64,000 nucleotides of DNA, taken from contig JAERTF010000024.1 in the NCBI GenBank assembly GCA_016845105.1, forward strand, positions 1 to 64,000, read 5' to 3'. This document shows positions 1 to 64,000 of the stretch, in pieces. The DNA comes from Bacteroidota bacterium (GTDB lineage: Bacteria; Bacteroidota; Bacteroidia; Bacteroidales; F082). Each line of letters begins with the position of its first letter. Position 1 is the first letter of the stretch. The position numbers were made by a program, and so were the translations under genes. The notes beneath the pieces are model-generated. The model worked only from the letters and a program-made list of their open reading frames with translations, was not told the DNA's origin and did not search any database.

Positions 1-55
1 CAATAATGTCATCTCCATACATGCTCTTGCACTAGTACCATTAAAACAAAAAAAG

Positions 56-95
56 TGTAAAATATTTTAACAATCTGTAACTAAAATAGTTTACA
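56..95. promoter_or_regulatory. Candidate regulator-binding palindromes upstream of the response regulator
   Basis: Two imperfect palindromes are seen. Positions 56-72 read TGTAAA-N5-TTAACA, one mismatch from TGTAAA-N5-TTTACA. Positions 76-95 read TGTAAC-N8-TTTACA. They end about 40 bases before the likely ATG at 137. The same motif recurs upstream of minus-strand genes at 21148 and 25525, so it may be the binding site of the adjacent regulator, acting here in autoregulation. No convincing sigma-54 -24/-12 element follows on this strand. Confidence 0.35.
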
Positions 96-136
96 ATTAT
101 TTAACTTCGTAGTTTCATTTGAAAGCCCAATTTGTA

Positions 137-1501
137 ATGAAAGGTAAAATACTTATTCTCGATGATAACAAAAGTGTACTTACTGCACTTGAGATGTTGC
201 TACAAACAGAATTTGAATCCGTTTACTGCCTTAATAGTCCAATATCATTGCTTTCTACAATAAAGCAACATAATTTCGACATTGTACTTTTAGACATGAA
301 TTTTAAGGCGGGAATTAATAGTGGAAATGAAGGGATTTTCTGGTTGAATGAAATTCACAATTATGACTCAACAATAAGTGTTATAATGATTACCGCTTAT
401 GGAGATATTGAACTAGCGGTAAAGGCAGTTAAAGAGGGTGCCTTTGATTTTATACTAAAACCATGGGATAACAATAAACTAATATCAACACTTCATGCAG
501 CTATGAAGCTGAGAAAAAGTAACATCGAGAATATCTCTTTAAAAAATAAAGCTAATACTTTAAAACAAGTCCTTAAACCATCAACACAATCAATAATTGG
601 TGAATCTAAATCAATGAAAAGTGTTATGGAATTGGTTAAGAAAGTTGCCAAAACTGACGCCAATATTTTTATAACCGGTGAAAATGGTACAGGAAAAGAG
701 TTAATTGCCAGGGAAATCCATAATCATTCAGCAAGAAGAAATGAATTGCTGCTAAGCGTTGACATGGGCTCAATTAGCGAATCACTTTTTGAAAGTGAAC
801 TTTTTGGTCACACCAAAGGATCGTTTACGGACGCCAATGAAGATAGGGTGGGGAAATTTGAGGCTGCTCATAATGGATCTATTTTTCTTGATGAAATAGG
901 CAACCTTTCATTATCAATGCAAGCTAAAATTCTTAGTGTATTACAAAACAGAAGTGTAACTAAACTAGGCAGTAATAATACAGTTCCCATAAACATCCGT
1001 TTGATTTCTGCAACAAATAAAGACCTTACCTCAATGATTAAAGATGGTCTTTTCAGAGAAGATTTACTCTATCGGATCAATACAATAACTATTGAGATAC
1101 CACCATTAAGAAAAAGAGAAAATGATATACTATTACTTGCTGATTTTTATCTCCAGAAATATTCTTTAAAATATGATAAACAAGGAATTGAAATTAATAA
1201 AAAAGCATATCAGAAATTATTAAATTATTCATGGCCTGGAAATGTAAGAGAACTGCAGCATTGCATTGAAAAAGCTGTAATACTGGCTGATGGAAATATG
1301 CTAAGAGAATCTAGTTTCAATTTAAGTGACGCCATATTTGACAAGAATATCAACATTGAAAATAATACAATTGAGGAGATGGAAAAAATGATGATATTGG
1401 CTAGTATCGAAAATGAAAAGGGGAATATGAGTAATGTGGCTAAAAACCTTGGAATAACACGCCAAACACTATATAATAAACTAAAAAAGTATGAGATTTA
1501 A
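137..1501 (+). CDS. Sigma-54-dependent response regulator (NtrC family)
   Basis: This is a DNA-binding response regulator that should activate sigma-54 promoters when phosphorylated. An N-terminal receiver domain (about 1-120, phospho-acceptor Asp near 53 in VLLDMNF, KPW at its end) is followed by an AAA+ domain. The AAA+ domain has Walker A GENGTGKE near 181-188 and Walker B GSIFLDEIG. The sigma-54-contacting loop reads GSFTDA instead of GAFTGA, a variant seen in this phylum. A C-terminal Fis-type helix-turn-helix (GNMSNVAKNLGITRQTL) ends the protein. A TTG at 119 also opens the frame, but the ATG at 137 gives MKGKILILDD, the normal start of a receiver domain. The next gene is a histidine kinase, its probable partner. 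Length (454 aa) is normal for the family. Confidence 0.93.
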   Translation: MKGKILILDDNKSVLTALEMLLQTEFESVYCLNSPISLLSTIKQHNFDIVLLDMNFKAGINSGNEGIFWLNEIHNYDSTISVIMITAYGDIELAVKAVKEGAFDFILKPWDNNKLISTLHAAMKLRKSNIENISLKNKANTLKQVLKPSTQSIIGESKSMKSVMELVKKVAKTDANIFITGENGTGKELIAREIHNHSARRNELLLSVDMGSISESLFESELFGHTKGSFTDANEDRVGKFEAAHNGSIFLDEIGNLSLSMQAKILSVLQNRSVTKLGSNNTVPINIRLISATNKDLTSMIKDGLFREDLLYRINTITIEIPPLRKRENDILLLADFYLQKYSLKYDKQGIEINKKAYQKLLNYSWPGNVRELQHCIEKAVILADGNMLRESSFNLSDAIFDKNINIENNTIEEMEKMMILASIENEKGNMSNVAKNLGITRQTLYNKLKKYEI

Positions 1502-1587
1502 TTGTGGTAATAGGCTAAGTTGCCAAAAATTTAAATGGATATGAGAGTAAGGAGGGCAAATTGTTGTACTTAAATAATATTGATGAA

Positions 1588-1605
1588 AGAATAATCAATT
1601 ATTCT
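1588..1605. repeat. 8-bp inverted repeat between regulator and kinase
   Basis: AGAATAAT-CA-ATTATTCT is a perfect inverted repeat with 8-base arms in the 160-base gap between the response regulator and the kinase. It could be an operator or an mRNA hairpin. The gap also holds a strong AAGGAGG-like run near 1552 that is not followed by a recognisable gene. Confidence 0.3.
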
Positions 1606-1661
1606 CTACAATTCTATCTTTCCACCTTTCTACCACTTCAAATTCTATAACCTAATTAAGT

Positions 1662-3021
1662 ATGATTTATAAACATTTCAATATAGCAATCTTAATACGC
1701 TTAGCAATAATTATTTTACTCTCGATATTAGTTTCATATTCATTCTTTGCTCAGGCGGAAATAATCCTGATTATGATTTCTGTTATTATTTTGATAATAG
1801 CAGTGATAAATATTATTACCTAATTTCAACAAAATAAACCAGTGGATTGCATTTTTCCTGCTTGGTGTTGAAAATGAAGATACTACGCTAAAAGCGCCTT
1901 CCAAAAGTGGTAATAAAGCTATCGATGATATATATTATGGAATTGTTCGTCTTAATGAACTATTCAAGAAGACTAAAATAGAAATAAGTACCCAGGAACA
2001 ATATTTTCGGTCAATAATAAATCAATCAGCTACAGGTTTATTTTCCATTAATAAAAATGGACGCATAATAAATATTAATCCTGCCGCCATAAAATTGACC
2101 GGATTACAGGATCAATATCATATAAACGTGATGTCTGATATTGATGATGCTCTACCAGATTTTCTGATTAACTCCATTGATAAATCGCAAAATCAATCTG
2201 CGATTTTTGAAAATAAATATGGTCAGAAACTATTGTTTAAGCTTTCAGAAATAATTAGTCAGGAAGAAAAGATTCGACTGGTTGCTGTTAGCGATATAAC
2301 CAAGGAACTAGATAATGGTGAAGTTGATGCTTGGATAAAACTTGCTCGTACATTGTCGCACGAAATAATGAATAATATTGTGCCCATTACTACTTTATCA
2401 CAGGTTATTTCAAATTATTTCATAAAGGAAAATAATAATATTGAAATATCCGAACTTGAACCAAAAACCATTTCCAATACAGTAAAAGGATTAAAAGTAA
2501 TTGAAGAGCGTAGTACAGGATTAATGAGTTTTGTTAATAATTACCGCAAATTTACCAAACTCCCAGCACCAAAATACACTGAAGCTGACTTGTGCCAAAT
2601 TACTGAGAATGGTCTTATGGCAGCAAGCACTTATTGCGGATTTGAAAAAATAAAGCTGACAAAAATATTACCAAATAAGTGTACTTTTTCAACTGATGAG
2701 AAGCTCTTCTCCCAAGTATTAATAAACTTGCTAAAAAATGCATGTGAGGCATTGCAGATGGGGAGTATAGAAAATCCGGAATTAACAATCAAGCTTTCGG
2801 ATTCCGAAAATAGTGTTCGCCTGGAAATCATTAATAACGGGCCTCAAATTCCTCCTGAAATAAAAGAACAAATATTTATCCCTTTCTATACCACGAAAGA
2901 TGAAGGATCGGGAGTTGGCCTAAGTTTGAGCAAACAAATTATGCTTAAAATGGGCGGTGATGTAATTTTGAATACCAGCAATGAAAATCTAACTCAGTTT
3001 GTTGTTAAGTTAAGTACTTAA
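1662..3021 (+). pseudogene. Sensor histidine kinase, frameshifted near 1822
   Basis: This is the probable sensor partner of the upstream regulator. The ATG at 1662 encodes two hydrophobic segments (RLAIIILLSILVSYSFF and ILIMISVIILIIAVI) and then stops at TAA 1821-1823. The next frame continues immediately with NFNKINQWIAFFLLG, a linker, and a PAS domain (QSATGLFSINKNGRIININPAA). The kinase core follows: H box LARTLSHEIMNNIVP, N box NLLKNACEAL and G box GSGVGLSLSKQ, ending at 3021. Removing one A from TAAT at 1821-1824 would restore ...NIITYFNKIN... through the junction. So a single-base insertion, or a sequencing error, breaks an otherwise intact NtrB-like kinase. The longest open piece with a possible start is a TTG at 2095, which lacks the membrane part and half of PAS. 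Confidence 0.82.
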
Positions 3022-3046
3022 CTTTGATCAATTAGTTATTTTATTC

Positions 3047-3172
3047 AATGAAACTCCTCGCAAGCTGACGAGGTATCTCAATGGAATCTTTATTTTTTCA
3101 ATACGCATCAAGATGCGGGGAACCAGCCTGCTGCTGGCAGGTATAACCCGGGAGATCCTTCTACTACACTCA
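3047..3172. repeat. Dispersed intergenic repeat, copy 1 (with nested palindrome)
   Basis: The sequence closely matches 23459-23569. Both copies share AATGAAACTC, then GCAAGCTGACGAGGTATCTC, CGCATCAAGATGCGGGGAA and TATAACCCGGGAGATCC. This copy carries an extra 19-base near-palindrome at 3123-3141 (CCAGCCTGCTGCTGGCAGG) that is absent from copy 2. It lies between the convergent kinase and SDR genes. The CGCATC-AA-GATGCG core can form a hairpin. The type resembles small non-coding REP-like repeats common in Bacteroidota. Confidence 0.8.
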
Positions 3173-3269
3173 GAATCAGTTCGACTAAATAATTTTGTTT
3201 CTCAAAATTAAAGTCTCAAGGATTCAAGTAATCTGATTAGCGCAACATTCTTCATTAAGTTATATTCAA

Positions 3270-4001
3270 TTATTTAGAAGCTGTTCCTTTATTATAGATA
3301 ACAGGCATCTGACCCTTCCATTGTTGCCATAGTTCATCATTTGTGATAAGGTCAGCCATAAATTGGCCGACATTGATACGACTGATTACACCATCATCTA
3401 CTATACTTCTCATGGGGGATGGGTAGATCTCTATTTCAGATGTTTGATCTTCATCAATTAATCCTGAAGGCCGAACGGCCACCCATTCGATGTCCTTGTT
3501 ATTTTGACCGATGATGGTTCTTAAGTATTCTGCAGCCTGTTCATTGTCGGGGTGTGGAGGAAGAAAAAGTCGTAGCATGACAATCATGATTTTCTGGGAA
3601 AAAGGAATGTGTTCATTAAGATCACGATTGCGGTTAGCAACTGTATTCATCAAAACAAATTTTGTGGATGTCTCAGGTTTATTTGCTTTTATGGCCATAC
3701 ATAAGCGTCGGGTTGCATCCGTTACCAGTCGGCGGGGTTTACCAAATATCCCTTTAAAAGTGAGGTTATGTCCCAGGCATGAGGCTACAGCACTACAGCC
3801 TGCAACTTGATGTTTTAGCTCATTATCTGTTAATTCCAATAAACTCGCCTGGATAAGATCCAGAGCTGTATGATTCATTATGGCTTCAGGCAATCTATCC
3901 GGAGATCGCACAATTGCCTTTACTTGATAACCTCGATTTAGTAACTCCTCAACCAATCGTATTCCTGTTGCACCGGTTGCACCTATAACTAATGTTGTCA
4001 T
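3270..4001 (-). CDS. NAD(P)-binding atypical SDR family protein
   Basis: The protein has a Rossmann-fold nucleotide-binding domain with glycine motif GATGATG at residues 8-14, typical of NmrA-like and extended short-chain dehydrogenases that bind NAD(P)H. LVIGATGATG, KAIVRSPDRLPE and the later VRPSGLIDE match the NAD(P)H-binding SDR_a5 type, whose substrates are mostly unknown. There is no signal peptide, so it should be cytoplasmic, unlike its exported neighbours. It is the last gene of the long minus-strand block. At 243 aa it is of normal length. The substrate cannot be read from the sequence. Confidence 0.85.
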   Translation of the reverse strand: MTTLVIGATGATGIRLVEELLNRGYQVKAIVRSPDRLPEAIMNHTALDLIQASLLELTDNELKHQVAGCSAVASCLGHNLTFKGIFGKPRRLVTDATRRLCMAIKANKPETSTKFVLMNTVANRNRDLNEHIPFSQKIMIVMLRLFLPPHPDNEQAAEYLRTIIGQNNKDIEWVAVRPSGLIDEDQTSEIEIYPSPMRSIVDDGVISRINVGQFMADLITNDELWQQWKGQMPVIYNKGTASK

Positions 4002-4100
4002 TTTAGTAAACTATTAATTAAATGTATTTTATATCTGATGTGTTCTTATGGCATTGTGTTCAGGTCTCTTAGCATGTTGGCTTTTCTCACAAGACCATCA

Positions 4101-5786
4101 TTATATTCTTTCAAATAATATTTTTTTTGCTCTTGGATTGTTTATAATTAAGCCAATAATTGAATCATCCTTTTCAAGGAAAGAGATGGATTGTATTAAT
4201 CCTGAATTACTAACAAAAGTCATACCATCTGAATGTTCAAGAATTAAATCATTGGGAAATACTGTACTTTGGATTTTCAATTCATTATTTTCATATTTAG
4301 CTTCATATTTTACATCAAGTTCCTGTGAATAGTATACACCAGCTAATTCGTTGTAATTAATACTATCCTCTTTTTTGTTTTCTTCAACTTTTAAAGCTAA
4401 GTAATTATTACCATTCACTTTAAGTGTATGACTACTTACTTTACCATTTTTTAAATGAAAAACAATTTCAGCTTTAGATTCTTTTGCAAAAAACACAGAG
4501 TCTGATTTAGCATAAAGTTGAATATTTTTATCGTATACATTAACGAAATACTGATCATCTTCTTTAAAAAATGTCAAATAACAACCTTTGTCATCCACCT
4601 GATCATATTTACCAGCACACAAAGTAAAAAATTCATCGTTCACTTCTTGTTCAATTAATTCAGTGTCATTTAATTTTTTTTCCTCTTCTTGATTAAAAAG
4701 AATATCAACAATATCAACTATCATTTTTTGGGGCTGTAATATACCATTATTGCTTAGTATAACTATGCCAATACTTTCTTCAGGAAAAAACGCAATTCCT
4801 GACCTATATCCTCCCCAGGCTCCATCATGCACATAAGCTTCCATGTTATTTATTTCACTTATGTACAAACCGTAGCCATACTCTATTGTTTTGCTGCTGT
4901 TTAATTTTCCTGTTTGAGTCATACTATCAAAGGCTCTATTACCACCAAGGCTCTTGTTATAAAAGTTTGTCATCCATTTTGACATATCTGAGGTATTGCT
5001 TTTAAGTGAGCTTGAGCCAGGTGCATTGAGGTTATTAGTAAAAGTAAGATAATTGTGTCCGGAATAAACATACGAATTAGCGATTATCTCTTCTTTTGAA
5101 TTGTTATCTTCAAGATAGAAAGTATTCTCCATTCTTAAAGGAACAAATATTTTATCATGTGTCCAACTATTAAATGTTGTATCTGTAACTGCTTCAACAA
5201 TTTTTGCCAGTAGATTGTAATTGGAATTACTGTACAAAAACTCAGTACCCGGAGTAAAGTTTAAACTTTCTTGATTTTTAAGAATATCATAAATATCATC
5301 CAATGAAAGTGGTTCTTCGGGCTGCCATCCTTTCAAACCAAAGAGCGAAGGCCAGTCTCTAATGCCAGAGGTGTGATGAACAAGTTGATTTATTGTAATA
5401 TCACTCATAACCTCTGGCAAATCAGGTAGGTATTTACTGATTTTATCATTAATATTTATTTTACCTTGTTCTACCAGAAGAGCGATTGCCATCCCTGTAG
5501 TTTGTTTACTAGCAGAGGCAATATCAAAAATTGTAGTTTCCGTTATTGGCGTCTTTTTGTCTAAATCAGCAGAACCGAAATTCCTTTTGTATATTATAGA
5601 GTCTTTCTTTGTAATTATCAAAGAATATCCGGGCTTATCGCCGTCATCTAAAGTTCCTTCTTGCTGGTTAAAGTAGGCATCTAATTGTGATTTCATCTCC
5701 TTTACCTGTACTGTATTGCACTGGATAAGACTAATAATTATCATTAACCCTAATCCAAGTGCTCCAATTTTTTTCTTTTTCATCAT
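4101..5786 (-). CDS. Serine hydrolase lipoprotein (class C beta-lactamase/PBP family)
   Basis: This is an exported serine hydrolase of the beta-lactamase/penicillin-binding-protein superfamily. A lipoprotein signal peptide ends in lipobox LIQC (Cys about 23). The catalytic SxxK motif is SASK (Ser 91, Lys 94), the YxN motif is YSNSNYN, and the third motif is HDGAWGG. A C-terminal extension of about 190 residues (CAGKYDQVDDKGCYLTFF...) looks like two DUF3471-type beta domains. Proteins of this type are usually peptidases or esterases rather than antibiotic-resistance enzymes. The substrate is unknown. The start has two adjacent Met codons. Confidence 0.9.
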   Translation of the reverse strand: MMKKKKIGALGLGLMIIISLIQCNTVQVKEMKSQLDAYFNQQEGTLDDGDKPGYSLIITKKDSIIYKRNFGSADLDKKTPITETTIFDIASASKQTTGMAIALLVEQGKININDKISKYLPDLPEVMSDITINQLVHHTSGIRDWPSLFGLKGWQPEEPLSLDDIYDILKNQESLNFTPGTEFLYSNSNYNLLAKIVEAVTDTTFNSWTHDKIFVPLRMENTFYLEDNNSKEEIIANSYVYSGHNYLTFTNNLNAPGSSSLKSNTSDMSKWMTNFYNKSLGGNRAFDSMTQTGKLNSSKTIEYGYGLYISEINNMEAYVHDGAWGGYRSGIAFFPEESIGIVILSNNGILQPQKMIVDIVDILFNQEEEKKLNDTELIEQEVNDEFFTLCAGKYDQVDDKGCYLTFFKEDDQYFVNVYDKNIQLYAKSDSVFFAKESKAEIVFHLKNGKVSSHTLKVNGNNYLALKVEENKKEDSINYNELAGVYYSQELDVKYEAKYENNELKIQSTVFPNDLILEHSDGMTFVSNSGLIQSISFLEKDDSIIGLIINNPRAKKILFERI

Positions 5787-5901
5787 GCCTTGTTATTATT
5801 AATTTAGTAATCCACGTTCTATTTCTCTGGCTTGCATACAACGTGTTAAAATACAACTTTTATTACCGTATATTAAAGTGAATTAAAAAGCTTAAATTGC
5901 T

Positions 5902-6342
5902 TTACTGATTTCTCTTGTAATCAGGGTTTACGGTAAATAAGTTATTTACATTTTTCCACTGACCATTAAGTTTTGCAATATGAAGATACTCTATGCATTC
6001 ATTAAAAATCACTTTTACACTAGCTATAGTTGGCATTGCATCTAGTATGAATACTTGAGTTTTTAAACCATATTCCCTGTCTTGATGAAACAACGTAATA
6101 TAATCCATCCGGGATTTATTGATAGTTCCTAAGAAGTCGATACTATCACGTGTATGAATACTTCTTTTTACAAATTCGAAATGGACTGCTTTATCAACCC
6201 TATCAGCATCCTTGTAGTACCATCCCTCAATGTAATCCAGGGCAGCTTGTTTTATTTGTATACTATCATTAGGTGTTTGACTTTTAACTGTGATTGTAAT
6301 GAGTACTATTATAATCACAGTGATGATTTTTAAAAATTTCAT
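5902..6342 (-). CDS. Exported NTF2-like (lumazine-binding type) protein
   Basis: A 146-aa protein with a hydrophobic signal peptide (about 1-21, ending VKSQ). It is followed by a small NTF2-like alpha+beta fold of the kind annotated as putative lumazine-binding (Lumazine_bd_2). The pattern QAALDYIEGWYYKDADRVDKAVHFEF, then a DYI segment, then WKNVNNLF at the end, is characteristic. Such proteins are common in Bacteroidota and mostly uncharacterised; catalysis is not shown. A second member lies at 8374-8844. Confidence 0.75.
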   Translation of the reverse strand: MKFLKIITVIIIVLITITVKSQTPNDSIQIKQAALDYIEGWYYKDADRVDKAVHFEFVKRSIHTRDSIDFLGTINKSRMDYITLFHQDREYGLKTQVFILDAMPTIASVKVIFNECIEYLHIAKLNGQWKNVNNLFTVNPDYKRNQ

Positions 6343-6441
6343 TTTTATCTGTTTATGTGTGTTATATATGATTAATCAAGTACTTTCAATGTTGCTGTAT
6401 ATGAATAATGAATCTAATTAACTTGTAATCACCACTTTTTA

Positions 6442-7443
6442 TTAATTATTTCTATAGTTATCAATTATCTTACTATCCACCCAGTAAATATCTGTTTTCC
6501 CCTTTTGAGGGTGATTAAATGATTCAATAAAATCATCTTTAATGATTTTGTAAGTCAATTTTCCCGGCAATTCTTTCGATTCCACTGATTGATTTGAGGT
6601 GTAGAAGAAATATTTGCCATCAGGAGAAACAATTGGGCAAAACTCTCTACCTGTTACATTGATCTCATCGCTCATTCTCTGAGGCAAACTCCATTCGCCT
6701 TCTTTGTTAAAAGTTATATACAAGCCATAACCGGAATCTCTGCCTAATGATGCGAATATCATGTAATCTTCTTTTGGTGAAATGAATATATCACCTTCCC
6801 AATGACTGTTTATGATATCATTTAACCTGACTGGATTTTCAAAACCATCTTCCAGTCTTTCTGCATAAAAAATATCTTTATTATTCTTTCCAATTCTTCC
6901 GGAAGAAAAATAAAGTTTGCCTTCCTGAGTTAAACTTGGATAAGTTTCATCTGCTGATGAATTAATATCCAAAGGTAGTCTTTCAGGTTCTAACCACTTA
7001 TCTCCGGCTCTGCGAGTTCTCCAGATATCCCAATCTCTTTTTGCTGCATTCATCGAATCAACAGGTCTTTTGGAAATAAAGTAGAGCCACTTACCATCAT
7101 AGGTTATAAAAGGATCTGCATCAGAATATCTGCCTGAGAATGATGCCACTTCCGGTTCTGACCATTTTTCCCCATCATTTATCATCGTCATAATAACCAA
7201 TTGTCCATTTGGCATTCTAATGGAAAAATAGAATTCTTTGAAGTCGGGAGAGAATGCGGCATTTATTTCTGACATTCCGGTAGAAACAATATTAGGGGCG
7301 AATAATTCAGGAGAAAGTCCAGGCTGTTTTTGTCCGAGATATTTACCAATTAGTTCTGGAAATTTATCTTTTTCATTTTCCATTTGATTGACATTACATC
7401 CCATGGTAATGATCAGTAATAAAAATAGAATCTGTTTTTTCAT
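6442..7443 (-). CDS. PD40 (TolB-like) beta-propeller lipoprotein, paralogue A
   Basis: Lipoprotein signal with lipobox TMGC (Cys 16), then a beta-propeller of WD40-like PD40 repeats. The repeats are marked by FSPDFKEFYF, ITYDGKWLYF, LTQEGKLYFSSG, ISPKEDYMIF and VSPDGKYFFY. It opens with YLGQKQPGLSPELFAPNIVS, a signature shared with 9714-10667 and the C-terminal half of 14476-16161. It ends with DIYWVDSKIIDNYRNN. Such propellers are periplasmic or surface ligand-binding scaffolds without their own catalysis. The stop lies 12 bases after the upstream TPR gene, so the two are probably co-transcribed. Confidence 0.85.
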   Translation of the reverse strand: MKKQILFLLLIITMGCNVNQMENEKDKFPELIGKYLGQKQPGLSPELFAPNIVSTGMSEINAAFSPDFKEFYFSIRMPNGQLVIMTMINDGEKWSEPEVASFSGRYSDADPFITYDGKWLYFISKRPVDSMNAAKRDWDIWRTRRAGDKWLEPERLPLDINSSADETYPSLTQEGKLYFSSGRIGKNNKDIFYAERLEDGFENPVRLNDIINSHWEGDIFISPKEDYMIFASLGRDSGYGLYITFNKEGEWSLPQRMSDEINVTGREFCPIVSPDGKYFFYTSNQSVESKELPGKLTYKIIKDDFIESFNHPQKGKTDIYWVDSKIIDNYRNN

Positions 7444-7455
7444 GGCTATATTCTG

Positions 7456-8337
7456 TTATTCCAGTTCCGACAATACTTTTTCAGCATTTTCGTTTTTGGG
7501 GTTTAACTCTAAAGATTTTTTATAAGCTATAATTGCATCTTCCATGTCACCTAGCTTTAATAAACACTCTCCGTAACTATCAAAAGTATTATAACTATTT
7601 GGATACAATTCTTTATTTAATTGAAATATTTTGCAGGCTTCTTCCTCTTTTCCTTCGTTCATCAAATTATATCCAAAGTGATTAAACCACGTTTCACGAA
7701 GATCATATTGAGTTGCCAGGATATCTTCATTCTTAACAAAAAGTACTATTTCATCAATGGTTTTCCCTTCATCCAACAATTCTGTTAGTTTTTTTCTATT
7801 CAAATTTTTTACTTTCTCTCTTTGCTCAGCTAAAGTTTCCACGCCGTATTCTATTCTTTCAGCGTCAGTAATTTTTGTTGAGTCTAATTCTTCTCTCACA
7901 ACAACATTGTTATCTAATCTCTTATATTGCGTACCATAAATTTGAGGTTTATTTATGCTCAACAAATATCTGTCAGACATTACAGCCAAAAACCATTTAT
8001 TTTTTGATGAATCCAATTCTATAGATTTTTTCATGAGTTTCACAGCCAATCCATAAGCAACGGAGTCTTCTCCATGGTGAAAAATCAATGCTGCATTACT
8101 ATAATCTGCTGATGTACGCACTTTATTGGAATCCAGCAATTCATATACTCTTGCTTCCCTTGTACTATCATTTTTTTGTCTAATACTCCTATCGATATGA
8201 TTCGTTCTATCTGCCTGATCACTTTTAAACATTTCAATAAGTTCCTGACTATCATTAACTTTATCCTGCGCTACGCTATTCGTAATATTGCATGAAATAA
8301 ATCCGATAATTACTATTAATAAAAAAACCTTTCTCAT
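7456..8337 (-). CDS. DUF6624-like and TPR-repeat lipoprotein
   Basis: A secreted 293-aa protein with a signal peptide and likely lipobox ISC at about 14-16. The middle part (SADYSNAALIFHHGEDS, then WFLAVMSDRYLLSINKPQIYGTQY) matches the DUF6624 pattern, whose function is unknown. The C-terminal 60 residues form tetratricopeptide repeats (NTFDSYGECLLKLGDMEDAI, then YKKSLELNPKNENA), used for protein contacts. It sits between an NTF2-like gene and a PD40 gene with short gaps of 36 and 12 bases, consistent with one operon. Confidence 0.78.
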   Translation of the reverse strand: MRKVFLLIVIIGFISCNITNSVAQDKVNDSQELIEMFKSDQADRTNHIDRSIRQKNDSTREARVYELLDSNKVRTSADYSNAALIFHHGEDSVAYGLAVKLMKKSIELDSSKNKWFLAVMSDRYLLSINKPQIYGTQYKRLDNNVVVREELDSTKITDAERIEYGVETLAEQREKVKNLNRKKLTELLDEGKTIDEIVLFVKNEDILATQYDLRETWFNHFGYNLMNEGKEEEACKIFQLNKELYPNSYNTFDSYGECLLKLGDMEDAIIAYKKSLELNPKNENAEKVLSELE

Positions 8338-8373
8338 TAGTCCATTTGATTAATTGCAAATATGTATTCAATC

Positions 8374-8844
8374 CTATTTGCTGTCTTTTTCAACCCTATG
8401 AGCTATTTTGCTTACAATCTTCCAGGTATCTTTGAACTTTATAAGCGAAAGGAAGTCAATATAGTTGAGTTCTTCACCTTCGTAGAATTCAATTTTGGCA
8501 ACTGCTACATTTCCTGCTATATCTATGAATAAAAATTTTACTGTTGTTAATTCATCTTGAAACGAATATTTATTGCCTTTGTCTTTTCCTTCTTTCGCAA
8601 TATCAATCCAATTATAAATGGGGAGCTTCCACATTGTATTTCCTTTTCCGGCACTCAGCAATTCAAAACCGGGATGAAAACCGTTATTAATGGCGTCTTC
8701 ATCTGCATTATTACACAACCCATCAACATAGGAAGTCTGAATTACTTGTTTAATAAGTTCTTTTTCGTTTACTTGCTCGTCTTGTGCGAATAAGGCGCTG
8801 ATTGACAACAGTGTAATTACGGAAACCAAAAATGTTTTTTTCAT
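8374..8844 (-). CDS. Exported NTF2-like (lumazine-binding type) protein
   Basis: 156 aa with a cleavable signal peptide (MKKTFLVSVITLLSISALFAQ) and an NTF2-like body: YVDGLCNNADEDAINNGFHPGFELL, then a long beta region ending FKDTWKIVSK. This is the same putative lumazine-binding family as 5902-6342 and is probably a paralogue that has diverged far. The function is unknown in this family. It lies upstream of the DUF6624/TPR gene in the same direction. Confidence 0.75.
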   Translation of the reverse strand: MKKTFLVSVITLLSISALFAQDEQVNEKELIKQVIQTSYVDGLCNNADEDAINNGFHPGFELLSAGKGNTMWKLPIYNWIDIAKEGKDKGNKYSFQDELTTVKFLFIDIAGNVAVAKIEFYEGEELNYIDFLSLIKFKDTWKIVSKIAHRVEKDSK

Positions 8845-8942
8845 CTGTTAGATTTTTCTTTATTGTTTATATTTTATTAAATTTTTTAATTTGATGTATG
8901 TTTAAAATTATTTCAATTGTTGCAAATAAATTATCTGATTCA

Positions 8943-9665
8943 TTACCATATTAAACACCCCAAAATATTATCAAAAACATTCATTATGCTATGTGCAATT
9001 ATCCCTGGAAATATTGAACCTGTCTTAATTCTCAACCAACTTAGCCCTAGTCCTGCAGAAAATGTCATAAGAAATATCTTAAACCCTTCAACAAAGCTTT
9101 CAGCATATAGCAAATGAGCAACCCCAAAAAGCATTGACAGGATAGCGATAATTACCCATATTTTTGCGTTTGAAGATTTGGATTGCTTGGCATAGTACAA
9201 CAAAAATCCAAGTACTGCACCTCTTAAACCAATTTCTTCTGCAATGCTTGGCATTGTTAGCTCAAACAGGTAATATTCAAGTCCACGGTTGAAATTTGGA
9301 TCGCTTGATAAGATTTGATTAGTAAAATTCCAGAAGGCAATTACAACACCAATAATAATTGTGTATTTCAACCAATTTTTATGTTTTGGTTTTTCCAATG
9401 CCAATAGTTGTTTTGGTGCTTTAAAAATAAAGGCTAAAAGAATTATTGCTATGATGCTTACAATATCCTGACCCCATCCCATTTTCAAACCCGGGTTCAA
9501 TATTTTCTGAATTTCCGAACCAAGAATCAGCCCACAGAAGAAAACAATGAGGAATATAATCGCCCAAATCAAAGGATTCTTTCTTTCCTCGGATAATGAA
9601 CTAATGCCTATGTAATTTCTAATATCCATATTTTGGTTTTGAGTTGTTAATCTCATTACAATCAA
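8943..9665 (-). CDS. CPBP family intramembrane metalloprotease
   Basis: A multi-pass membrane protein of the CAAX-protease/bacteriocin-processing (ABI) family. It carries the three conserved active-site motifs within predicted transmembrane helices: EEIGLRG (EExxxR), FGVAH (FxxxH), and HSIMN (HxxxN) near the C-terminus. The family cleaves peptides within the membrane; the substrate here is unknown. Possible starts are Met 1, 4 or 13 (9665, 9656, 9629). The Met 13 start MDIRNYIG gives a more usual N-terminus. Confidence 0.88.
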   Translation of the reverse strand: MIVMRLTTQNQNMDIRNYIGISSLSEERKNPLIWAIIFLIVFFCGLILGSEIQKILNPGLKMGWGQDIVSIIAIILLAFIFKAPKQLLALEKPKHKNWLKYTIIIGVVIAFWNFTNQILSSDPNFNRGLEYYLFELTMPSIAEEIGLRGAVLGFLLYYAKQSKSSNAKIWVIIAILSMLFGVAHLLYAESFVEGFKIFLMTFSAGLGLSWLRIKTGSIFPGIIAHSIMNVFDNILGCLIW

Positions 9666-9713
9666 CTATTACATTCGATTAGCTTTATCACAATTATCAT
9701 CTCCTATTATCAT

Positions 9714-10667
9714 CTATCCATCGTTCTTTTTTAATTCATCAAATATTTCTGTTGAAACCCAGAAAAAATCCTGTGTTTTGGTATGACGCATAAAGAATAA
9801 GTATTTGCCATCAGGAGAAACAATGGGAAAGCGGTCTCTTAATTCAGTGTTTATTTCAGGTCCTAAGTTTATTGGGAATTCCCAATTCTCATCATTGGTT
9901 TTAAAACTGATATATAGGTCGACATCCCCATATCCTTCATCTTGTTTATCTGCAAAAATTACATAATCTTCGTTGGGAGACATATAGAAATTCCATGCCT
10001 GCCGAAAACCTTTGTAAATACCTATGCTATCTATTAAAGTGAAATTATTCTTGTTAAAAGTGTATTTTGATATTTTACCCCTTAGATTTTTGTAAGCTAT
10101 TCCGTTTTTTGTGAATATAGGGCTATAGTTTTGTTCTCCTGAATTATATGATTCGTTAAGCAGAATGGGTTCATCTCCCCATTTTCCATTATTCTTTTCA
10201 ACATAATAAGTGTACATGTTTGATTTAACCCAGGGACTTTTAACCTGATAAAAGAATAATCTATTGCCATCAGGCGAAAAAACCGGTCCACCATTAAGGC
10301 CATATGGATTATTTTCGATGAATTCGGCTCGCTTTGGTTTTGTCCAAACTCCATTATCAAATTTTGAATAGAATATTTGTTCGGTATTCTTTTCACCATC
10401 TTCGGTTTTATAGTCAGCTGTCCAGGCCGACCAATAGATCTCATCTCCTTTGGGCGAAACTGCAATCTGGCAATGCTCTACCCAGGTGCTATCTGAAACT
10501 ATGCCAGGAGCAAAAACTTCAGGTGTTAAACCAGGTGGTGTAAGACCGAAATATGCATCCTTACTCTCAATAAAAGGAGTTTGAAGGGGTGTGCAATAAC
10601 TAAACACAATACCTATTACCAAAAATAAAAGAATGCTTTTAACAGCTGTAATTTTATTAGTAAACAT
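9714..10667 (-). CDS. PD40 (TolB-like) beta-propeller lipoprotein, paralogue B
   Basis: Lipoprotein signal with lipobox FSYC (Cys 25), then YFGLTPPGLTPEVFAPGIVS, the family signature. Propeller blades follow, with VSPKGDEIYW, FSPDGNRLFFY, MSPNEDYVIF and VSPDGKYLFF. The end FFWVSTEIFDELKKN matches the ends of paralogues A and C. It overlaps the stop of the upstream 902-aa T9SS propeller gene by 11 bases in another frame, which suggests translational coupling. It is probably a periplasmic or surface binding scaffold; the ligand is unknown. Confidence 0.86.
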   Translation of the reverse strand: MFTNKITAVKSILLFLVIGIVFSYCTPLQTPFIESKDAYFGLTPPGLTPEVFAPGIVSDSTWVEHCQIAVSPKGDEIYWSAWTADYKTEDGEKNTEQIFYSKFDNGVWTKPKRAEFIENNPYGLNGGPVFSPDGNRLFFYQVKSPWVKSNMYTYYVEKNNGKWGDEPILLNESYNSGEQNYSPIFTKNGIAYKNLRGKISKYTFNKNNFTLIDSIGIYKGFRQAWNFYMSPNEDYVIFADKQDEGYGDVDLYISFKTNDENWEFPINLGPEINTELRDRFPIVSPDGKYLFFMRHTKTQDFFWVSTEIFDELKKNDG

Positions 10668-13365
10668 ACATTTTTTGAGTTATAGAATTTGAACCTGAAA
10701 TCAATCGAACTAAATAAATACCACTGTTAAGCGTGCTAACATTCAACCTTAAATCCCATCCATTTATCTTTTTCTTCAACTTGACCTTTCCTGAAAGGTC
10801 CACTATTTCTATTCCATTAATAAAGAAATCAGCCTTTATTTGCACTTTTCCGGTGGCCGGATTAGGGATAATATCAAATGCTTCTTGAACTACAGTTTGT
10901 GTGCTTTCAGGAAGGTCAACTGACAGGTCTCCAAGGGTTACAATTTTGTCGGGACCTGGCACAGGAATTACAAAGACATCTTCATCTACATAATAGTTCA
11001 TTTCTGATGACCTCCCAATCATAGGATAAGTTTCATCCTGATAAATGAGTTTTGTACTGGTTAATATAGCGGGATTACCTGCATTATCAATCTTGATATT
11101 GTACTGATGATTAACACCTGTTTCAATAGTCTCAACGATTTCACCACTTACTGGATTAACTGTATGGTATTGATCTTCAAGCTCCAATACGTAAAACAAA
11201 CTATCAAGAGGATTATATGCAGCAGAAAGACTGTAACTATCTAGATAAATCGTATTACTTATAAAAGAATCCTCCCCCTCAATATGAACAATTGCGATAG
11301 AATCTGTAAAACACAATGGAAGAGCCCATTTGGAATCGTGTGAGAATGTAAAATCAAGTATTCCAATATTATTAAAGGGCAGTGAGGCAACGAGTTTCAT
11401 TTTCTCAACATCCACTATACCAATGAAGTACTCGTTATTTTCATTCTTTTCGTAGAAAAAGCAGTATTTTCCATTTGGAGTGATTTTTATTTTATTCCAT
11501 ATTAAAACTCCTGTTCGCGAATTCCAATAATATGCCATTCGTGCATTTATTGTTATCTGTTTTTCAATGATACTGGCTAATCCATCAAGTTTCACTTTGG
11601 TTAAAAGTCCTTCCAATCCGCCAAATACACTATAATCTAATATATACGCCCACTGACCATCGCTTGATATTACTATATCATCAACTTCACCAACATCAAT
11701 ACTTGTAATATATTTATGAGTTTCTAAATTGAAAATTCTAATTGTATCACTAAAGTCGGAATATATAATAACCTGATCTTTATCAGGAATTATTTTCAAC
11801 CCAGAAATGTCTTTATGGTAAATTAAAGTGTCAATAGTTTCTGTTTCAATATCTACAATACTAATGTTTTGCGTAAGCTTATTACATGCTATTATTTTCC
11901 TCCCATTATCAATCAGCCATGCCATGTTAGTCTGGTCAGCTTCATAAGCATTTCCTGTATAAAATGTTGTATCTACAGTGTAGTTTGAAGGATCGCTAAT
12001 ATCCATCGCATGTAAAGCCTCTCCAAAATAATCAAGTGTCGTATGCTCACAAACTCCATCGCTAACAAAAATCTCTGTTCCAGAAGGAGAAATAGCACCT
12101 GCCCAACCAACTTCAATACTATTATTCGATGATGTTACCAATTGTCCTGAATTTAAGTCGACGATATCAAAAAAACCAATGTTAAATACTATCACATAAT
12201 CAAGATTTTCAATTATTAAATTGAGATTGGACGATTTAAAGCCAGTGGAAGGAATAATATTATACTGATTGGTGTTAAAATCAAAAAACATATAGCCATT
12301 AGCGAATATATCACCTTTCGAAAGTACTTTTGAACCATCTGAACTAACAATTAAATCATCAAAACTTCCATAGCCTACAGTTGTAGCAACTACCGAATCA
12401 ATAACTGACATATTTTCCATATTAATTCTATAAACTGTATACAATTTATCAGGATACTCAACAAATGCGCAATACAATGTATCACCAGATTTTGAAAAAC
12501 CTGCACCGGAAAAGAAACCAAAGTCGAATGTTTGTATTAATTCCCCATTTACTGAATTGTAAATTCCAAGCCTATCGTTATTAGTTCTGGCAATAATTTT
12601 ATTACCATCCTGGGTAAGATAAAAAGGCATAAAACTATGTCCTACTCTCCCAGTGTTTCCACCACTATTAAATATATAAATTTTTGGTTCTGGAGTCTCA
12701 AATATTTGTGCGCCACTTTCTAAATTATAGGCTGCGACAGCACCCTTATTGTCATCAATAAAGCCTATGTACAGGATAGTTTTTTCGGGGTTGAGTTCGA
12801 TCTGGCATGGTTCTTTTTGTAGTTTAATGGCTGAAGTAATTGAAAAGGTAGATAAATCGATTATCTGAATTTCTTTGGAGTAATAACAACAAACATAAAT
12901 ATAGTCTTCTGTAACTTTCATATCCATTGGTCCTCGCCCAAGTTCTATTATATGTTCAACCTCAAAACTATTGGAGTTATAAAGGAACAAGTTGTCGCTA
13001 TGTTTATGCATTACTGCGATAAGCTCACCATTAGTAGTATATGATATTTTCTGCACAAAATCGCCATTGGGTGTTGGTGATGGATCGAAGTTTTTCATCA
13101 TTTCAGAACGATTTGTGATATTGTTATATCCTTGAGTAGGTTCTTCATACATTCCGGCATCAATTATAAGCTTTCCCTTCTCGGTATCGATCGTATAAGT
13201 ACCATCTTGAGATACATCATTCAGAAAATAATTCTTAACAGATCCATTTTCAGATAACCTAACGACAATTGGATTGCCAGAATCATCATATATTACCTCT
13301 CGCATCTGTGAGAATACAAGTAAATTTGCAAGGGAAAATAATGTAATTAAATATAGCTTTTTCAT
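10657..13365 (-). CDS. Large secreted beta-propeller protein with T9SS type A sorting domain
   Basis: 902 aa: a signal peptide (MKKLYLITLFSLANLLVFSQ), then many YVTN/WD40-like propeller repeats. These include YVCCYYSKEIQIIDLSTFSI, LNPEKTILYIGFIDDNKGAV and SSDGQWAYILDYSV. A C-terminal Por/T9SS type A sorting domain (FDIIPNPATGKVQIKADF, then VSTLNSGIYLVRL) ends the protein. The product should be exported across the outer membrane and anchored at the cell surface. The repeats resemble surface-layer-type propellers used for binding. No enzymatic motif is visible. Confidence 0.87.
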   Translation of the reverse strand: MKKLYLITLFSLANLLVFSQMREVIYDDSGNPIVVRLSENGSVKNYFLNDVSQDGTYTIDTEKGKLIIDAGMYEEPTQGYNNITNRSEMMKNFDPSPTPNGDFVQKISYTTNGELIAVMHKHSDNLFLYNSNSFEVEHIIELGRGPMDMKVTEDYIYVCCYYSKEIQIIDLSTFSITSAIKLQKEPCQIELNPEKTILYIGFIDDNKGAVAAYNLESGAQIFETPEPKIYIFNSGGNTGRVGHSFMPFYLTQDGNKIIARTNNDRLGIYNSVNGELIQTFDFGFFSGAGFSKSGDTLYCAFVEYPDKLYTVYRINMENMSVIDSVVATTVGYGSFDDLIVSSDGSKVLSKGDIFANGYMFFDFNTNQYNIIPSTGFKSSNLNLIIENLDYVIVFNIGFFDIVDLNSGQLVTSSNNSIEVGWAGAISPSGTEIFVSDGVCEHTTLDYFGEALHAMDISDPSNYTVDTTFYTGNAYEADQTNMAWLIDNGRKIIACNKLTQNISIVDIETETIDTLIYHKDISGLKIIPDKDQVIIYSDFSDTIRIFNLETHKYITSIDVGEVDDIVISSDGQWAYILDYSVFGGLEGLLTKVKLDGLASIIEKQITINARMAYYWNSRTGVLIWNKIKITPNGKYCFFYEKNENNEYFIGIVDVEKMKLVASLPFNNIGILDFTFSHDSKWALPLCFTDSIAIVHIEGEDSFISNTIYLDSYSLSAAYNPLDSLFYVLELEDQYHTVNPVSGEIVETIETGVNHQYNIKIDNAGNPAILTSTKLIYQDETYPMIGRSSEMNYYVDEDVFVIPVPGPDKIVTLGDLSVDLPESTQTVVQEAFDIIPNPATGKVQIKADFFINGIEIVDLSGKVKLKKKINGWDLRLNVSTLNSGIYLVRLISGSNSITQKMYVY

Positions 13366-13429
13366 AATATACTAGAGTTTTAAGTTATGTACAAGATTAA
13401 CTAGTTAGTCTATATTTTTTGGTTATGAT

Positions 13430-14479
13430 TTATTCTTCCTCCAAAAGAAAATCAATGGAAGATTCCATGTAATAGGACCAGTTTTCCGGAAAGCCATGCC
13501 CTTCTTCAGGGAAAACAACAAATCGATTTTTGATTCCATATTTATCAAACCAATAACCAAGCTTTTTTTGATGTTGGATGGCCCAATCATTTTCACCACA
13601 TAGCAAAGCCACCCTTAGTCCTCGTTCAGCAGAGTTAATATATATGGTACTATCCCAGTTTTCTGGGTTTACGGCGAATGATAGTAGAAGTCCTTTGGCA
13701 GGTATTTCATTATTAAGCCCTAGTAGCAATGAGCGATAACCTCCAGCAGAAGGACCGGCCAATATTACTTTTGAGGTATCAACATTGTAATTTGCAGTGA
13801 CTTCCTTATATATACCTTTAATGTCATTCATCCAGTTATCCCGATCATATGCTCTTGAATTTGACCCATAATAGATCCCACCATGTGTATAAACTACTAT
13901 AAATTCACTGCTGAGTTTTTCCGAAAGATAGTTGTATTGCAGATCAGGAATACTACCAATTCCACCATGCATAATCAGCATCAAAGGGTAAGAGGTATCC
14001 TGAGCATAACCTTTGGGAAGCTGAACCATAAATTCTGTAGTACTTGTTCCATTAGCAGAATCTTTAAGCTCTTCATTTTTCACTCTAAACGACTTATAAC
14101 CATCAATCTTCTTAAGTTCCTTAAGATAAGGAGGAAATTCTCTTTCAGAGGTTCCCAGATAATAGAATAATCCTTCATCCTGACCTTTTTTAAGAACCTC
14201 GAGGCAATTATCATACTGTTCCATTTCAGCATAAAGAAATGATAACTTCCAAAAAACCAAATTATACCTGTAAGAGGCTGTGTTTAGTGTTTCTAATCCT
14301 TCCAATGCTAATTCAATGGATTTTTCATCATCGGATTGATGTTGGGACATTTTTTTTGTGAGCTCAATAAACTCTTTATCCAGCGGCTTGTAAGTCAGTT
14401 TATTTGTATTCTGACTGGTAGCAATGCTACTGCTAAATATTATAGCTACAACTATTAATGTTGATATTATGGTTTTCAT
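13430..14479 (-). CDS. Secreted alpha/beta hydrolase (esterase-like)
   Basis: 349 aa with a signal peptide (about 1-22, IATSQ), an N-terminal helical stretch of about 110 residues resembling TPR-like repeats, and an alpha/beta-hydrolase fold. Catalytic features are the nucleophile elbow GPSAGG, an oxyanion-region LMLIMHGG, an acid in GENDWAI, and a terminal His in EEGHGFPENW. The fold resembles phospholipase/carboxylesterase and acyl-esterase families. Substrate unknown. The first ATG overlaps the stop of the preceding esterase-PD40 gene by four bases, so the two are translationally coupled. Confidence 0.85.
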   Translation of the reverse strand: MKTIISTLIVVAIIFSSSIATSQNTNKLTYKPLDKEFIELTKKMSQHQSDDEKSIELALEGLETLNTASYRYNLVFWKLSFLYAEMEQYDNCLEVLKKGQDEGLFYYLGTSEREFPPYLKELKKIDGYKSFRVKNEELKDSANGTSTTEFMVQLPKGYAQDTSYPLMLIMHGGIGSIPDLQYNYLSEKLSSEFIVVYTHGGIYYGSNSRAYDRDNWMNDIKGIYKEVTANYNVDTSKVILAGPSAGGYRSLLLGLNNEIPAKGLLLSFAVNPENWDSTIYINSAERGLRVALLCGENDWAIQHQKKLGYWFDKYGIKNRFVVFPEEGHGFPENWSYYMESSIDFLLEEE

Positions 14480-16161
14480 TGGTTATGATTATTAGTTTGA
14501 CTTCTTTTTATGTCATCAATTATTTTTGTACTTACCCACATTACATCTTCATTACCACTTTTAATCCACCTTGTAAAGAAAAGATACTTTCCATCGGGTG
14601 AGACAGTTGGGAAACGCTCCTGTTTTTCTGAATTAACCTCGGTACCCAATTTAACCGGATCGGTCCAGGTTCCCTCTGCACTTCTAAAACAAATATGAAT
14701 ATTACCGTAGTCAGTTTCCGAAGTATGTCGACTGGATGAAAACAACAAATAACTCTCATCAGGGGCAATAAAAGGTGTCCAGTTAAGTGTGCCACTTTGC
14801 GTATTAATACTTGGGGGCAATAATTCTGGTTTGGTATATTTTCCATTAATCAGTTCTGAACGATAAATACCATATTTATTCATAGTTTCCAGTTCCTCTG
14901 CATAGCCCAAAAAATATAGTGTTCCAGTAGTTGTAAATGAAAGGTTATAAGCAAATTTCAATTCTGGAAAGCGAGCAACCAGATCAAGGTTTTTTGGATC
15001 GTCCCAATTCTCACCTTCTTTCTGAATATAAGAGATAGTTCCCTTATTTTTTTTGCTATTAAAATATAATCTGTTACCATCAGGTGAAAAAATGGGACCA
15101 CTGCCATAGGGTGTTATTTCTGGTGCTGTCCATTTATTATTATTGCGACGCATAGTCATACATTGGATTTGGGTGTCTTTTCCACTTTGTCTATAGTTTG
15201 ACTGCCAAAATACTTCATTACCGTCGGGCGAAAAAGAAGGAGCACCATGCTCTATGGTACTGTCAGCAGAGATAATCCCAGGAGCAAAGATTACCGGAAT
15301 ATTGCCAGGAGGTCTTTGCCCAAAATAATCTCCTGTTAGATTAGAATATAATTTTTCAAAATACCTGATTTTCAACTTATCAAACGTATAAGCCAAGCCA
15401 TTATATACATCTATATAGGGAACATGTTCTTCGTTTTTCAACGAATCGATCTTCCAATCAAGATTTTGGGGAGCCTTTTCTTTTAATAATAATTCAAATT
15501 CTGGTATTGTTGCAATTACACTGTTATAATCATTATCTCCAAAAATAATATATAACGTTTTATCAAAGCTCTGTATACTATCAAATAAATCATTTGCTTC
15601 GTTGAGCACATAATTCTCTCCCCAGCCAAGCATTGGACTACTTAAAATAAAAGAATGAAATAGGTTAGGTTCATGAATCATTGCATAAGTAGCAAACATT
15701 GCGCTATTTGAGAAACCAGTTAAAATACGAAGTGAATCTGTTCTATAATTTGATTCAACAAAAGGAATGGCTTCGGAACTAATAAATTTTAAGAACTTAT
15801 TTCCACCACCGGAAGTTGGTATTCTATCCACCTTAAAAGGAAAAATTTCACCCCAACCATCTTCATTGCATAATCCCACCAATATCAATCCAGGAAATCC
15901 TTTATATCCTTCTAAATAACTAGCAGATGATTTTGCACGTTCAAAAGACCACTTAGGAAATAAGACATATAATACAGGGTGTGTTTTTAATGAATCTTTA
16001 TAGTCACCCGGCAGGCTAATAAACAGTTCTCTGCTATTACCATATACTTCGGAATCGATATGGATTTTTTGTCCTATTGAAATTTCGTCGTTTGTTTGAG
16101 AAAATAAAATACTTTGCAAACAAAAGAGAAGTGTTAATATTGTTAATAGAATTGTTTTCAT
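14476..16161 (-). CDS. Esterase fused to PD40 beta-propeller, paralogue C
   Basis: A two-part exported protein. After the signal peptide (MKTILLTILTLLFCLQSILFSQ), residues of about 30-270 form an esterase of the IroE/putative-esterase family. It has a nucleophile in LTGFSNSAM, an acid in IFGDNDYNS and a His in EEHVPY. From about residue 280 it becomes a PD40 propeller opening with YFGQRPPGNIPVIFAPGIIS and ending VMWVSTKIIDDIKRS, closely matching paralogues A and B. An upstream ATG at 16197 would overlap the preceding gene; ATG 16161 gives a clean signal peptide. The fusion suggests that free-standing PD40 neighbours work with hydrolases. Confidence 0.85.
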   Translation of the reverse strand: MKTILLTILTLLFCLQSILFSQTNDEISIGQKIHIDSEVYGNSRELFISLPGDYKDSLKTHPVLYVLFPKWSFERAKSSASYLEGYKGFPGLILVGLCNEDGWGEIFPFKVDRIPTSGGGNKFLKFISSEAIPFVESNYRTDSLRILTGFSNSAMFATYAMIHEPNLFHSFILSSPMLGWGENYVLNEANDLFDSIQSFDKTLYIIFGDNDYNSVIATIPEFELLLKEKAPQNLDWKIDSLKNEEHVPYIDVYNGLAYTFDKLKIRYFEKLYSNLTGDYFGQRPPGNIPVIFAPGIISADSTIEHGAPSFSPDGNEVFWQSNYRQSGKDTQIQCMTMRRNNNKWTAPEITPYGSGPIFSPDGNRLYFNSKKNKGTISYIQKEGENWDDPKNLDLVARFPELKFAYNLSFTTTGTLYFLGYAEELETMNKYGIYRSELINGKYTKPELLPPSINTQSGTLNWTPFIAPDESYLLFSSSRHTSETDYGNIHICFRSAEGTWTDPVKLGTEVNSEKQERFPTVSPDGKYLFFTRWIKSGNEDVMWVSTKIIDDIKRSQTNNHNQ

Positions 16162-16172
16162 TTTATGCATTA

Positions 16173-16976
16173 TTAGTTTTTTTGAGGCATTACCCATGTT
16201 TGCAATTCTTTATTGAAAATAATGGCATCCGCATAGTTTTGCCTTACAATTAATGAGTCAAAAGCTGGTGTCGTAAAATGATAATGGATTGGAATTATAT
16301 AATTTCCTCCTACACCTTTAGTCACAAACTGTTTTGAAACAGAATCGCTATGAAGGTAGAAATGCTGAATAAAAGAAAGATCGATATTTCTTTCCGGAAA
16401 CTGATACGACCGAAACTCTTCAAAAGTAAATTGGTCAATATCAACATCTCCAGTATGAAGAAGAGTTGTTCCATCTACAGAAACCAGAAATCCATTATTT
16501 GTTATTCTTGATTCAGGGCCATGAGGAAGTAGAAATCCTTCAACGCTAATTCCATTAATTTCCTTCATTACAGAACTATCTTTTGTTGGATTAAATCCAA
16601 TACTTCTACCTGTAGAGTCATTCATATGATCTACCAGCTGCTTGGTTGAGGCAAAAATAGCCCTTGGATTATTTTTCATATGATCTTTTACCATAGCCGG
16701 ATCAATATGATCTCCATGAGCATGGGTGACGATTATCAGGTCAACATTGTTGAAGGGTGCGTGAGCGTTTATTAGTTTATACTGAACTTCTTGGGGTAAT
16801 TCATAACTATCTGGATATCCTTTAAATAATGCATCGATGAGGATTTTCTTATCTCCAATTTCAATTAGAAATCCTGCATTACCAACGTATGTAACTTTAG
16901 TTGTTATTTGTTGAGCATAAGATGAAAACACCATGCAACTCAACAACAGAAATATTTTAATTGCTTTTCTATTCAA
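16173..16976 (-). CDS. Exported metallo-beta-lactamase-fold hydrolase
   Basis: 267 aa with a signal peptide (ending SSYAQ) and a metallo-beta-lactamase fold of the UlaG-like type. The metal-binding motif is THAHGDH (His 85, His 87, Asp 89, His 90). A later LLHTGDVD supplies the next ligands and IPIHYHF the last His. These are usually phosphodiesterases, lactonases or nucleic-acid hydrolases; the substrate cannot be told. Its export is less usual for UlaG-like proteins. It sits between the DUF1080-like gene and the esterase-PD40 gene with gaps of 12 and 11 bases, consistent with one operon. Confidence 0.87.
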   Translation of the reverse strand: MNRKAIKIFLLLSCMVFSSYAQQITTKVTYVGNAGFLIEIGDKKILIDALFKGYPDSYELPQEVQYKLINAHAPFNNVDLIIVTHAHGDHIDPAMVKDHMKNNPRAIFASTKQLVDHMNDSTGRSIGFNPTKDSSVMKEINGISVEGFLLPHGPESRITNNGFLVSVDGTTLLHTGDVDIDQFTFEEFRSYQFPERNIDLSFIQHFYLHSDSVSKQFVTKGVGGNYIIPIHYHFTTPAFDSLIVRQNYADAIIFNKELQTWVMPQKN

Positions 16977-16988
16977 AAAATTGTTTTT

Positions 16989-17624
16989 TTATTCAGGAAT
17001 TACCTTTAAATTTCTAAAATACCCTTCAGAATTATTACCTACCCAAAATCCTACCCAGCCTTCTTTTCGTGAAATTAGTTGATCAATAGTTAAAGATGGT
17101 TTCTTTGAATTATTTACGAATACATTCACAGTAGGGTACTCAATTACTACTGTAACGTGAAACCAATCATTTGGCTCAGGCACCGGGGATATTGCATTCT
17201 CATACTTTTCAGGATGCTCCTGTCTTAGTATATACCATGGATATTCAGGATGAGAAATGTATTGAACTGAATGACCACTTCTATCAGGATTTTTAAAATT
17301 AAAAGGACGAAAATATATCGCTTCATAAGTGCTGTCGTTTAAACCATGAAATGCTATTCCAACAAAGCTTTTCCCCCGCTCATCTTTTCCTCTAATATCA
17401 AGCTCTATACTTCCATTAGTAAATATTGGTTCTTTAATCCAAAGTAATCCATCTCCAGGTCTTCCATCTAAATGAACTTCTTGGTCAATATTAATCTCTC
17501 TATTATGCAAAACCCATAGTTTAGAGTCATTAATTTTTGCTAAATCAGGGATTATTTCATTTTGTTGTGCAAATAATGAACTTATTGCCATTAAAAATAC
17601 TATTGTATTTAATATCTTTTTCAT
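16989..17624 (-). CDS. Exported lectin-fold (DUF1080-like) protein
   Basis: 212 aa: a signal peptide (MKKILNTIVFLMAISSLFAQ) and a concanavalin-A-like beta-sandwich similar to DUF1080/3-keto-disaccharide hydrolase domains. Typical strands are GDGLLWIKEPIFTNGSIELDIRG, SFVGIAFHG, WFHVTVVIEYPTVNVFVN and GWVGFWVGNNSEGYFRNLKV. Carbohydrate binding or cleavage is possible, but the small size and lack of obvious catalytic residues favour binding. Translation from 17651 is possible, but ATG 17624 starts a proper signal peptide. It heads a likely five-gene run, with a sigma-54-like element just upstream. Confidence 0.7.
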   Translation of the reverse strand: MKKILNTIVFLMAISSLFAQQNEIIPDLAKINDSKLWVLHNREINIDQEVHLDGRPGDGLLWIKEPIFTNGSIELDIRGKDERGKSFVGIAFHGLNDSTYEAIYFRPFNFKNPDRSGHSVQYISHPEYPWYILRQEHPEKYENAISPVPEPNDWFHVTVVIEYPTVNVFVNNSKKPSLTIDQLISRKEGWVGFWVGNNSEGYFRNLKVIPE

Positions 17625-17661
17625 ATGTTTTCTATTAACTAATTCGACCACAAACTATCTA

Positions 17662-17677
17662 AACCAGAGTCATGCCA
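17662..17677 (-). promoter_or_regulatory. Candidate sigma-54 -24/-12 element, site 3
   Basis: On the minus strand the sequence reads TGGCATGACTCTGGTT. It has a full TGGCA -24 half and a weak -12 half (TGGTT instead of TTGCW). The preceding bases make GTTTGTGGCAT, identical to 11 bases at site 1 (25445-25460). A start site near 17652 would give about 28 bases of leader to ATG 17624. The palindrome at 17764-17780 lies 87 bases upstream. Confidence 0.35.
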
Positions 17678-17763
17678 CAAACACCACCATGCTTATTTAA
17701 TGATGATTACCACAAATCATAGTTTAGATTCCAAGAATTAATATCAATTTTTTTTACACACAA

Positions 17764-17780
17764 TGTATATTTGTTTTACA
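17764..17780. promoter_or_regulatory. Candidate enhancer palindrome, site 3
   Basis: TGTATA-N5-TTTACA is one mismatch from the exact palindrome seen at 21148 and 25525. It lies about 110 bases before the putative start site of the 17624 gene, a normal position for sigma-54 activators. It overlaps the end of the WD40 remnant. Confidence 0.35.
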
Positions 17781-17886
17781 TCCAATCTTCAATATTCCAA
17801 TATGATATTGTACTTTCCTGTGAACCACTAATCAGATATTTTTAATCAGGCTTAAATTTAACTGACGTTATTTCTTTTTTGTTTTT
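17776..17886 (-). pseudogene. Remnant of a WD40 repeat with internal stop
   Basis: Translated on the minus strand, this stretch gives KNKKEITSVKFKPD, a TAA stop, then KYLISGSQESTISYWNIEDW and a second stop. This is a recognisable WD40 blade that aligns with the last blade of the adjacent WD40 protein (FSPDGKYLIAGTPESDILVWKL). The fragment starts just after that gene's stop at 17908. It is either a decayed duplicate or the remains of an extra C-terminal blade. It is not expressed as a full protein. Confidence 0.8.
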
Positions 17887-17907
17887 TCATATTAAGATGT
17901 TAAAATG

Positions 17908-18924
17908 TTATTCATCTTTTATTAAATCACTTAACTTCCAAACTAAAATGTCACTCTCAGGGGTTCCTGCAATCAGATATTTACCATCCGGGCTAAAATT
18001 CGCATTATGTATCTCCATCATTTCACCCTTGTAATTCCATATTTCTTCCTCTGTATTCAAATTCCATAACCTGATGTAATAATCCTCATTGCAACTCGCT
18101 AAATATTTTTTATCAGGACTCATGTTTGAATATCCATTATAACAAGGAAAAGATTTATTAGAAACTAATTTACCATTTGATAAATCAAAATAGTCCATGG
18201 TGCAATCATCCTTATAAATACCAAGTTCATTTTTATCAGTAAATAAAATATCTCCTGAAAAATTGATTTTGCTTACCTGATCAAATGTTGCCGCCTCCCA
18301 GATAACGGTTTCACCATTGTTTTTAGAATTAGCACTAAATCCACTTATTATATACTTGCCACAAGGGCTGTATTTTACCCACGTCCAATTTGTTGCATGA
18401 TCGCTTAATGTATCAACGAAAACCGTATTTTCAATATCCCATATTCTCACTAACCTATCTGCTGAAGCAACGGCTAAAAATTTTCCATCAGGACTGAATG
18501 AAAGTGAATATATTGAGTTGGGTATTTCACTATCAAATTCAGGAATCATACCTATTTCAGTAACGTTGGATGGAGTAATCTGAACTTGATTGATCTTTTT
18601 CCCTGTTTTAACATCCCAAATAATAAAGCTTCTGTCCATAGAACCGCTGGCAATAAGTTTATTATCCCAGCTTATTCTGGCACTCCATACCTGATCTGTA
18701 TGCCCCTTAAAAGTTCTTAATTCTGAAAAAGTTTTTGCATCCCACAATTTAATCGTATTATCCCATCCATGACTTACTATGAATTTCCCATCAGAACTAT
18801 AGAATGCATTCTGAACTTTGTGTTTATGTCCTTTGAGAATTTTATATGGTTCAGTATTATCTGATTGTCCAAAAATGGTAATACAATCAAAAGCAAAAAT
18901 CAATAATATAATAATGTATTTCAT
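17908..18924 (-). CDS. Exported WD40-repeat beta-propeller protein
   Basis: 338 aa with a signal peptide (MKYIIILLIFAFDCITIFGQ) and a chain of classical WD40 repeats, for example LKGHKHKVQNAFYSSDGKF, HGWDNTIKLWDAKTF, FKGHTDQVWSARIS, GSMDRSFIIWDVKTG and SFSPDGKFLAVASADRLVRIWD. About seven blades fit a single propeller. It probably serves as a protein-binding platform outside the cytoplasm. Its ATG overlaps the TGA of a decayed PD40 tail by four bases (ATGA), a leftover of former operon coupling. A broken extra blade follows the stop. Confidence 0.88.
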   Translation of the reverse strand: MKYIIILLIFAFDCITIFGQSDNTEPYKILKGHKHKVQNAFYSSDGKFIVSHGWDNTIKLWDAKTFSELRTFKGHTDQVWSARISWDNKLIASGSMDRSFIIWDVKTGKKINQVQITPSNVTEIGMIPEFDSEIPNSIYSLSFSPDGKFLAVASADRLVRIWDIENTVFVDTLSDHATNWTWVKYSPCGKYIISGFSANSKNNGETVIWEAATFDQVSKINFSGDILFTDKNELGIYKDDCTMDYFDLSNGKLVSNKSFPCYNGYSNMSPDKKYLASCNEDYYIRLWNLNTEEEIWNYKGEMMEIHNANFSPDGKYLIAGTPESDILVWKLSDLIKDE

Positions 18925-18996
18925 TTGTTTTTCCTATAACCATTAATTATTTCATTATAAACCCATTAGATATGTTTTACCCTTTTGAGGGTTATC
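18921..18996 (-). pseudogene. Remnant of a fourth PD40 paralogue (C-terminal tail)
   Basis: The minus strand reads DNPQKGKTYL and, after a one-base shift, WVYNEIINGYRKNK and TGA. This matches the C-terminus of paralogue A (NHPQKGKTDI, YWVDSKIIDNYRNN) at both protein and DNA level. The remnant fills the whole gap between the alpha/beta hydrolase stop (19000) and the WD40 start. The rest of the PD40 gene is gone, so a deletion has joined the upstream hydrolase to the tail of the lost gene. Confidence 0.85.
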
Positions 18997-18999
18997 AAG

Positions 19000-19989
19000 T
19001 CACATTTTTTCTAAAAACCATTCAACTAACTTTTTATTTTCAACAATTGTCCAAGTATGCGGAGAAGAACCTTTTTCGTAGTCCTTTCTTTTCTGATACG
19101 TTGTAATTAATTCAGCCTCCTTATTACCTATAAGTCTTAATGAATTGTAGTAACCAGCAAGGTCAATGCTATTTATTGTATTATAATTCTTTGCTCTATT
19201 TTCAATCCACCAATTGATATCCGGTTCATGGTACATTCTTATGGGTGTATTCTTAAATAAGCTAGTTTTGACTTTATCTTCTTTTTGGTAAACAAATGGA
19301 GAATAGTCAATATAGGTTTGTATTGATTCTTCAGGACTACCACCTAAATGTGTTCTCAAATAGTGCATAACCCACTTAGCTTCCCCAACAGCGTTGGGAT
19401 GATAATTATTTATTATTGCTTGTTCTTGTTCATGCCACATTCTCACCATATCTAAGGGTGCATCGCAAATAGCAATTGCGTCCGGCTTTATACCAAAACT
19501 CGATTTATTTAAAAAACAAAATTCACTGTACCGCATTGCCATAGTTCCACCCAAAGACATTCCTGCGATAAATATTGGTTTATTTATTAGATTATATTCT
19601 GTTAATGCATTTCCTAATATCTCATCAATAATCTTGATATCTTCATCAGTAAATAAAAATTCTATTACTTTTCCAGTACTTACAAAAAGAACTGCGATAT
19701 TACTAGCCAGAGCTGGTTCAATTATCTCAAATTCATCAATATTTCTTGTTGTATCAAGGGCACTGCCACTTGGGAAAATAATTGTAGCAATAGCTTTCGA
19801 TTCAGGAAGGTGGAGTGTATATCCTTGTTTAGAAAGTGGAATTGTAAAACTATCTGATTCACTTAAAATTTGTTCGCCCGACAATTGTACATAATGCTCA
19901 ATAACAATAGGTTTAGCTTCTTGCAAACTATTTTGTGTACAAGAAGTAATAGTAGAGAATGATAGTAGAATTATAATTAATTTCTTCAT
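19000..19989 (-). CDS. Alpha/beta hydrolase-like lipoprotein
   Basis: 329 aa with a lipoprotein signal (lipobox ITSC, Cys about 17). An alpha/beta-hydrolase-like body has nucleophile elbow GMSLGG in IFIAGMSLGGTMAMRY and a C-terminal His in SSPHTWTIVENKK. Acid candidates include HEPDINWW. The overall match to known esterase families is weak, so the enzymatic assignment rests on the elbow motif and the preceding NKPIFIAG strand. It lies upstream of a PD40 remnant and the WD40 gene, all on the same strand. Confidence 0.72.
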   Translation of the reverse strand: MKKLIIILLSFSTITSCTQNSLQEAKPIVIEHYVQLSGEQILSESDSFTIPLSKQGYTLHLPESKAIATIIFPSGSALDTTRNIDEFEIIEPALASNIAVLFVSTGKVIEFLFTDEDIKIIDEILGNALTEYNLINKPIFIAGMSLGGTMAMRYSEFCFLNKSSFGIKPDAIAICDAPLDMVRMWHEQEQAIINNYHPNAVGEAKWVMHYLRTHLGGSPEESIQTYIDYSPFVYQKEDKVKTSLFKNTPIRMYHEPDINWWIENRAKNYNTINSIDLAGYYNSLRLIGNKEAELITTYQKRKDYEKGSSPHTWTIVENKKLVEWFLEKM

Positions 19990-20039
19990 ATATCCTTTTG
20001 TTTTAATGTAATAATGGTAAATTGCATGGGTAGTGGCAG

Positions 20040-20093
20040 GTTTCGTAGTAATTGCAAATCAAACCGCTACACAGTTTGAGCGGTCTACAAAAC
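20040..20093. repeat. Nested inverted repeat (structured intergenic element)
   Basis: The outer arms GTTTCGTAG and CTACAAAAC pair at 8 of 9 positions. The inner arms ACCGCT (20063-20068) and AGCGGT (20079-20084) pair perfectly around a 10-base loop. It lies downstream of the 20148 gene and upstream of the 19000 gene, and it is not followed by a U-run, so it is not a standard terminator. Confidence 0.5.
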
Positions 20094-20121
20094 ATGATAT
20101 TACTCACTTTTACAGTCATTA

Positions 20122-20144
20122 CTTATACAAAGCGTTATGTATCG
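20122..20144. repeat. Inverted terminal motif, left end of possible gene cassette
   Basis: On the plus strand TTATACA-AAGC-GTTATGT (20123-20140) mirrors TTATACA-TTA-GTTATGT read on the minus strand at 20975-20991. Both 7-base boxes are identical and only the 3-4 base centre differs. The pair flanks the 20148-20969 gene as inverted ends. Confidence 0.45.
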
Positions 20145-20147
20145 AAT

Positions 20148-20969
20148 TTATTCCGGTTTCATTTCCATTTTTTTGTATTCTTCAATTGATTCATTTGTTG
20201 TATTAAAACGTTCATTTTCATTTACACCTATATTGAACTTAATATCATAATAAGTTTGGTCAATAAATACCTTTTGTTCAAGATTGTCAGTAGAATAAAA
20301 CTCTCCTTTTATTTTAATTGGATAGTTTGTTACCTTATCAATAAAGTATGTTGTTTTCGAAATGTTTCCTTTATCGTCTTCAAGATTAGTTGCAAATCCA
20401 GGCATTGTCATTTTGTCCTTCAATATCACTAAAACTTGATAACAGTTCATGTTTCCAACAATTGTATCATTTAATCTTTCTATTGAGTATAAATTAGAGT
20501 GGTTCAGCATGTACTTAAATTCAAATTGCATTCCGTATAATGTATTATGACTCCAAAAATGTTTTCTTTTAAAGTCAGGATATTTATCTAAATCATATAC
20601 CCTAACAATGCTATCTTGTTTGTTTTTTCGAATCAGTCTAATGCCATCGTAGATATCTTCGTAAACGATATTCTCTTTATCGTTTACATACATGTACCAA
20701 TGTCCTTTTACTCCAACTATTGAATCAGAAATCAGTCTTTTAAAATACATTTCACGATATCGAAGTATTGTATCATTAATATTTTGAGGATTTGTTCTCG
20801 CCATATCTTGCTTGTAATAAATTGTTTCAATAGTATCAATTGTAACTATTGTCTTTTGTATTATTTCTGATGCAGTCTCTTTCTCATTGCAAGATGTCAA
20901 TATCATTAAGATAATCGTGAAGTATGTAATTCTAAATATTGTAATTTGCTTATTGGTCGGTCTGGTCAT
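20148..20969 (-). CDS. Lipoprotein of unknown function (LolA-like fold possible)
   Basis: 274 aa from ATG 20969. Upstream ATGs at 20978 and 21020 are also open, but 20969 gives the best lipoprotein signal (hydrophobic FRITYFTIILMIL, lipobox LTSC). The mature part begins EIIQKTIVTIDTIETIYYKQ, is rich in beta strands and ends with an acidic tail. This pattern resembles LolA/outer-membrane lipoprotein-sorting families of Bacteroidota (TYFIDKVTNYPIKIKGEF), but I cannot name the function. The gene is bracketed by inverted motifs (20122-20144 and 20972-20994) that look like gene-cassette half-sites. Confidence 0.72.
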   Translation of the reverse strand: MTRPTNKQITIFRITYFTIILMILTSCNEKETASEIIQKTIVTIDTIETIYYKQDMARTNPQNINDTILRYREMYFKRLISDSIVGVKGHWYMYVNDKENIVYEDIYDGIRLIRKNKQDSIVRVYDLDKYPDFKRKHFWSHNTLYGMQFEFKYMLNHSNLYSIERLNDTIVGNMNCYQVLVILKDKMTMPGFATNLEDDKGNISKTTYFIDKVTNYPIKIKGEFYSTDNLEQKVFIDQTYYDIKFNIGVNENERFNTTNESIEEYKKMEMKPE

Positions 20970-20971
20970 TT

Positions 20972-20994
20972 GGCACATAACTAATGTATAACAA
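20972..20994. repeat. Inverted terminal motif, right end of possible gene cassette
   Basis: The minus strand reads TTATACATTAGTTATGTGCC immediately before the likely ATG at 20969. It is the partner of 20122-20144. The box-spacer-box layout and extra base in one copy resemble the L and R boxes of integron attC sites, but only one half of each site is found. Confidence 0.45.
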
Positions 20995-21067
20995 CTCCTT
21001 TCAATTTTTAACTTTTGCATTTAGGAAGCCTCTCATACTCTTTTTTCTATTCTTCCTTTTTCTATTA

Positions 21068-21083
21068 ATCAATGTTTGTACCA
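21068..21083 (-). promoter_or_regulatory. Candidate sigma-54 -24/-12 element, site 2
   Basis: The minus strand reads TGGTACAAACATTGAT: -24 TGGTA and -12 TTGAT with the usual GG-to-GA spacing. It differs from the TGGCA/TTGCW consensus at two bases. The enhancer palindrome begins 65 bases upstream, exactly as at site 1. A start near 21057 would leave about 88 bases of leader to ATG 20969. Confidence 0.45.
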
Positions 21084-21147
21084 ACATTGCTATAGGTCTG
21101 ACTATATGAACTTTGTCGTAGTAACTAGTGTAAATATTTATACTGTA

Positions 21148-21164
21148 TGTAAATATATTTTACA
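21148..21164. promoter_or_regulatory. Candidate enhancer palindrome, site 2
   Basis: Perfect TGTAAA-TATAT-TTTACA palindrome. Two partial copies flank it (GTGTAAATATT from 21128, GTGTACATTTA from 21170), suggesting a cluster of binding sites. It lies in the 207-base gap after the serine hydrolase gene and before the 20148 gene. Confidence 0.5.
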
Positions 21165-21227
21165 GTCAGTGTACATTTAGTTAACATATCTCTGTTATAT
21201 TTGCTTTGACTCCCCCTAATTTAGCCC

Positions 21228-22388
21228 TTAATCAACCATATTCAATTCCATCCTAATTATCTTATTCACTATTTGTAAGCAAACCTGACGTGTAGAACCA
21301 AAATCACAGGAATTAGTAGCCACCACAAAAGCTCTATCCAATTTTGGAGCAACTATAACTGAGGCATACCAAATTTCGTTGGATCCAGCATGGTTGTAGG
21401 TAATTCCTTTGGCCCACGTATATTCTGCAACACCCCATCCAGCGGCGTAGAAATGGTTGCCAACAGGTTCGATTAATTTGTCTAAATACTTGTGTTCTAA
21501 AATGGGATTTTCGCTTGTCAACCAAAGAGAAATAAATTTAGACCAGTCAGTTACGCTACAATATACTCTACCTGCAGGGCTGATTGCTTCATGATAGTAA
21601 GCTTCACTTGGCCACCAACTCCCTACATATTTATTGTGGCCCCAGGGTTGATCTGTTGATTTATTTTTATTGGGGTTACCAAATCCGGCAGAAGACATCC
21701 CCAGAGGATCGAACAAACGTTGTTTCATTAAAACTTCCCAACTATCGCCAGTTATTTGTTCTGCCATACAAGCTGCAATCATATATCCAAAATTTGAATA
21801 ATGGAACTTATCAACCTCAAAGGTAGCTGGCAATTTAAAATTATCTTCTAGTATCGCCAAACGCCTTGCTTTAATTTCTTTTGAACGAAATGCTCCCTCA
21901 TCCATTGGATTTTTAGGAATTCCGGCACGGTGGGTTAGCAGTTGCCATAATGTGATACTATAATAATCCGTATGAATCCTATTTCTTAGTTCCGGAATAG
22001 CATCTATCAGTTTAGTGTCCCAGCTAAGCTTCCCTTCTGCAACCAAAGTGGCTATCATTGCGGCTGTCATTGCTTTACCACAAGATCCAATATGCACTAC
22101 ATCATTCGTGGTAAACGCAATATCAGTACCTGCTTTACTGACACCTGCGGAAGCGATTGCAATTAAACTATCACCTGAAATTATAGCTGCAACTATTCCA
22201 GGTGCTTCACCGTCATTTACAACACTGCAAAGAATTTGCTGAATGAAATCAGATTTCTTTGATCCTGATTTTGTTTGCGAATAGATCCTTTGACTTTCAA
22301 CCTGACCATCGGTTGATATTGCAGATAAACAACTTGCTAAAAATGTAAGAAAAAACAAAGTCAGAATAAGTAATATATAATTACGCAT
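21228..22388 (-). CDS. Serine hydrolase lipoprotein (class C beta-lactamase/PBP family)
   Basis: 386 aa with a lipoprotein signal (lipobox LASC, Cys 20). It has a compact class C beta-lactamase-like catalytic domain. The SxxK motif is SCGK (Ser 102, Lys 105), YxN is YSN in HYSNFGYM, and the third motif is HAG in NHAGSNEIW. It lacks the C-terminal beta extension of the 4101-5786 enzyme. It should act in the periplasm or at the surface on small esters or peptides; the substrate is unknown. It lies four bases after the transglutaminase-like gene, an obvious two-gene operon. Confidence 0.9.
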   Translation of the reverse strand: MRNYILLILTLFFLTFLASCLSAISTDGQVESQRIYSQTKSGSKKSDFIQQILCSVVNDGEAPGIVAAIISGDSLIAIASAGVSKAGTDIAFTTNDVVHIGSCGKAMTAAMIATLVAEGKLSWDTKLIDAIPELRNRIHTDYYSITLWQLLTHRAGIPKNPMDEGAFRSKEIKARRLAILEDNFKLPATFEVDKFHYSNFGYMIAACMAEQITGDSWEVLMKQRLFDPLGMSSAGFGNPNKNKSTDQPWGHNKYVGSWWPSEAYYHEAISPAGRVYCSVTDWSKFISLWLTSENPILEHKYLDKLIEPVGNHFYAAGWGVAEYTWAKGITYNHAGSNEIWYASVIVAPKLDRAFVVATNSCDFGSTRQVCLQIVNKIIRMELNMVD

Positions 22389-22392
22389 GTGT

Positions 22393-23346
22393 TTATTTTT
22401 TAATTCGTTCTTTTGTAACTTCTAAATCACATATATATGGTTCGTGATTTGGATAAAACAAGTGAGTTTTTGAAAGGATGTCCACTCTGCCCATAACTGT
22501 TTTGTTGTTCTTGATTATATTAATTTTATACACAATTTCATGCGACCTTATTAATCCGTAGCCTTTTACAACTTTACCAAATGTGCCAAAAGTTGGATCA
22601 ACAGGGATCCATCCATAATTCTCTAAATAAAACTCTCCCCACGCATGACGGTATGCAATCACGTGGCGTGCAGGTATATTTTTACATCTTAATAAAGTTA
22701 TCAAAATTGTAGTTAGACCTCCACAACTTCCCCCTCCGTTTTTCAAAAGTTCAGATGTTGGCTTCCACATCCCCGGTATACTTTTAAAAGTGAAATTGTC
22801 ATTAACATAATAAAAGCATTTTTTAGCATAATCATATACATCAGTTGATTCATTCCAGAGTTCATCACTAATTATATTTATTGTTTCGTTTTCAATATCA
22901 ATGATGTCATAATACTTTTTAGTGTATCTCTTATAGATATCGATAGTGGTATCATACTCGTAAATTCTGTTCACATCAGCAGACTTGTATTCTGTTTTTG
23001 AAGGTACATAATCAAACTCAAGAATAACTTCTCCCCAATCACCTTCTTCTGGTTGTTGCTCAGGCAAAATAGTATAACGGACATAGCTATCCAGAGAACC
23101 CGGATTATCGAATATCTCCCCACCATGTGTATCAATATTGGATATCAATTGGTAATCATTATTACGTGGAAGCGGACAATAGATATGACGTAAATTTTCT
23201 CCTGTCATTACTTTCTTAAATTTAATTTTATGTGTATATCGATATATCTTTTCTTTTTTTGGAATATCTAGTGTTCCAGCCCTAATCAAACTTGTGATGA
23301 ATACAAGAAAAAGGACAGTTAAAAAATCTATTTTAGTTTTTTTCAT
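22393..23346 (-). CDS. Secreted transglutaminase-like protein
   Basis: 317 aa with a signal peptide ending around IRAG. A transglutaminase-like core has the complete Cys-His-Asp triad: Cys 208 in GGGSCGGLTTI, His 234 in RHAWGEFYL, and Asp 250 in WIPVDPTFG. Before the core lies an immunoglobulin-like N-terminal region (YRYTHKIKFKKVMTGENLRHIYCPLP). In bacteria this superfamily mostly acts as cysteine proteases or amidases. It is the first gene of a pair with the serine hydrolase, so the two may act on the same substrate. Confidence 0.88.
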   Translation of the reverse strand: MKKTKIDFLTVLFLVFITSLIRAGTLDIPKKEKIYRYTHKIKFKKVMTGENLRHIYCPLPRNNDYQLISNIDTHGGEIFDNPGSLDSYVRYTILPEQQPEEGDWGEVILEFDYVPSKTEYKSADVNRIYEYDTTIDIYKRYTKKYYDIIDIENETINIISDELWNESTDVYDYAKKCFYYVNDNFTFKSIPGMWKPTSELLKNGGGSCGGLTTILITLLRCKNIPARHVIAYRHAWGEFYLENYGWIPVDPTFGTFGKVVKGYGLIRSHEIVYKINIIKNNKTVMGRVDILSKTHLFYPNHEPYICDLEVTKERIKK

Positions 23347-23458
23347 TTTTGTTAAAGTTTTTTATTTAGCTGAAAATGATGAAAATAAAACTTCTTCACA
23401 TTCAGGAATTCGCATAAAAATTTAAACCATTTCAGTTGGTATGTAATTGCTTAAATTT

Positions 23459-23569
23459 AATGAAACTCATCGCAGCAAGCTGACGAGGTATCTCAATGGA
23501 ATCTTTATTTTTTTCAATACGCATCAAGATGCGGGGAATATAACCCGGGAGATCCCTCGACTACACTCA
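23459..23569. repeat. Dispersed intergenic repeat, copy 2
   Basis: Near-identical to 3047-3172 but without the nested 19-base palindrome, and with three extra bases early on (CATCGCAGCAAGC against CCTCGCAAGC). It lies just after the stop of the SBBP gene, whose stop is at 23575, and ends CTACACTCAC. Copy 1 also sits at gene 3' ends, so these repeats may mark or terminate transcripts. Confidence 0.8.
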
Positions 23570-23574
23570 CGGAT

Positions 23575-25392
23575 TTAATCTTCTACTCTTTTGCATATAA
23601 CATCGTCTCCTCCATCCGGATGCATCGTCATACTTTCTATTTCGCCGGCATCATTAGTATTAAATGTAAATTCATACACCGAACCGTTAATAAAAAAATC
23701 AATTTGTGATCTTGGGTGTATGGGAATGTCACCTTGTTCAGGAACTTGCAATATCAACTGACCATCATTTTTGATAACAGTAAATATAAAGCCCGAACTC
23801 ACCTCATATTTACCTACATATGTTTCCAGAATTGCATCTTCAACCGTCACATCTTTGTACAACTCCGCCTTAGTAGGTTCAGGAATAGCGTTTAATAACA
23901 ATCGTCCTACCATTGTATAAGTGGGTGGTTCAGTGGCATCTTTGGTTAAAGGAAAGCCTGTAATTCCTGCTTCTCCACGTTGCCCTGCCTCAGCAACAAA
24001 GCTGAGATTACCATTTATATCCGGGCAAAATCTGAACATAAAACTTGCACCAAAATAGCTTGAGTAAAGGAGTTTGCTATTATTAATATCGATGACAGAA
24101 ACAAAAGATTTTCTGCGCCCAAGAAATGATGAGTTAAAGCTGCTCTCGCATTCTGGATATTCTGAATACAGGGCATTTTCAGAAAGTGGGAAGTCAGCAG
24201 AATTTGTTAATCCCCCAATTACAATAGTATCTTTATTAAGAAAATCGGCTGACATGACCCAATCAAAATCACTACCTCCAAATAAGGTAGCATATTCCAA
24301 TTCCATGGTTTCAGCATTAAATACAGATACAAAACAATCCTGATTGCCTTTAACCGTATCACAAATGGCGTTATCCGTTACTGGGAAAGCTTCTGCTTTT
24401 GTGCTGCCACAAACGATCAATCTGTTTGGTTTTGTCCACTTAATATATGCCCCCGCATATCCATCGGTTGCATAATAGCTTAAATATGAAATTTTGTGAT
24501 CATCATGGTCAATTCGGGCAATGTAATGATCCATTAAGCCCCCGGATTTGGGCATCAATATTTCTTTTCGAAAAGCATCTTCAGTTACTGCTAAGTCGGC
24601 TGTATAAGTTGCACCTATTAAATAGATGTTATCGTTGTCATCAATGGCAATTCCATTAATCCCTTCCCGCTGACTATCTCCAAAAAAGGTTGAAAATAGT
24701 AGATTTTTCCCATCAGGACTAAATTTAGAAATGAAACCATGCAAATTATCATTATTTTCAATGACACCTTTTGTTAATGGAAAGTTATGAGAGGAGGTAG
24801 TTCCAGCAATGATAATATTTCCTTTGGAATCAAGCTTAATACCACCTGTTCCAACTGTTTCTTGAACCTCGCCTCCAATAAATGTAGAAAAAATGATTTC
24901 CGTTCCGGTTGGATTTAACTTAGTTACGAAAACATCACCACCCCATGATCTTGCCCCGTTAAAACTGCTGTCATAGCATCCCTCAGTAACTGGAAAGTCG
25001 GATGATTCTGTTCCTCCGGCTATATATACATAGCCTTCATTGTCAACCGTTATTCCTGAGTGATGTTCTCTTTTGGTACCTCCAATTAAGGTGGCAAATA
25101 CCATTTCACCTTCAGGTGTGTATTTTACGACAAACACATCTGCTGATCCTTTCAATTCAGTTTGATAAGCGCCTTCAGTAGCCGGGAAATTCTTGTCTCT
25201 GGTATTTCCTGATATATAAGTATAACCTTCTCTATCGGCATAGATGTCGAAACCTGATGCATATTTATCGGTGTGTGAAAGATAAGTTGAAAACCCAAGA
25301 GTAAATACTGTAGTATCTGTCAGTTGGTTGGTTTGTGATACCAGAATTCCTTGAATAAAAAGAATTCCTAAAATGAGGATATATTTTTTCAT
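23575..25392 (-). CDS. Exported SBBP-repeat beta-propeller protein with DUF3471-like tail
   Basis: 605 aa: a signal peptide (MKKYILILGILFIQGILVSQ), then a series of SBBP repeats, the seven-bladed propeller type. They have the pattern FATLIGGTKREHHSGITVDN, YVYIAGGTESSDFPVTEGCY, FSTFIGG and FSTFFGDS. From about residue 520 it continues with YVGKYEVSSGFIFTVIKNDG and VYEFTFNTNDAGEIESMTMH. This domain resembles DUF3471, normally appended to beta-lactamase-like hydrolases such as its neighbours. There is no T9SS tail, so it is probably periplasmic or lipid-free surface-bound. It is the first gene of the minus-strand block. Confidence 0.85.
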   Translation of the reverse strand: MKKYILILGILFIQGILVSQTNQLTDTTVFTLGFSTYLSHTDKYASGFDIYADREGYTYISGNTRDKNFPATEGAYQTELKGSADVFVVKYTPEGEMVFATLIGGTKREHHSGITVDNEGYVYIAGGTESSDFPVTEGCYDSSFNGARSWGGDVFVTKLNPTGTEIIFSTFIGGEVQETVGTGGIKLDSKGNIIIAGTTSSHNFPLTKGVIENNDNLHGFISKFSPDGKNLLFSTFFGDSQREGINGIAIDDNDNIYLIGATYTADLAVTEDAFRKEILMPKSGGLMDHYIARIDHDDHKISYLSYYATDGYAGAYIKWTKPNRLIVCGSTKAEAFPVTDNAICDTVKGNQDCFVSVFNAETMELEYATLFGGSDFDWVMSADFLNKDTIVIGGLTNSADFPLSENALYSEYPECESSFNSSFLGRRKSFVSVIDINNSKLLYSSYFGASFMFRFCPDINGNLSFVAEAGQRGEAGITGFPLTKDATEPPTYTMVGRLLLNAIPEPTKAELYKDVTVEDAILETYVGKYEVSSGFIFTVIKNDGQLILQVPEQGDIPIHPRSQIDFFINGSVYEFTFNTNDAGEIESMTMHPDGGDDVICKRVED

Positions 25393-25444
25393 TTACTTTA
25401 TTGGTTTGATTGGTAATTAATTCAACAGCCTTTTCTTTATGAGG

Positions 25445-25460
25445 TTCAATCTTAATGCCA
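25445..25460 (-). promoter_or_regulatory. Candidate sigma-54 -24/-12 element, site 1
   Basis: The minus strand reads TGGCATTAAGATTGAA: a perfect TGGCA -24 half and TTGAA, one base from the TTGCA consensus, with correct spacing. It would start transcription near 25433, about 40 bases before the SBBP gene. The enhancer palindrome begins 65 bases upstream. Confidence 0.5.
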
Positions 25461-25524
25461 CAAACCATATACCCCTGAATAACTGTTTTTTACATTCTAA
25501 ATCTTTTATATTATATGGGGATAT

Positions 25525-25541
25525 TGTAAAAATACTTTACA
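25525..25541. promoter_or_regulatory. Candidate enhancer palindrome, site 1
   Basis: Perfect TGTAAA-AATAC-TTTACA palindrome in the 421-base gap between the divergent SBBP gene and amidase gene. Nothing coding is seen in the rest of this gap (25393-25813). The palindrome lies about 100 bases from the putative sigma-54 start on the minus strand. Confidence 0.5.
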
Positions 25542-25769
25542 TTAACTGTAACTAATATGTACACTTTATAATAGAACAAAATGGACCACACATTCCTAGA
25601 CTTTTATCTATGTTTGTATGAGTTAAGAGGAAAGAGATATAGTGCTCGAAAAACCATTCGAATACTTGTAATTCTCGAGACGAGATAATGAATGCAAACA
25701 AGTGCTCCTAAACACAATTTATTGTTGATAAATCATTGCTATACAAGCTTAGTGCTTTTTGGATTAGTA

Positions 25770-25802
25770 TAATTTTGCATCATCAGTGGCATGTTTTTTG
25801 AA
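25770..25802 (+). promoter_or_regulatory. Amidase promoter: TAATTTTG -7 box and overlapping sigma-54-like element
   Basis: TAATTTTG at 25770-25777 fits the Bacteroidetes -7 consensus TAnnTTTG. Downstream, TGGCATGTTTTTTGAA at 25787-25802 fits a sigma-54 pattern, but its start would fall almost on the ATG at 25814. The housekeeping box is therefore the more believable promoter. Confidence 0.4.
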
Positions 25803-25813
25803 CTCTTTTGTAA

Positions 25814-26965
25814 ATGATTTATGATAAATTGAAATACTTATCAATATTAGTAATATTAAATATTATTGCTAATCTGAGTCAACCTTTTGATGCTATTGCT
25901 CAAAAAGGATCAAAAATTAAAACTGTCGTTATTGATGCTGGTCATGGTGGAAAAGACCCCGGAGCATCTGGAAAACATTCAAGGGAAAAAGATATCGCCC
26001 TATCAGTTGCATTAAAAACAGGGAAGTATATTGAACAAAATTTCTCCAATATCAAAGTTATTTATACCCGAAAAACTGACAAGTTTGTAGATCTGCATAA
26101 ACGAGGACAAATTGCCAATGATAACAATGCTGATCTTTTTATATCAATTCATTGTAATGCAAATCCATCATCAAAAATTTATGGTGCAGAAACATATGTT
26201 CTGGGTGTTGAAGAAAATCGAACAAAGAGGAATATGGATGTAGCAATGATGGAAAATGCTGCAATTTTACTTGAGGATGATGCTGGCAACAACTATAATG
26301 ATTTTGATCCTAAATCACCCGAATCATTAATAAGTCTTACTTTATTTCAAGATGAAAACCTTGATCAAAGCTTGAGTATTGCACAAAAAATTCAACGCCA
26401 GTTTACAGAAAGGGTCGGACGTAAAGACAGAAGTGTTTATCAAGCAGGTTTTCTTGTGTTGTGGAAGACCTCAATGCCTTCAGTATTAGTTGAATTAGGA
26501 TATTTAACAAACTCAGCAGAAGAGAAGTTTCTTAACACAAAAGAAGGCCAGGTTTATATGGCATCGGCAATATACAGGGCATTTAAGGAATACAAAAGAG
26601 AATACGAAAAGGAAAACAATGCTTATGAGTATCGCAAAAAAGTGGTACAACAAGAAAAAACAACTTCGACACCAATTGAATCCATTGAACCACCGACAAA
26701 CAACAATGTAGTCTTTAAAATTCAATTTTACACTAGTCCACGACAATTGGCCTTATCCGATACTAGGTTTAGTTCATTAAGCAATCTTAGTTATTACGAA
26801 CACAATGGTCTTTACAAATATACAACTGGCAGTTTTTCTTCATTAAATGAAGCTTCATTACATCAAAAACAAGTAAGAAATAAGGGTTTTAGTGATGCGT
26901 TTATTGTTGCATTCCATCTAAATAAAAGAATTACTATTGGTGAAGCAAACAAATTAACAAAGTAG
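25814..26965 (+). CDS. N-acetylmuramoyl-L-alanine amidase with SPOR-like C-terminus
   Basis: 383 aa. The enzyme cleaves the amide bond between N-acetylmuramic acid and L-alanine in peptidoglycan during cell separation, in the periplasm. After a signal peptide ending near AIAQ comes an Amidase_3 domain with the zinc and catalytic residues His 44 (DAGHGG), Glu about 58, His 113 (SIHCNAN) and Glu in LVELGYL. The last 75 residues (FKIQFYTSPRQLAL, LYKYTTGSF) resemble a SPOR-like peptidoglycan-binding domain. A MlaD-like gene follows in the same direction and an OstA-like gene faces them, a common Bacteroidota envelope arrangement. Confidence 0.93.
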   Translation: MIYDKLKYLSILVILNIIANLSQPFDAIAQKGSKIKTVVIDAGHGGKDPGASGKHSREKDIALSVALKTGKYIEQNFSNIKVIYTRKTDKFVDLHKRGQIANDNNADLFISIHCNANPSSKIYGAETYVLGVEENRTKRNMDVAMMENAAILLEDDAGNNYNDFDPKSPESLISLTLFQDENLDQSLSIAQKIQRQFTERVGRKDRSVYQAGFLVLWKTSMPSVLVELGYLTNSAEEKFLNTKEGQVYMASAIYRAFKEYKREYEKENNAYEYRKKVVQQEKTTSTPIESIEPPTNNNVVFKIQFYTSPRQLALSDTRFSSLSNLSYYEHNGLYKYTTGSFSSLNEASLHQKQVRNKGFSDAFIVAFHLNKRITIGEANKLTK

Positions 26966-27055
26966 ATTCCTTTTTTATACCTATCTAATCCGTTAAAATT
27001 GTTTAATTTCACAACATCATAAATAACATTTTCCTTACATTAGCGTTTTTAAGAT

Positions 27056-28018
27056 ATGGCTGAAAACAATAAATCACGGTTAAAACCTGTAATTATAGGC
27101 GCAAGTTTTATAGCTGCAATAGTGATATTCGTATGGGGATTTAACTTTTTAAAAAGTACTGATCTTTTCAAAAAAGAGAATATCTATTATGCCAGTTATC
27201 ATAAAATAAATGGATTAATTAAGGCCAACCCTGTTGTAATTAACGGGTTAAGAGTTGGTCAAGTTAAAAATGTATACTTTAATCCTGATATGACAGGAGA
27301 TATTATGGTTTGCATAATGCTCTCTACCGACTTTCCAATTCCTGATAATACTGTAGCACGTATTTTTAGCTCTGATATAATGGGATCCAAGGCCATCGAA
27401 CTGGTTCTTGGGGATTCGAAAAATTTTATTCAAGAGGGAGACACGCTTCCAACAAGTGTTGAAGCAGGATTAATGGCGGAAGTAAATTCGCAGGTACAGC
27501 CGATTAAAAAGAAAGCTGAAAATTTAATGGCTTCCATCGATACACTTGTAACTGCATTCCAATCAATTTTTAATGAATCGGCTCGAAATAATATCAAAGA
27601 GAGTTTTCAAAATATTGAGCTAACATTTGAAAACCTACAACGAACAACCTCCAATATCGATACACTTGTTGTGGAAGAATCAACACGAATATCTGATATA
27701 TTAATTAATCTTGACTCACTAACAACAGCCTTAAATGAAAATAAGGATAACATAAAGAATATTATTGCAAACTTTGAAATAATAAGCGATTCGTTGGCGA
27801 AGTCTGAAATACCTGGCACTTTTGCACGTGCAAACAGAACACTTGATGATATGCAATCAATACTTGAGAAAGTCAATAATGGTCATGGTACATTGGGAAT
27901 GTTAATGAATGATGATAGTTTATATCTTGAACTTAACAGATCTGCCACAGCTTTAGACTCCTTATTGAACGATATTAAGAAAAATCCAAAGCGATACGTA
28001 AGGTTCTCATTATTTTAG
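27056..28018 (+). CDS. MlaD-family (MCE domain) lipid-transport protein
   Basis: 320 aa: an N-terminal membrane anchor (VIIGASFIAAIVIFVWGFNFL) and an MCE domain (YYASYHKINGLIKANPVVINGLRVGQVKNV, then ARIFSSDIMGSKAIEL). It continues into a long helical tail with coiled-coil character. Such proteins form periplasmic hexamers that carry phospholipids between membranes, with an ABC transporter that is not in this window. The tail ends RYVRFSLF. It follows the amidase by 90 bases and its stop is 18 bases from the convergent OstA-like gene. Confidence 0.88.
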   Translation: MAENNKSRLKPVIIGASFIAAIVIFVWGFNFLKSTDLFKKENIYYASYHKINGLIKANPVVINGLRVGQVKNVYFNPDMTGDIMVCIMLSTDFPIPDNTVARIFSSDIMGSKAIELVLGDSKNFIQEGDTLPTSVEAGLMAEVNSQVQPIKKKAENLMASIDTLVTAFQSIFNESARNNIKESFQNIELTFENLQRTTSNIDTLVVEESTRISDILINLDSLTTALNENKDNIKNIIANFEIISDSLAKSEIPGTFARANRTLDDMQSILEKVNNGHGTLGMLMNDDSLYLELNRSATALDSLLNDIKKNPKRYVRFSLF

Positions 28019-28036
28019 TAGGGAACATTAAATCTT

Positions 28037-29557
28037 TCAGTAGTCATCATTGCGAAAAATATCATGTTTACTAACAGGGCGCAGTAAGTTTTGCCATGAA
28101 AAACCTTTTAGTTTAGTTTCCTCTTCAGATAACTCACTCTCTGGAAACATATCCTCATCAACAGTTGATTGGTAACTAATTGTTTGTATATCATTATTTT
28201 TTATCCGGATGGTCATACTACTTGACTCAGCAATATCAACACCAATTAAGTATCCATCTTCCTCCCGTACATAATAAATGGTTTGAGAATTACCTGATAC
28301 GTTTATCTTTGATAACTCATTCTTGGTAAAATAAGCCACCATATTCTTACCTCTTATCTGATTATAAGTGCTGGTGGAATCCCTTGAAACAATAAAAGCT
28401 GTATTATACATCATCAATGAATCAACTTTATTTCCGGAAATAGCAATTGCGATTGAATCAGATGTTAATTGATTTTTTCCTGACCAAATAACAGGTTCAC
28501 CATATAACCTAATTGTAGAATCGGCCATGTTATATGATAATGAATCGCATTTACCCTGTAGCATCTTTCGATAATAACGCACACCATAATATGCCCTCAT
28601 AACCTTTGCATTACGATCCTCATCAAAATTCAACCACATTGTATCAGAATGTATAAAAAGGGAATCTTCATCATCATATGTTATTGCCACAGCACTATCG
28701 GTAACATACGACATACCTTTACTATCCCATAGCTCGCCACGTTTACCAGAAAGGATTACCTTGTGTAAAGTATCAATAATTCTAACATGCCCCATTGCTT
28801 TACCAAACATCGTATTATTATCGTAGTGTAAACTATCGGCAGTTATTGTTTGGTCTTTATTAGTAATCGATGGTCGCTTGTTTAGTTTCGATAAATCTTG
28901 TTTTGTATCGTACCATCCATCTTCACAATAAATAGTACTTTCCTTTCCTCTTATCACCGTAGGCCCCAAAAAATATGCAGTTTCATTATTAGTGTTATAG
29001 ATAAGTGTATCGGAATATGTTTCCTGATCTGGGTTTGTAAGTACAACATCTTTTCTAAAATGAAATGTACGTGTGGCAGTGAAATATAGTCCCATTTTAC
29101 TTACAAGTATATTGTCTTTATTAACTATTTTTCCACCAACATCATATAATGCAGTTTTCGTATTCCTGTTATAAATCAAATGATTAGTTGTTAGCACAGT
29201 GTTTTTATCAACTAGCTTAACACTATCAAATAGTTCAGCAATTTTAGTATTCCCATCATATAGTAAACGAGAACCATATACATCAACGGTATCATTTACT
29301 TTAATATGCACATTGCTAAATGCCTCAAAACTATTGGTTGCTTCATTAATATATGCACTGTCGCAATAAAAGAATGTAGAGTCTTGGCGTATTACCACAT
29401 CACCAATCAAACGTTGAACGTCTTTACCAATATTTTCATTGTATCTGTAGGCATTGGCATGCTTAATAATAACCCTCGATTTTTGTTGACCAAATCCCAA
29501 GCTATAAATAAAAAGAAATCCAAATAATAAAAATATATGGCTGATTTTAATACTCAC
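28037..29557 (-). CDS. OstA-like LPS transport/assembly family protein
   Basis: About 506 aa: a signal segment (IFLLFGFLFIYSLGFGQ) and an OstA/LptA-type beta-jellyroll. Repeated short strands such as VQRLIGDVVIRQDSTFFYCDSAYI and DVYGSRLLYDGNTKIAELFDSV mark this N-terminal domain, used to bind lipopolysaccharide. The frame is open from a TTG at 29578, but that codon overlaps a TATTTTTG -7 box, so translation more likely begins at the GTG at 29557. It is convergent with the MlaD-like gene. This protein is probably a periplasmic LPS chaperone. Confidence 0.85.
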   Translation of the reverse strand: MSIKISHIFLLFGFLFIYSLGFGQQKSRVIIKHANAYRYNENIGKDVQRLIGDVVIRQDSTFFYCDSAYINEATNSFEAFSNVHIKVNDTVDVYGSRLLYDGNTKIAELFDSVKLVDKNTVLTTNHLIYNRNTKTALYDVGGKIVNKDNILVSKMGLYFTATRTFHFRKDVVLTNPDQETYSDTLIYNTNNETAYFLGPTVIRGKESTIYCEDGWYDTKQDLSKLNKRPSITNKDQTITADSLHYDNNTMFGKAMGHVRIIDTLHKVILSGKRGELWDSKGMSYVTDSAVAITYDDEDSLFIHSDTMWLNFDEDRNAKVMRAYYGVRYYRKMLQGKCDSLSYNMADSTIRLYGEPVIWSGKNQLTSDSIAIAISGNKVDSLMMYNTAFIVSRDSTSTYNQIRGKNMVAYFTKNELSKINVSGNSQTIYYVREEDGYLIGVDIAESSSMTIRIKNNDIQTISYQSTVDEDMFPESELSEEETKLKGFSWQNLLRPVSKHDIFRNDDY

Positions 29558-29575
29558 ATTTATGTATTTGATATG

Positions 29576-29583
29576 CAAAAATA
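29576..29583 (-). promoter_or_regulatory. Promoter -7 box of OstA-like gene
   Basis: TATTTTTG on the minus strand fits TAnnTTTG. Expected start is near 29569, just upstream of the GTG at 29557, which supports that start over the TTG at 29578. Confidence 0.5.
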
Positions 29584-29644
29584 ACGATTATAATGCAACA
29601 TTATTTTATAAAAATCATTGAACAAAACTTTTAACAAATAACAT

Positions 29645-29674
29645 CTTGCCTGCTATTCATTTTTCTTAAATTTG
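29645..29674 (+). promoter_or_regulatory. Bacteroidetes-type promoter of gatE
   Basis: CTTG (-33 side) is followed after 18 bases by TAAATTTG (29667-29674), a match to the Bacteroidetes -33/-7 consensus. Leader length to ATG 29709 is about 28 bases. Confidence 0.55.
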
Positions 29675-29708
29675 GGCTTTTTTCGAGAATGCTTAAAAAC
29701 ACATTTAC

Positions 29709-31646
29709 ATGAGTTTTAATTCAATATTAAATTACGAGAACAGCAAGAAAAAAGTGGGCTATGTAACTAGAAATGAGGCTACCCAAAACACATATGATTC
29801 GATTGGATTTATGTCGGGATTGGAGGTTCATCAGCAGTTATTAACCGACCAGAAACTGTTTTGCCATTGCCCTGCAGGTATATATAACAAAAGTGACGAT
29901 TATGATGCTGAATTAATTAGGCATATGCGTCCCACTTTAAGTGAACTTGGAGAATATGATGGCACAGCTTTAATGGAATTTAGAACCAGAAAAGAAATAA
30001 TCTATAGAATTAACAATGAAAATGCATGTACATATGAGGTTGATGACACACCTCCGTTTCCGATTAATATGGATGCATTGGAAAAGGCTCTTGAAATTTC
30101 ACTTTTATCAAAGCTAAATGTTGTTGGAGAGGTTCACATAACACGAAAGCAATATTTAGATGGTAGTATCCCAACGGGATTTCAGCGAACTGCGATTCTT
30201 GGAGTTGAAGGTGAATTAGAACTACCGAACAAAAAAATAAGACTAATTCAACTGAGTATTGAAGAAGATTCATGTAGGGAGATTAGTGATATTGGTCATG
30301 TTCGTTTGTACAAAACTGATAGGCTTGGTATGCCATTAATTGAAACTGTTACTTATCCTGATTTTGTAAATCCCGACGAAGTAAAGGAAGGTTGTGACTA
30401 CATTAGATTCCTAAACAGAAGCACAGGTAAAGTACGCACAGGAATGGGTGCTGGGAGGCAAGATGTAAATGTTAGCTGCCGAGGTGGAAATAGAGTTGAG
30501 ATAAAAGGTGTTGCCCACACAAAATGGATTCCAGAACTAACGCACAACGAAGCATTTAGGCAATGGGCATTACTTCAAATTAAAGATCTTCTTTTAACAA
30601 GAATTCACAATCCTGCAAATTGGAAAGTAAATCATGTATCCATTAAAAATCTCACTAAAGATATCCCAAACATATCTGATAAAGAAAATGTAATTGCCAT
30701 AAACCTACCACAATTTGAAGGAGCATTATCATATTTTACTCAGCCCGGTCAAATGTTTGCTGATGAGCTAAGTACCAGATTAAAGGTAATTGCTTGTATC
30801 GAAAAACCAAATATGACCCACTCGGAGGATATAAGTTCAGATATTGACGATAAACTATTTTCCAAGATTAAAGATATTCTAAATTCGAATAAAGGGGATG
30901 CTCAGGTTGTGCTTTGGGGAAATGAAGAGGATATGAAAACAGCCATTGAAACAATTGAAGAAAGATGCAAATTGGCTTTGGAAGGTGTGCCTGAAGAAAC
31001 TCGTAAATCGTTTGAAGATGGAACCACAATCTTCGAGAGAGTTTTACCAGGAGCAGATAGGATGTACCCAGATACAGATTCGGCACCCATACCACTTGAA
31101 GATAAATACATTGAAACCCTAAGAAAGAGAATTCCACAAGATGTAATTGATAATTATAAACAACTTAAGAAGTGGGATATTCCTGAAGAAACTTATACTT
31201 ATATATTTTCCAAAAATCTGTTTCCTTTAATTGAACGAATCATCAATGAACTTGGTGTTCAACCATCATATGTGGGCACCTTTATTGGACATGAGGTTAA
31301 GTTTGCTACAGGACATTATATTGGCCCCGAAAATTTTACTTTTGAAAGGGTTTATAGTTTATTTAAATATCTATCCAAAGAAAATATTAAACATGAGTTG
31401 GCCGAAAGAATGCTGCCAGACATGATATTACACCCTAAAATGGACTTTGACTCGATACTAACTAGTATTAATTTCAAACGGTATTCCAAGGAAGAGATAC
31501 TCTCTAAAATTCCACTTCTGTTTGACAAGTTTGCTGAAGGTAAAAAAGAAATATCACTACCTAAACAAAAAAACTGGGTAATGGGAAATTTGAGAAAGAT
31601 TGCAATGGGTAATATTAATTTGACAGAATTAAGTAAAGAGATTTAA
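29709..31646 (+). CDS. gatE: Glu-tRNA(Gln) amidotransferase subunit E (GatE)
   Basis: 645 aa. With GatD it converts Glu-tRNA(Gln) to Gln-tRNA(Gln), the GatE subunit activating the tRNA-bound glutamate. Family hallmarks are MSGLEVHQQLLTDQKLFCHC, GSIPTGFQRTAILGVEG, VSCRGGNRVEIKGV and the late ERVLPGADRMYPDTDSAP. The insert around residues 280-420 fits the AspRS-like GAD region, and the C-terminal helical tail fits the GatB/Yqey domain. The length is that of archaeal GatE. It begins an operon with gatD after one base. The two-subunit GatDE system is classically archaeal, so its presence here is notable. Confidence 0.93.
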   Translation: MSFNSILNYENSKKKVGYVTRNEATQNTYDSIGFMSGLEVHQQLLTDQKLFCHCPAGIYNKSDDYDAELIRHMRPTLSELGEYDGTALMEFRTRKEIIYRINNENACTYEVDDTPPFPINMDALEKALEISLLSKLNVVGEVHITRKQYLDGSIPTGFQRTAILGVEGELELPNKKIRLIQLSIEEDSCREISDIGHVRLYKTDRLGMPLIETVTYPDFVNPDEVKEGCDYIRFLNRSTGKVRTGMGAGRQDVNVSCRGGNRVEIKGVAHTKWIPELTHNEAFRQWALLQIKDLLLTRIHNPANWKVNHVSIKNLTKDIPNISDKENVIAINLPQFEGALSYFTQPGQMFADELSTRLKVIACIEKPNMTHSEDISSDIDDKLFSKIKDILNSNKGDAQVVLWGNEEDMKTAIETIEERCKLALEGVPEETRKSFEDGTTIFERVLPGADRMYPDTDSAPIPLEDKYIETLRKRIPQDVIDNYKQLKKWDIPEETYTYIFSKNLFPLIERIINELGVQPSYVGTFIGHEVKFATGHYIGPENFTFERVYSLFKYLSKENIKHELAERMLPDMILHPKMDFDSILTSINFKRYSKEEILSKIPLLFDKFAEGKKEISLPKQKNWVMGNLRKIAMGNINLTELSKEI

Positions 31647-31647
31647 A

Positions 31648-33033
31648 ATGGACAACGATATATTTCAAGGATACAAAGGAGATGCTCTAGAATTATTAAA
31701 AAAATACAAGGTTAGAGTATGGGGTACTGTGGTGGTTGATACTACACGTGGAACATTTGAAGGAACAGTATTACCCAGAGCTGAAAATGATGATGATAAA
31801 CATATTGTTGTTAAAATTATAACTGGCTATAATATTGGTATCGACACACGTACCATAACAAGCATGAAAGAAACTGGTTATAAAAAGGCCAATTATAAAA
31901 TTCCAGAAAAAGAGTTCCCAACAACACCCGGCCTCCCATATGTGAAACTTTTTGGAACAGGAGGAACAATTGCATCACGTTTAGATTATCGAACTGGTGC
32001 CGTAATACCGGCCTTTTCACCTGGTGAACTTTATGGTGCCGTACCTGAATTGGCAGATATATGTAATTTGGATACGGAGAAGATTTTTGCCGTATTTAGC
32101 GAGAATATGGGACCAAAACAATACATGGCGTTGGCTGTTGCGATTGGTAAAGAAATTGAAAAAGGTATTGATGGGATTGTAATAGGACATGGTACTGATA
32201 CTCTTCATCATACTGGTGCTGCTCTTACCTTTATGTGTCAAAACTTGCCGGTACCAGTTGTACTAGTTGGATCACAACGCTCCTCCGACAGGCCAAGCTC
32301 TGACGCTGCATTAAACCTAATGCATGCCATGAAAGCAGCAGGTCAGTCAGATATTGCAGAAGTAATGGTTTGTATGTTTGGCCCTACTTCTGATGAATAC
32401 GGACTCTTGCACAAGGGAACCCGAGTTCGTAAAATGCACTCATCTTATAGATCAACCTTCCGTACAATTGGTGATACACCTCTTGCACGTATAAATCGTA
32501 AAGAGATTCTCCCAATTAAAAAATCTTACAACAAACGAAGGAATGACAAAGATGTAAAGATCCTACCTTATTTTAGTGACAAGGTAACTATGCTTTACTA
32601 TTATCCGGGAATGGCAGCCGACACATTAGATGCTCTTGTTGAGAAAGGTTATAAGGGAATTATTTTTGTAGGAACAGGACTTGGTCACGTAAATAAAGAA
32701 TTGTACCCTGCAATCGAACGTGCACAAGCCAAAGGTGTGCATATGTATATGACATTACAAACATTATGGGGTTATGTACATATGTTTGTTTATGATACTG
32801 GTAGAGATATGATGGCTAAAGGTATTATTCCGGCAGGTAATATGTTGCCAGAAGTAGCATGGGTTAAGCTAAGCTGGATACTTGGACAAACAGAAGACCC
32901 TGAGGAAGTTAAAAAAATGATGCTTACTCCAATTAACGATGAAATTACAACTCGTGAACCATATAATGGTTATTTAGTTTATCAGGGAGGAGTTCCTGAA
33001 GTTGAGGATTTTATTAAGGACGTGCATAAGTAG
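31648..33033 (+). CDS. gatD: Glu-tRNA(Gln) amidotransferase subunit D (GatD)
   Basis: 461 aa. It is an asparaginase-like glutaminase that releases ammonia from glutamine or asparagine for GatE. An N-terminal SH3-like domain of about 90 residues (VRVWGTVVVDTTRGTFEGTV) marks GatD rather than asparaginase. The catalytic site follows: Thr 107 in GTGGTIAS, the TDT triad at 183-185 in HGTDTLHHTG, and a Lys in RKMHSSYRS. It has no signal peptide. Its stop precedes a repeat-rich 210-base gap. Confidence 0.93.
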   Translation: MDNDIFQGYKGDALELLKKYKVRVWGTVVVDTTRGTFEGTVLPRAENDDDKHIVVKIITGYNIGIDTRTITSMKETGYKKANYKIPEKEFPTTPGLPYVKLFGTGGTIASRLDYRTGAVIPAFSPGELYGAVPELADICNLDTEKIFAVFSENMGPKQYMALAVAIGKEIEKGIDGIVIGHGTDTLHHTGAALTFMCQNLPVPVVLVGSQRSSDRPSSDAALNLMHAMKAAGQSDIAEVMVCMFGPTSDEYGLLHKGTRVRKMHSSYRSTFRTIGDTPLARINRKEILPIKKSYNKRRNDKDVKILPYFSDKVTMLYYYPGMAADTLDALVEKGYKGIIFVGTGLGHVNKELYPAIERAQAKGVHMYMTLQTLWGYVHMFVYDTGRDMMAKGIIPAGNMLPEVAWVKLSWILGQTEDPEEVKKMMLTPINDEITTREPYNGYLVYQGGVPEVEDFIKDVHK

Positions 33034-33074
33034 CTACTGGCTGTTGACTGTTGATTAATAATCAATGTTTATTA

Positions 33075-33180
33075 TCATCCTGAGCGTAGCGAAGGATCTA
33101 TAAACACATTAGATATTGATCTTGTCGGATTGTTACGATCTCCAGAATATGATTAGATGCCTCGCTTCGCTCAGCATGAC
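33075..33180. repeat. Inverted repeat pair (CATCCTGAGCGTAGCGAAGGATCT type)
   Basis: The left arm (about 33075-33099) reads TCATCCTGAGCGTAGCGAAG and onward. The right arm (about 33155-33180) is its imperfect reverse complement, ending CTCGCTTCGCTCAGCATGAC. About 55 bases separate the arms. This is the widespread Bacteroidota intergenic repeat type and lies between gatD and the transporter. A short relative is the GGAGATCC...CTACACTCA tail of the repeats at 3047 and 23459. Confidence 0.75.
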
Positions 33181-33214
33181 AAAAACTACACTTTTTTTCC
33201 TCTTTCTATTTTTC

Positions 33215-33222
33215 TATCTTTG
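33215..33222 (+). promoter_or_regulatory. Promoter -7 box of transporter gene
   Basis: TATCTTTG fits TAnnTTTG. The expected start is about 15 bases before ATG 33245. No good -33 element is seen. Confidence 0.45.
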
Positions 33223-33244
33223 TAAGTATAACAAGATATTGTAA

Positions 33245-35464
33245 ATGGCAGAAAAATCTATTTCAAAAAAGTTCGGTACAGCCCCTGTTTTTTTTACAGC
33301 CATCTCAACTATACTTGGAGCTATCCTATTTTTAAGATTTGGGTTTGCCGTTGGAAGTGTTGGTTTTTGGGGTGTTATTGGCATTATAATTCTTGGACAT
33401 TTGGTTACTATTCCTACCGCCTTAGCCATTAGTGAAATAGCTAGTAATAAAAGAGTTGAGGGTGGAGGTGAATATTTTATCATATCCAGATCATTTGGTT
33501 TAAACATTGGCGCAACCATCGGAATAGCATTATTTCTGTCACAAGCCATTAGTGTAGCGTTTTATGTAATTGCATTTACGGAATCGTTTCAATTCCTATT
33601 TGAATACATTAAGACAACCTATGAAATTGAACTACCACGACAGGCGATTAGCTTACCATCGATTCTAATACTTGGTATTTTAATACTTACAAAAGGTGCA
33701 AATCTGGGAGTAAAAGCGTTGTATTTTGTTGTCGGAATTCTGGTAATTTCACTGATTTTGTTTTTCTCAGGATCAAGTGAAACAACTCACAGCATCGACT
33801 TCTCAATATTCAATAGTGATTCTGATAACTCATCTAACTTCTTTATTGTATTTGCAATAATCTTTCCCGCATTTACCGGGATTACTGCTGGTGTAGGTCT
33901 ATCGGGAGACTTGAAAAACCCATCCAAATCAATACCAATAGGAACAATAACCGCTGCTTTCACTGGTATGATAATTTATTTCTTCATAGCATATAAACTG
34001 GCAGTTAGCGCCAACGTTGAGGATCTGTTAAATAATCAACTTGTAATGGGTCAAATAGCTATACAAGGTAGTTGGGTAATTCCATTGGGATTGGCAGCAT
34101 CTACAATATCTTCGGCACTTGGTTCAATTATGGTTGCACCACGAACGTTGCAAGCACTGGCGTCTGATAGAGCATTCCCCAATAATAAAGCAAATAGATG
34201 GTTAAGTCGAGGCAGAAAAAAAGATAATGAGCCCATAAACAGTTCCCTAATAACATTAATAATAGCAATTGTGTTTGTAGCATTGGGAAATGTAAATACC
34301 GTTGCTGAGATAATTTCAATGTTTTTTATGGTTACATATGGTGCTTTATGTTTAATTTCATTTTTAAATCATTTTGGATCTTCACCCTCCTACCGACCAT
34401 CTTACAATTCAAAATGGTATTTATCATTGTTGGGGTTTATAGTTTCAATATGGATTATGTTTAAAATAAATACAGGTTATGCAGCATTGGCATTTATTTT
34501 AATGACAGCACTTTATCTTTATATAAATTACACACATAAGTATAGAAAGGGATTTGTTTCCTTGTTTTCAAATGCTATTTTCCAACTTAATAGAAACCTT
34601 CAGGTATTCTTGCAACGAAAACGCAGACGCAGAACTTATCATGAATGGCGCCCAAGTGCCATATGTATATCTAAAAGCACCTTTGATCGTGAGAAAGCTC
34701 TATTGTTACTTAACTGGATTTCACACAAATACGGATTTGGCACTTATCTTCACCGAATAGAAGGATATTATTCAAAGGCCACACACAAACAGGCAGAGAA
34801 TGAGCTTAACAAGATTAACAGAATGATTGGTAAAACCAACAGCCATGTTTATTTGGATACGATAATTTCACCATCTTATACATCTGCCATAGCACAAGCC
34901 ATACAAATTCCGGGCATCGCAGGCATGGAAAATAATATGGTGATTTTCGAATTTGATAAAGATAATCCAGGTAACCTTGAACATATTATCGATAATTTCA
35001 ATCTAGTAAATGCTGGCAATTTTGATGTACTAATTTTAGGAAGCAGTCCTCGAGAAATTAAATACCAAAATGGTATTCATATTTGGATTTCCTCGACAGA
35101 TTCATCAAATGCCAATTTGATGATATTGCTAAGTTTTATTATTTCCGGTCATCCTGCATGGAAGAAAGCGGATATTAAGATATTTGATATATGTAAACCA
35201 GAGCTTGAAGAAGAAACCAGAGAAAATATGCGTGAACTTGTTAAGTCTGGTCGCCTTCCTATAACTTCTGCAAATATTGAAATCATAACTCAAAATCCAG
35301 AGGTAAGTCAGAAAGAGCTGGTAAACCTTAAATCATACGATGCCGGATTAACTCTAATTGGATTCAGGGAAGAAGCCGTTAAAAAAGAAAATACTTTTGA
35401 AGGTTACGATAAAATAGGGACAATTTTATTTGTTAATTCACATAGCGAAAAGGTTATTGAGTAG
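33245..35464 (+). CDS. APC-superfamily transporter of the SLC12 cation-chloride type
   Basis: 739 aa: about 12 transmembrane helices in the first 430 residues and a cytoplasmic C-terminal domain of about 300 residues. The start FGTAPVFFTAISTILGAILFLRFGFAVG and the next helices match the SLC12/amino-acid-permease family (Na-K-Cl and K-Cl cotransporters). The soluble tail (INRMIGKTNSHVYLDTIISP, IHIWISSTDSSNANLMILLSF) fits the C-terminal SLC12 domain. Likely an inorganic-ion or amino-acid transporter of the inner membrane; the substrate cannot be read. Confidence 0.85.
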   Translation: MAEKSISKKFGTAPVFFTAISTILGAILFLRFGFAVGSVGFWGVIGIIILGHLVTIPTALAISEIASNKRVEGGGEYFIISRSFGLNIGATIGIALFLSQAISVAFYVIAFTESFQFLFEYIKTTYEIELPRQAISLPSILILGILILTKGANLGVKALYFVVGILVISLILFFSGSSETTHSIDFSIFNSDSDNSSNFFIVFAIIFPAFTGITAGVGLSGDLKNPSKSIPIGTITAAFTGMIIYFFIAYKLAVSANVEDLLNNQLVMGQIAIQGSWVIPLGLAASTISSALGSIMVAPRTLQALASDRAFPNNKANRWLSRGRKKDNEPINSSLITLIIAIVFVALGNVNTVAEIISMFFMVTYGALCLISFLNHFGSSPSYRPSYNSKWYLSLLGFIVSIWIMFKINTGYAALAFILMTALYLYINYTHKYRKGFVSLFSNAIFQLNRNLQVFLQRKRRRRTYHEWRPSAICISKSTFDREKALLLLNWISHKYGFGTYLHRIEGYYSKATHKQAENELNKINRMIGKTNSHVYLDTIISPSYTSAIAQAIQIPGIAGMENNMVIFEFDKDNPGNLEHIIDNFNLVNAGNFDVLILGSSPREIKYQNGIHIWISSTDSSNANLMILLSFIISGHPAWKKADIKIFDICKPELEEETRENMRELVKSGRLPITSANIEIITQNPEVSQKELVNLKSYDAGLTLIGFREEAVKKENTFEGYDKIGTILFVNSHSEKVIE

Positions 35465-35555
35465 ATATCGGCAATAAGGGCTTAAAGTTTATTGGTAGTA
35501 GGAAAAGGGCTAAAGAAGTATATTGATAAAAAGTATAATTAATTTTTTCCTTGAA

Positions 35556-35573
35556 ACTAGGATTCTTCCTAGT
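35556..35573 (-). terminator. Hairpin at the 3' end of the threonine aldolase gene
   Basis: ACTAGGA-TTCT-TCCTAGT is a perfect 7-base inverted repeat that includes the stop codon of the convergent aldolase gene. A short T-rich run follows on the minus strand. Weak as an intrinsic terminator. Confidence 0.35.
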
Positions 35574-36633
35574 CAACTAGTTTTTTAATAAGATCAACAA
35601 AACCATCAATATCGTCTTCGGTTGTGTCCCACGAACACATTAACCTAACTTCCTTCATAGGTATATCACTTTCAATATCAGGTGATTCCTTCCAAACATG
35701 GAAAAAGTACTTTTCTTGCAACTTGGGAACCAGCTCAGCAGGCATTAGTACAAAAACTCCATTTGCTTCAACTTTTTGGCTAACTTTTAAAACAGATATT
35801 TTATCAATTTCTGCACATAGTTTCATCGCCATATCATTGGCTACCGATGCATTCATTTTCCAAAGATCATCCGATAAATATCTTGTAAACTGGGCTGCTA
35901 TAAATCTCATTTTTGAATGGAGCTGCATACCTTGTTTTCTTCTGTACTCAAAATCTAAAGCAAGTTGTTTATTAAAAAAAACCACAACTTCACCAAACAT
36001 TAGTCCATTTTTAGTACCTCCAAACGAAAGAACATCAACGCCAACATCGGTTGTAAAACTTTTGAAATCCATTCCCAAAGCAACCGCAGCATTACTTATT
36101 CGAGCACCATCCATATGCAAATACATATTGTTTGAATGTGCATAGTTTGCTAATGCTAGTATCTCTTGCGGTGTATATACGGTTCCCATTTCAGTAACCT
36201 GGCTAATTGAGATAATTTTTGGTTGATTATGATGCTGAAATCCAATACTGTTCAAAAAAGGCTCAACATCATCCGGAACTATCTTACCATTGGTTGAATT
36301 GATTTCCAGTATTTTCGAGCCAATGAATTTCTCGGGTGCACCACATTCATCCTCATTTATATGGGCAGTATGGGCAGTTACTATTGCCTCATAAGATTTT
36401 ATAATGTGTCCAACACCAAGCACATTAGCAGCAGTACCATTATAAACAAAGTAGGTTTTTATGTTTCTGCCAAAATGATTTCTAAACTTTTTGTAAGCTG
36501 CTTGTGACACTTCTTCATCACCTTCACCATATGCAAATACATGTCCTGTATTAATATCAGACAACGTCTGCATAATTTCAGGGCAAACCCCCGACCAATT
36601 ATCACTTGCAAAACCTTTTTTAACAATTTCCAT
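35569..36633 (-). CDS. Threonine aldolase-like PLP-dependent lyase
   Basis: About 354 aa from ATG 36633; a Met at 36651 gives six more residues. It belongs to the beta-eliminating lyase family that splits threonine to glycine and acetaldehyde. The pattern is typical: FASDNWSGVCPEI at the start, FVYNGTAANVLGV, HINEDECGAPE, and LHMDGARISNAAVALG. The PLP Lys lies in DVLSFGGTKNGLMFGE. The protein has no export signal. It stands alone on the minus strand between the plus-strand transporter and lipoprotein genes. Confidence 0.92.
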   Translation of the reverse strand: MEIVKKGFASDNWSGVCPEIMQTLSDINTGHVFAYGEGDEEVSQAAYKKFRNHFGRNIKTYFVYNGTAANVLGVGHIIKSYEAIVTAHTAHINEDECGAPEKFIGSKILEINSTNGKIVPDDVEPFLNSIGFQHHNQPKIISISQVTEMGTVYTPQEILALANYAHSNNMYLHMDGARISNAAVALGMDFKSFTTDVGVDVLSFGGTKNGLMFGEVVVFFNKQLALDFEYRRKQGMQLHSKMRFIAAQFTRYLSDDLWKMNASVANDMAMKLCAEIDKISVLKVSQKVEANGVFVLMPAELVPKLQEKYFFHVWKESPDIESDIPMKEVRLMCSWDTTEDDIDGFVDLIKKLVD

Positions 36634-36791
36634 TTTGTATTTTTTTTTCAAATTTACAATAATTGGAGATGTTTTGAGTGTAATGCTACATTATATATTT
36701 GGCTTTATTTTATGGTTTATTAATAGTTATTATGATTCGTTAATAATTATATTTGATAGGTTAGCCATTAATAATTAACTAAAGAAAACCG

Positions 36792-37436
36792 ATGAAAAAG
36801 TTTACTCTTATTAGCTTAGTGATTATACCATTTATTTTTTCAGCATGCAAAAAGGAAACATGCGATTGCCAAAAATCATTGGGGTCGTTTGTTATTGGAC
36901 TAAGAACTTCGCATTTTCCAATCAATAGCATGGAATTACCAATATATAAAGTGGCCAAAGACACAATTGATATGTGGTTATATCTCAGCCATCGGCAACA
37001 TATTAATTTTCCACCTATATCCATAGGTCAAGACTATTACAGGTACGAAACAGATAATACTGAATTTCGAAATCTGGATTATGGCCTATTTTACTATACA
37101 ACTGCTGGAGGATCGCCACTAACGGAAAGGCCTTTTACACTGACCATTGACTGGTTTGGAGTGTTAGATATTAATTCTGCATATCAAAAATACTCCATGG
37201 AATTTAATTTACCAATTGATTCAAATGCATTTACCCAAAATCATTTTATTTATGACAGCCTATTTGTGAATGACCGATGGTATAATAATATTCTTACAGG
37301 TCCGGTATTAAAAAATGATGGACCAGGACAGGAATATACCGGGGCAATACCACTACAATACTATTATTCATCCGAATATGGAATTATTAAATTTGATATG
37401 TCGGATGGTATCCCATGGGAAATTATCACAAAATAA
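36792..37436 (+). CDS. Lipoprotein of unknown function
   Basis: 214 aa: a signal peptide with lipobox FSAC (Cys about 19), then KKETCDCQ and a beta-rich body with no family I recognise. Conserved-looking tracts are PIYKVAKDTIDMWLYL and DYYRYETDN. It stands between the aldolase gene and the PepSY gene, 75 bases upstream of the latter. It should face the periplasm. Confidence 0.65.
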   Translation: MKKFTLISLVIIPFIFSACKKETCDCQKSLGSFVIGLRTSHFPINSMELPIYKVAKDTIDMWLYLSHRQHINFPPISIGQDYYRYETDNTEFRNLDYGLFYYTTAGGSPLTERPFTLTIDWFGVLDINSAYQKYSMEFNLPIDSNAFTQNHFIYDSLFVNDRWYNNILTGPVLKNDGPGQEYTGAIPLQYYYSSEYGIIKFDMSDGIPWEIITK

Positions 37437-37510
37437 TTAATACCAACAATTGGGTAACAATAAATATGTATTGATTACTATTTTTGCTTGATAATTAAAA
37501 AAAAGAGCAG

Positions 37511-39010
37511 TTGGTAAATTTTTTTAAAAAGTATCACAAGTGGGTAAGTATCATACTCACCATTTTTATTATACTTTTCGCACTTTCAGGAATAGTACTT
37601 AATCATAGACAATTATTTTCGAACATTGATGTTAGTAGAAATTTTCTACCATCCGACTATAGTTACAATAATTGGAACAATGCAGGAGTTGCCGGAACAG
37701 AAAAAATTAGTACAGACAGTGTTCTGATTTATGGAAATATCGGTGTCTGGTTAACAGATACGTTGGCAAGTAATTTTGTTAATTTCAATAATGGTTTCCC
37801 TAATGGTATAGATAATCACAAGATAAGCAAAGTATTTAATTCAAACCAACACGGGCTATTTGCAGGAACCTACTTTGGGTTATATAAGTTTGATAAGAAT
37901 AGTAAAACATGGAATAAAATAAACTTACCATTACATAATGAGCGCATTGTTGATATAAGCCAAAAAAATGACACATTGTTAGTTTTGAGCAGATCGTATT
38001 TACTAACCTCAATAAATGGCGAAACATTTACAAAGACAACCCTACCTGAACCGGAGGATTTTGACAATAAAGTAGGATTATTTAAAACTCTCTGGATAAT
38101 TCATAGTGGTGAAATATGGGGAATACCTGGTATACTTTTGGTAGATTTAATTGGTATTATTTTTATATTCCTAAGTATAACCGGCATTATCTATTGGCTA
38201 ATACCATTTTCTTCAGGAAGAAAGAAAAAGAAGAATAAATCGATAGCGACAAATACTAAGGTGAGAAGGTTTTCGCTCAAATGGCATAACAAAATTGGCT
38301 GGATAACTTTGATTTTATTAATAATAACAACATCTACCGGGATATTTCTCCGACCACCTCTGCTGGCTGCAATAGCTTATGCAAAAGTTGATAAGATTCC
38401 TTATACCGAACTCGATTCACCAAACCCATGGTACGATAAACTAAGGAGAATCATGTACTTTGAAGATTCCGACATTTATCTGATAGCTACTTTGGATGGT
38501 ATTTATTATTCAGATGACAATTTCAAATCTAAGTTAAAAAGAGTTTACGGTCAACCCCCAATAAGTGTAATGGGAGTTACTGTATTTGATAAAGTAAATC
38601 AAAATACTATCCTAATAGGGTCTTTTGAGGGGCTATTCATGTGGAATCTAGCTTCAGGGTATCAACAGGATTACATAACAAAAAGCCCCATAAAAGTAAA
38701 AGAGCGAGGTGGTGCACCATTGGGAGACTATTTAGTTACCGGATACACAAAACATTTTGTTGGGAAAGAATATTTTTTCGATTTCAACTCAGGAGGTTGG
38801 GACATGAATAATGGAACAATGTTTACAAAAATGCCAAATGAAATATTAAATCAACCTATGTCGTTGTGGAATGTTGCCCTTGAGGTTCATACTGCAAGAA
38901 TTTACAAGTTTATGTTTGGCAATTTCTACATCCTATTTATTCCACTTGCCGGATTATTGATCCTATTTATACTGATTTCAGGATTTATTGTTTGGTGGAG
39001 AAGGTATTAA
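37511..39010 (+). CDS. PepSY-domain inner-membrane protein
   Basis: 499 aa with an N-terminal helix (WVSIILTIFIILFALSGIVLNH), two middle helices (ILLVDLIGIIFIFLSITGIIYWL and IGWITLILLIITTSTGIFL) and a C-terminal helix (FYILFIPLAGLLILFILISGFIVWW). The pattern matches the PepSY-associated transmembrane family, often involved in iron or electron transport across the membrane. The frame begins with TTG; an upstream stop (TAA 37496) is only four codons before it, so no ATG start is available. Confidence 0.82.
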   Translation: MVNFFKKYHKWVSIILTIFIILFALSGIVLNHRQLFSNIDVSRNFLPSDYSYNNWNNAGVAGTEKISTDSVLIYGNIGVWLTDTLASNFVNFNNGFPNGIDNHKISKVFNSNQHGLFAGTYFGLYKFDKNSKTWNKINLPLHNERIVDISQKNDTLLVLSRSYLLTSINGETFTKTTLPEPEDFDNKVGLFKTLWIIHSGEIWGIPGILLVDLIGIIFIFLSITGIIYWLIPFSSGRKKKKNKSIATNTKVRRFSLKWHNKIGWITLILLIITTSTGIFLRPPLLAAIAYAKVDKIPYTELDSPNPWYDKLRRIMYFEDSDIYLIATLDGIYYSDDNFKSKLKRVYGQPPISVMGVTVFDKVNQNTILIGSFEGLFMWNLASGYQQDYITKSPIKVKERGGAPLGDYLVTGYTKHFVGKEYFFDFNSGGWDMNNGTMFTKMPNEILNQPMSLWNVALEVHTARIYKFMFGNFYILFIPLAGLLILFILISGFIVWWRRY

Positions 39011-39019
39011 ATATTAAGG

Positions 39020-40039
39020 TTATACTTTTTGGTTTTTTGTAGATAACAATCCACACGCAGCATCAATATCCTGACCTCTGGAGGCTCTGACAGTTGTTAT
39101 AATTCCCTTTTTATTAAGAGCTTCTTTAAATTCCATTAATCGTTTTTCATCTGTTCCTTTTAAAGGAGTTTTTGGAATTTCATGGAATCTGATAAGATTA
39201 ATCCTACAGTTAATACCATTTAGTATTCTTACAAGTTCTTTAACGTGTTTGGGTGTATCATTTATGCCGTTAAAAACTATATACTCAAATGAAACTCGTC
39301 GTTGTCTGCCAAGATCATGCTTTTTAATTTCGGTTAGTATATCCTCAATTGAATGCACATGGCTAACGGGCATTAGCATCTTACGCTCTGATTCGAATGG
39401 GGTGTGCAAACTAACTGCCAGATGACATTCACTATTTTCCAAAAAATGTTTCATTGCCGGAACAATTCCAATTGTGCTTACAGTAATTTTTCGTTTACTC
39501 CAGTCAAATCCCCAGTCTGCTGTAAGGATTTCCAAACTTTGCATAACAGCGTCAAGGTTATCCAAAGGTTCTCCCATTCCCATATAAACCAAGTTGGTAA
39601 GATCATGCCATTCTGGGATACTACGAACCTGATTAAGTATATCTCCTGCTGTTAGATTCCCCTTAAGTCCCTGGCGTCCAGTCATACAAAACAAACATCT
39701 CATTTTACAACCAACCTGTGATGATACACATAGTGTGTTTCTCTTACTTTCAGGAATAAATGCAGCCTCCACAGAACCACTAATACCAATGTCAAACAAA
39801 TACTTTTTTGTACCATCTGTGGAAGTTTGAACTGTTGTTGGTTCTTGCAAGCCAAATTCAAAGTTCTTGGTTAATAATTCACGAGCCTTTTTAGAAAGGT
39901 TGCTCATTTCATCAATGGATGTAATATCCTTTTTATATAACCAATCTGCTATTTGTTTTGCAGTAAAATTGGGCAAACCCATTTCCTTGGTTATCTCCAG
40001 TAGTTGATTGAGTGTTTTCCCAAATAGTTTATTCTTCAT
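39020..40039 (-). CDS. rlmN: 23S rRNA (adenine2503-C2)-methyltransferase / tRNA methyltransferase RlmN
   Basis: 339 aa. A radical SAM enzyme that methylates C2 of adenine 2503 of 23S rRNA and A37 of some tRNAs. The [4Fe-4S]-binding CxxxCxxC motif is Cys 111, 115 and 118 in GCKMRCLFCMTG. LVYMGMGEPLDN is the SAM-binding GGE-like region. The catalytic C-terminal Cys lies in RASRGQDIDAACGLL. The N-terminal helical accessory domain is present. This is the normal length for RlmN. Confidence 0.95.
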   Translation of the reverse strand: MKNKLFGKTLNQLLEITKEMGLPNFTAKQIADWLYKKDITSIDEMSNLSKKARELLTKNFEFGLQEPTTVQTSTDGTKKYLFDIGISGSVEAAFIPESKRNTLCVSSQVGCKMRCLFCMTGRQGLKGNLTAGDILNQVRSIPEWHDLTNLVYMGMGEPLDNLDAVMQSLEILTADWGFDWSKRKITVSTIGIVPAMKHFLENSECHLAVSLHTPFESERKMLMPVSHVHSIEDILTEIKKHDLGRQRRVSFEYIVFNGINDTPKHVKELVRILNGINCRINLIRFHEIPKTPLKGTDEKRLMEFKEALNKKGIITTVRASRGQDIDAACGLLSTKNQKV

Positions 40040-40073
40040 GCAAAGGACTTAACGGTATAGTAATTCAGCCTTG

Positions 40074-40081
40074 CAAAATTA
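40074..40081 (-). promoter_or_regulatory. Promoter -7 box of rlmN
   Basis: TAATTTTG on the minus strand fits TAnnTTTG. Expected leader to ATG 40039 is about 28 bases. Confidence 0.5.
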
Positions 40082-40141
40082 CGAAAAATGCATCATCATA
40101 AAATCAGGAATAGTTATATGCCATCATTACATCGAATAGTA

Positions 40142-40149
40142 TACATTTG
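40142..40149 (+). promoter_or_regulatory. Promoter -7 box of the nitrous-oxide-promoter-family gene
   Basis: TACATTTG fits TAnnTTTG. The start would be near 40155, leaving almost no leader before ATG 40160, which suggests a near-leaderless mRNA and supports that ATG. Confidence 0.45.
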
Positions 40150-40159
40150 CAAATTCAAA

Positions 40160-40489
40160 ATGAGCAAACTCCATAACAAAATAGTAACCGAGAAAAATAC
40201 TGTGAAAGTGATGATTGCTATGTATTGCAATAAACATCATGGAACAAATGGATATGAACTATGTATGAAATGCAAAGAGCTTTCAAGCTACTCATTACAA
40301 AGACTTGACACTTGTACTTTTGGAGAGAACAAACCTCCTTGCAAAACTTGTCAGGTTCACTGTTATAGAACCTCCTACCGCAAGTTAATTGTTGAAATAA
40401 TGAAATACTCTGGTCCGCGAATGATAATAAAACATCCATTATTAGCTATTGCACATTTTATTAGAAGTAGAAGAAAAATAAAAATATAA
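40160..40489 (+). CDS. Nitrous oxide-stimulated promoter family protein
   Basis: About 109 aa. A small cysteine-rich protein of the family named after nitrous-oxide-stimulated promoters; molecular role unknown. Signature features are MIAMYCNKHHGTNGYELCMKC, RLDTCTFGENKPPCKTCQVHCY and MKYSGPRMIIKHP. The Cys/His pattern suggests metal binding. The frame opens from 40088, but the ATG at 40160 just after a -7 box is the better start. It ends 11 bases before the glutamine amidotransferase gene, suggesting an operon. Confidence 0.85.
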   Translation: MSKLHNKIVTEKNTVKVMIAMYCNKHHGTNGYELCMKCKELSSYSLQRLDTCTFGENKPPCKTCQVHCYRTSYRKLIVEIMKYSGPRMIIKHPLLAIAHFIRSRRKIKI

Positions 40490-40500
40490 ATCAATACTCC

Positions 40501-41184
40501 ATGAGAATTCACATTTTCGAACATGCAGATTTTGAAAGCCCAGGAAACATTATTGATATCGCCAAAGATAAAAAATATAACATAACGTACACAAGATTTT
40601 ATGAGGATTTCTTACTTCCAAACATTGATGATTTTGATCTGCTTATAATAATGGGTGCTCCAATGAGTGTGAATGAAGAAAGTGAATACCCATGGTTAAT
40701 TGAAGAAAAAAAATACATCAGGAAAGTAATTGAAAATGAAAAGAAAGTATTGGGAATTTGTTTTGGATCACAGATTATTGCAGATGTATTAGGTGCAAAT
40801 GTTTATAAGAATAATCATACTGAAATTGGTTGGTACAATATTTATAAAGATCAAAATAACAAGTCCTCATTTTTATCAAATTTTGCCAATGAAATATTAA
40901 CTTTTCATTGGCATGGAGACACATATAATCTGCCCGAGGGAAGTTTGCCCATCTTTTCTTCACAAGCAACAAAATATCAAGGATTTACGTTTAAGCAAAA
41001 TGTTGTTGCGCTCCAATTTCATTGGGAAGTAAAAAAAGAAAACATTAGTTCGTTTATTAAAAACACAAACAATCAAACATATACTGGTTCTTTTACTCAA
41101 AAACCAAAAGATATGATCGAATGCAGTGATTCCTGTAAATCGAACATTAAACTAATGGAAAAAGTACTTGCCTATTTTGAATAA
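40501..41184 (+). CDS. Type 1 glutamine amidotransferase (GMP synthase-like class I)
   Basis: 227 aa. A class I glutamine amidotransferase domain with nucleophile Cys in VLGICFGSQII and His and Glu partners in VALQFHWEVK. It resembles the stand-alone GMP-synthase-like amidotransferases that release ammonia for an unknown synthase. No synthase partner is adjacent; the previous gene is the nitrous-oxide-promoter-family protein 11 bases upstream. Confidence 0.85.
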   Translation: MRIHIFEHADFESPGNIIDIAKDKKYNITYTRFYEDFLLPNIDDFDLLIIMGAPMSVNEESEYPWLIEEKKYIRKVIENEKKVLGICFGSQIIADVLGANVYKNNHTEIGWYNIYKDQNNKSSFLSNFANEILTFHWHGDTYNLPEGSLPIFSSQATKYQGFTFKQNVVALQFHWEVKKENISSFIKNTNNQTYTGSFTQKPKDMIECSDSCKSNIKLMEKVLAYFE

Positions 41185-41292
41185 AAACAACATAACAAAT
41201 TCGAGTAACTAATCAGTGTTGCAAAATCAAATGGTTCTTTCAATTTTAGTTTAGAATAGTATATTTTTCTCCTTACTCACCTTTGTAGGGCA

Positions 41293-41311
41293 CCTGCCTG
41301 CAGCATGCAGG
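41293..41311. repeat. 19-base palindromic element, copy 2
   Basis: CCTGCCTGCAGCATGCAGG matches the reverse complement of the 19 bases inserted in the repeat at 3123-3141 at 16 of 19 positions. It is followed by a CACAAAG-rich stretch to about 41380 of a type common in Bacteroidota intergenic regions. The rest of the 297-base gap before the next gene carries no coding signal. Confidence 0.65.
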
Positions 41312-41445
41312 TTAGTGGTAAAAAAAATAACCACAAAGTAGCACAAAGGATTTCACGAAGGTAACGCAAAGGAAAAATTGTTTAGAGAGACTCTATTATT
41401 ACTATGATTTAGTTACACTGACTAGTTACATAATATTTTCTTAAT

Positions 41446-41472
41446 TTTATATGCATTATTAATGCATATAAA
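41446..41472. promoter_or_regulatory. 27-base perfect palindrome just upstream of an exported-protein gene
   Basis: TTTATATGCATTA and TAATGCATATAAA flank a single T: 13-base arms with no mismatch. The right arm ends nine bases before ATG 41482. This could be an operator or an mRNA hairpin over the ribosome-binding region. No TAnnTTTG box is evident nearby. Confidence 0.6.
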
Positions 41473-41481
41473 TTACTCGAA

Positions 41482-43593
41482 ATGACCCTTGGAAAATTTT
41501 TATTAAGTTCATTTATTATACTATCTATTTCCAGTTATAATTCGTTTTCTCAAGTTTCAGACAGCTTGTTTAATCTATCATGTAATCATGAAGATTTAAT
41601 TATTCTAAATGAAGAAATGGAAGTCAATATTACAGGTAAAAAAACCTTCTTAATGATTGCTTCTGTTACAAATAGCCTAACTTTAATAATTAATAAACCC
41701 GAAGGAATAAATGAATTTCAACCAATTAAGTTGCCCAAAAAATTTGATGAATTATATATAAACCATGCACCCGCCATCCGTAATATTGATTGGGCTTATG
41801 ATAATGTTCAAATTCAAAACATCGATGCAAAAATCATAAATAACAATTCCCAAAAGGAAGTTGAAATTACAAAGGAAGTTAAATCCAAAAGAGTGCTCAA
41901 TTTGGCTGGTTTTTTTGGTAATATTAGTGAGTTCGAATATTATTTAGGTGATATCGTGGTTGGTGATACAATTGAGATAAACTATACATACAATATTCCC
42001 TTTAAAGATAATTGGATTCGATTATTATCGAATAGAATATTTTTTAATGGCAAATACCCAAAAAAAGAATACACTCTTTCATGGTGTCATAGTAAGGATT
42101 TAGAGATTGATACACTCTTCCCGAATAATGCTACTCCCAATATTACTCATGATGGTAATAGAGTTTGCTACAATTGGGAATTCAAAAACCTACCAGGCTG
42201 TCTTGATGAACCTGGTAGCAGACCGTACAAAACGCTACCAAATTTTGTTTTTGTACCGCAATCATATGATTTTGAGTATACACATTTTAATTCATATGTT
42301 CAGGAATTTATTCCTTCGTATTTTCTACAATCAAGCAAAAGGCAGGATGAAATCCAAACAGAATATTGGGATAATGTAATTGGTAATAAAAACAGAAATA
42401 ACAATTCATACCAAAAAATAGCAAAAAGAATAATTGCATTAACACCCAATGATTCAATTGGAGTTGCACGTCTAAGATACTTCCAGCAATTTATGGTTGA
42501 TAGTGTTACATATAACCCTGCAATCAACTATTACAAACACAATGAAGACCAAATGACACAAAGAGCAGGCGTAAACCTAAAGGCCAGAATAATTAAGGAT
42601 AATGCTGTGGAAAGGGTATATGGAAATATGGTCCCGAAACTTGGTCTTGAGTTATATACTGCTTATCCGGTGGATATTAGGGTAGGTGAAATTAGTCCAC
42701 ATTACACAGCCACTGTTAAGGATAATGATTTACTTTTTGGGGTAGCTTTGAAAAATAATACTCTGGGGTTTGTTGTTCCAAAATCCGACAAAAACCATTA
42801 CTATTTTGAAGAATTACCTTTTTATTATGAAGAAATTCCAATGTTACTTCTTCACTACCTTGATTTCCCAAATAGATTGGAAAAAAGGAACTTTAACACT
42901 AACTTTAGGAAAGTAACATCACCAGCAAGCAGGTGGAAAGACAACTATAGAAAAATACAAAGCAAGGTCAATGTTGACTTGCAAGAAAAGACAACAAAAT
43001 TTCAAACAAGAATAATCCTTTCAGGACAATATTCCACTCTAACACGCTGTGTATATCTATCCCTTCCTATTGATTCTACAATCAATGTTCAATATCATGA
43101 ACCCATATGGAATGTAACTGAGGATGTTAATTTGGTGAACAATAAACCACAACATCCAAATATTTACTACCCATTTAAAACTACCATAACGGCCGAATAT
43201 ATTGCAAATGATCTAGTTACAACCAATAATAACAACTATCAATTGGAGTTGGGTAATTGGTTTAAGATGGTATACCACAAAAATATAAACTTTGAAACCA
43301 GATTTCTGGATTATTACCCAGATTTTATCGGTTCTGATAACTATTCATACATGATAGAATTTGATAAGCCTATTAAGATAACGTCGGATATTGAAAATAT
43401 TGAAATTACAAATAAGTATGGACATCTTAGTTTTGCCATTAAGCAACTAAGCAATAATAAGCTTCTTGTAACATGTAACTATAGTATTCTTTCTAAAGTT
43501 GTTAAGAAAAGTTCCATAGGAATGGTAAAGGAACTATTTGATGCCATTACTAAAATTAATGGAACTAAAATATCCTTTCAAACTGTTGAATAG
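41482..43593 (+). CDS. Exported DUF3857/transglutaminase-like-architecture protein
   Basis: 703 aa with a signal peptide ending NSFSQ. An N-terminal beta-sandwich resembles DUF3857. A transglutaminase-like architecture follows in the middle (RLRYFQQFMVDSVTYN, ELYTAYPVDIRVGEISPHYTA), and the C-terminal half has beta strands. I see no clear Cys-His-Asp triad; the region where Cys would sit reads RVYGNMVPKLGLEL. The fold assignment is by pattern only. It may be a binding rather than catalytic protein. A 27-base palindrome lies nine bases before the start. Confidence 0.6.
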   Translation: MTLGKFLLSSFIILSISSYNSFSQVSDSLFNLSCNHEDLIILNEEMEVNITGKKTFLMIASVTNSLTLIINKPEGINEFQPIKLPKKFDELYINHAPAIRNIDWAYDNVQIQNIDAKIINNNSQKEVEITKEVKSKRVLNLAGFFGNISEFEYYLGDIVVGDTIEINYTYNIPFKDNWIRLLSNRIFFNGKYPKKEYTLSWCHSKDLEIDTLFPNNATPNITHDGNRVCYNWEFKNLPGCLDEPGSRPYKTLPNFVFVPQSYDFEYTHFNSYVQEFIPSYFLQSSKRQDEIQTEYWDNVIGNKNRNNNSYQKIAKRIIALTPNDSIGVARLRYFQQFMVDSVTYNPAINYYKHNEDQMTQRAGVNLKARIIKDNAVERVYGNMVPKLGLELYTAYPVDIRVGEISPHYTATVKDNDLLFGVALKNNTLGFVVPKSDKNHYYFEELPFYYEEIPMLLLHYLDFPNRLEKRNFNTNFRKVTSPASRWKDNYRKIQSKVNVDLQEKTTKFQTRIILSGQYSTLTRCVYLSLPIDSTINVQYHEPIWNVTEDVNLVNNKPQHPNIYYPFKTTITAEYIANDLVTTNNNNYQLELGNWFKMVYHKNINFETRFLDYYPDFIGSDNYSYMIEFDKPIKITSDIENIEITNKYGHLSFAIKQLSNNKLLVTCNYSILSKVVKKSSIGMVKELFDAITKINGTKISFQTVE

Positions 43594-43878
43594 TATTAGT
43601 AGAATAGAATGATACTTGCTTTTGGTAATATGGTTAACATCGAAAAAATAAACAAAACGAAGCATATTAAGAAGAATCATATCCACCAAAGCCAACAAAA
43701 GCAGTGCTGTTTTGGCACAGGTGTATTATTTGGCAAGCTTGGTGATTTATCGTGCTAAATATAAAAATTCTAAAGATAGATGTTGGAGGGCATTCATGAT
43801 TTTAAAATCATTTCGATTATGGATGTTTATTCCTAGCTTGAAGCAATAAATTGTTATACTTTCATTATTCACTGAATA

Positions 43879-44586
43879 TCAGCGCGTTGTATTCAGAAGA
43901 AGAAAAATGATTCCAATTAAAAAAATAATAGTAATGATAATTCCTATAAGTTTACTAATTCGTTTGTGTTGAATTAGTTCCTTGTCAAGACTGATCAGAG
44001 TATTTTCTTCAAGATTGCAAAGAGCATTTCTTAATTGCTTTAGATAGGCATCATGAGTAAATTTCTGTAAGTACATAATTATGAAATATGTAAAGAAATA
44101 GAATATCGATAGTGTTAAAATCTTATTCAATTCAAATATTCCATCATTTTTTTCCATAGTAAGGTTTAAACCAAAAGTCACAAAAACAATAGACAAAGCC
44201 ACTAAATGTCGAACAAGCCTAAGCCTTGTGGTGAAATACCTTATTTTGTATTTAAGTAAATTGTGCAAATCAAAATCTATGGTATGCATATTATTGATGA
44301 CCCTTAATTGTACCAACATAAAAACTAATACTGATAATGAAATAAATAGTAGAACAACTATTGCTGTGAGAATTGGTGTATTATTTAAATAGAAGAAAAG
44401 ATTATAAAAAAATAGAATAACAGCCACCAATGATGTAATAACTCCAAACCAAATTAATTGAGGCAGCTTGGATGTTATGCCAATTGAGGTTTCTGAAATA
44501 CTATTTCTAATGAACTCTTCATCGAAGGAACTATCCACTGAAATTTTTTCATTTCCCATTTCCCATATCTCTTCTATATTATTCAT
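43879..44586 (-). CDS. Multi-pass membrane protein next to an ECF sigma factor
   Basis: 235 aa with about five hydrophobic helices (near residues 44-66, 73-93, 127-145, 155-175, 212-232) and a cytoplasmic N-terminus of about 40 residues. I recognise no family. It begins 9 bases after the stop of the ECF sigma-factor gene, a common position for an anti-sigma factor, though it lacks known anti-sigma motifs. Probably co-transcribed with the sigma factor. The 285-base gap after it, to 43593, shows no gene. Confidence 0.65.
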   Translation of the reverse strand: MNNIEEIWEMGNEKISVDSSFDEEFIRNSISETSIGITSKLPQLIWFGVITSLVAVILFFYNLFFYLNNTPILTAIVVLLFISLSVLVFMLVQLRVINNMHTIDFDLHNLLKYKIRYFTTRLRLVRHLVALSIVFVTFGLNLTMEKNDGIFELNKILTLSIFYFFTYFIIMYLQKFTHDAYLKQLRNALCNLEENTLISLDKELIQHKRISKLIGIIITIIFLIGIIFLLLNTTR

Positions 44587-44595
44587 TTTTGTTTA

Positions 44596-45090
44596 TTATG
44601 TCAATAAAACTTTAAGCTTCTGCTTTACACGTACTATTTTTACACTAATATTTTTCTCGCTTAAACCCATAATTTCTCCTATTTCTGCATAGGTTTTCTT
44701 TTCAAGATATAGTAAAATTATACCCTTTTCAATTTCATTTAGTTTTGCAATGGCCTTGTATAGTTTATTTATACTCTCATCTAAATTAGGCATCTCTTCC
44801 TTCTCAATTACTTCTTCTTGTTTATCCGATAGAGTTTCCCATAGAGGACTTCTTTTTGACTTGCGAATGTTAGTTACTGCAGTGTTTAAAGCAATTCTAT
44901 ACATCCAGGTACTGAATTTTGATTTTTCTTTAAAGTTAGGGAAAGACTTCCATAATTGAAGAGTTATTTCCTGCATCAGGTCTTTCTTCTCCTCAGAATT
45001 ATGGCAATAAATATTACACACCTTATGAATAACACCCTTATTATCAGATATCTCTTTTACAAATAAATCTCTAATATCTTCATTATTCAT
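44596..45090 (-). CDS. ECF-type RNA polymerase sigma factor
   Basis: 164 aa. Region 2 (DLMQEITLQLWKSFPNF, then FSTWMYRIALNTAVTNIRK) should melt and bind the -10 region. Region 4 (KLNEIEKGIILLYLEKKTYAEIGEIMG, LSEKNISVKIVRVKQKLK) carries the HTH that reads the -35. Length and layout fit a Bacteroidetes ECF sigma. It is flanked on the same strand by small membrane proteins, 24 bases after one and 9 bases before the other, which are candidates for its regulator. The signal is unknown. Confidence 0.9.
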   Translation of the reverse strand: MNNEDIRDLFVKEISDNKGVIHKVCNIYCHNSEEKKDLMQEITLQLWKSFPNFKEKSKFSTWMYRIALNTAVTNIRKSKRSPLWETLSDKQEEVIEKEEMPNLDESINKLYKAIAKLNEIEKGIILLYLEKKTYAEIGEIMGLSEKNISVKIVRVKQKLKVLLT

Positions 45091-45114
45091 AAGGTGATGA
45101 TATAGTATAAATAG

Positions 45115-45384
45115 TTAAAACAAGGTTACAAAAAAAATGATTATTCCTGTACCTAGTGCAATCAATCCAGAAGACAATATCACTTTATGCTGTTTTTTAC
45201 TTATTGCCTTAACCTGCTTACTCTTTTTAGATTTGTTGGAAATTATAACTACAGAAGTAAATAATAGTATTAAAGGCAACATGTAACTGTCAATGTTTTC
45301 ATTGGATATATACTTAATAACTATCATTCCTATTGCACTCACTGCTATAATTGCACCTAAAAATTTTCTTGTTTTTGATTCCAT
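45115..45384 (-). CDS. Small membrane protein, sigma operon
   Basis: 89 aa: three hydrophobic helices (KFLGAIIAVSAIGMIVIKY, MLPLILLFTSVVIIS, VILSSGLIALGTGIIIFFV) separated by lysine-rich loops. No family recognised. It is the first gene of the likely three-gene operon with the sigma factor and the 235-aa membrane protein. Confidence 0.6.
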   Translation of the reverse strand: MESKTRKFLGAIIAVSAIGMIVIKYISNENIDSYMLPLILLFTSVVIISNKSKKSKQVKAISKKQHKVILSSGLIALGTGIIIFFVTLF

Positions 45385-45590
45385 CGCTATTTCTTTTAAA
45401 GTTGTATTTATTCAATTAGTCGTCGTAATTGTAATTCACTACACTTTTCTAAATATTTTCGGTACCGGATGTATATTTTTATAACATAATGGTGAGTATA
45501 GTAGAAGTGACTAGCCATAGCTACATCTTCTCAAAAACAAAAAAGCCTCATTGCTAACGAATTAACAACGAGACTCAATAATTAGCCATG

Positions 45591-45674
45591 TACCCAAGGC
45601 CGGGGTCGAACCGGCACTCCTTGGAAGGAACTGGTTTTTGAGACCAGCGCGTCTACCAATTCCGCCACTTGGGC
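45591..45674 (-). tRNA. tRNA-Leu (CAA)
   Basis: An 84-base cloverleaf with a long variable arm. The acceptor GCCCAAG pairs with CTTGGGT, with discriminator A. The D arm is GCGGAATTGGTAGACGC, the anticodon loop CTCAAAA gives anticodon CAA, and the T arm is GCCGGTTCGACCCCGGC. CCA is not encoded. A TACTTTTG box lies 16 bases upstream. Confidence 0.96.
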
Positions 45675-45690
45675 ATCTGATAACGGATTG

Positions 45691-45698
45691 CAAAAGTA
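45691..45698 (-). promoter_or_regulatory. Promoter -7 box of tRNA-Leu
   Basis: TACTTTTG on the minus strand fits TAnnTTTG, 16 bases before the tRNA 5' end. The tRNA-Phe gene has the identical box. Confidence 0.55.
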
Positions 45699-45775
45699 AT
45701 AATTTCCTTTTACCTATATGAAAAATAGAAAAATTGTTTTGGTACAATGGTTTATGCCTACAATGCAATAGGTTT

Positions 45776-45820
45776 AGGGGATAATGGCTCTAATGTTTAA
45801 TATAATAGAGTCAATCCCCT
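45776..45820. terminator. Strong hairpin downstream of the malic enzyme gene
   Basis: AGGGGAT/ATCCCCT and inner GGCTCTA/TAGAGTC form a 14-pair interrupted stem around a 13-base loop, 25 bases after the maeB stop. There is no U-run on the minus strand, so it may be a processing or stability element rather than a classical terminator. Confidence 0.5.
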
Positions 45821-45844
45821 GAACATTACCACAGCTTAAGTTAT

Positions 45845-48103
45845 TTACTCGGCATTCATACCTGCAACCATAATCATATTAACGATTTCCTTTACACTGC
45901 TACCCATACGAAGCACATGAGCCGATTTTTTCATGCCGGTTAATATTGGCCCAATAACTTCCAATTCACCAGTTTCCTGTAATAGCTTTTGTGAGATATT
46001 TGCTGCAGCAAGATTTGGGAATATTAGCGTATTTGGCTTTTTATTATTAAGCTTTGAAAACGGATAGTTTTTTTGCATTAAGTCGGGGTCGAGTGCCACT
46101 GATGCCTGCATTTCACCATCCACAATTAAGTCAGGATATTTTTCGTGTAATATTTGAACAGCCTTCCTTTGGCAATCAGGTCCATTACTTCTTATTGAAC
46201 CAAAATTTGAGTAGGATAACATTGCTATTCTGGGCTCTATCTTAAACTTCCTAATTTCTTCGGCAGCAAGTAGTGTAATATCCACAAGGTCATTTTCACA
46301 TACACGCTTATTTACGGTACAATCTGCCAAAAACAGAGGACCTTCTTTTGCATTCACAATATACATACCTGAAACAATTCTGCTACTTTCCTTTTTCCCA
46401 ATGATTTGCAAGAATGGAGTAATAGAATCAGGATAATTCCTTGTTAACCCAGAAAGAACTGCGTCTGCATAACCTGTTTCAACAAGCATTGGTGCAAAAT
46501 AATTTCTATGCGACATTGCATCCATTGCCGAAATGGGTGTCATGCCATTTCTTTCTTGTTTTTCCAATAATATGTTAGCGAACTCTTTTCTTCTATCACG
46601 TTCTGCATCAGATTTATTATCAATAATCTCCACACCATGTAACTCAAGCTCGTGATCCTTTATCAATTTCCGTATTACATCTTCATCTCCAACCAAAACA
46701 GGAACAGCAAGACGATCATTATGAACTATTTCAGCTGCCTTAAGCATTTCATATTGCTGTGCATCTGCCAAAACAACTCTTTTTGGCTCACGCTTACATG
46801 CATGACGCATTTGCATTACCAACTTGTTGGTTAACCCCATTCTACTTGTAAGTTCCTCAATGTATTGATCCCAATCACGAATTGGTAATTTTGCAACCCC
46901 TGTTTTCATTGCCGCCATAGCTACCGCTGGTGCCACACGTTCTATTAATCTTGGATCGGTAGGTTTCGGAATAATGTATTCTCGTCCAAAAGTTAAATTC
47001 TGTATTTTAAATGCAATATTTACTTCTTCAGGAATGGGCTCTTTAGCTAATTTAGCAAGAGCTCTTGAAGCAGCTAACTTCATCTCATCATTTATCTCCG
47101 TGGCTCTTACATCCATGGCACCTCTGAAAATAAAAGGAAATCCTAGTACATTGTTAATTTGATTTGGAAAATCAGAACGACCGGTAGCCATCAGAACGTC
47201 ATCACGAGTTGATGTTGCCTCATCATATGATATTTCTGGAGTAGGGTTAGCTAAAGCAAATACAATTGGCCTATCAGCCATTGAAAGTAGCATATCCTTT
47301 TTCATAACACCACCAACAGATAATCCCAAAAACATATCAGCATCTTTAACCGCATCTACCAATGTATGTACATCTCGGTCAGTGGCAAATTTTGCTTTCG
47401 TTGGATTCATATCAGTACGGCTTGTATGCAATACACCCTTACTGTCTAACATTACTATGTTCTCTGGTTTTGCTCCCAAAGCAATATATAATCGTGTACA
47501 AGAAACCGCAGAAGCGCCCGCTCCATTCACAACAATCTTAACTTCATCAATTTTTTTATCTACAATCTCAAGAGCATTTAATAATCCTGCAGATGTGATA
47601 ATGGCAGTACCATGCTGATCATCGTGCATTATCGGAATATCCAGTTCTTCCTTTAGCCTATTTTCAATTTCGAAACACTCCGGAGCTTTAATATCTTCAA
47701 GGTTAATACCGCCAAATGTTGGAGCAATTGCTTTAACCACACTAATAAATTTATCAATGTCATTTTCATCAACCTCAATGTCAAAAACATCAATATCAGC
47801 AAATATTTTAAAGAGAAGCCCCTTACCTTCCATTACAGGTTTACTTGCTTCGGGACCAATATCACCTAAACCCAGTACTGCGGTACCATTTGAAATAACA
47901 GCTACAAGGTTGGCTTTTGCTGTATATTTATACACATCATCCTTGTTATCATGTATTGCAAGACATGGGTCAGCCACACCAGGTGTGTACGCAAGCGATA
48001 AGTCACGCTGCGTTTGATATGGTTTTGTGGGCACAACTTCAATTTTACCAGGACGCTCTAAGGCATGGTAATTAAAGGCATCTTTTCTAAATAGCTTATC
48101 CAT
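45845..48103 (-). CDS. maeB: NADP-dependent malic enzyme with phosphotransacetylase-like domain
   Basis: 752 aa. It decarboxylates malate to pyruvate with NADP+, supplying NADPH. The N-terminal malic domain runs about 1-420, with [46 protein letters not shown] and [13 protein letters not shown]. The C-terminal part (from about 430) is a phosphotransacetylase-like domain ([38 protein letters not shown]) of the kind that makes MaeB hexameric and acetyl-CoA-sensitive. It starts at ATG 48103 rather than the first Met at 48127. It has its own TACATTTG promoter box. Confidence 0.95.
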
Positions 48104-48124
48104 TTTTTTGGTATTATTACTCAG

Positions 48125-48132
48125 CAAATGTA
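48125..48132 (-). promoter_or_regulatory. Promoter -7 box of malic enzyme gene
   Basis: TACATTTG on the minus strand fits TAnnTTTG, 22 bases upstream of ATG 48103, and overlaps the open frame from 48127, which supports the later start. The rest of the 320-base gap up to 48449 shows no gene. Confidence 0.5.
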
Positions 48133-48449
48133 GTAATCTTACTTTACCTGTTATTTAATTCACAGCAATTATTTTAGGTTAAAACTGGTATTTTTATTGA
48201 TTAAAAATAACCATGAATTATTATACATTCTACGCATAAACTATTGTCTCTTAATAACAAATTACTACCTTGCGTTTTTTGATATAGAATTGATTAGTAT
48301 ATTTGAATTGCATCGATAAGCTATAAAACTGATAAAAACTGGAAAGACTTGTTTTGTAGTTTCTTGTTAATCATTGAACAAATAATCTGGAATTATATGG
48401 AGTTGTCTTTGGCCGCGGATTTTCAATCTTAACTGTTTATTCATTTCTG

Positions 48450-49277
48450 TCACATTTTTCGCTCAACTATCATTACTTGGTCTGCAATATTGTTGTAGAT
48501 TGGTTTAAATAACCTTTTAAACTCAAGTTCACTTAGCTTATTATATTTATCACTAGTGGGTGAATAATTTGTTTGGTAGGGTGGTGTAGTGGCTAATAAA
48601 GGGTGCGATGAACAGTATTCTAATCCCTTAGTTCTAAGCCTCTTCAGCTTTGTATACGACCTTAAATACATCATATGTTTTTCTCCCTTAATGGGTACAT
48701 TAAGTGTTGTTTTTAGTCTTAATATACTAGCCCTGAATCTTCTATTTTTCAAATAGTAAAGTGATTCTCCCAAACAAAATGGAGTTAAATGAGCAGTAAT
48801 TAGATAACCTCCTTTTTTTAAATAGTTTGATAATGTTTGATTTACTTTTAACAACAAATCATCATCAATATAGGAATAGCCTCCAGTAATTGAATATATT
48901 AAATCGAATTGCTTTTCTTTAAACGATTTTGCATCAAGGTTTTCCATCATAATTTGATGGAGTGTAATCTTTTCATTTTGGTTATTTTCCTTAAACAATT
49001 CATATGCTTTGTTCAACATACCTTTAGATCCATCAGTACCAACTATACCATATCCATTGGAAAGAAAAAAAGGAAAATCATTGCCAGTTCCACAGTTGAG
49101 ATCAAGTACCTTCTTGTTCTTCCCATCAGGAATATAATGTTTTACAATGCTATGAGCTAAATTTTTAGTAAGAGAGTAGATTGTATTTGGCTTTAATAAC
49201 TTGTAATAACTCAAGGCGTATTTATCCCATCCTGAATCGTATGTGAAATGTTTATCGTAAATAAAAGGTTCTAACAT
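48450..49277 (-). CDS. SAM-dependent methyltransferase
   Basis: 275 aa, class I Rossmann methyltransferase. Motif I is VLDLNCGTGNDFPFF, and motif II-like GYGIVGTDGSKGM follows. FDLIYSITGGYSYI then LKKGGYLITAHLTPF form motifs III-IV. It appears to be a small-molecule methyltransferase; the substrate cannot be named. There is no export signal. It lies downstream of the T9SS protease genes on the same strand, but 60 bases away and with no known link. Confidence 0.8.
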   Translation of the reverse strand: MLEPFIYDKHFTYDSGWDKYALSYYKLLKPNTIYSLTKNLAHSIVKHYIPDGKNKKVLDLNCGTGNDFPFFLSNGYGIVGTDGSKGMLNKAYELFKENNQNEKITLHQIMMENLDAKSFKEKQFDLIYSITGGYSYIDDDLLLKVNQTLSNYLKKGGYLITAHLTPFCLGESLYYLKNRRFRASILRLKTTLNVPIKGEKHMMYLRSYTKLKRLRTKGLEYCSSHPLLATTPPYQTNYSPTSDKYNKLSELEFKRLFKPIYNNIADQVMIVERKM

Positions 49278-49339
49278 TCAATTAAATAACTTACAAATCC
49301 ATTTGGGAAAATATAAAATTACAATTGGCTTTTCTTAGC

Positions 49340-51298
49340 CTAGAGTTTAACCACCTTGCCCGAAGATAACTGTTGATTGTTTAATGTAACTCTATAATAA
49401 TAAATACCACTGGTATTTAAGCCGCTATTCCAAATTATTTGATAATCACCAATGCCGGCCACTCTCCTTTCTGAAAAAACCAATGAACCATGTTGGTCGA
49501 AAATTTGACAGTAGAGCTCTCCGCTCTGACCAAGACTAAAATCAAAAACAACATCTGATTTTGTGGGATTTGGATATGCTTCCACAGAAGATATTTGTTT
49601 CACCTCTGAAATACTTGTTGGATCGTAAACATATATTTCAACCGGAATGTTTTTAGATTCAATGCCAACTGTTTCTATCAAAATATTTGACAAATGACTA
49701 CCAGTATCAATATCATGACTATCAAAGGTAATTATTATGGTATCCGAATTTTGTGTTGGAATTTGACCTTGATATGTTGAAAGACTAATCCATTGTGGTT
49801 GATTTGAAATCAATAAGTCATAAACTATTGATTCGAAACTAGTGTTTGTAATTATTAATGTGTCATTTTCAATTTGATTAATGGATATCTCATTAAAAAT
49901 AGAATCGATATTTGTTGTATATTCCTGACGATCATTCATTAACTGCAACGAATTGTATATATTTAGCCTTCCTCCGGTAACCGTTTTGTTTTCCAAATCT
50001 GATAAAGGATCAACTCCATTTAGCAGGAAATCTTTAATAAAAATGGCTCCCAATGAAGGATTATTTTTATAACTAGCTATAAATGAAGAATCGGCAAAGG
50101 CCATTAGCAAAGCAGCACCACCAGTAACATGAGGTGTTGCCATTGAAGTTCCTGTACTTGTACGATATGTACTATTTATACCCAACGACATAACTGAAGT
50201 TCCGGGTGCGCCAAGATCAATTGTAGTAAGACCCCATCCGGCTGCTGGATATAGTTTATCTTGATTGGTGGTATTGGTCACTGAAATCATATATTCAGTT
50301 GTAAACGCAGTTGGAACATCGCCCACAACATCAATATCCCAGGCTTTATTAGCAGTGGCACCCATACTTAGTATTCCCAATTGACCCAACGAATCATACA
50401 TTGCTTGCCAAATAGGATAGTTTGCAGGTTGAGCATTATCTACCCCAAATGAATTATTCTGGGCAACAACAAATGCTCCTTCGGTACCGTTTGTTTGATC
50501 ATATTGTTCGCGAACTACATATATATATGACAAAGCTTTAACAACTATTGATTCGTAACTAGATTCGCCAGCAATGGGTAAAGTTTTTACATTCCAGTTT
50601 ACGCCAGCTACTCCGATGTTGTTATTGCCAATGGCTCCAGCTATTCCACACACATGAACTCCATGATTGCTTAAAGGAATGCTTCCACTGTTATTATATG
50701 CATTCCATCCATCATAATCATCTACATAACCATTGTTATCATCATCAATACTATTATTGGGTATTTCAGCATGATTTTTCCAAAAATTCAAATCCTCATG
50801 ATTCAGGTCACTACCACCATCCACAATGGCCACAACAATTGTGTCGCCCAGTACTGTTAAGCCACCTGTTGATAAATCCCAAGCCATTATTGCATCAATA
50901 TCAGCACCAACTACACCATTATTTTGCCCGGTATTCATAAACGACCATTGCTTGTCAAATAGTGAATCATTGGGTAATGTTTCTTTATTGTCTCTTAAAC
51001 TCACCATATGATTATTCTGAACATTTAAAATTGATTTATCAGCATCCAGAAGTTCAATTATTGCTGAATTTGTGGTTTTGTTTTTATCAAATGATAATAG
51101 ATAGATATTGAAACGTTGGGAAATTAATTCCTTATGCTCGAGATTATAATTATGCTTTATTATCTCTAAATCAGCGTCACTAGTCAATTGCACAAGAACT
51201 TCACCAGTTATGAAATCCTTATCAGTAGAGTTTTGGCTTATAATTGTTGAAGGTAGAAGAAGAAACAGAATTATGATTATTCCAATGATTTTTTGCAT
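49340..51298 (-). CDS. S8 subtilisin-like serine protease with T9SS sorting domain
   Basis: About 652 aa from ATG 51298. The catalytic triad of the subtilase family is intact: Asp in VAIVDGGSDLNHEDL, His in SNHGVHVCGIAGA, and Ser in TGTSMATPHVTGG. The N-terminal propeptide-like part (FITGEVLVQLTSDADLEII) is cleaved in secreted subtilisins. A C-terminal Por/T9SS sorting domain (VEAYPNPTKSDVVFDFS, then LNTSGIYYYRVTL) sends it to the cell surface. An ATG-extended frame reaches 51406, but a terminator for the upstream gene lies at 51383-51418, so the start at 51298 (signal MQKIIGIIIILFLLLPSTIIS) is better. Confidence 0.92.
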   Translation of the reverse strand: MQKIIGIIIILFLLLPSTIISQNSTDKDFITGEVLVQLTSDADLEIIKHNYNLEHKELISQRFNIYLLSFDKNKTTNSAIIELLDADKSILNVQNNHMVSLRDNKETLPNDSLFDKQWSFMNTGQNNGVVGADIDAIMAWDLSTGGLTVLGDTIVVAIVDGGSDLNHEDLNFWKNHAEIPNNSIDDDNNGYVDDYDGWNAYNNSGSIPLSNHGVHVCGIAGAIGNNNIGVAGVNWNVKTLPIAGESSYESIVVKALSYIYVVREQYDQTNGTEGAFVVAQNNSFGVDNAQPANYPIWQAMYDSLGQLGILSMGATANKAWDIDVVGDVPTAFTTEYMISVTNTTNQDKLYPAAGWGLTTIDLGAPGTSVMSLGINSTYRTSTGTSMATPHVTGGAALLMAFADSSFIASYKNNPSLGAIFIKDFLLNGVDPLSDLENKTVTGGRLNIYNSLQLMNDRQEYTTNIDSIFNEISINQIENDTLIITNTSFESIVYDLLISNQPQWISLSTYQGQIPTQNSDTIIITFDSHDIDTGSHLSNILIETVGIESKNIPVEIYVYDPTSISEVKQISSVEAYPNPTKSDVVFDFSLGQSGELYCQIFDQHGSLVFSERRVAGIGDYQIIWNSGLNTSGIYYYRVTLNNQQLSSGKVVKL

Positions 51299-51382
51299 AA
51301 GGCAACATGTTTTTATTATTGACACAAAAATAATTAATTTGGTTGGTTTGACTATAGAGGCCATTACAATCAATGTTATACA

Positions 51383-51418
51383 AAAAAATCCCGATAATGC
51401 AATCACTATCGGGATTTT
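51383..51418 (-). terminator. Intrinsic terminator of the gingipain-like gene
   Basis: AAAATCCCGATA and TATCGGGATTTT form a perfect stem around a loop of about ten bases. A run of seven A on the plus strand (U on the minus transcript) follows. It lies 21 bases after the stop of the 51439 gene. Confidence 0.8.
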
Positions 51419-51438
51419 GAATTATTTTTACACTGTTA

Positions 51439-54400
51439 TTACCTGCCAATCAGCACTTTTCGACTGTAACGATTATCGTTCTGCTCAACAGAAATTATAT
51501 AAACACCAACAGGTAATTCTTTGTTTTCAAATTGATAAACAAATCCATTGTATGCGTTTACATTTTCAAGTCTAAATATCTGAGCACCCAAGTAATTCAC
51601 CATACTAATCGATACAGGTTCATCATTTTCACTCTCAATATTTAGTTTAAACATTCCATCATTTGGATTTGGTAACACATTGAAGCTTGTCGCACCTAGA
51701 TTGTTGGAAATACCAACGGTATTATCAACAATTATAGTTAATTCTTCAGATGCGGCACCTTCTGTGCATTGATTAGCTGCATAAACCGAAAGGAAAGCCT
51801 CTCCCATATATGAGGTGTTCCACTGCACAACAGCAGAAGTATCAATACTAATAACATCTCCAGCTGCGGCTGGTTCTAGCACCCATGTATATCCTGTAGC
51901 ACCAACAACTTTATTCACAGCATACTCAGTTTCAAATACCTGATACAAATCAACATAATCCGGACCAACTGGTACATCAGGAGCATCAGGACCACCAATA
52001 AGAGTTAGTTGCATCGTGTCAGCAAAGCTCTCACCTGCTACGTCAATAATGGTTAGTGTAAGATCAACATCACCATCAATAATATCCTGAGGACCTGGTG
52101 TATATTGAGGTTGAAGAATCGTTTCAAAATCAAAAGCACCATCACCAGAAGTTAACCATAGCACAGTTGATTGGTTGGTTGCAGTACCTAAGCATTGATA
52201 AGCTTCTTGCTCACAACTCTGGTCGTCAGGACCTGCAAATAGTGTTGTAACAAGCATTGTGGGTAACTCAATATAATCTATCCAACCACAATCAGCTCCA
52301 GCAATACCACCATAGTCTTTTGAATAAACCCATTTGAATGTATGATTTCCGGGTGTTACTGGGAATGATTCATGTGTCCAACTTTCAGCTCCTGACCAGC
52401 TTGCAATTTCAGTATTATCGATATAAAACATTAACTTATCAAAATCGGGTTCACTGGATATCTTTTTATAGAATTTAATGCTATCTGCAGCCATTACATC
52501 ATAGGTAATTTTAAATTCCGACGTACTATTATTGCCAAGAACAGCAGAGCGTGCATGAAAATACCCTTCGTAAGGATACAAACTAATTATTTCCCATGGC
52601 TCATCTCCTGAAAACTCCCAATTGTATTTGCTAAAATCACCTGTTTCCCAATCTTCAAGGAAGATACCAATTTTTGGATAATATGTTTTATCAACTGAAT
52701 AACCTGCAGCCGAGGCATTGAATAACATTTCAGCAATCATTGCATTTGGAGCATCATCAGCAACAGTTATATTATAAGTAGCGTAAGTGGCTCCAAAGAA
52801 ACCAATTGACGAAATTACCTGAGTTCCAGTATTAACAGTAATGTATGGATTATACGCGGTTAAATTACAATTCACATCATAAATAACACAATGACCTGTA
52901 TTTGTTAATCTAATTGTCATATCAGCAATTTCACCTGGATCAAGTCTACCGTTATTATTTCCAAATTCTGAGTCATCAATAATCATAACCTCAGGAGTAA
53001 TTACTGGAGCATTTACAATTGTTGAGAAGGTACTCGACCATGTTGAATCATTTTGATCAGATGCCGTTACCTCATAGATTAATTTATGCTGATCAGGAAT
53101 ACCATCACTAATATGAACTTTAAACCCATGATCGCGGGTAACAAAATCATTCATTAGTATCGTATCATAAGTTTCTGTTCCATCAATAAATGTAACCCAT
53201 TCATCAGATGTTAAAGTTACATCTACACCATAAGCATCTTCGCTACCTAAATTTTTCATGGTAAGAGTATAAAGAATTTCTTCATCAAACTCTGCTTTAT
53301 TATTTCCATTACCCAAGGTATCATTCATAATATCACCAGCATACATGCAATAAGGCCCATCAGGAGGAATAACCTCAATTGATGTTTCATACCTATAATG
53401 ATTTTGAAGTGTAATTACAACATCAATCATTGTACCTGGCTCTTGTTGTACAATAGGAATATCAAGTGCTTCTCCTGTACCTTCAGCAAGACCAATTACT
53501 GTTTCACCAACTGTTAAACAAATTAATGATCCTTCGTTTGCTTCAATCGTAAAATAATCCATACCACTTAATATAATATCATCGTGCACAATATTATTTA
53601 CAATTGGTATTTCAGTGTAAAGTGTCATAAATGCATCACCATGATGGTGGAATAAATAATAAGTTACCTCCTTATTACTGGTATTATATGGCCATGAAGA
53701 TTGTTGTAGAAAATATTTACCTGCTGCTGCTGCAAAGCCTGGTAATGCTCCTCTGCTTTCTGGAGTAGTACCATAGTCGGGCATAAAGTCAGTCCACATA
53801 TTATCATAAATTCCCCATGTATATGTATCATTTACAAATGAATAAGAAACTTCGGTAGCTGCCATAATTCCAAGTGCTCCAGAATTATTTCCATTATATG
53901 TATAACGGTGGAATTTCTCAGCAAAACATTCGCCACTAATATTAAACTTACCAGTTAAGCAATTGCATGAAAAAACATAAACCAAATCACTATTAGTAAG
54001 TCCGTCTATATTACTCATATTATAAGCTGGTTCGCCCCAACCAGTTTCGCTACCGTGATCACGGTGCTGAAGTACAAAAGCACCTGAATTAATATCATTA
54101 TTTACACGAGTAGCATTACCACCCCAATCACTCAAATAACTTGGTGAATCAGGAATATAGTTTAAGCCGTTTTCGCCGAAGTAATTCACTACTGTTGATG
54201 TATTTTGTGCTGTAGACCATGTACTTCCAGGAGTACCAGAGTAAATTGCATTTTCGCGCATTGGTGATTTTCCAAGAGAATTTTCGAAAAAACCAGCAAT
54301 AACTTCTGAACAAATCTGAAACCAACGCTCAGTTTGCCAACCCATCGCAGTTATAGGGTTATCATAAAACCCTGGATTTGTTGGAGGATTGCGTTCATGG

Positions 54401-55509
54401 TTTAAAAATTTGGTAACCATTGTTTCCAGATGAGTTTCATTTTGAGCGGTCATACGAGCCATTACAATATCAGGCATCATATCCTCATCAACATCCGCAT
54501 AATAGTTATCAGAAATACAATAGTTATCCCATGTTGGCGAATAAATTGTGTTTCCTGTTGTTCCATAGTCAGCCATTAATAAACATGCCGCAGGAGGCGT
54601 ATCCCATGTATTATATGCGTTATCAAGAAAGCCTTCAATTGCAGCTCTATTATTTCCTCCAAGTTCAGTGGTAGTATAAACATTAGTACTGATTCCCTGT
54701 TTTATTCTAAATATACGAATCGAATCTGCCCATCTAATATAATCAGCTTCATCGGGAACGATTATAACATACTCATAACCAACTTCTCTGGTACTGCTTA
54801 CTTTATGTTCTTTTGTTGGAATAGATTCTGGGTTAACAACAGCATCACGGATTATCGGATCCCACCAACGACTTCTTAGTCTTTCATCTCCAAATGTTCC
54901 ATTTCCACCTTCAAATGTTACCTCAATCTCAATATCCTTATTTACTACAAGTTCTTTGGTAACCGGATTATACTGAAACGGGCTAACACTTATCAATACA
55001 ACATCAACACCTCTAATTTTCATTGGGTCTGATAGTTGAATTATACTATTTGGATAAAGACTGTTTGTTGAATATATTTCGTTGTTCTTCTTAAAAGACA
55101 ATGGACCTTTTTCAGTATCAAATGGGATACGAGGTGCAGGCGCAATTGCAATATTCTGTACTTTCTCAACTTGTTTCTTAACAATGTTTGCAACCACATT
55201 AGCTCCTTGTGGGACTGCAATATACTTACTAAAGCCAGGAACATTTGGTGCACCTTCCGAATTTTGTAGTAGTACACCTCCGGTAGTAATGGTACTCATT
55301 ACCTCCTGATTTACTTTTGTATCTGACAATAAGTAATCAGTAACACTAAAGTTTAAAGTAACTCCCTGATTATTTTGCTCAAGTATAGTTACCCCTTGCT
55401 TTCCCCAACTGTTTTCTAAGGCAATTTTCTGTCCCATCAAATTTGACGAAACAGTAATAAACAGAAGCATTACAATTGCTTTAATTGTAATGAAATAAAA
55501 TTGTTTCAT
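51439..55509 (-). CDS. Gingipain-like C25 cysteine protease, T9SS-secreted
   Basis: 1356 aa. It is a peptidase of family C25 (gingipain-like) exported by the type IX system. After the signal peptide comes a propeptide-like beta domain (about 30-230). The catalytic domain starts at YEYVIIVPDEADYIRWADS. Active-site His lies in LQHRDHGSETGW and Cys in VYVFSCNCLTGKF, in the usual order. Further beta-sandwich domains follow, including ones with MIIDDSEFGNNNGRLDPGE. It ends in a T9SS sorting domain (FNVLPNPNDGMFKLNIE, PVGVYIISVEQNDNRYSRKV). Likely a surface or secreted protease for nutrient acquisition. Confidence 0.9.
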   Translation of the reverse strand: MKQFYFITIKAIVMLLFITVSSNLMGQKIALENSWGKQGVTILEQNNQGVTLNFSVTDYLLSDTKVNQEVMSTITTGGVLLQNSEGAPNVPGFSKYIAVPQGANVVANIVKKQVEKVQNIAIAPAPRIPFDTEKGPLSFKKNNEIYSTNSLYPNSIIQLSDPMKIRGVDVVLISVSPFQYNPVTKELVVNKDIEIEVTFEGGNGTFGDERLRSRWWDPIIRDAVVNPESIPTKEHKVSSTREVGYEYVIIVPDEADYIRWADSIRIFRIKQGISTNVYTTTELGGNNRAAIEGFLDNAYNTWDTPPAACLLMADYGTTGNTIYSPTWDNYCISDNYYADVDEDMMPDIVMARMTAQNETHLETMVTKFLNHERNPPTNPGFYDNPITAMGWQTERWFQICSEVIAGFFENSLGKSPMRENAIYSGTPGSTWSTAQNTSTVVNYFGENGLNYIPDSPSYLSDWGGNATRVNNDINSGAFVLQHRDHGSETGWGEPAYNMSNIDGLTNSDLVYVFSCNCLTGKFNISGECFAEKFHRYTYNGNNSGALGIMAATEVSYSFVNDTYTWGIYDNMWTDFMPDYGTTPESRGALPGFAAAAGKYFLQQSSWPYNTSNKEVTYYLFHHHGDAFMTLYTEIPIVNNIVHDDIILSGMDYFTIEANEGSLICLTVGETVIGLAEGTGEALDIPIVQQEPGTMIDVVITLQNHYRYETSIEVIPPDGPYCMYAGDIMNDTLGNGNNKAEFDEEILYTLTMKNLGSEDAYGVDVTLTSDEWVTFIDGTETYDTILMNDFVTRDHGFKVHISDGIPDQHKLIYEVTASDQNDSTWSSTFSTIVNAPVITPEVMIIDDSEFGNNNGRLDPGEIADMTIRLTNTGHCVIYDVNCNLTAYNPYITVNTGTQVISSIGFFGATYATYNITVADDAPNAMIAEMLFNASAAGYSVDKTYYPKIGIFLEDWETGDFSKYNWEFSGDEPWEIISLYPYEGYFHARSAVLGNNSTSEFKITYDVMAADSIKFYKKISSEPDFDKLMFYIDNTEIASWSGAESWTHESFPVTPGNHTFKWVYSKDYGGIAGADCGWIDYIELPTMLVTTLFAGPDDQSCEQEAYQCLGTATNQSTVLWLTSGDGAFDFETILQPQYTPGPQDIIDGDVDLTLTIIDVAGESFADTMQLTLIGGPDAPDVPVGPDYVDLYQVFETEYAVNKVVGATGYTWVLEPAAAGDVISIDTSAVVQWNTSYMGEAFLSVYAANQCTEGAASEELTIIVDNTVGISNNLGATSFNVLPNPNDGMFKLNIESENDEPVSISMVNYLGAQIFRLENVNAYNGFVYQFENKELPVGVYIISVEQNDNRYSRKVLIGR

Positions 55510-55577
55510 AGTTATAATTATTAATTTGGTTAAGATATTTGGAATATTGTAATCCCAAGACTTTTGATTTCAGTTCC

Positions 55578-55585
55578 CAAAATTA
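55578..55585 (-). promoter_or_regulatory. Promoter -7 box of the gingipain-like gene
   Basis: TAATTTTG on the minus strand fits TAnnTTTG, about 69 bases before ATG 55509. The 397-base gap to lipA also holds a (TA)7 tract at 55686-55699; nothing else coding is seen. Confidence 0.45.
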
Positions 55586-55796
55586 ACTGTTTTAGATTTT
55601 ATAATCATTCTAAATTACTGTTTCTTACCAGTATACGAAAGAGTATTAAATAAACTATCTCACCACCGACGGACTAATTTTAAGCTATATATATATATAC
55701 CTTTAAATAGTTATAAGAACCACATATCCAGCATTCTACTTGCAAATGTTCGCCTGAAATATTCTGTTTATCAAAAATAGAGCCTCACGGATTTAA

Positions 55797-55825
55797 TTTG
55801 TTGATGTATAAATTGTATAATTTCG
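55797..55825 (+). promoter_or_regulatory. Promoter of lipA
   Basis: TTTG (55797-55800), then 17 bases, then TAATTTCG (55818-55825), one mismatch from TAnnTTTG. It leaves a leader of about 75 bases before the TTG start of lipA. Confidence 0.4.
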
Positions 55826-55906
55826 CAATCTCAAAAAACAGTCAAAAACCAAGGTTGATTTTTTGGCTTTTCTTTGAATGAACACATATAATTAAGCAAT
55901 AATAAA

Positions 55907-56764
55907 TTGGATAAGGCGCTAAGAAAACCCCATTGGTTGAAAAGTAGTATACCATCGGGAAAAGAATATAGGTTAGTTCGAGAAATAGTAGAAGACAATA
56001 AGCTTCATACCATATGTACAAGTGGTCATTGTCCTAATATGGATGAGTGCTGGGGTCGAGGAACAGCAACTCTTATGATATTAGGGGATATATGTACCAG
56101 ATCATGTGGTTTTTGCAATGTTAAAACTGGTAGGCCTCTACCCGTTGATTTACAGGAACCAATACGAGTTGCTAAATCTGTTAAATTAATGAAGCTAAAA
56201 CATTGTGTATTAACCTCTGTTGATCGTGATGATTTAGATGATCTGGGAGCAACAGTATGGATTGATACGGTTAAAGAAATCAAAAAACAAAGTCCACATA
56301 CAACAATAGAAACCCTTATTCCCGATTTTGATGGAAGAAGTGAACTTATAGATGATGTTTGTAATGCGGGTCAAGAAGTTGTTTCACATAACCTGGAAAC
56401 CGTTAGAAGAATTACTCTTTGGGCTAGAAGCAGAGCGAAATACGAACTTAGCTTAAAAACACTTAAGGCAATCGCCAGTTCTAATGTTGTAACTAAATCT
56501 GGCATTATGGTTGGTTTGGGAGAAACACAGGATGAAGTACTTGAAACACTGGCAGATATGCGTCAAGTTGGTGTTGAAATAGTAACCATTGGGCAGTATT
56601 TACAACCCACAAAAAAACACCTAATGGTAAAGGAATATGTAACACCTGAACAATTTGAGTTCTATAAACAAAAAGGGCTTGAATTGGGATTTAGGTTTGT
56701 GGAAAGTAGTCCAATGGTGAGATCTTCCTATAGAGCTGAAAAGCATGTGAGTAAAGGTGAATAG
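55907..56764 (+). CDS. lipA: Lipoyl synthase (LipA)
   Basis: 285 aa. A radical SAM enzyme that inserts two sulfur atoms into octanoyl groups to make lipoate on dehydrogenase E2 proteins. Both iron-sulfur clusters are marked: the auxiliary cluster CxxxxCxxxxxC (Cys 37, 42, 48 in ICTSGHCPNMDEC) and the SAM cluster CxxxCxxC (Cys 63, 67, 70 in CTRSCGFC). The conserved VRSSYRAEKH is near the end. The frame has no ATG before its TTG; an upstream stop lies six codons before. It is followed 29 bases later by lipB. Confidence 0.96.
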   Translation: MDKALRKPHWLKSSIPSGKEYRLVREIVEDNKLHTICTSGHCPNMDECWGRGTATLMILGDICTRSCGFCNVKTGRPLPVDLQEPIRVAKSVKLMKLKHCVLTSVDRDDLDDLGATVWIDTVKEIKKQSPHTTIETLIPDFDGRSELIDDVCNAGQEVVSHNLETVRRITLWARSRAKYELSLKTLKAIASSNVVTKSGIMVGLGETQDEVLETLADMRQVGVEIVTIGQYLQPTKKHLMVKEYVTPEQFEFYKQKGLELGFRFVESSPMVRSSYRAEKHVSKGE

Positions 56765-56793
56765 TGATTGGTGGAAATAAATTATAGTTTGTT

Positions 56794-57492
56794 GTGAATA
56801 AGAATGTTAGATACAAGTATATTGGCTTAATCGAGTACAAACAGGCCTGGGATTATCAGGAATCATTGTTTGATGAAATTGTTGCGATTAAAGAGAAAAA
56901 CAGAAAAGCTGAAGTTAAAGATCCTTCGCATAATTACTTACTATTCTGCGAGCATCCACACGTTTATACAATTGGAAAAAGCGGCAAAGAAGATAATTTA
57001 CTTATTAGTGAAGAGTTTTTAAAAAGCAAAGGTGCTTCGTTGTTTAAAATTAATAGAGGTGGTGATATTACATATCATGGCCCTGGACAAATTGTTGGAT
57101 ACCCAATACTTGATTTGGATAATTTCGGGGTCTCAATTAAAAACTATATTTACGGAATAGAAGATGTTATAATTAACACATTAAAACACTATGATATAAC
57201 AGCCACAAGATCGGATGGTGCCACCGGAGTTTGGCTAGATGCAGATGATCCAATAAAAGCAAGGAAAATTTGCGCAATTGGGGTTAGAACCAGTCATTGG
57301 GTAAGTATGCATGGGTTTGCATTCAACATAAACACTAATCTGGACTATTTCGGATATATAGTCCCATGTGGAATTCAAGGGAAATCTGTAACATCATTGA
57401 GTAAGGAGCTTGGCAAAGAAGTAGATATAACTGAAGTACAAGAACTACTGATGAAAGAATTCTCAAATGTATTTGACATGAAATTTTATTAG
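56794..57492 (+). CDS. lipB: Octanoyltransferase (LipB)
   Basis: 232 aa. It transfers octanoyl from acyl-carrier protein to the lipoyl domains, the step before LipA. The signature RGGDITYHGPGQIVGYP is at about 88-104. Later motifs are DGATGVWLDA, RKICAIGVRTSHWVSMHGFAFN (Lys) and FGYIVPCGI, which contains the catalytic Cys. The start is a GTG at 56794. It closes the lipA-lipB operon. Confidence 0.95.
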   Translation: MNKNVRYKYIGLIEYKQAWDYQESLFDEIVAIKEKNRKAEVKDPSHNYLLFCEHPHVYTIGKSGKEDNLLISEEFLKSKGASLFKINRGGDITYHGPGQIVGYPILDLDNFGVSIKNYIYGIEDVIINTLKHYDITATRSDGATGVWLDADDPIKARKICAIGVRTSHWVSMHGFAFNINTNLDYFGYIVPCGIQGKSVTSLSKELGKEVDITEVQELLMKEFSNVFDMKFY

Positions 57493-57514
57493 TTTGAAAG
57501 TACTAGCTGAAATG

Positions 57515-58672
57515 CTAAAAAATACCACCCAACGATATTTTGATTTCCAATCCACTTCCTGGTCCGTATAAATACCAAGGTAAGTCTTTAACGTATAATA
57601 CTTGATTTCCACGGCTCTTGGTTCGAGGCACATGAGTTGGAAAGATTTGAAAACCTGTATACAAGGTAAGAATTGCATGTTTGCTTCTAGGTAATAACGA
57701 CCATCCTAATCCACCACCAAATCCGTAACTCCAGAAAGTTTCTGTATAATGTTCCCCTCTCCTCTCATCACTAGTAGGTGCATAATAAAGTTGATGAAAA
57801 TCGAAATAACCGGTAATTACTTTAAACTCGAAAAAATTACTTTTGCTCATCTTCCTATTTTCGTAGAGTCTATAGAATATGGATCCTTTGAATCCTTTAA
57901 ATTTAGATTCTGGAATAAACATCTCCGGAAGGCTTCCGTTTAAATATGTTGATGTATGAACGCCAACTGCATGTCTGAATGATATAAATCGTTGATAACT
58001 CAACCCTATCGATCCCAAAAAAATTTCATTAATTGACCATGTAATTACATTATTAAATGATCTCCATATTGTATCCATCCTACTAAAATTAACTCTGTTC
58101 AATCTAACATCCATACTTCTGATATTCTTATTCTTTATCAATATCGTATCCGAAAGAAAATCGTGATGTGAAAATATTATCCTCTCTTGAGATTTTGGGA
58201 TAACTACCGAAAACCTTCCCGTTTTTTTTGTGTAGGCAACTTTAATATCGTTTTCAAGACTTAATACTGCATTTAGTATTGGTTCATCCCTAAGGTCATC
58301 AACAACAGTACCGGTGAATAGGTAATTCTCATCATACGCTATAAAACAGATTGTATCAATATCAAAAGACAATGGGATCAACGGAATAAAATTCATTTTC
58401 AAGTTATTTCCCCATTTAACACGTTTTATATAGGGGTAATACTCTGGGTGTGCAAATACTAAAGTATCACGATACGACTTCGGCATTAAGATCTTAACCC
58501 TTCCACTACTATTACTAAAAATGGTATCATCATTAAACGATGGCGAAATACTAACACCTGCTACTCTTTTATTTGTAGACTCATCAAATATGGTTCCCAA
58601 TATTATTTTTTCCTGACCTTGGGAGGCAAGATATAAAATCAGGTAAAATGTAAATAATAGGGTGCGGTTCAT
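57515..58672 (-). CDS. Carboxypeptidase-regulatory-like domain protein, outer-membrane
   Basis: 385 aa. A signal peptide is followed by two carboxypeptidase-D regulatory-like (CNA-B type) domains, at about 20-110 (IILGTIFDESTNKRVAGVSISP) and 118-205 (TGTVVDDLRDEPILNAVLSLEN). The rest is an outer-membrane beta-barrel-like region ending in KISLGGIF with an aromatic terminus. This is a common Bacteroidota surface protein type whose role is mostly unknown. It is convergent with lipB. Confidence 0.7.
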   Translation of the reverse strand: MNRTLLFTFYLILYLASQGQEKIILGTIFDESTNKRVAGVSISPSFNDDTIFSNSSGRVKILMPKSYRDTLVFAHPEYYPYIKRVKWGNNLKMNFIPLIPLSFDIDTICFIAYDENYLFTGTVVDDLRDEPILNAVLSLENDIKVAYTKKTGRFSVVIPKSQERIIFSHHDFLSDTILIKNKNIRSMDVRLNRVNFSRMDTIWRSFNNVITWSINEIFLGSIGLSYQRFISFRHAVGVHTSTYLNGSLPEMFIPESKFKGFKGSIFYRLYENRKMSKSNFFEFKVITGYFDFHQLYYAPTSDERRGEHYTETFWSYGFGGGLGWSLLPRSKHAILTLYTGFQIFPTHVPRTKSRGNQVLYVKDLPWYLYGPGSGLEIKISLGGIF

Positions 58673-58746
58673 ATGCCGGTTTTATAATAATAGACCATGG
58701 TTATTTAGCAAGGTTGTACTATATTCAATCTTAATCCACATATGAC

Positions 58747-59493
58747 TTACTCAAGCACAACTTTTAGCACATCAAGTGATTTAAATTCACCCAAAGCAGG
58801 TATATGTAGTTCAAAATATCTAATAAGAGTTTCCAACACCTCTTTTCTTGTTTTGTTATCTATTACTAGCTTTCTGGAATCCTCGAAGCTAGTATCTTGA
58901 ATTTTGCCTAAGCTAGTTGCTATCTTTCCGGAAACATGATTTGGGTGCCCTGGAATACCATTGATAAATTTGCCCTCTTGCAAATCAAATACTATTTTGC
59001 TGCCAGAATTATCTTTTTTTGGATAAAAACCTAGAAACATTGATAGTTGCATCATAAATACCAAGTGAAAATTCACATATCCTTCATCTGCCAAATCCAA
59101 CCATACAAGAGCATTATAAATCCAATTAAAAAGATCCTGATTTGCCGATTCTTCCTTTAAGCATTTATACAATAGTTCATCAATAAAAAATAGTAAGGTC
59201 CGTTTTATAATATTATTATTGATCGTTTGATAAGCATACCATAACTCTATTTCCTTAATGTTATGCATCGTTTTTTTATCAGAGTAATTAATAACCAGTT
59301 CCAACAATGTCAGAGGTTGAAACATTGCTGCTTTGTTTTTAGAACTACTCGAAGACTTTCCTGATTTTTTCCTCCTCACTCCTCTCACAAAATATGATTG
59401 TATGCCAAACTCCTCAGTATACATATTAACAACAATTCCTGAGTCGGAAAATTTGGTTTGTTTAATTACTATTCCTTTTGTTTTTACAAGCAT
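58747..59493 (-). CDS. recO: DNA repair protein RecO
   Basis: About 248 aa from ATG 59493. It promotes RecA loading in the RecFOR gap-repair pathway. The start MLVKTKGIVIKQTKFSDSGIVVNMYTEEFG is the OB-fold region typical of RecO, followed by FVRGVRRKKSGKS and a helical C-terminal part. Translation from 59550 is possible but would add a poor N-terminus. A TACATTTG box at 59514-59521 lies upstream, supporting the start at 59493. Confidence 0.9.
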   Translation of the reverse strand: MLVKTKGIVIKQTKFSDSGIVVNMYTEEFGIQSYFVRGVRRKKSGKSSSSSKNKAAMFQPLTLLELVINYSDKKTMHNIKEIELWYAYQTINNNIIKRTLLFFIDELLYKCLKEESANQDLFNWIYNALVWLDLADEGYVNFHLVFMMQLSMFLGFYPKKDNSGSKIVFDLQEGKFINGIPGHPNHVSGKIATSLGKIQDTSFEDSRKLVIDNKTRKEVLETLIRYFELHIPALGEFKSLDVLKVVLE

Positions 59494-59513
59494 ATCAGCA
59501 ATAATCCGGATAA

Positions 59514-59521
59514 CAAATGTA
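59514..59521 (-). promoter_or_regulatory. Promoter -7 box of recO
   Basis: TACATTTG on the minus strand fits TAnnTTTG, 21 bases upstream of ATG 59493. Confidence 0.5.
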
Positions 59522-59594
59522 CCCAAATAACTAATAATAATTCTTATCAAAGTAAGGAATTACATTGGTAAACGTCATATTATAAAAACGAAAC

Positions 59595-60485
59595 ATGAAA
59601 TTACTATTTTTATCAATTATAACTATTACAATTGCATCGTTTGCAGTTGGGCAGGGTTGTAGTGATGCTGGATTATGTACAACCGGAGGACTTGATTCTG
59701 GATTTGGAAAATCAAACCCAAAAACAAACCTGAAATACTCAACCATATTTGGGCTTGGTGAGCAAAACGTATTTCATATCACATCTCAGCTGGAATTAAA
59801 TATTCCTGTGATATCAAGCCAGGTACTACAGATTAAAATTCCATATAATTTTACATTTGGCAACCTGGGTAATATTAGTGGATTAGGTGACTTAATACTT
59901 TCGGCAAACCAGCATTTATATAGCGGCGAAAATTCTAGTATGCAGGTAGTTGCAGGGATTAAAATACCTTCGAATGATGCTAACAAAACCAAGGATGGGT
60001 TTTCATTACCAATGGCATATCAAACAAGTTTGGGTACTTATGATATAATTTTAGGAATAAACTCGATGTATAAGAATTGGAATTTTGGATTAGGATATCA
60101 ACATTCCTTTGGTAATAATCTTAACAAGTTTGAACATAGGTACGACAACCCTGCCAACTTCAATAATTACAATGAATCATATAATCTTAAAAGGGCAGAT
60201 GATATTATGGCTAGAATAGAGTACCTGGTTTCAATTAACAAAACCAAAATAGTATTTGGAGCAATACCCATTTACCATTTGGCTGACGATGTGATTAAAG
60301 GATCGCAAAAAGTAGCAAACTCGTCAGGACTAACTCTAAACCTAATTGGGAAGTCACATATATTCATTAAAAATAATTGGATTATGGAGATGGTACTAGC
60401 TGCTCCAATTATTGATAAGGAGTCTCGTCCCGATGGTTTAACCCGATCGTTTGTGGCCATGATTTCTTTTTCAAAGTCAATTTAA
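59595..60485 (+). CDS. Outer-membrane beta-barrel protein of unknown function
   Basis: 296 aa. A signal peptide (MKLLFLSIITITIASFAVGQ), then GCSDAGLCTTGGLDSG, a cysteine-rich start, and many amphipathic beta strands in the style of transporter or porin barrels (TNLKYSTIFGLGEQNVFHI, ISQLELNIPVIS-like). It ends in an aliphatic SFSKSI. The family is not recognised with confidence. It lies between recO (divergent) and the large GLUG gene. Confidence 0.6.
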   Translation: MKLLFLSIITITIASFAVGQGCSDAGLCTTGGLDSGFGKSNPKTNLKYSTIFGLGEQNVFHITSQLELNIPVISSQVLQIKIPYNFTFGNLGNISGLGDLILSANQHLYSGENSSMQVVAGIKIPSNDANKTKDGFSLPMAYQTSLGTYDIILGINSMYKNWNFGLGYQHSFGNNLNKFEHRYDNPANFNNYNESYNLKRADDIMARIEYLVSINKTKIVFGAIPIYHLADDVIKGSQKVANSSGLTLNLIGKSHIFIKNNWIMEMVLAAPIIDKESRPDGLTRSFVAMISFSKSI

Positions 60486-60664
60486 TACCCATCATAATAT
60501 TTTTGAGGCACTTAGGCAGAATATGGATTTTTTTTGTACTTTTAGATCATCGCAACTTATAAGAAGCTATTAGTATAGTTAGACTTATCATATATTTCAA
60601 TAAGGTTGCTAATAATAATTAGTAATCTGTTATTGTAATTATGATTGATAATTTCGAATGATCT

Positions 60665-63382
60665 ATGAAACTAACAAATCTTAGGATTATCATTCTTTTG
60701 TTATTACTAACGATTTTCCATGTACCAAGTAGTAAATGTCAAACTTTTGAAACATCAGTGGTTGGGACTGAAGCAGTCTCAACTCGACCTGTAATAGTTT
60801 CTGATCAGTTGGGACATTTACATGTTGGCTGGACTAGTGGATCAAATACTGGAAAATACCTAAAATTCTCAACTAACCAATCCGGACAATGGGCATACTC
60901 AAGAGATGTAGCCGGTTCTTCTTATGATGGAATTTATGTAGCAACAATTACAACTGACAAGTATGGATTTTCATATATCTCATCAAGGTTTGATGGGTAT
61001 CCGTTTGATATCAAATACTATACGAATAAGAATCTAACTTCTTATTATTGGAGTCAAAACACAGTTATGTCTTCAGAACATTTTCATCAAACCTCAATAG
61101 AGGTTGCAAGAAATCAAACTGTACATGTTTTTGCCGAAGAGAATGAAAAATATGGAGCCAGTGCAATTTTCTATAATAGCATAGCTTCATTATCGGATAC
61201 CGTTATATATAATACCCGTCAACATTATTCAACAACTATAGATCAGGGTGATACCTTGCATGCTGTTGCTTATAGAAACCAGGATATCTGGTACACTTAT
61301 TATAGTTCTGGTAGCTGGAGCAGCCAAGTTGCCATTGATGATCCATCAACTGATGGAGAAACTCCATCAATATCATGCGATCAAAATGGAAAACTACATG
61401 TAGTGTACCGAACTCCTTCTGGTATTTATTACACAAATAATACATCAGGATCCTGGAGTACTCCACAAGTTATATTTGCTGGCATTGGCTTGTATTTTCC
61501 CGATGTAGTAATTGATGAAAATGGGAAAGCGCATGTAGCATACATGACAAATAACGAAGATGTATATGGCCCTACATATGATGACTACCTTTATTACCAA
61601 AACAATATCAGTGGCTCATGGAGCGCACAAAAACTGGTTGCAACTATAAATACAGATGATATTCCTGCAACCAGAGATGCTGCTGAAGTAGATAGTAAGA
61701 TTGCCCTTGATTTAAAAAACAGCACTGTAAATATTGTTTATGTTCAAAACGGCAATCAGGTTACATTGGCAACTACTGATGATTATGAATTACGTAACTC
61801 AAAAAATACGGATTTAACCTCAACAATGACTAGCACCTCAGGTACTCCAACTGTAGATACATTAACAACCTTTGACGCTTCAAGTACATTATCATTACTT
61901 CAATTCACCATTACTGATGTTGCCAATGACGGAGAACCCACAAAACTGGAATGTATCATATTTCAGAGAGGGCCGGGTATGTCGGATGATGTGTGTTTCA
62001 ATGACTTATTTTCGAGTATAACAATTGAAGAGGTTGGACAAAGTAGCGAACCAGTATTATTGTACTCTTCCCGTGCAATAATCGGTTCACCAGGATCTGT
62101 TTGGAAAACGATTTCCGAAGGTAGCTCAAAGAGTTTCATTGTTAAAGGGATATTAAACAGCAGTTTAAGCGGTGTTCTTAACAAAGACTTTCAGTTGAAA
62201 GTAAATGGTCTTTACGATTTAATTACAGATACTACGGGCTCTCTTTTTTCATATGGTTCAGTTGATATTTTATCGGATACTTTAAGAATTCAAGAGGTGA
62301 TTTTAAGTGGTTCGGGAACAGCACAAGATCCATTTTTAATATCAAACCTTAATGATCTTCGAGCTTTTTCAGAGGCAAGCAGCTATTGGGATGATTATAT
62401 AAAACAAACTGCTGATATTGATGCTTCAGCAACCAGCACATGGAACAATGGACAAGGGTGGTCACCAATTGGTACCTTTAGTCCACAATTTACTGGTTCG
62501 TATGATGGCGATGGATACACCATTAATGGTATATATATTAACCAAACTTGGGGGTTTAACCTGGGATTTTTTGGCAACACAGCTAGTGCTAGTATTCAAA
62601 ACTTAGGTTTAACCAACCTAAATATTACCTCATTTTCCACAACAGGAGGCCTTGTTGCTTCAAGTATGAACAGTACAATCAGTTATTGCTATACAACAGG
62701 TAGTATATCAGGAGATGGTACTACCGGTGGTCTTTGCGGTAGTCTCAATGGAGGAACTATTTCAAATTGCTTTAGTACAGCTTCGGTAACCGGAACCGGT
62801 AACTATACTGGAGGTTTGGCAGGTACATGTGTTGGTACCAGCACTATAACAAATTCATATAGTGCAGGAAGTGTTTCAGGAAACGTATGGACAGGTGGAC
62901 TAGTAGGTACAAAAGCAGCTACAGCTACTTCATCCAATTCATTTTGGGACTTAACAACATCAGGACAAGCAAATAGTGAATTGGGCATAGGAAAAACCAC
63001 ATCCGAAATGAAGACAGAATCTACATTTACCGATGCCAACTGGGATCTTGTTGGAGAAACCACAAATGGAACTACTGATATTTGGTCGATTGATGGAAGC
63101 AACAATAGCGGCTACCCATGGCTAACCTGGGAAGACCATTCTCCAGTTAATAATACATGGGATGGTTCTGAATCAAATGATTTTATGGATAAAAATAATT
63201 GGTCACTCGAGTTTATCCCCAATGTGTTAAATAATATTATAATATCAAGTGGAGGAAATCAACCTTCTTTGGGTTCAGGTCAATCGGTTACCATTAATAA
63301 TCTTACTATAAACACAGCTGCAATCTTAACTATTAACAACACAAGCTCTCTTACAGTTATTGGTATTTCAGATGGTAACTGA
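60665..63382 (+). CDS. Large secreted GLUG-repeat protein with BNR-like N-terminus
   Basis: 905 aa with a signal peptide ending SSKC. Residues of about 30-370 look like a sialidase/BNR-type propeller, with tracts such as LGHLHVGWTSGS and CDQNGKLHVVYRTPSG. The C-terminal part carries GLUG repeats (TGGLVASSMNSTISYCYTTG, TGGLCGSLNGGTISNC, TGGLAGTCVGTSTITNSYS, TGGLVGTKAATAT). Such repeats are typical of adhesins or surface binding proteins. The protein ends just after a new motif (SLTVIGISDGN) with no T9SS sorting domain, although its N-terminal style would predict one. The C-terminus may have been lost. Confidence 0.7.
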   Translation: MKLTNLRIIILLLLLTIFHVPSSKCQTFETSVVGTEAVSTRPVIVSDQLGHLHVGWTSGSNTGKYLKFSTNQSGQWAYSRDVAGSSYDGIYVATITTDKYGFSYISSRFDGYPFDIKYYTNKNLTSYYWSQNTVMSSEHFHQTSIEVARNQTVHVFAEENEKYGASAIFYNSIASLSDTVIYNTRQHYSTTIDQGDTLHAVAYRNQDIWYTYYSSGSWSSQVAIDDPSTDGETPSISCDQNGKLHVVYRTPSGIYYTNNTSGSWSTPQVIFAGIGLYFPDVVIDENGKAHVAYMTNNEDVYGPTYDDYLYYQNNISGSWSAQKLVATINTDDIPATRDAAEVDSKIALDLKNSTVNIVYVQNGNQVTLATTDDYELRNSKNTDLTSTMTSTSGTPTVDTLTTFDASSTLSLLQFTITDVANDGEPTKLECIIFQRGPGMSDDVCFNDLFSSITIEEVGQSSEPVLLYSSRAIIGSPGSVWKTISEGSSKSFIVKGILNSSLSGVLNKDFQLKVNGLYDLITDTTGSLFSYGSVDILSDTLRIQEVILSGSGTAQDPFLISNLNDLRAFSEASSYWDDYIKQTADIDASATSTWNNGQGWSPIGTFSPQFTGSYDGDGYTINGIYINQTWGFNLGFFGNTASASIQNLGLTNLNITSFSTTGGLVASSMNSTISYCYTTGSISGDGTTGGLCGSLNGGTISNCFSTASVTGTGNYTGGLAGTCVGTSTITNSYSAGSVSGNVWTGGLVGTKAATATSSNSFWDLTTSGQANSELGIGKTTSEMKTESTFTDANWDLVGETTNGTTDIWSIDGSNNSGYPWLTWEDHSPVNNTWDGSESNDFMDKNNWSLEFIPNVLNNIIISSGGNQPSLGSGQSVTINNLTINTAAILTINNTSSLTVIGISDGN

Positions 63383-63385
63383 GAC

Positions 63386-63417
63386 AAAAAAAGCCCCAAC
63401 ATTAAGTCAGAGCTTTG
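63386..63417 (-). terminator. Intrinsic terminator of tRNA-Phe
   Basis: On the minus transcript AGCUCUGAC pairs completely with GUUGGGGCU (allowing G-U pairs) around a five-base loop and is followed by seven U. It lies just after the tRNA 3' end and also adjoins the stop of the convergent GLUG gene. Confidence 0.7.
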
Positions 63418-63423
63418 AAATTG

Positions 63424-63499
63424 TGGTGGTGCCACCCGGGATCGAACCAGGGACACATGGATTTTCAGTCCATTGCTCTACCTACTGAGCTATGGCACC
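63424..63499 (-). tRNA. tRNA-Phe (GAA)
   Basis: A 76-base tRNA with encoded CCA end. The acceptor GGTGCCA pairs with TGGCACC, discriminator A. Anticodon loop CTGAAAA gives GAA, and the T loop is TTCGATC within CCTGG/CCGGG-type stems. Upstream is a good promoter, downstream a terminator. Confidence 0.97.
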
Positions 63500-63515
63500 A
63501 ACAATTTTGGAGGGG

Positions 63516-63545
63516 CAAAAGTACACATTTTTTCAAACTATCAAA
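63516..63545 (-). promoter_or_regulatory. Promoter of tRNA-Phe
   Basis: Minus strand TTTG (63545-63542), 18 bases, then TACTTTTG (63523-63516): a full Bacteroidetes -33/-7 match. The same TACTTTTG box precedes tRNA-Leu. Confidence 0.6.
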
Positions 63546-63614
63546 AAAAAACTTAAAAAATTACGACTCTCTTATTCCTTAATTTTACTTTTGTTGTTTT
63601 TATAAAAATATTAT

Positions 63615-64000
63615 TTGAAACTTGTAGTCGACATAGGTAATTCTTTTACTAAACTTGCAGTTTTTAAAGGTGAAGAGATCATTGATTTCCAGACAATTAA
63701 AAAGCCTGAAATCAAAGTGCTTAGCAAATTACTGTCTGACTTCCCACAAATAAGTTCTTCAATTATTTCCAGTGTCGGAGCTCATGACCCTCAATTGACA
63801 AATATACTTGAAGAGAAAGGGACTACAATTGAACTAACTAATAACACACCTGTACCTTTTATAAACCGATATGGTACACCACAAACTCTTGGAAAAGATA
63901 GAATAGCAATTGCATCAGCAGCCACAATGCTTCATCCAAACCAAAACACTTTGATTATCGATATAGGTACATGTGTAACCTACGATATAATACTAAGCAG
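63615..64000 (+). CDS. coaX: Type III pantothenate kinase (CoaX), partial
   Basis: The 5' part (about 128 aa) of CoaX, which phosphorylates pantothenate in the first step of coenzyme A synthesis; the gene runs off the end of the window. Family signatures are VVDIGNSFTKLAVF (phosphate-binding), YGTPQTLGKDRIAIASAA and IDIGTCVTYD (catalytic region). The frame opens with TTG at 63615 four codons after a stop, so there is no ATG start. Confidence 0.93.
   Translation, partial: MKLVVDIGNSFTKLAVFKGEEIIDFQTIKKPEIKVLSKLLSDFPQISSSIISSVGAHDPQLTNILEEKGTTIELTNNTPVPFINRYGTPQTLGKDRIAIASAATMLHPNQNTLIIDIGTCVTYDIILS

Follow-up and report, generated by a model that had tools for sequence, protein, structure and literature searches.

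The window analysed here is a 64,000-base stretch of DNA (C24:1-64000 of a 4.50 Mb assembly of 4,501,363 bases in 210 contigs), and it raises the question of whether a palindrome that stands twice at one fixed distance from a promoter-like element marks a regulatory unit, and which proteins would act on such a unit. The original prediction had placed a palindrome at 21148-21164 together with a minus-strand -24/-12-like element at 21068-21083, and had described a second module of identical spacing at 25445. These parts are indeed present, the reported spacing of 65 being a coordinate offset that corresponds to 64 intervening bases in both modules, and both -12 halves do read TTGA. To these the present analysis adds a third copy, a tandem distal palindrome, a conserved element in the spacer and the gene of a regulator.

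Module architecture and downstream genes

Three copies of one promoter module lie on the minus strand of the window, at 17662-17780, 21068-21186 and 25445-25563. Each comprises two palindromes of the TGTAAA-N5-TTTACA type set 22 bp apart, followed after 64 bases by a sigma-54-type -24/-12 element. The sites, their order, their spacings and phasing, their conservation and the surrounding gene neighbourhoods are read directly from the DNA. Model R1, to which some of the entries below refer, is a sequence model of 24 modules, none of them from this genome.

17662-17677, minus: weaker -24/-12 element TGGCATGACTCTGGTT of gene 16989, third copy (R1 E 1.7e-8 genome-wide)
17685-17697, minus: IHF-like match of the third copy, 7/9 positions at offset -20 (consensus match)
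17742-17758, no strand: degenerate proximal palindrome TGTAAAAAAAATTGATA of the third copy (from sequence)
17764-17780, no strand: distal palindrome TGTAAAACAAATATACA of the third copy, offset 87 (from sequence)
21068-21083, minus: sigma-54-type -24/-12 element TGGTAC-N5-TTGAT of gene 20148 (sequence TGGTACAAACATTGAT)
21091-21115, minus: third conserved element, IHF-like, near-symmetric in relatives, with its dyad 20 bases upstream of the -24 element
21148-21164, no strand: proximal palindrome TGTAAA-N5-TTTACA, predicted activator site (sequence TGTAAATATATTTTACA)
21170-21186, no strand: imperfect distal palindrome TGTTAACTAAATGTACA, at 22 bp from its proximal partner (from sequence)
25445-25460, minus: -24/-12 element TGGCAT-N5-TTGAA of gene 23575 (from sequence; R1 E 6e-10)
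25468-25480, minus: IHF-like match of the 25445 module, 7/9 positions at offset -20 (consensus match)
25525-25541, no strand: proximal palindrome TGTAAA-N5-TTTACA of the 25445 module (from sequence)
25547-25563, no strand: distal palindrome TGTACATATTAGTTACA of the 25445 module (from sequence)
26-95, minus: probable activator sites, in tandem, of a divergent module that precedes the activator gene and is truncated by the contig start (weak partial R1 matches)

Both GG and TTG are present in the 21068 and 25445 elements, and the 17662 copy has a weak -24/-12 element (TGGTT). At the contig start, partial R1 matches at 26-95 (E 0.135 genome-wide) and 35-77 (E 2.9e-4 within the window) probably come from a fourth module ahead of the activator gene: its enhancer half is on the contig, and its promoter part would lie off it.

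The genes behind the three modules are as follows.

16989-17651, minus: 3-keto-disaccharide hydrolase-like (PF06439, just over cut-off), behind the 17662 module
20148-21020, minus: lipoprotein-like by eye, no Pfam family, behind the 21068 module
23575-25392, minus: SBBP beta-propeller with DUF3471, behind the 25445 module

Downstream of the three promoters a co-directional block runs from 25392 down to about 3270, and includes an SBBP propeller, a serine hydrolase (PF00144), a transglutaminase, a WD40 protein, a metallo-hydrolase, a PD40/esterase and a Por-sorted protein; the operon extents are presumptive.

Occurrence in the genome

The exact palindrome TGTAAA-N5-TTTACA is found at four places in the genome (one for a reversed control), namely two in the window, C162:11972 and C8:383. 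All four precede a GG-N10-G element, which is CGGCACGAGCATTGGA at offset 65 in C162 and GGGCACTATATTTGAC at offset 54 in C8. Every exact palindrome of the genome therefore has a -24/-12-like element downstream (offsets 65, 65, 65 and 54), which bears out the original argument that motif and spacing did not recur by chance. Further upstream, all three window copies and C162 have a weaker second palindrome at a distance of 22 bp, and C8 has one at 21 bp; in relatives a distal palindrome recurs at offsets 86-89.

With at most one mismatch allowed, the window holds four palindromes against 1.1 expected and 44 matches to the -24/-12 pattern against 23 expected, and neither count is reached in any of 100 shuffles. 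In the genome as a whole, the composite pattern with at most three mismatches occurs at 12 places (control 2), of which three are exact, one has two mismatches and eight have three. C24:17664-17758, upstream of gene 16989, is among the last eight; the other eight inexact places (one with two mismatches, seven with three) all fail to reach E 0.01 with R1. At E<0.01 the genome-wide R1 search, which scored 150 of 8159 first-look candidates and may miss weaker sites, returned five matches, three of them in the window: C162 (2e-13), C24:21069 (running to 21186; 5e-12), C24:25446 (6e-10), C24:17667 (2e-8) and C8 (1e-3), with the next at 0.02. A position matrix trained without this genome likewise scored the window modules at 65.5, 64.4 and 42.5, all three above its reporting threshold, the best of 10 resampled windows reaching 0.1.

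Outside the window, the C162 module precedes an operon of HlyD-type, FtsX/MacB-like and ABC-ATPase genes, and the C8 module precedes an FtsX/MacB-like permease. The predicted regulon, as part of an overall explanation in which we place considerable confidence, would thus take in the C162 operon for a MacA/MacB-like exporter, the FtsX-type permease of C8 and, behind three promoters that lie within 8 kb, genes of the block of secreted proteins, lipoproteins and hydrolases beside the two-component system.

Conservation among relatives

Among 393 genomes of the order (this one included), the exact-spacing module with at most one mismatch occurs in 21, at 28 places against five for the reversed pattern. 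Of the 392 other genomes, 16 have an ortholog, at 64-74% identity, of the activator encoded at 119-1501 in the window (the next match listed is at 59%), and the module is present in eight of these 16 genomes versus 12 of the 376 others (Fisher 1e-7). The matches in G303, G369, G129, G058, G127, G244 and G144 look like chance, G303 alone of these having been read in context.

Contexts were read in 16 stretches around module matches and 20 around activator homologs. Nine genomes (G172, G203, G089, G269, G256, G297, G287, G346 and G283) have the module in the gap that separates the activator gene from a divergently oriented gene or operon, in most cases of HlyD, ABC and FtsX type; for G089 and G256, the reference set contains no match to the first gene on the divergent side. 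As far as these neighbourhoods indicate, the module in relatives is often flanked on one side by an NtrC-family sigma-54 activator and on the other by an exporter operon of MacB/FtsX type that runs in the opposite direction. G172 also has orthologs of 23575 (77%), 21228 (61-64%), 20148 (66%), 17908 (65%) and 13430 (54%), and in G176 a module directly precedes a 67% ortholog of window gene 16173. Seven of the 20 activator-homolog stretches (L140, L146, L147, L153 and L157-L159) have no module by the criteria used; in L150 the only module is far from the activator, and in L148 the only one is at offset 107. In one further locus (L149/L184; G284 C147, JAGGUP010000015.1), the activator gene and a 23575 ortholog diverge from an intergenic stretch that contains the module, which makes a direct link between the regulator and a gene for a secreted protein.

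A set of named relatives was also compiled, in which 80 of 130 related loci were kept (Marinilabiliales, Salinivirgaceae, Prolixibacteraceae, Marinifilum and Gelidibacter, with some non-Bacteroidota at low identity); some are the same records as genomes of the first sample (e.g. L244 and G172). A module was counted where a palindrome matching at least 10/12 positions at offset 30-110 lay at most 450 nt upstream of the activator, expectations being drawn from first-order resampled sequence. By this count, and with one contig-edge locus left out of each of the first two classes, modules accompany 23 of 29 testable loci at an activator identity of at least 61% (0.40 expected), 19 of 29 at 49-59% (0.28 expected) and none of 20 at 35-48% (0.08 expected). 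Of the six loci in the first class with no module within 450 nt, L185, L187, L195 and L200 have one further away, and L204 and L205 have none that is convincing.

The original prediction had proposed that the module should be conserved in close relatives that retain the downstream gene, and here the outcome differs from gene to gene. For 23575, a module stands 34 bases before the 81% ortholog in L184, and immediately ahead of the orthologs in G172 (77%) and G176 (76%) none was detected. For 20148, homologs of which occur in five of the 393 genomes including this one, the one close ortholog (G172, 66%) is not immediately behind a module but 8.6 kb below one, within a series of co-directional genes, and the homologs in G386 (40%) and G344 (42%) lack a module; gene 20148 was accordingly rejected as a conserved target. 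For 16989, a module lies one gene upstream of the 79% ortholog in G347. Given this mixed record, the module is associated more closely with the regulator and exporter than with 23575, 20148 or 16989 individually, and the few homologs of 20148, the more distant of them lacking the module, likewise point to the regulator-exporter pair as the conserved core. Taken together, the comparisons make the DNA switch look real and conserved in a number of Bacteroidota. The promoter-like reading made at the outset also gains from the single RpoN of the genome, the gene for a sigma-54 activator in the window and the recurrence of the layout beside that activator's orthologs.

Enhancer spacing and helical phase

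When the gap between exact palindrome and -24/-12 element was left free between 49 and 79, matches were obtained at 52 places in 34 of the 393 genomes versus three for controls. Of the 33 other genomes matched, 29 are among the 189 with an activator match at E<=1e-130 and four among the 203 without (Fisher 9e-7). The distances fall at 53-57 (14 places), 64-66 (23) and 75-79 (11), the others being 51, 51, 60 and 67; 48 of the 52 places thus lie in three bands about 11 bp apart, these bands having been drawn after the data were seen and tested on the same data, in which some places share one promoter through tandem palindromes. The best period is 11.45 (resultant length R 0.77; 0.76 at 11.0 and 0.72 at 10.5), and none of 5000 uniform random sets is as phased, with the same result for one value per genome (34 values); R is also 0.77 for the 47 places outside this genome. 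Three such bands are as expected for sites that would occupy one face of the helix.

The same distances recur at loci linked to the activator. In the class of at least 61% identity, 18 of 23 best distances are 64-66, the others being 87 (three times), 89 and 39, and at 49-59% identity the distances are 54-55, 76-77 and 87-89, with one at 66.

Individual loci illustrate the layout one turn shorter: G003 (L161), G201 (L167) and G286 (L166) have two exact tandem palindromes at offsets 75-76 and 53-55, and G101 (L165) and G349 (L164) have proximal sites at 53-56. G101, G201, G286 and G349 are the four same-family genomes of the sample. At L155 (G176 C43, 10031-10846), two offset-76 modules about 700 bp apart, with a small ORF between them, stand in a row before one exporter operon, perhaps through duplication of the promoter.

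The -24/-12 element and the spacer element

From the searches we collected 51 distinct modules with offsets of 64-66; L074, L080, L082 and L088 were dropped by eye as chance, and the remaining 47, which are related sequences, were aligned on the -24 box. All 47 have the GG and the -12 G, both of which the selection score favours. The fourth -12 base is A in 33, G in six, C in six and T in two, and it is A in both of the originally reported copies. Textbook sigma-54 promoters have C after the TTG of the -12 element. This C being a consensus position and not an absolute one, we treat the A as a lineage variant and claim no consensus promoter. The genome encodes one RpoN (PF04552, E 3e-52), and dependence of the modules on sigma-54 is, as judged from these motifs, a component of the overall explanation that we hold to be very probable.

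Conserved columns are also present in the spacer, specifically TGTAT at -34 to -30, C at -25, WWTCAG at -20 to -15, TA at -9/-8 and TT at -3/-2. The IHF consensus WATCARNNNNTTR placed at offset -20 is matched at seven or more of nine positions in 31 of the 47 modules, and the mean match there is 6.7 versus 3.6 in base shuffles (z 15), with the qualifications that the modules are related and that the -20 offset was noticed on the alignment on which it was then tested; the IHF pattern itself played no part in the choice of modules. The mirror image of WATCARNNNNTTR at -32 is matched at seven or more positions in 18 of 47. The match at -20 and the mirror match at -32 together make the spacer element near-symmetric, with its centre at -20. 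All three window copies match 7/9 positions at -20 (21091-21103 in the 21068 module), and relatives match up to 9/9. Of 19 modules with offsets of 53-57, scanned over the whole spacer, 11 have their best match at -19, or 10 of 17 once L208 and L215, which are also in the first set with a different -24 box, are excluded; several of the rest are related. A shift of the enhancer by one turn therefore tends to leave the element in place relative to the promoter.

With respect to the protein that may bind here, the symmetry is unlike that of a classical site, the E. coli IHF consensus being asymmetric, and could instead indicate the operator of another dimeric regulator, a co-activator or repressor acting between enhancer and promoter. 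Each half of the element nonetheless fits WATCARNNNNTTR in register, and four matches to the HU/IHF family occur in the genome, one of them partial and at a contig edge, the products of which could act as homodimers. The retention of the element near -20 in most modules whose enhancer lies one turn closer also argues for a bend site, as does its position between the activator sites and the -24 box, which is where IHF often assists enhancer-promoter looping in classical systems according to the portions available of PMC7057263 and PMC7175178. A separate operator is hence a possibility that we take seriously and consider somewhat improbable, and we proceed with an IHF/HU-type bend site as the preferred reading.

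The candidate activator and its kinase

Two genes at the start of the window would encode the regulatory pair.

119-1501, plus: NtrC-family activator with receiver, AAA+ and Fis-type HTH domains (PF00072, PF00158 and PF02954 over cut-off), predicted palindrome binder
1662-3021, plus: putative cognate histidine kinase, its frame broken near 1820 as assembled, with the HATPase domain in ORF 2095-3021

The activator has the loop GSFTDA in place of GAFTGA. A change from G5 to D in the GAFTGA loop is documented for FlgR in the part of PMC3162934 available. By PF00158 the genome has seven strong and three weak matches to sigma-54 activators, one of the strong ones being in the window. Named NCBIfam equivalogs (NtrC, AtoC, ZraR, FlgR and others) give no assignment, the activator lying below every cut-off among the 25 of 90 matching models listed. 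Homologs of the kinase adjoin the activator in relatives, and the frame change near 1820 is either an assembly error or a real loss. On contig C162 (L050), very large ORFs at 603-9586, upstream of the exporter operon and divergent from it, resemble by eye multi-PAS hybrid histidine kinases.

A second activator of the same subfamily is encoded in the genome (two matches at E<=1e-130), so that we infer which activator binds which site. This paralog, or an unrelated regulator whose sites are only fortuitously linked, could be the protein that binds the palindromes: similar palindromes stand beside such paralogs in the 49-59% class, which suggests that specificities may overlap, and the C8 copy has the spacing of 54 seen in that class. 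The 65/87 layout follows the clade of at least 61% identity closely, however, and the window activator probably has such sites upstream of itself. Binding by a different protein is consequently unlikely in our estimation, and the window activator is retained as the predicted binder.

The TyrR box, TGTAAA-N6-TTTACA, was considered as an identity for the palindrome and rejected. The palindrome has an N5 spacer, the N6 form is absent from the window, and the activator scores 240 against a TyrR cut-off of 576.

Duplication or chance

The three window copies lie within 8 kb on one strand and might descend from one promoter duplicated with its flanking DNA, in which case the spacing would be inherited and uninformative on function. 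Alignment of the upstream regions, which had been suggested as a check on the first two modules, gives an ungapped register over 141 bases at 48% identity, motifs included, and the flanks barely align. The downstream genes have no common Pfam family, and the C162 copy and copies in other families of the order keep the spacing, so that we judge simple duplication very improbable. Chance pairing of two AT-rich motifs can be given almost no weight at all: the -24/-12 pattern alone is common (101 matches genome-wide versus 33 for the reversed control), but all four exact palindromes have it, and the model and phasing statistics and the searches across the order and the activator loci point the same way.

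Proposed mechanism

We consider it highly likely, on the strength of the sequence comparisons, that each module is a sigma-54-dependent, enhancer-activated promoter driven by an NtrC-family regulator with an IHF/HU-type bend. Protein binding, the identity of the bending protein, phosphorylation and activation are predicted steps of this scheme. The partner kinase (1662-3021) would phosphorylate the response regulator (119-1501), which would then bind the two TGTAAA-N5-TTTACA sites, 22 bp apart and about 100 bp upstream of the start, allowing its AAA+ ring to assemble. Bending by an IHF/HU-family protein may take place at the near-symmetric element, which adjoins the -24 box on its upstream side, and the bend would set the ring against RNA polymerase-sigma54 waiting at GGYAY-N5-TTG. 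ATP hydrolysis would open the promoter, and the first transcribed base would be expected some 12 bases below the -12 G; for gene 20148 this position is near 21057. Such a loop would be short and stiff, and spacing would for this reason be kept near whole helical turns (about 54, 65 and 76). The signal is perhaps envelope or antimicrobial stress.

A broader proposal, for which we put the chances at about even, is that these modules represent a widespread Bacteroidota class of sigma-54 promoter that is rigid and helically quantised: two turns would separate the tandem palindromes, the distance to the promoter would change by whole turns (about 54/65/76), and a symmetric bend site, at a fixed place relative to the -24 box, would receive a homodimeric IHF-like protein. 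Such promoters would couple a two-component system to a MacB-like exporter and, here, to a secreted-protein island. There is a real chance that this quantised, near-symmetric layout is a distinct variant.

Relation to known systems

In terms of architecture, the modules resemble the NtrC/NifA enhancer, IHF and sigma-54 promoters (nifH, glnA; for looping and IHF, the available part of PMC7057263) in having activator sites about 100 bp upstream with a bend-site candidate between, a GG/TTG -24/-12 element and an NtrC-family activator with a kinase. They differ in the operator TGTAAA-N5-TTTACA, the mostly TTGA -12 element, the exporter and secreted-protein targets and the phylum, and also in a bend-site candidate that is near-symmetric and set about 20 bp above the -24 box. 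CbrB of Pseudomonas, as the available part of PMC6296734 describes it, shares subsites 20-25 bp apart on one helix face, IHF assistance and sigma-54, but its subsites are non-palindromic and variably spaced, whereas those here are palindromic and nearly fixed. The Vibrio qrr enhancers (PMC4740811, available part) likewise carry a helical-period signature (10.45 bp) in natural sigma-54 enhancers; they have another activator, other targets and another phylum, and the signature there is in loop sequence, here in three discrete enhancer-promoter spacings.

A published study (PMC12316311, PLoS One 2025) has predicted from promoters that COG0577/FtsX-like permeases of Bacteroidia are under sigma-54 control, and terms this first evidence; the target class, FtsX/MacB-type ABC permeases in Bacteroidia, is the same as ours. 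In the portion of PMC12316311 available, no cognate activator is named, nor a bend site or fixed geometry, and UAS and MacB are absent from the main text. It was the sole paper on sigma-54 and FtsX-like permeases in Bacteroidia among the matches listed. The literature searched, which mostly did not extend to subscription papers, yielded nothing on this activator, operator, bend site or geometry, and no described sigma-54 activator-enhancer pair in Bacteroidota.

The analysis thus brings together one regulator, its probable operator, a promoter geometry and a short list of predicted targets, with five sites in the genome. The discrete steps of about 11 bp amount to a natural experiment on sigma-54 loop stiffness, and from the third element one can predict that an HU/IHF-family protein has a defined role. 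The arrangement also suggests common control, perhaps by envelope or antimicrobial stress, of an exporter and poorly annotated secreted proteins.

Elsewhere in the window, and in what seems to be a genome of Bacteroidota, adjacent plus-strand genes at 29709-33033 exceed the NCBIfam cut-offs for GatD and for GatE, in the case of one GatE model by a narrow margin; these are components of a Glu-tRNA(Gln) amidotransferase that is usually regarded as archaeal.
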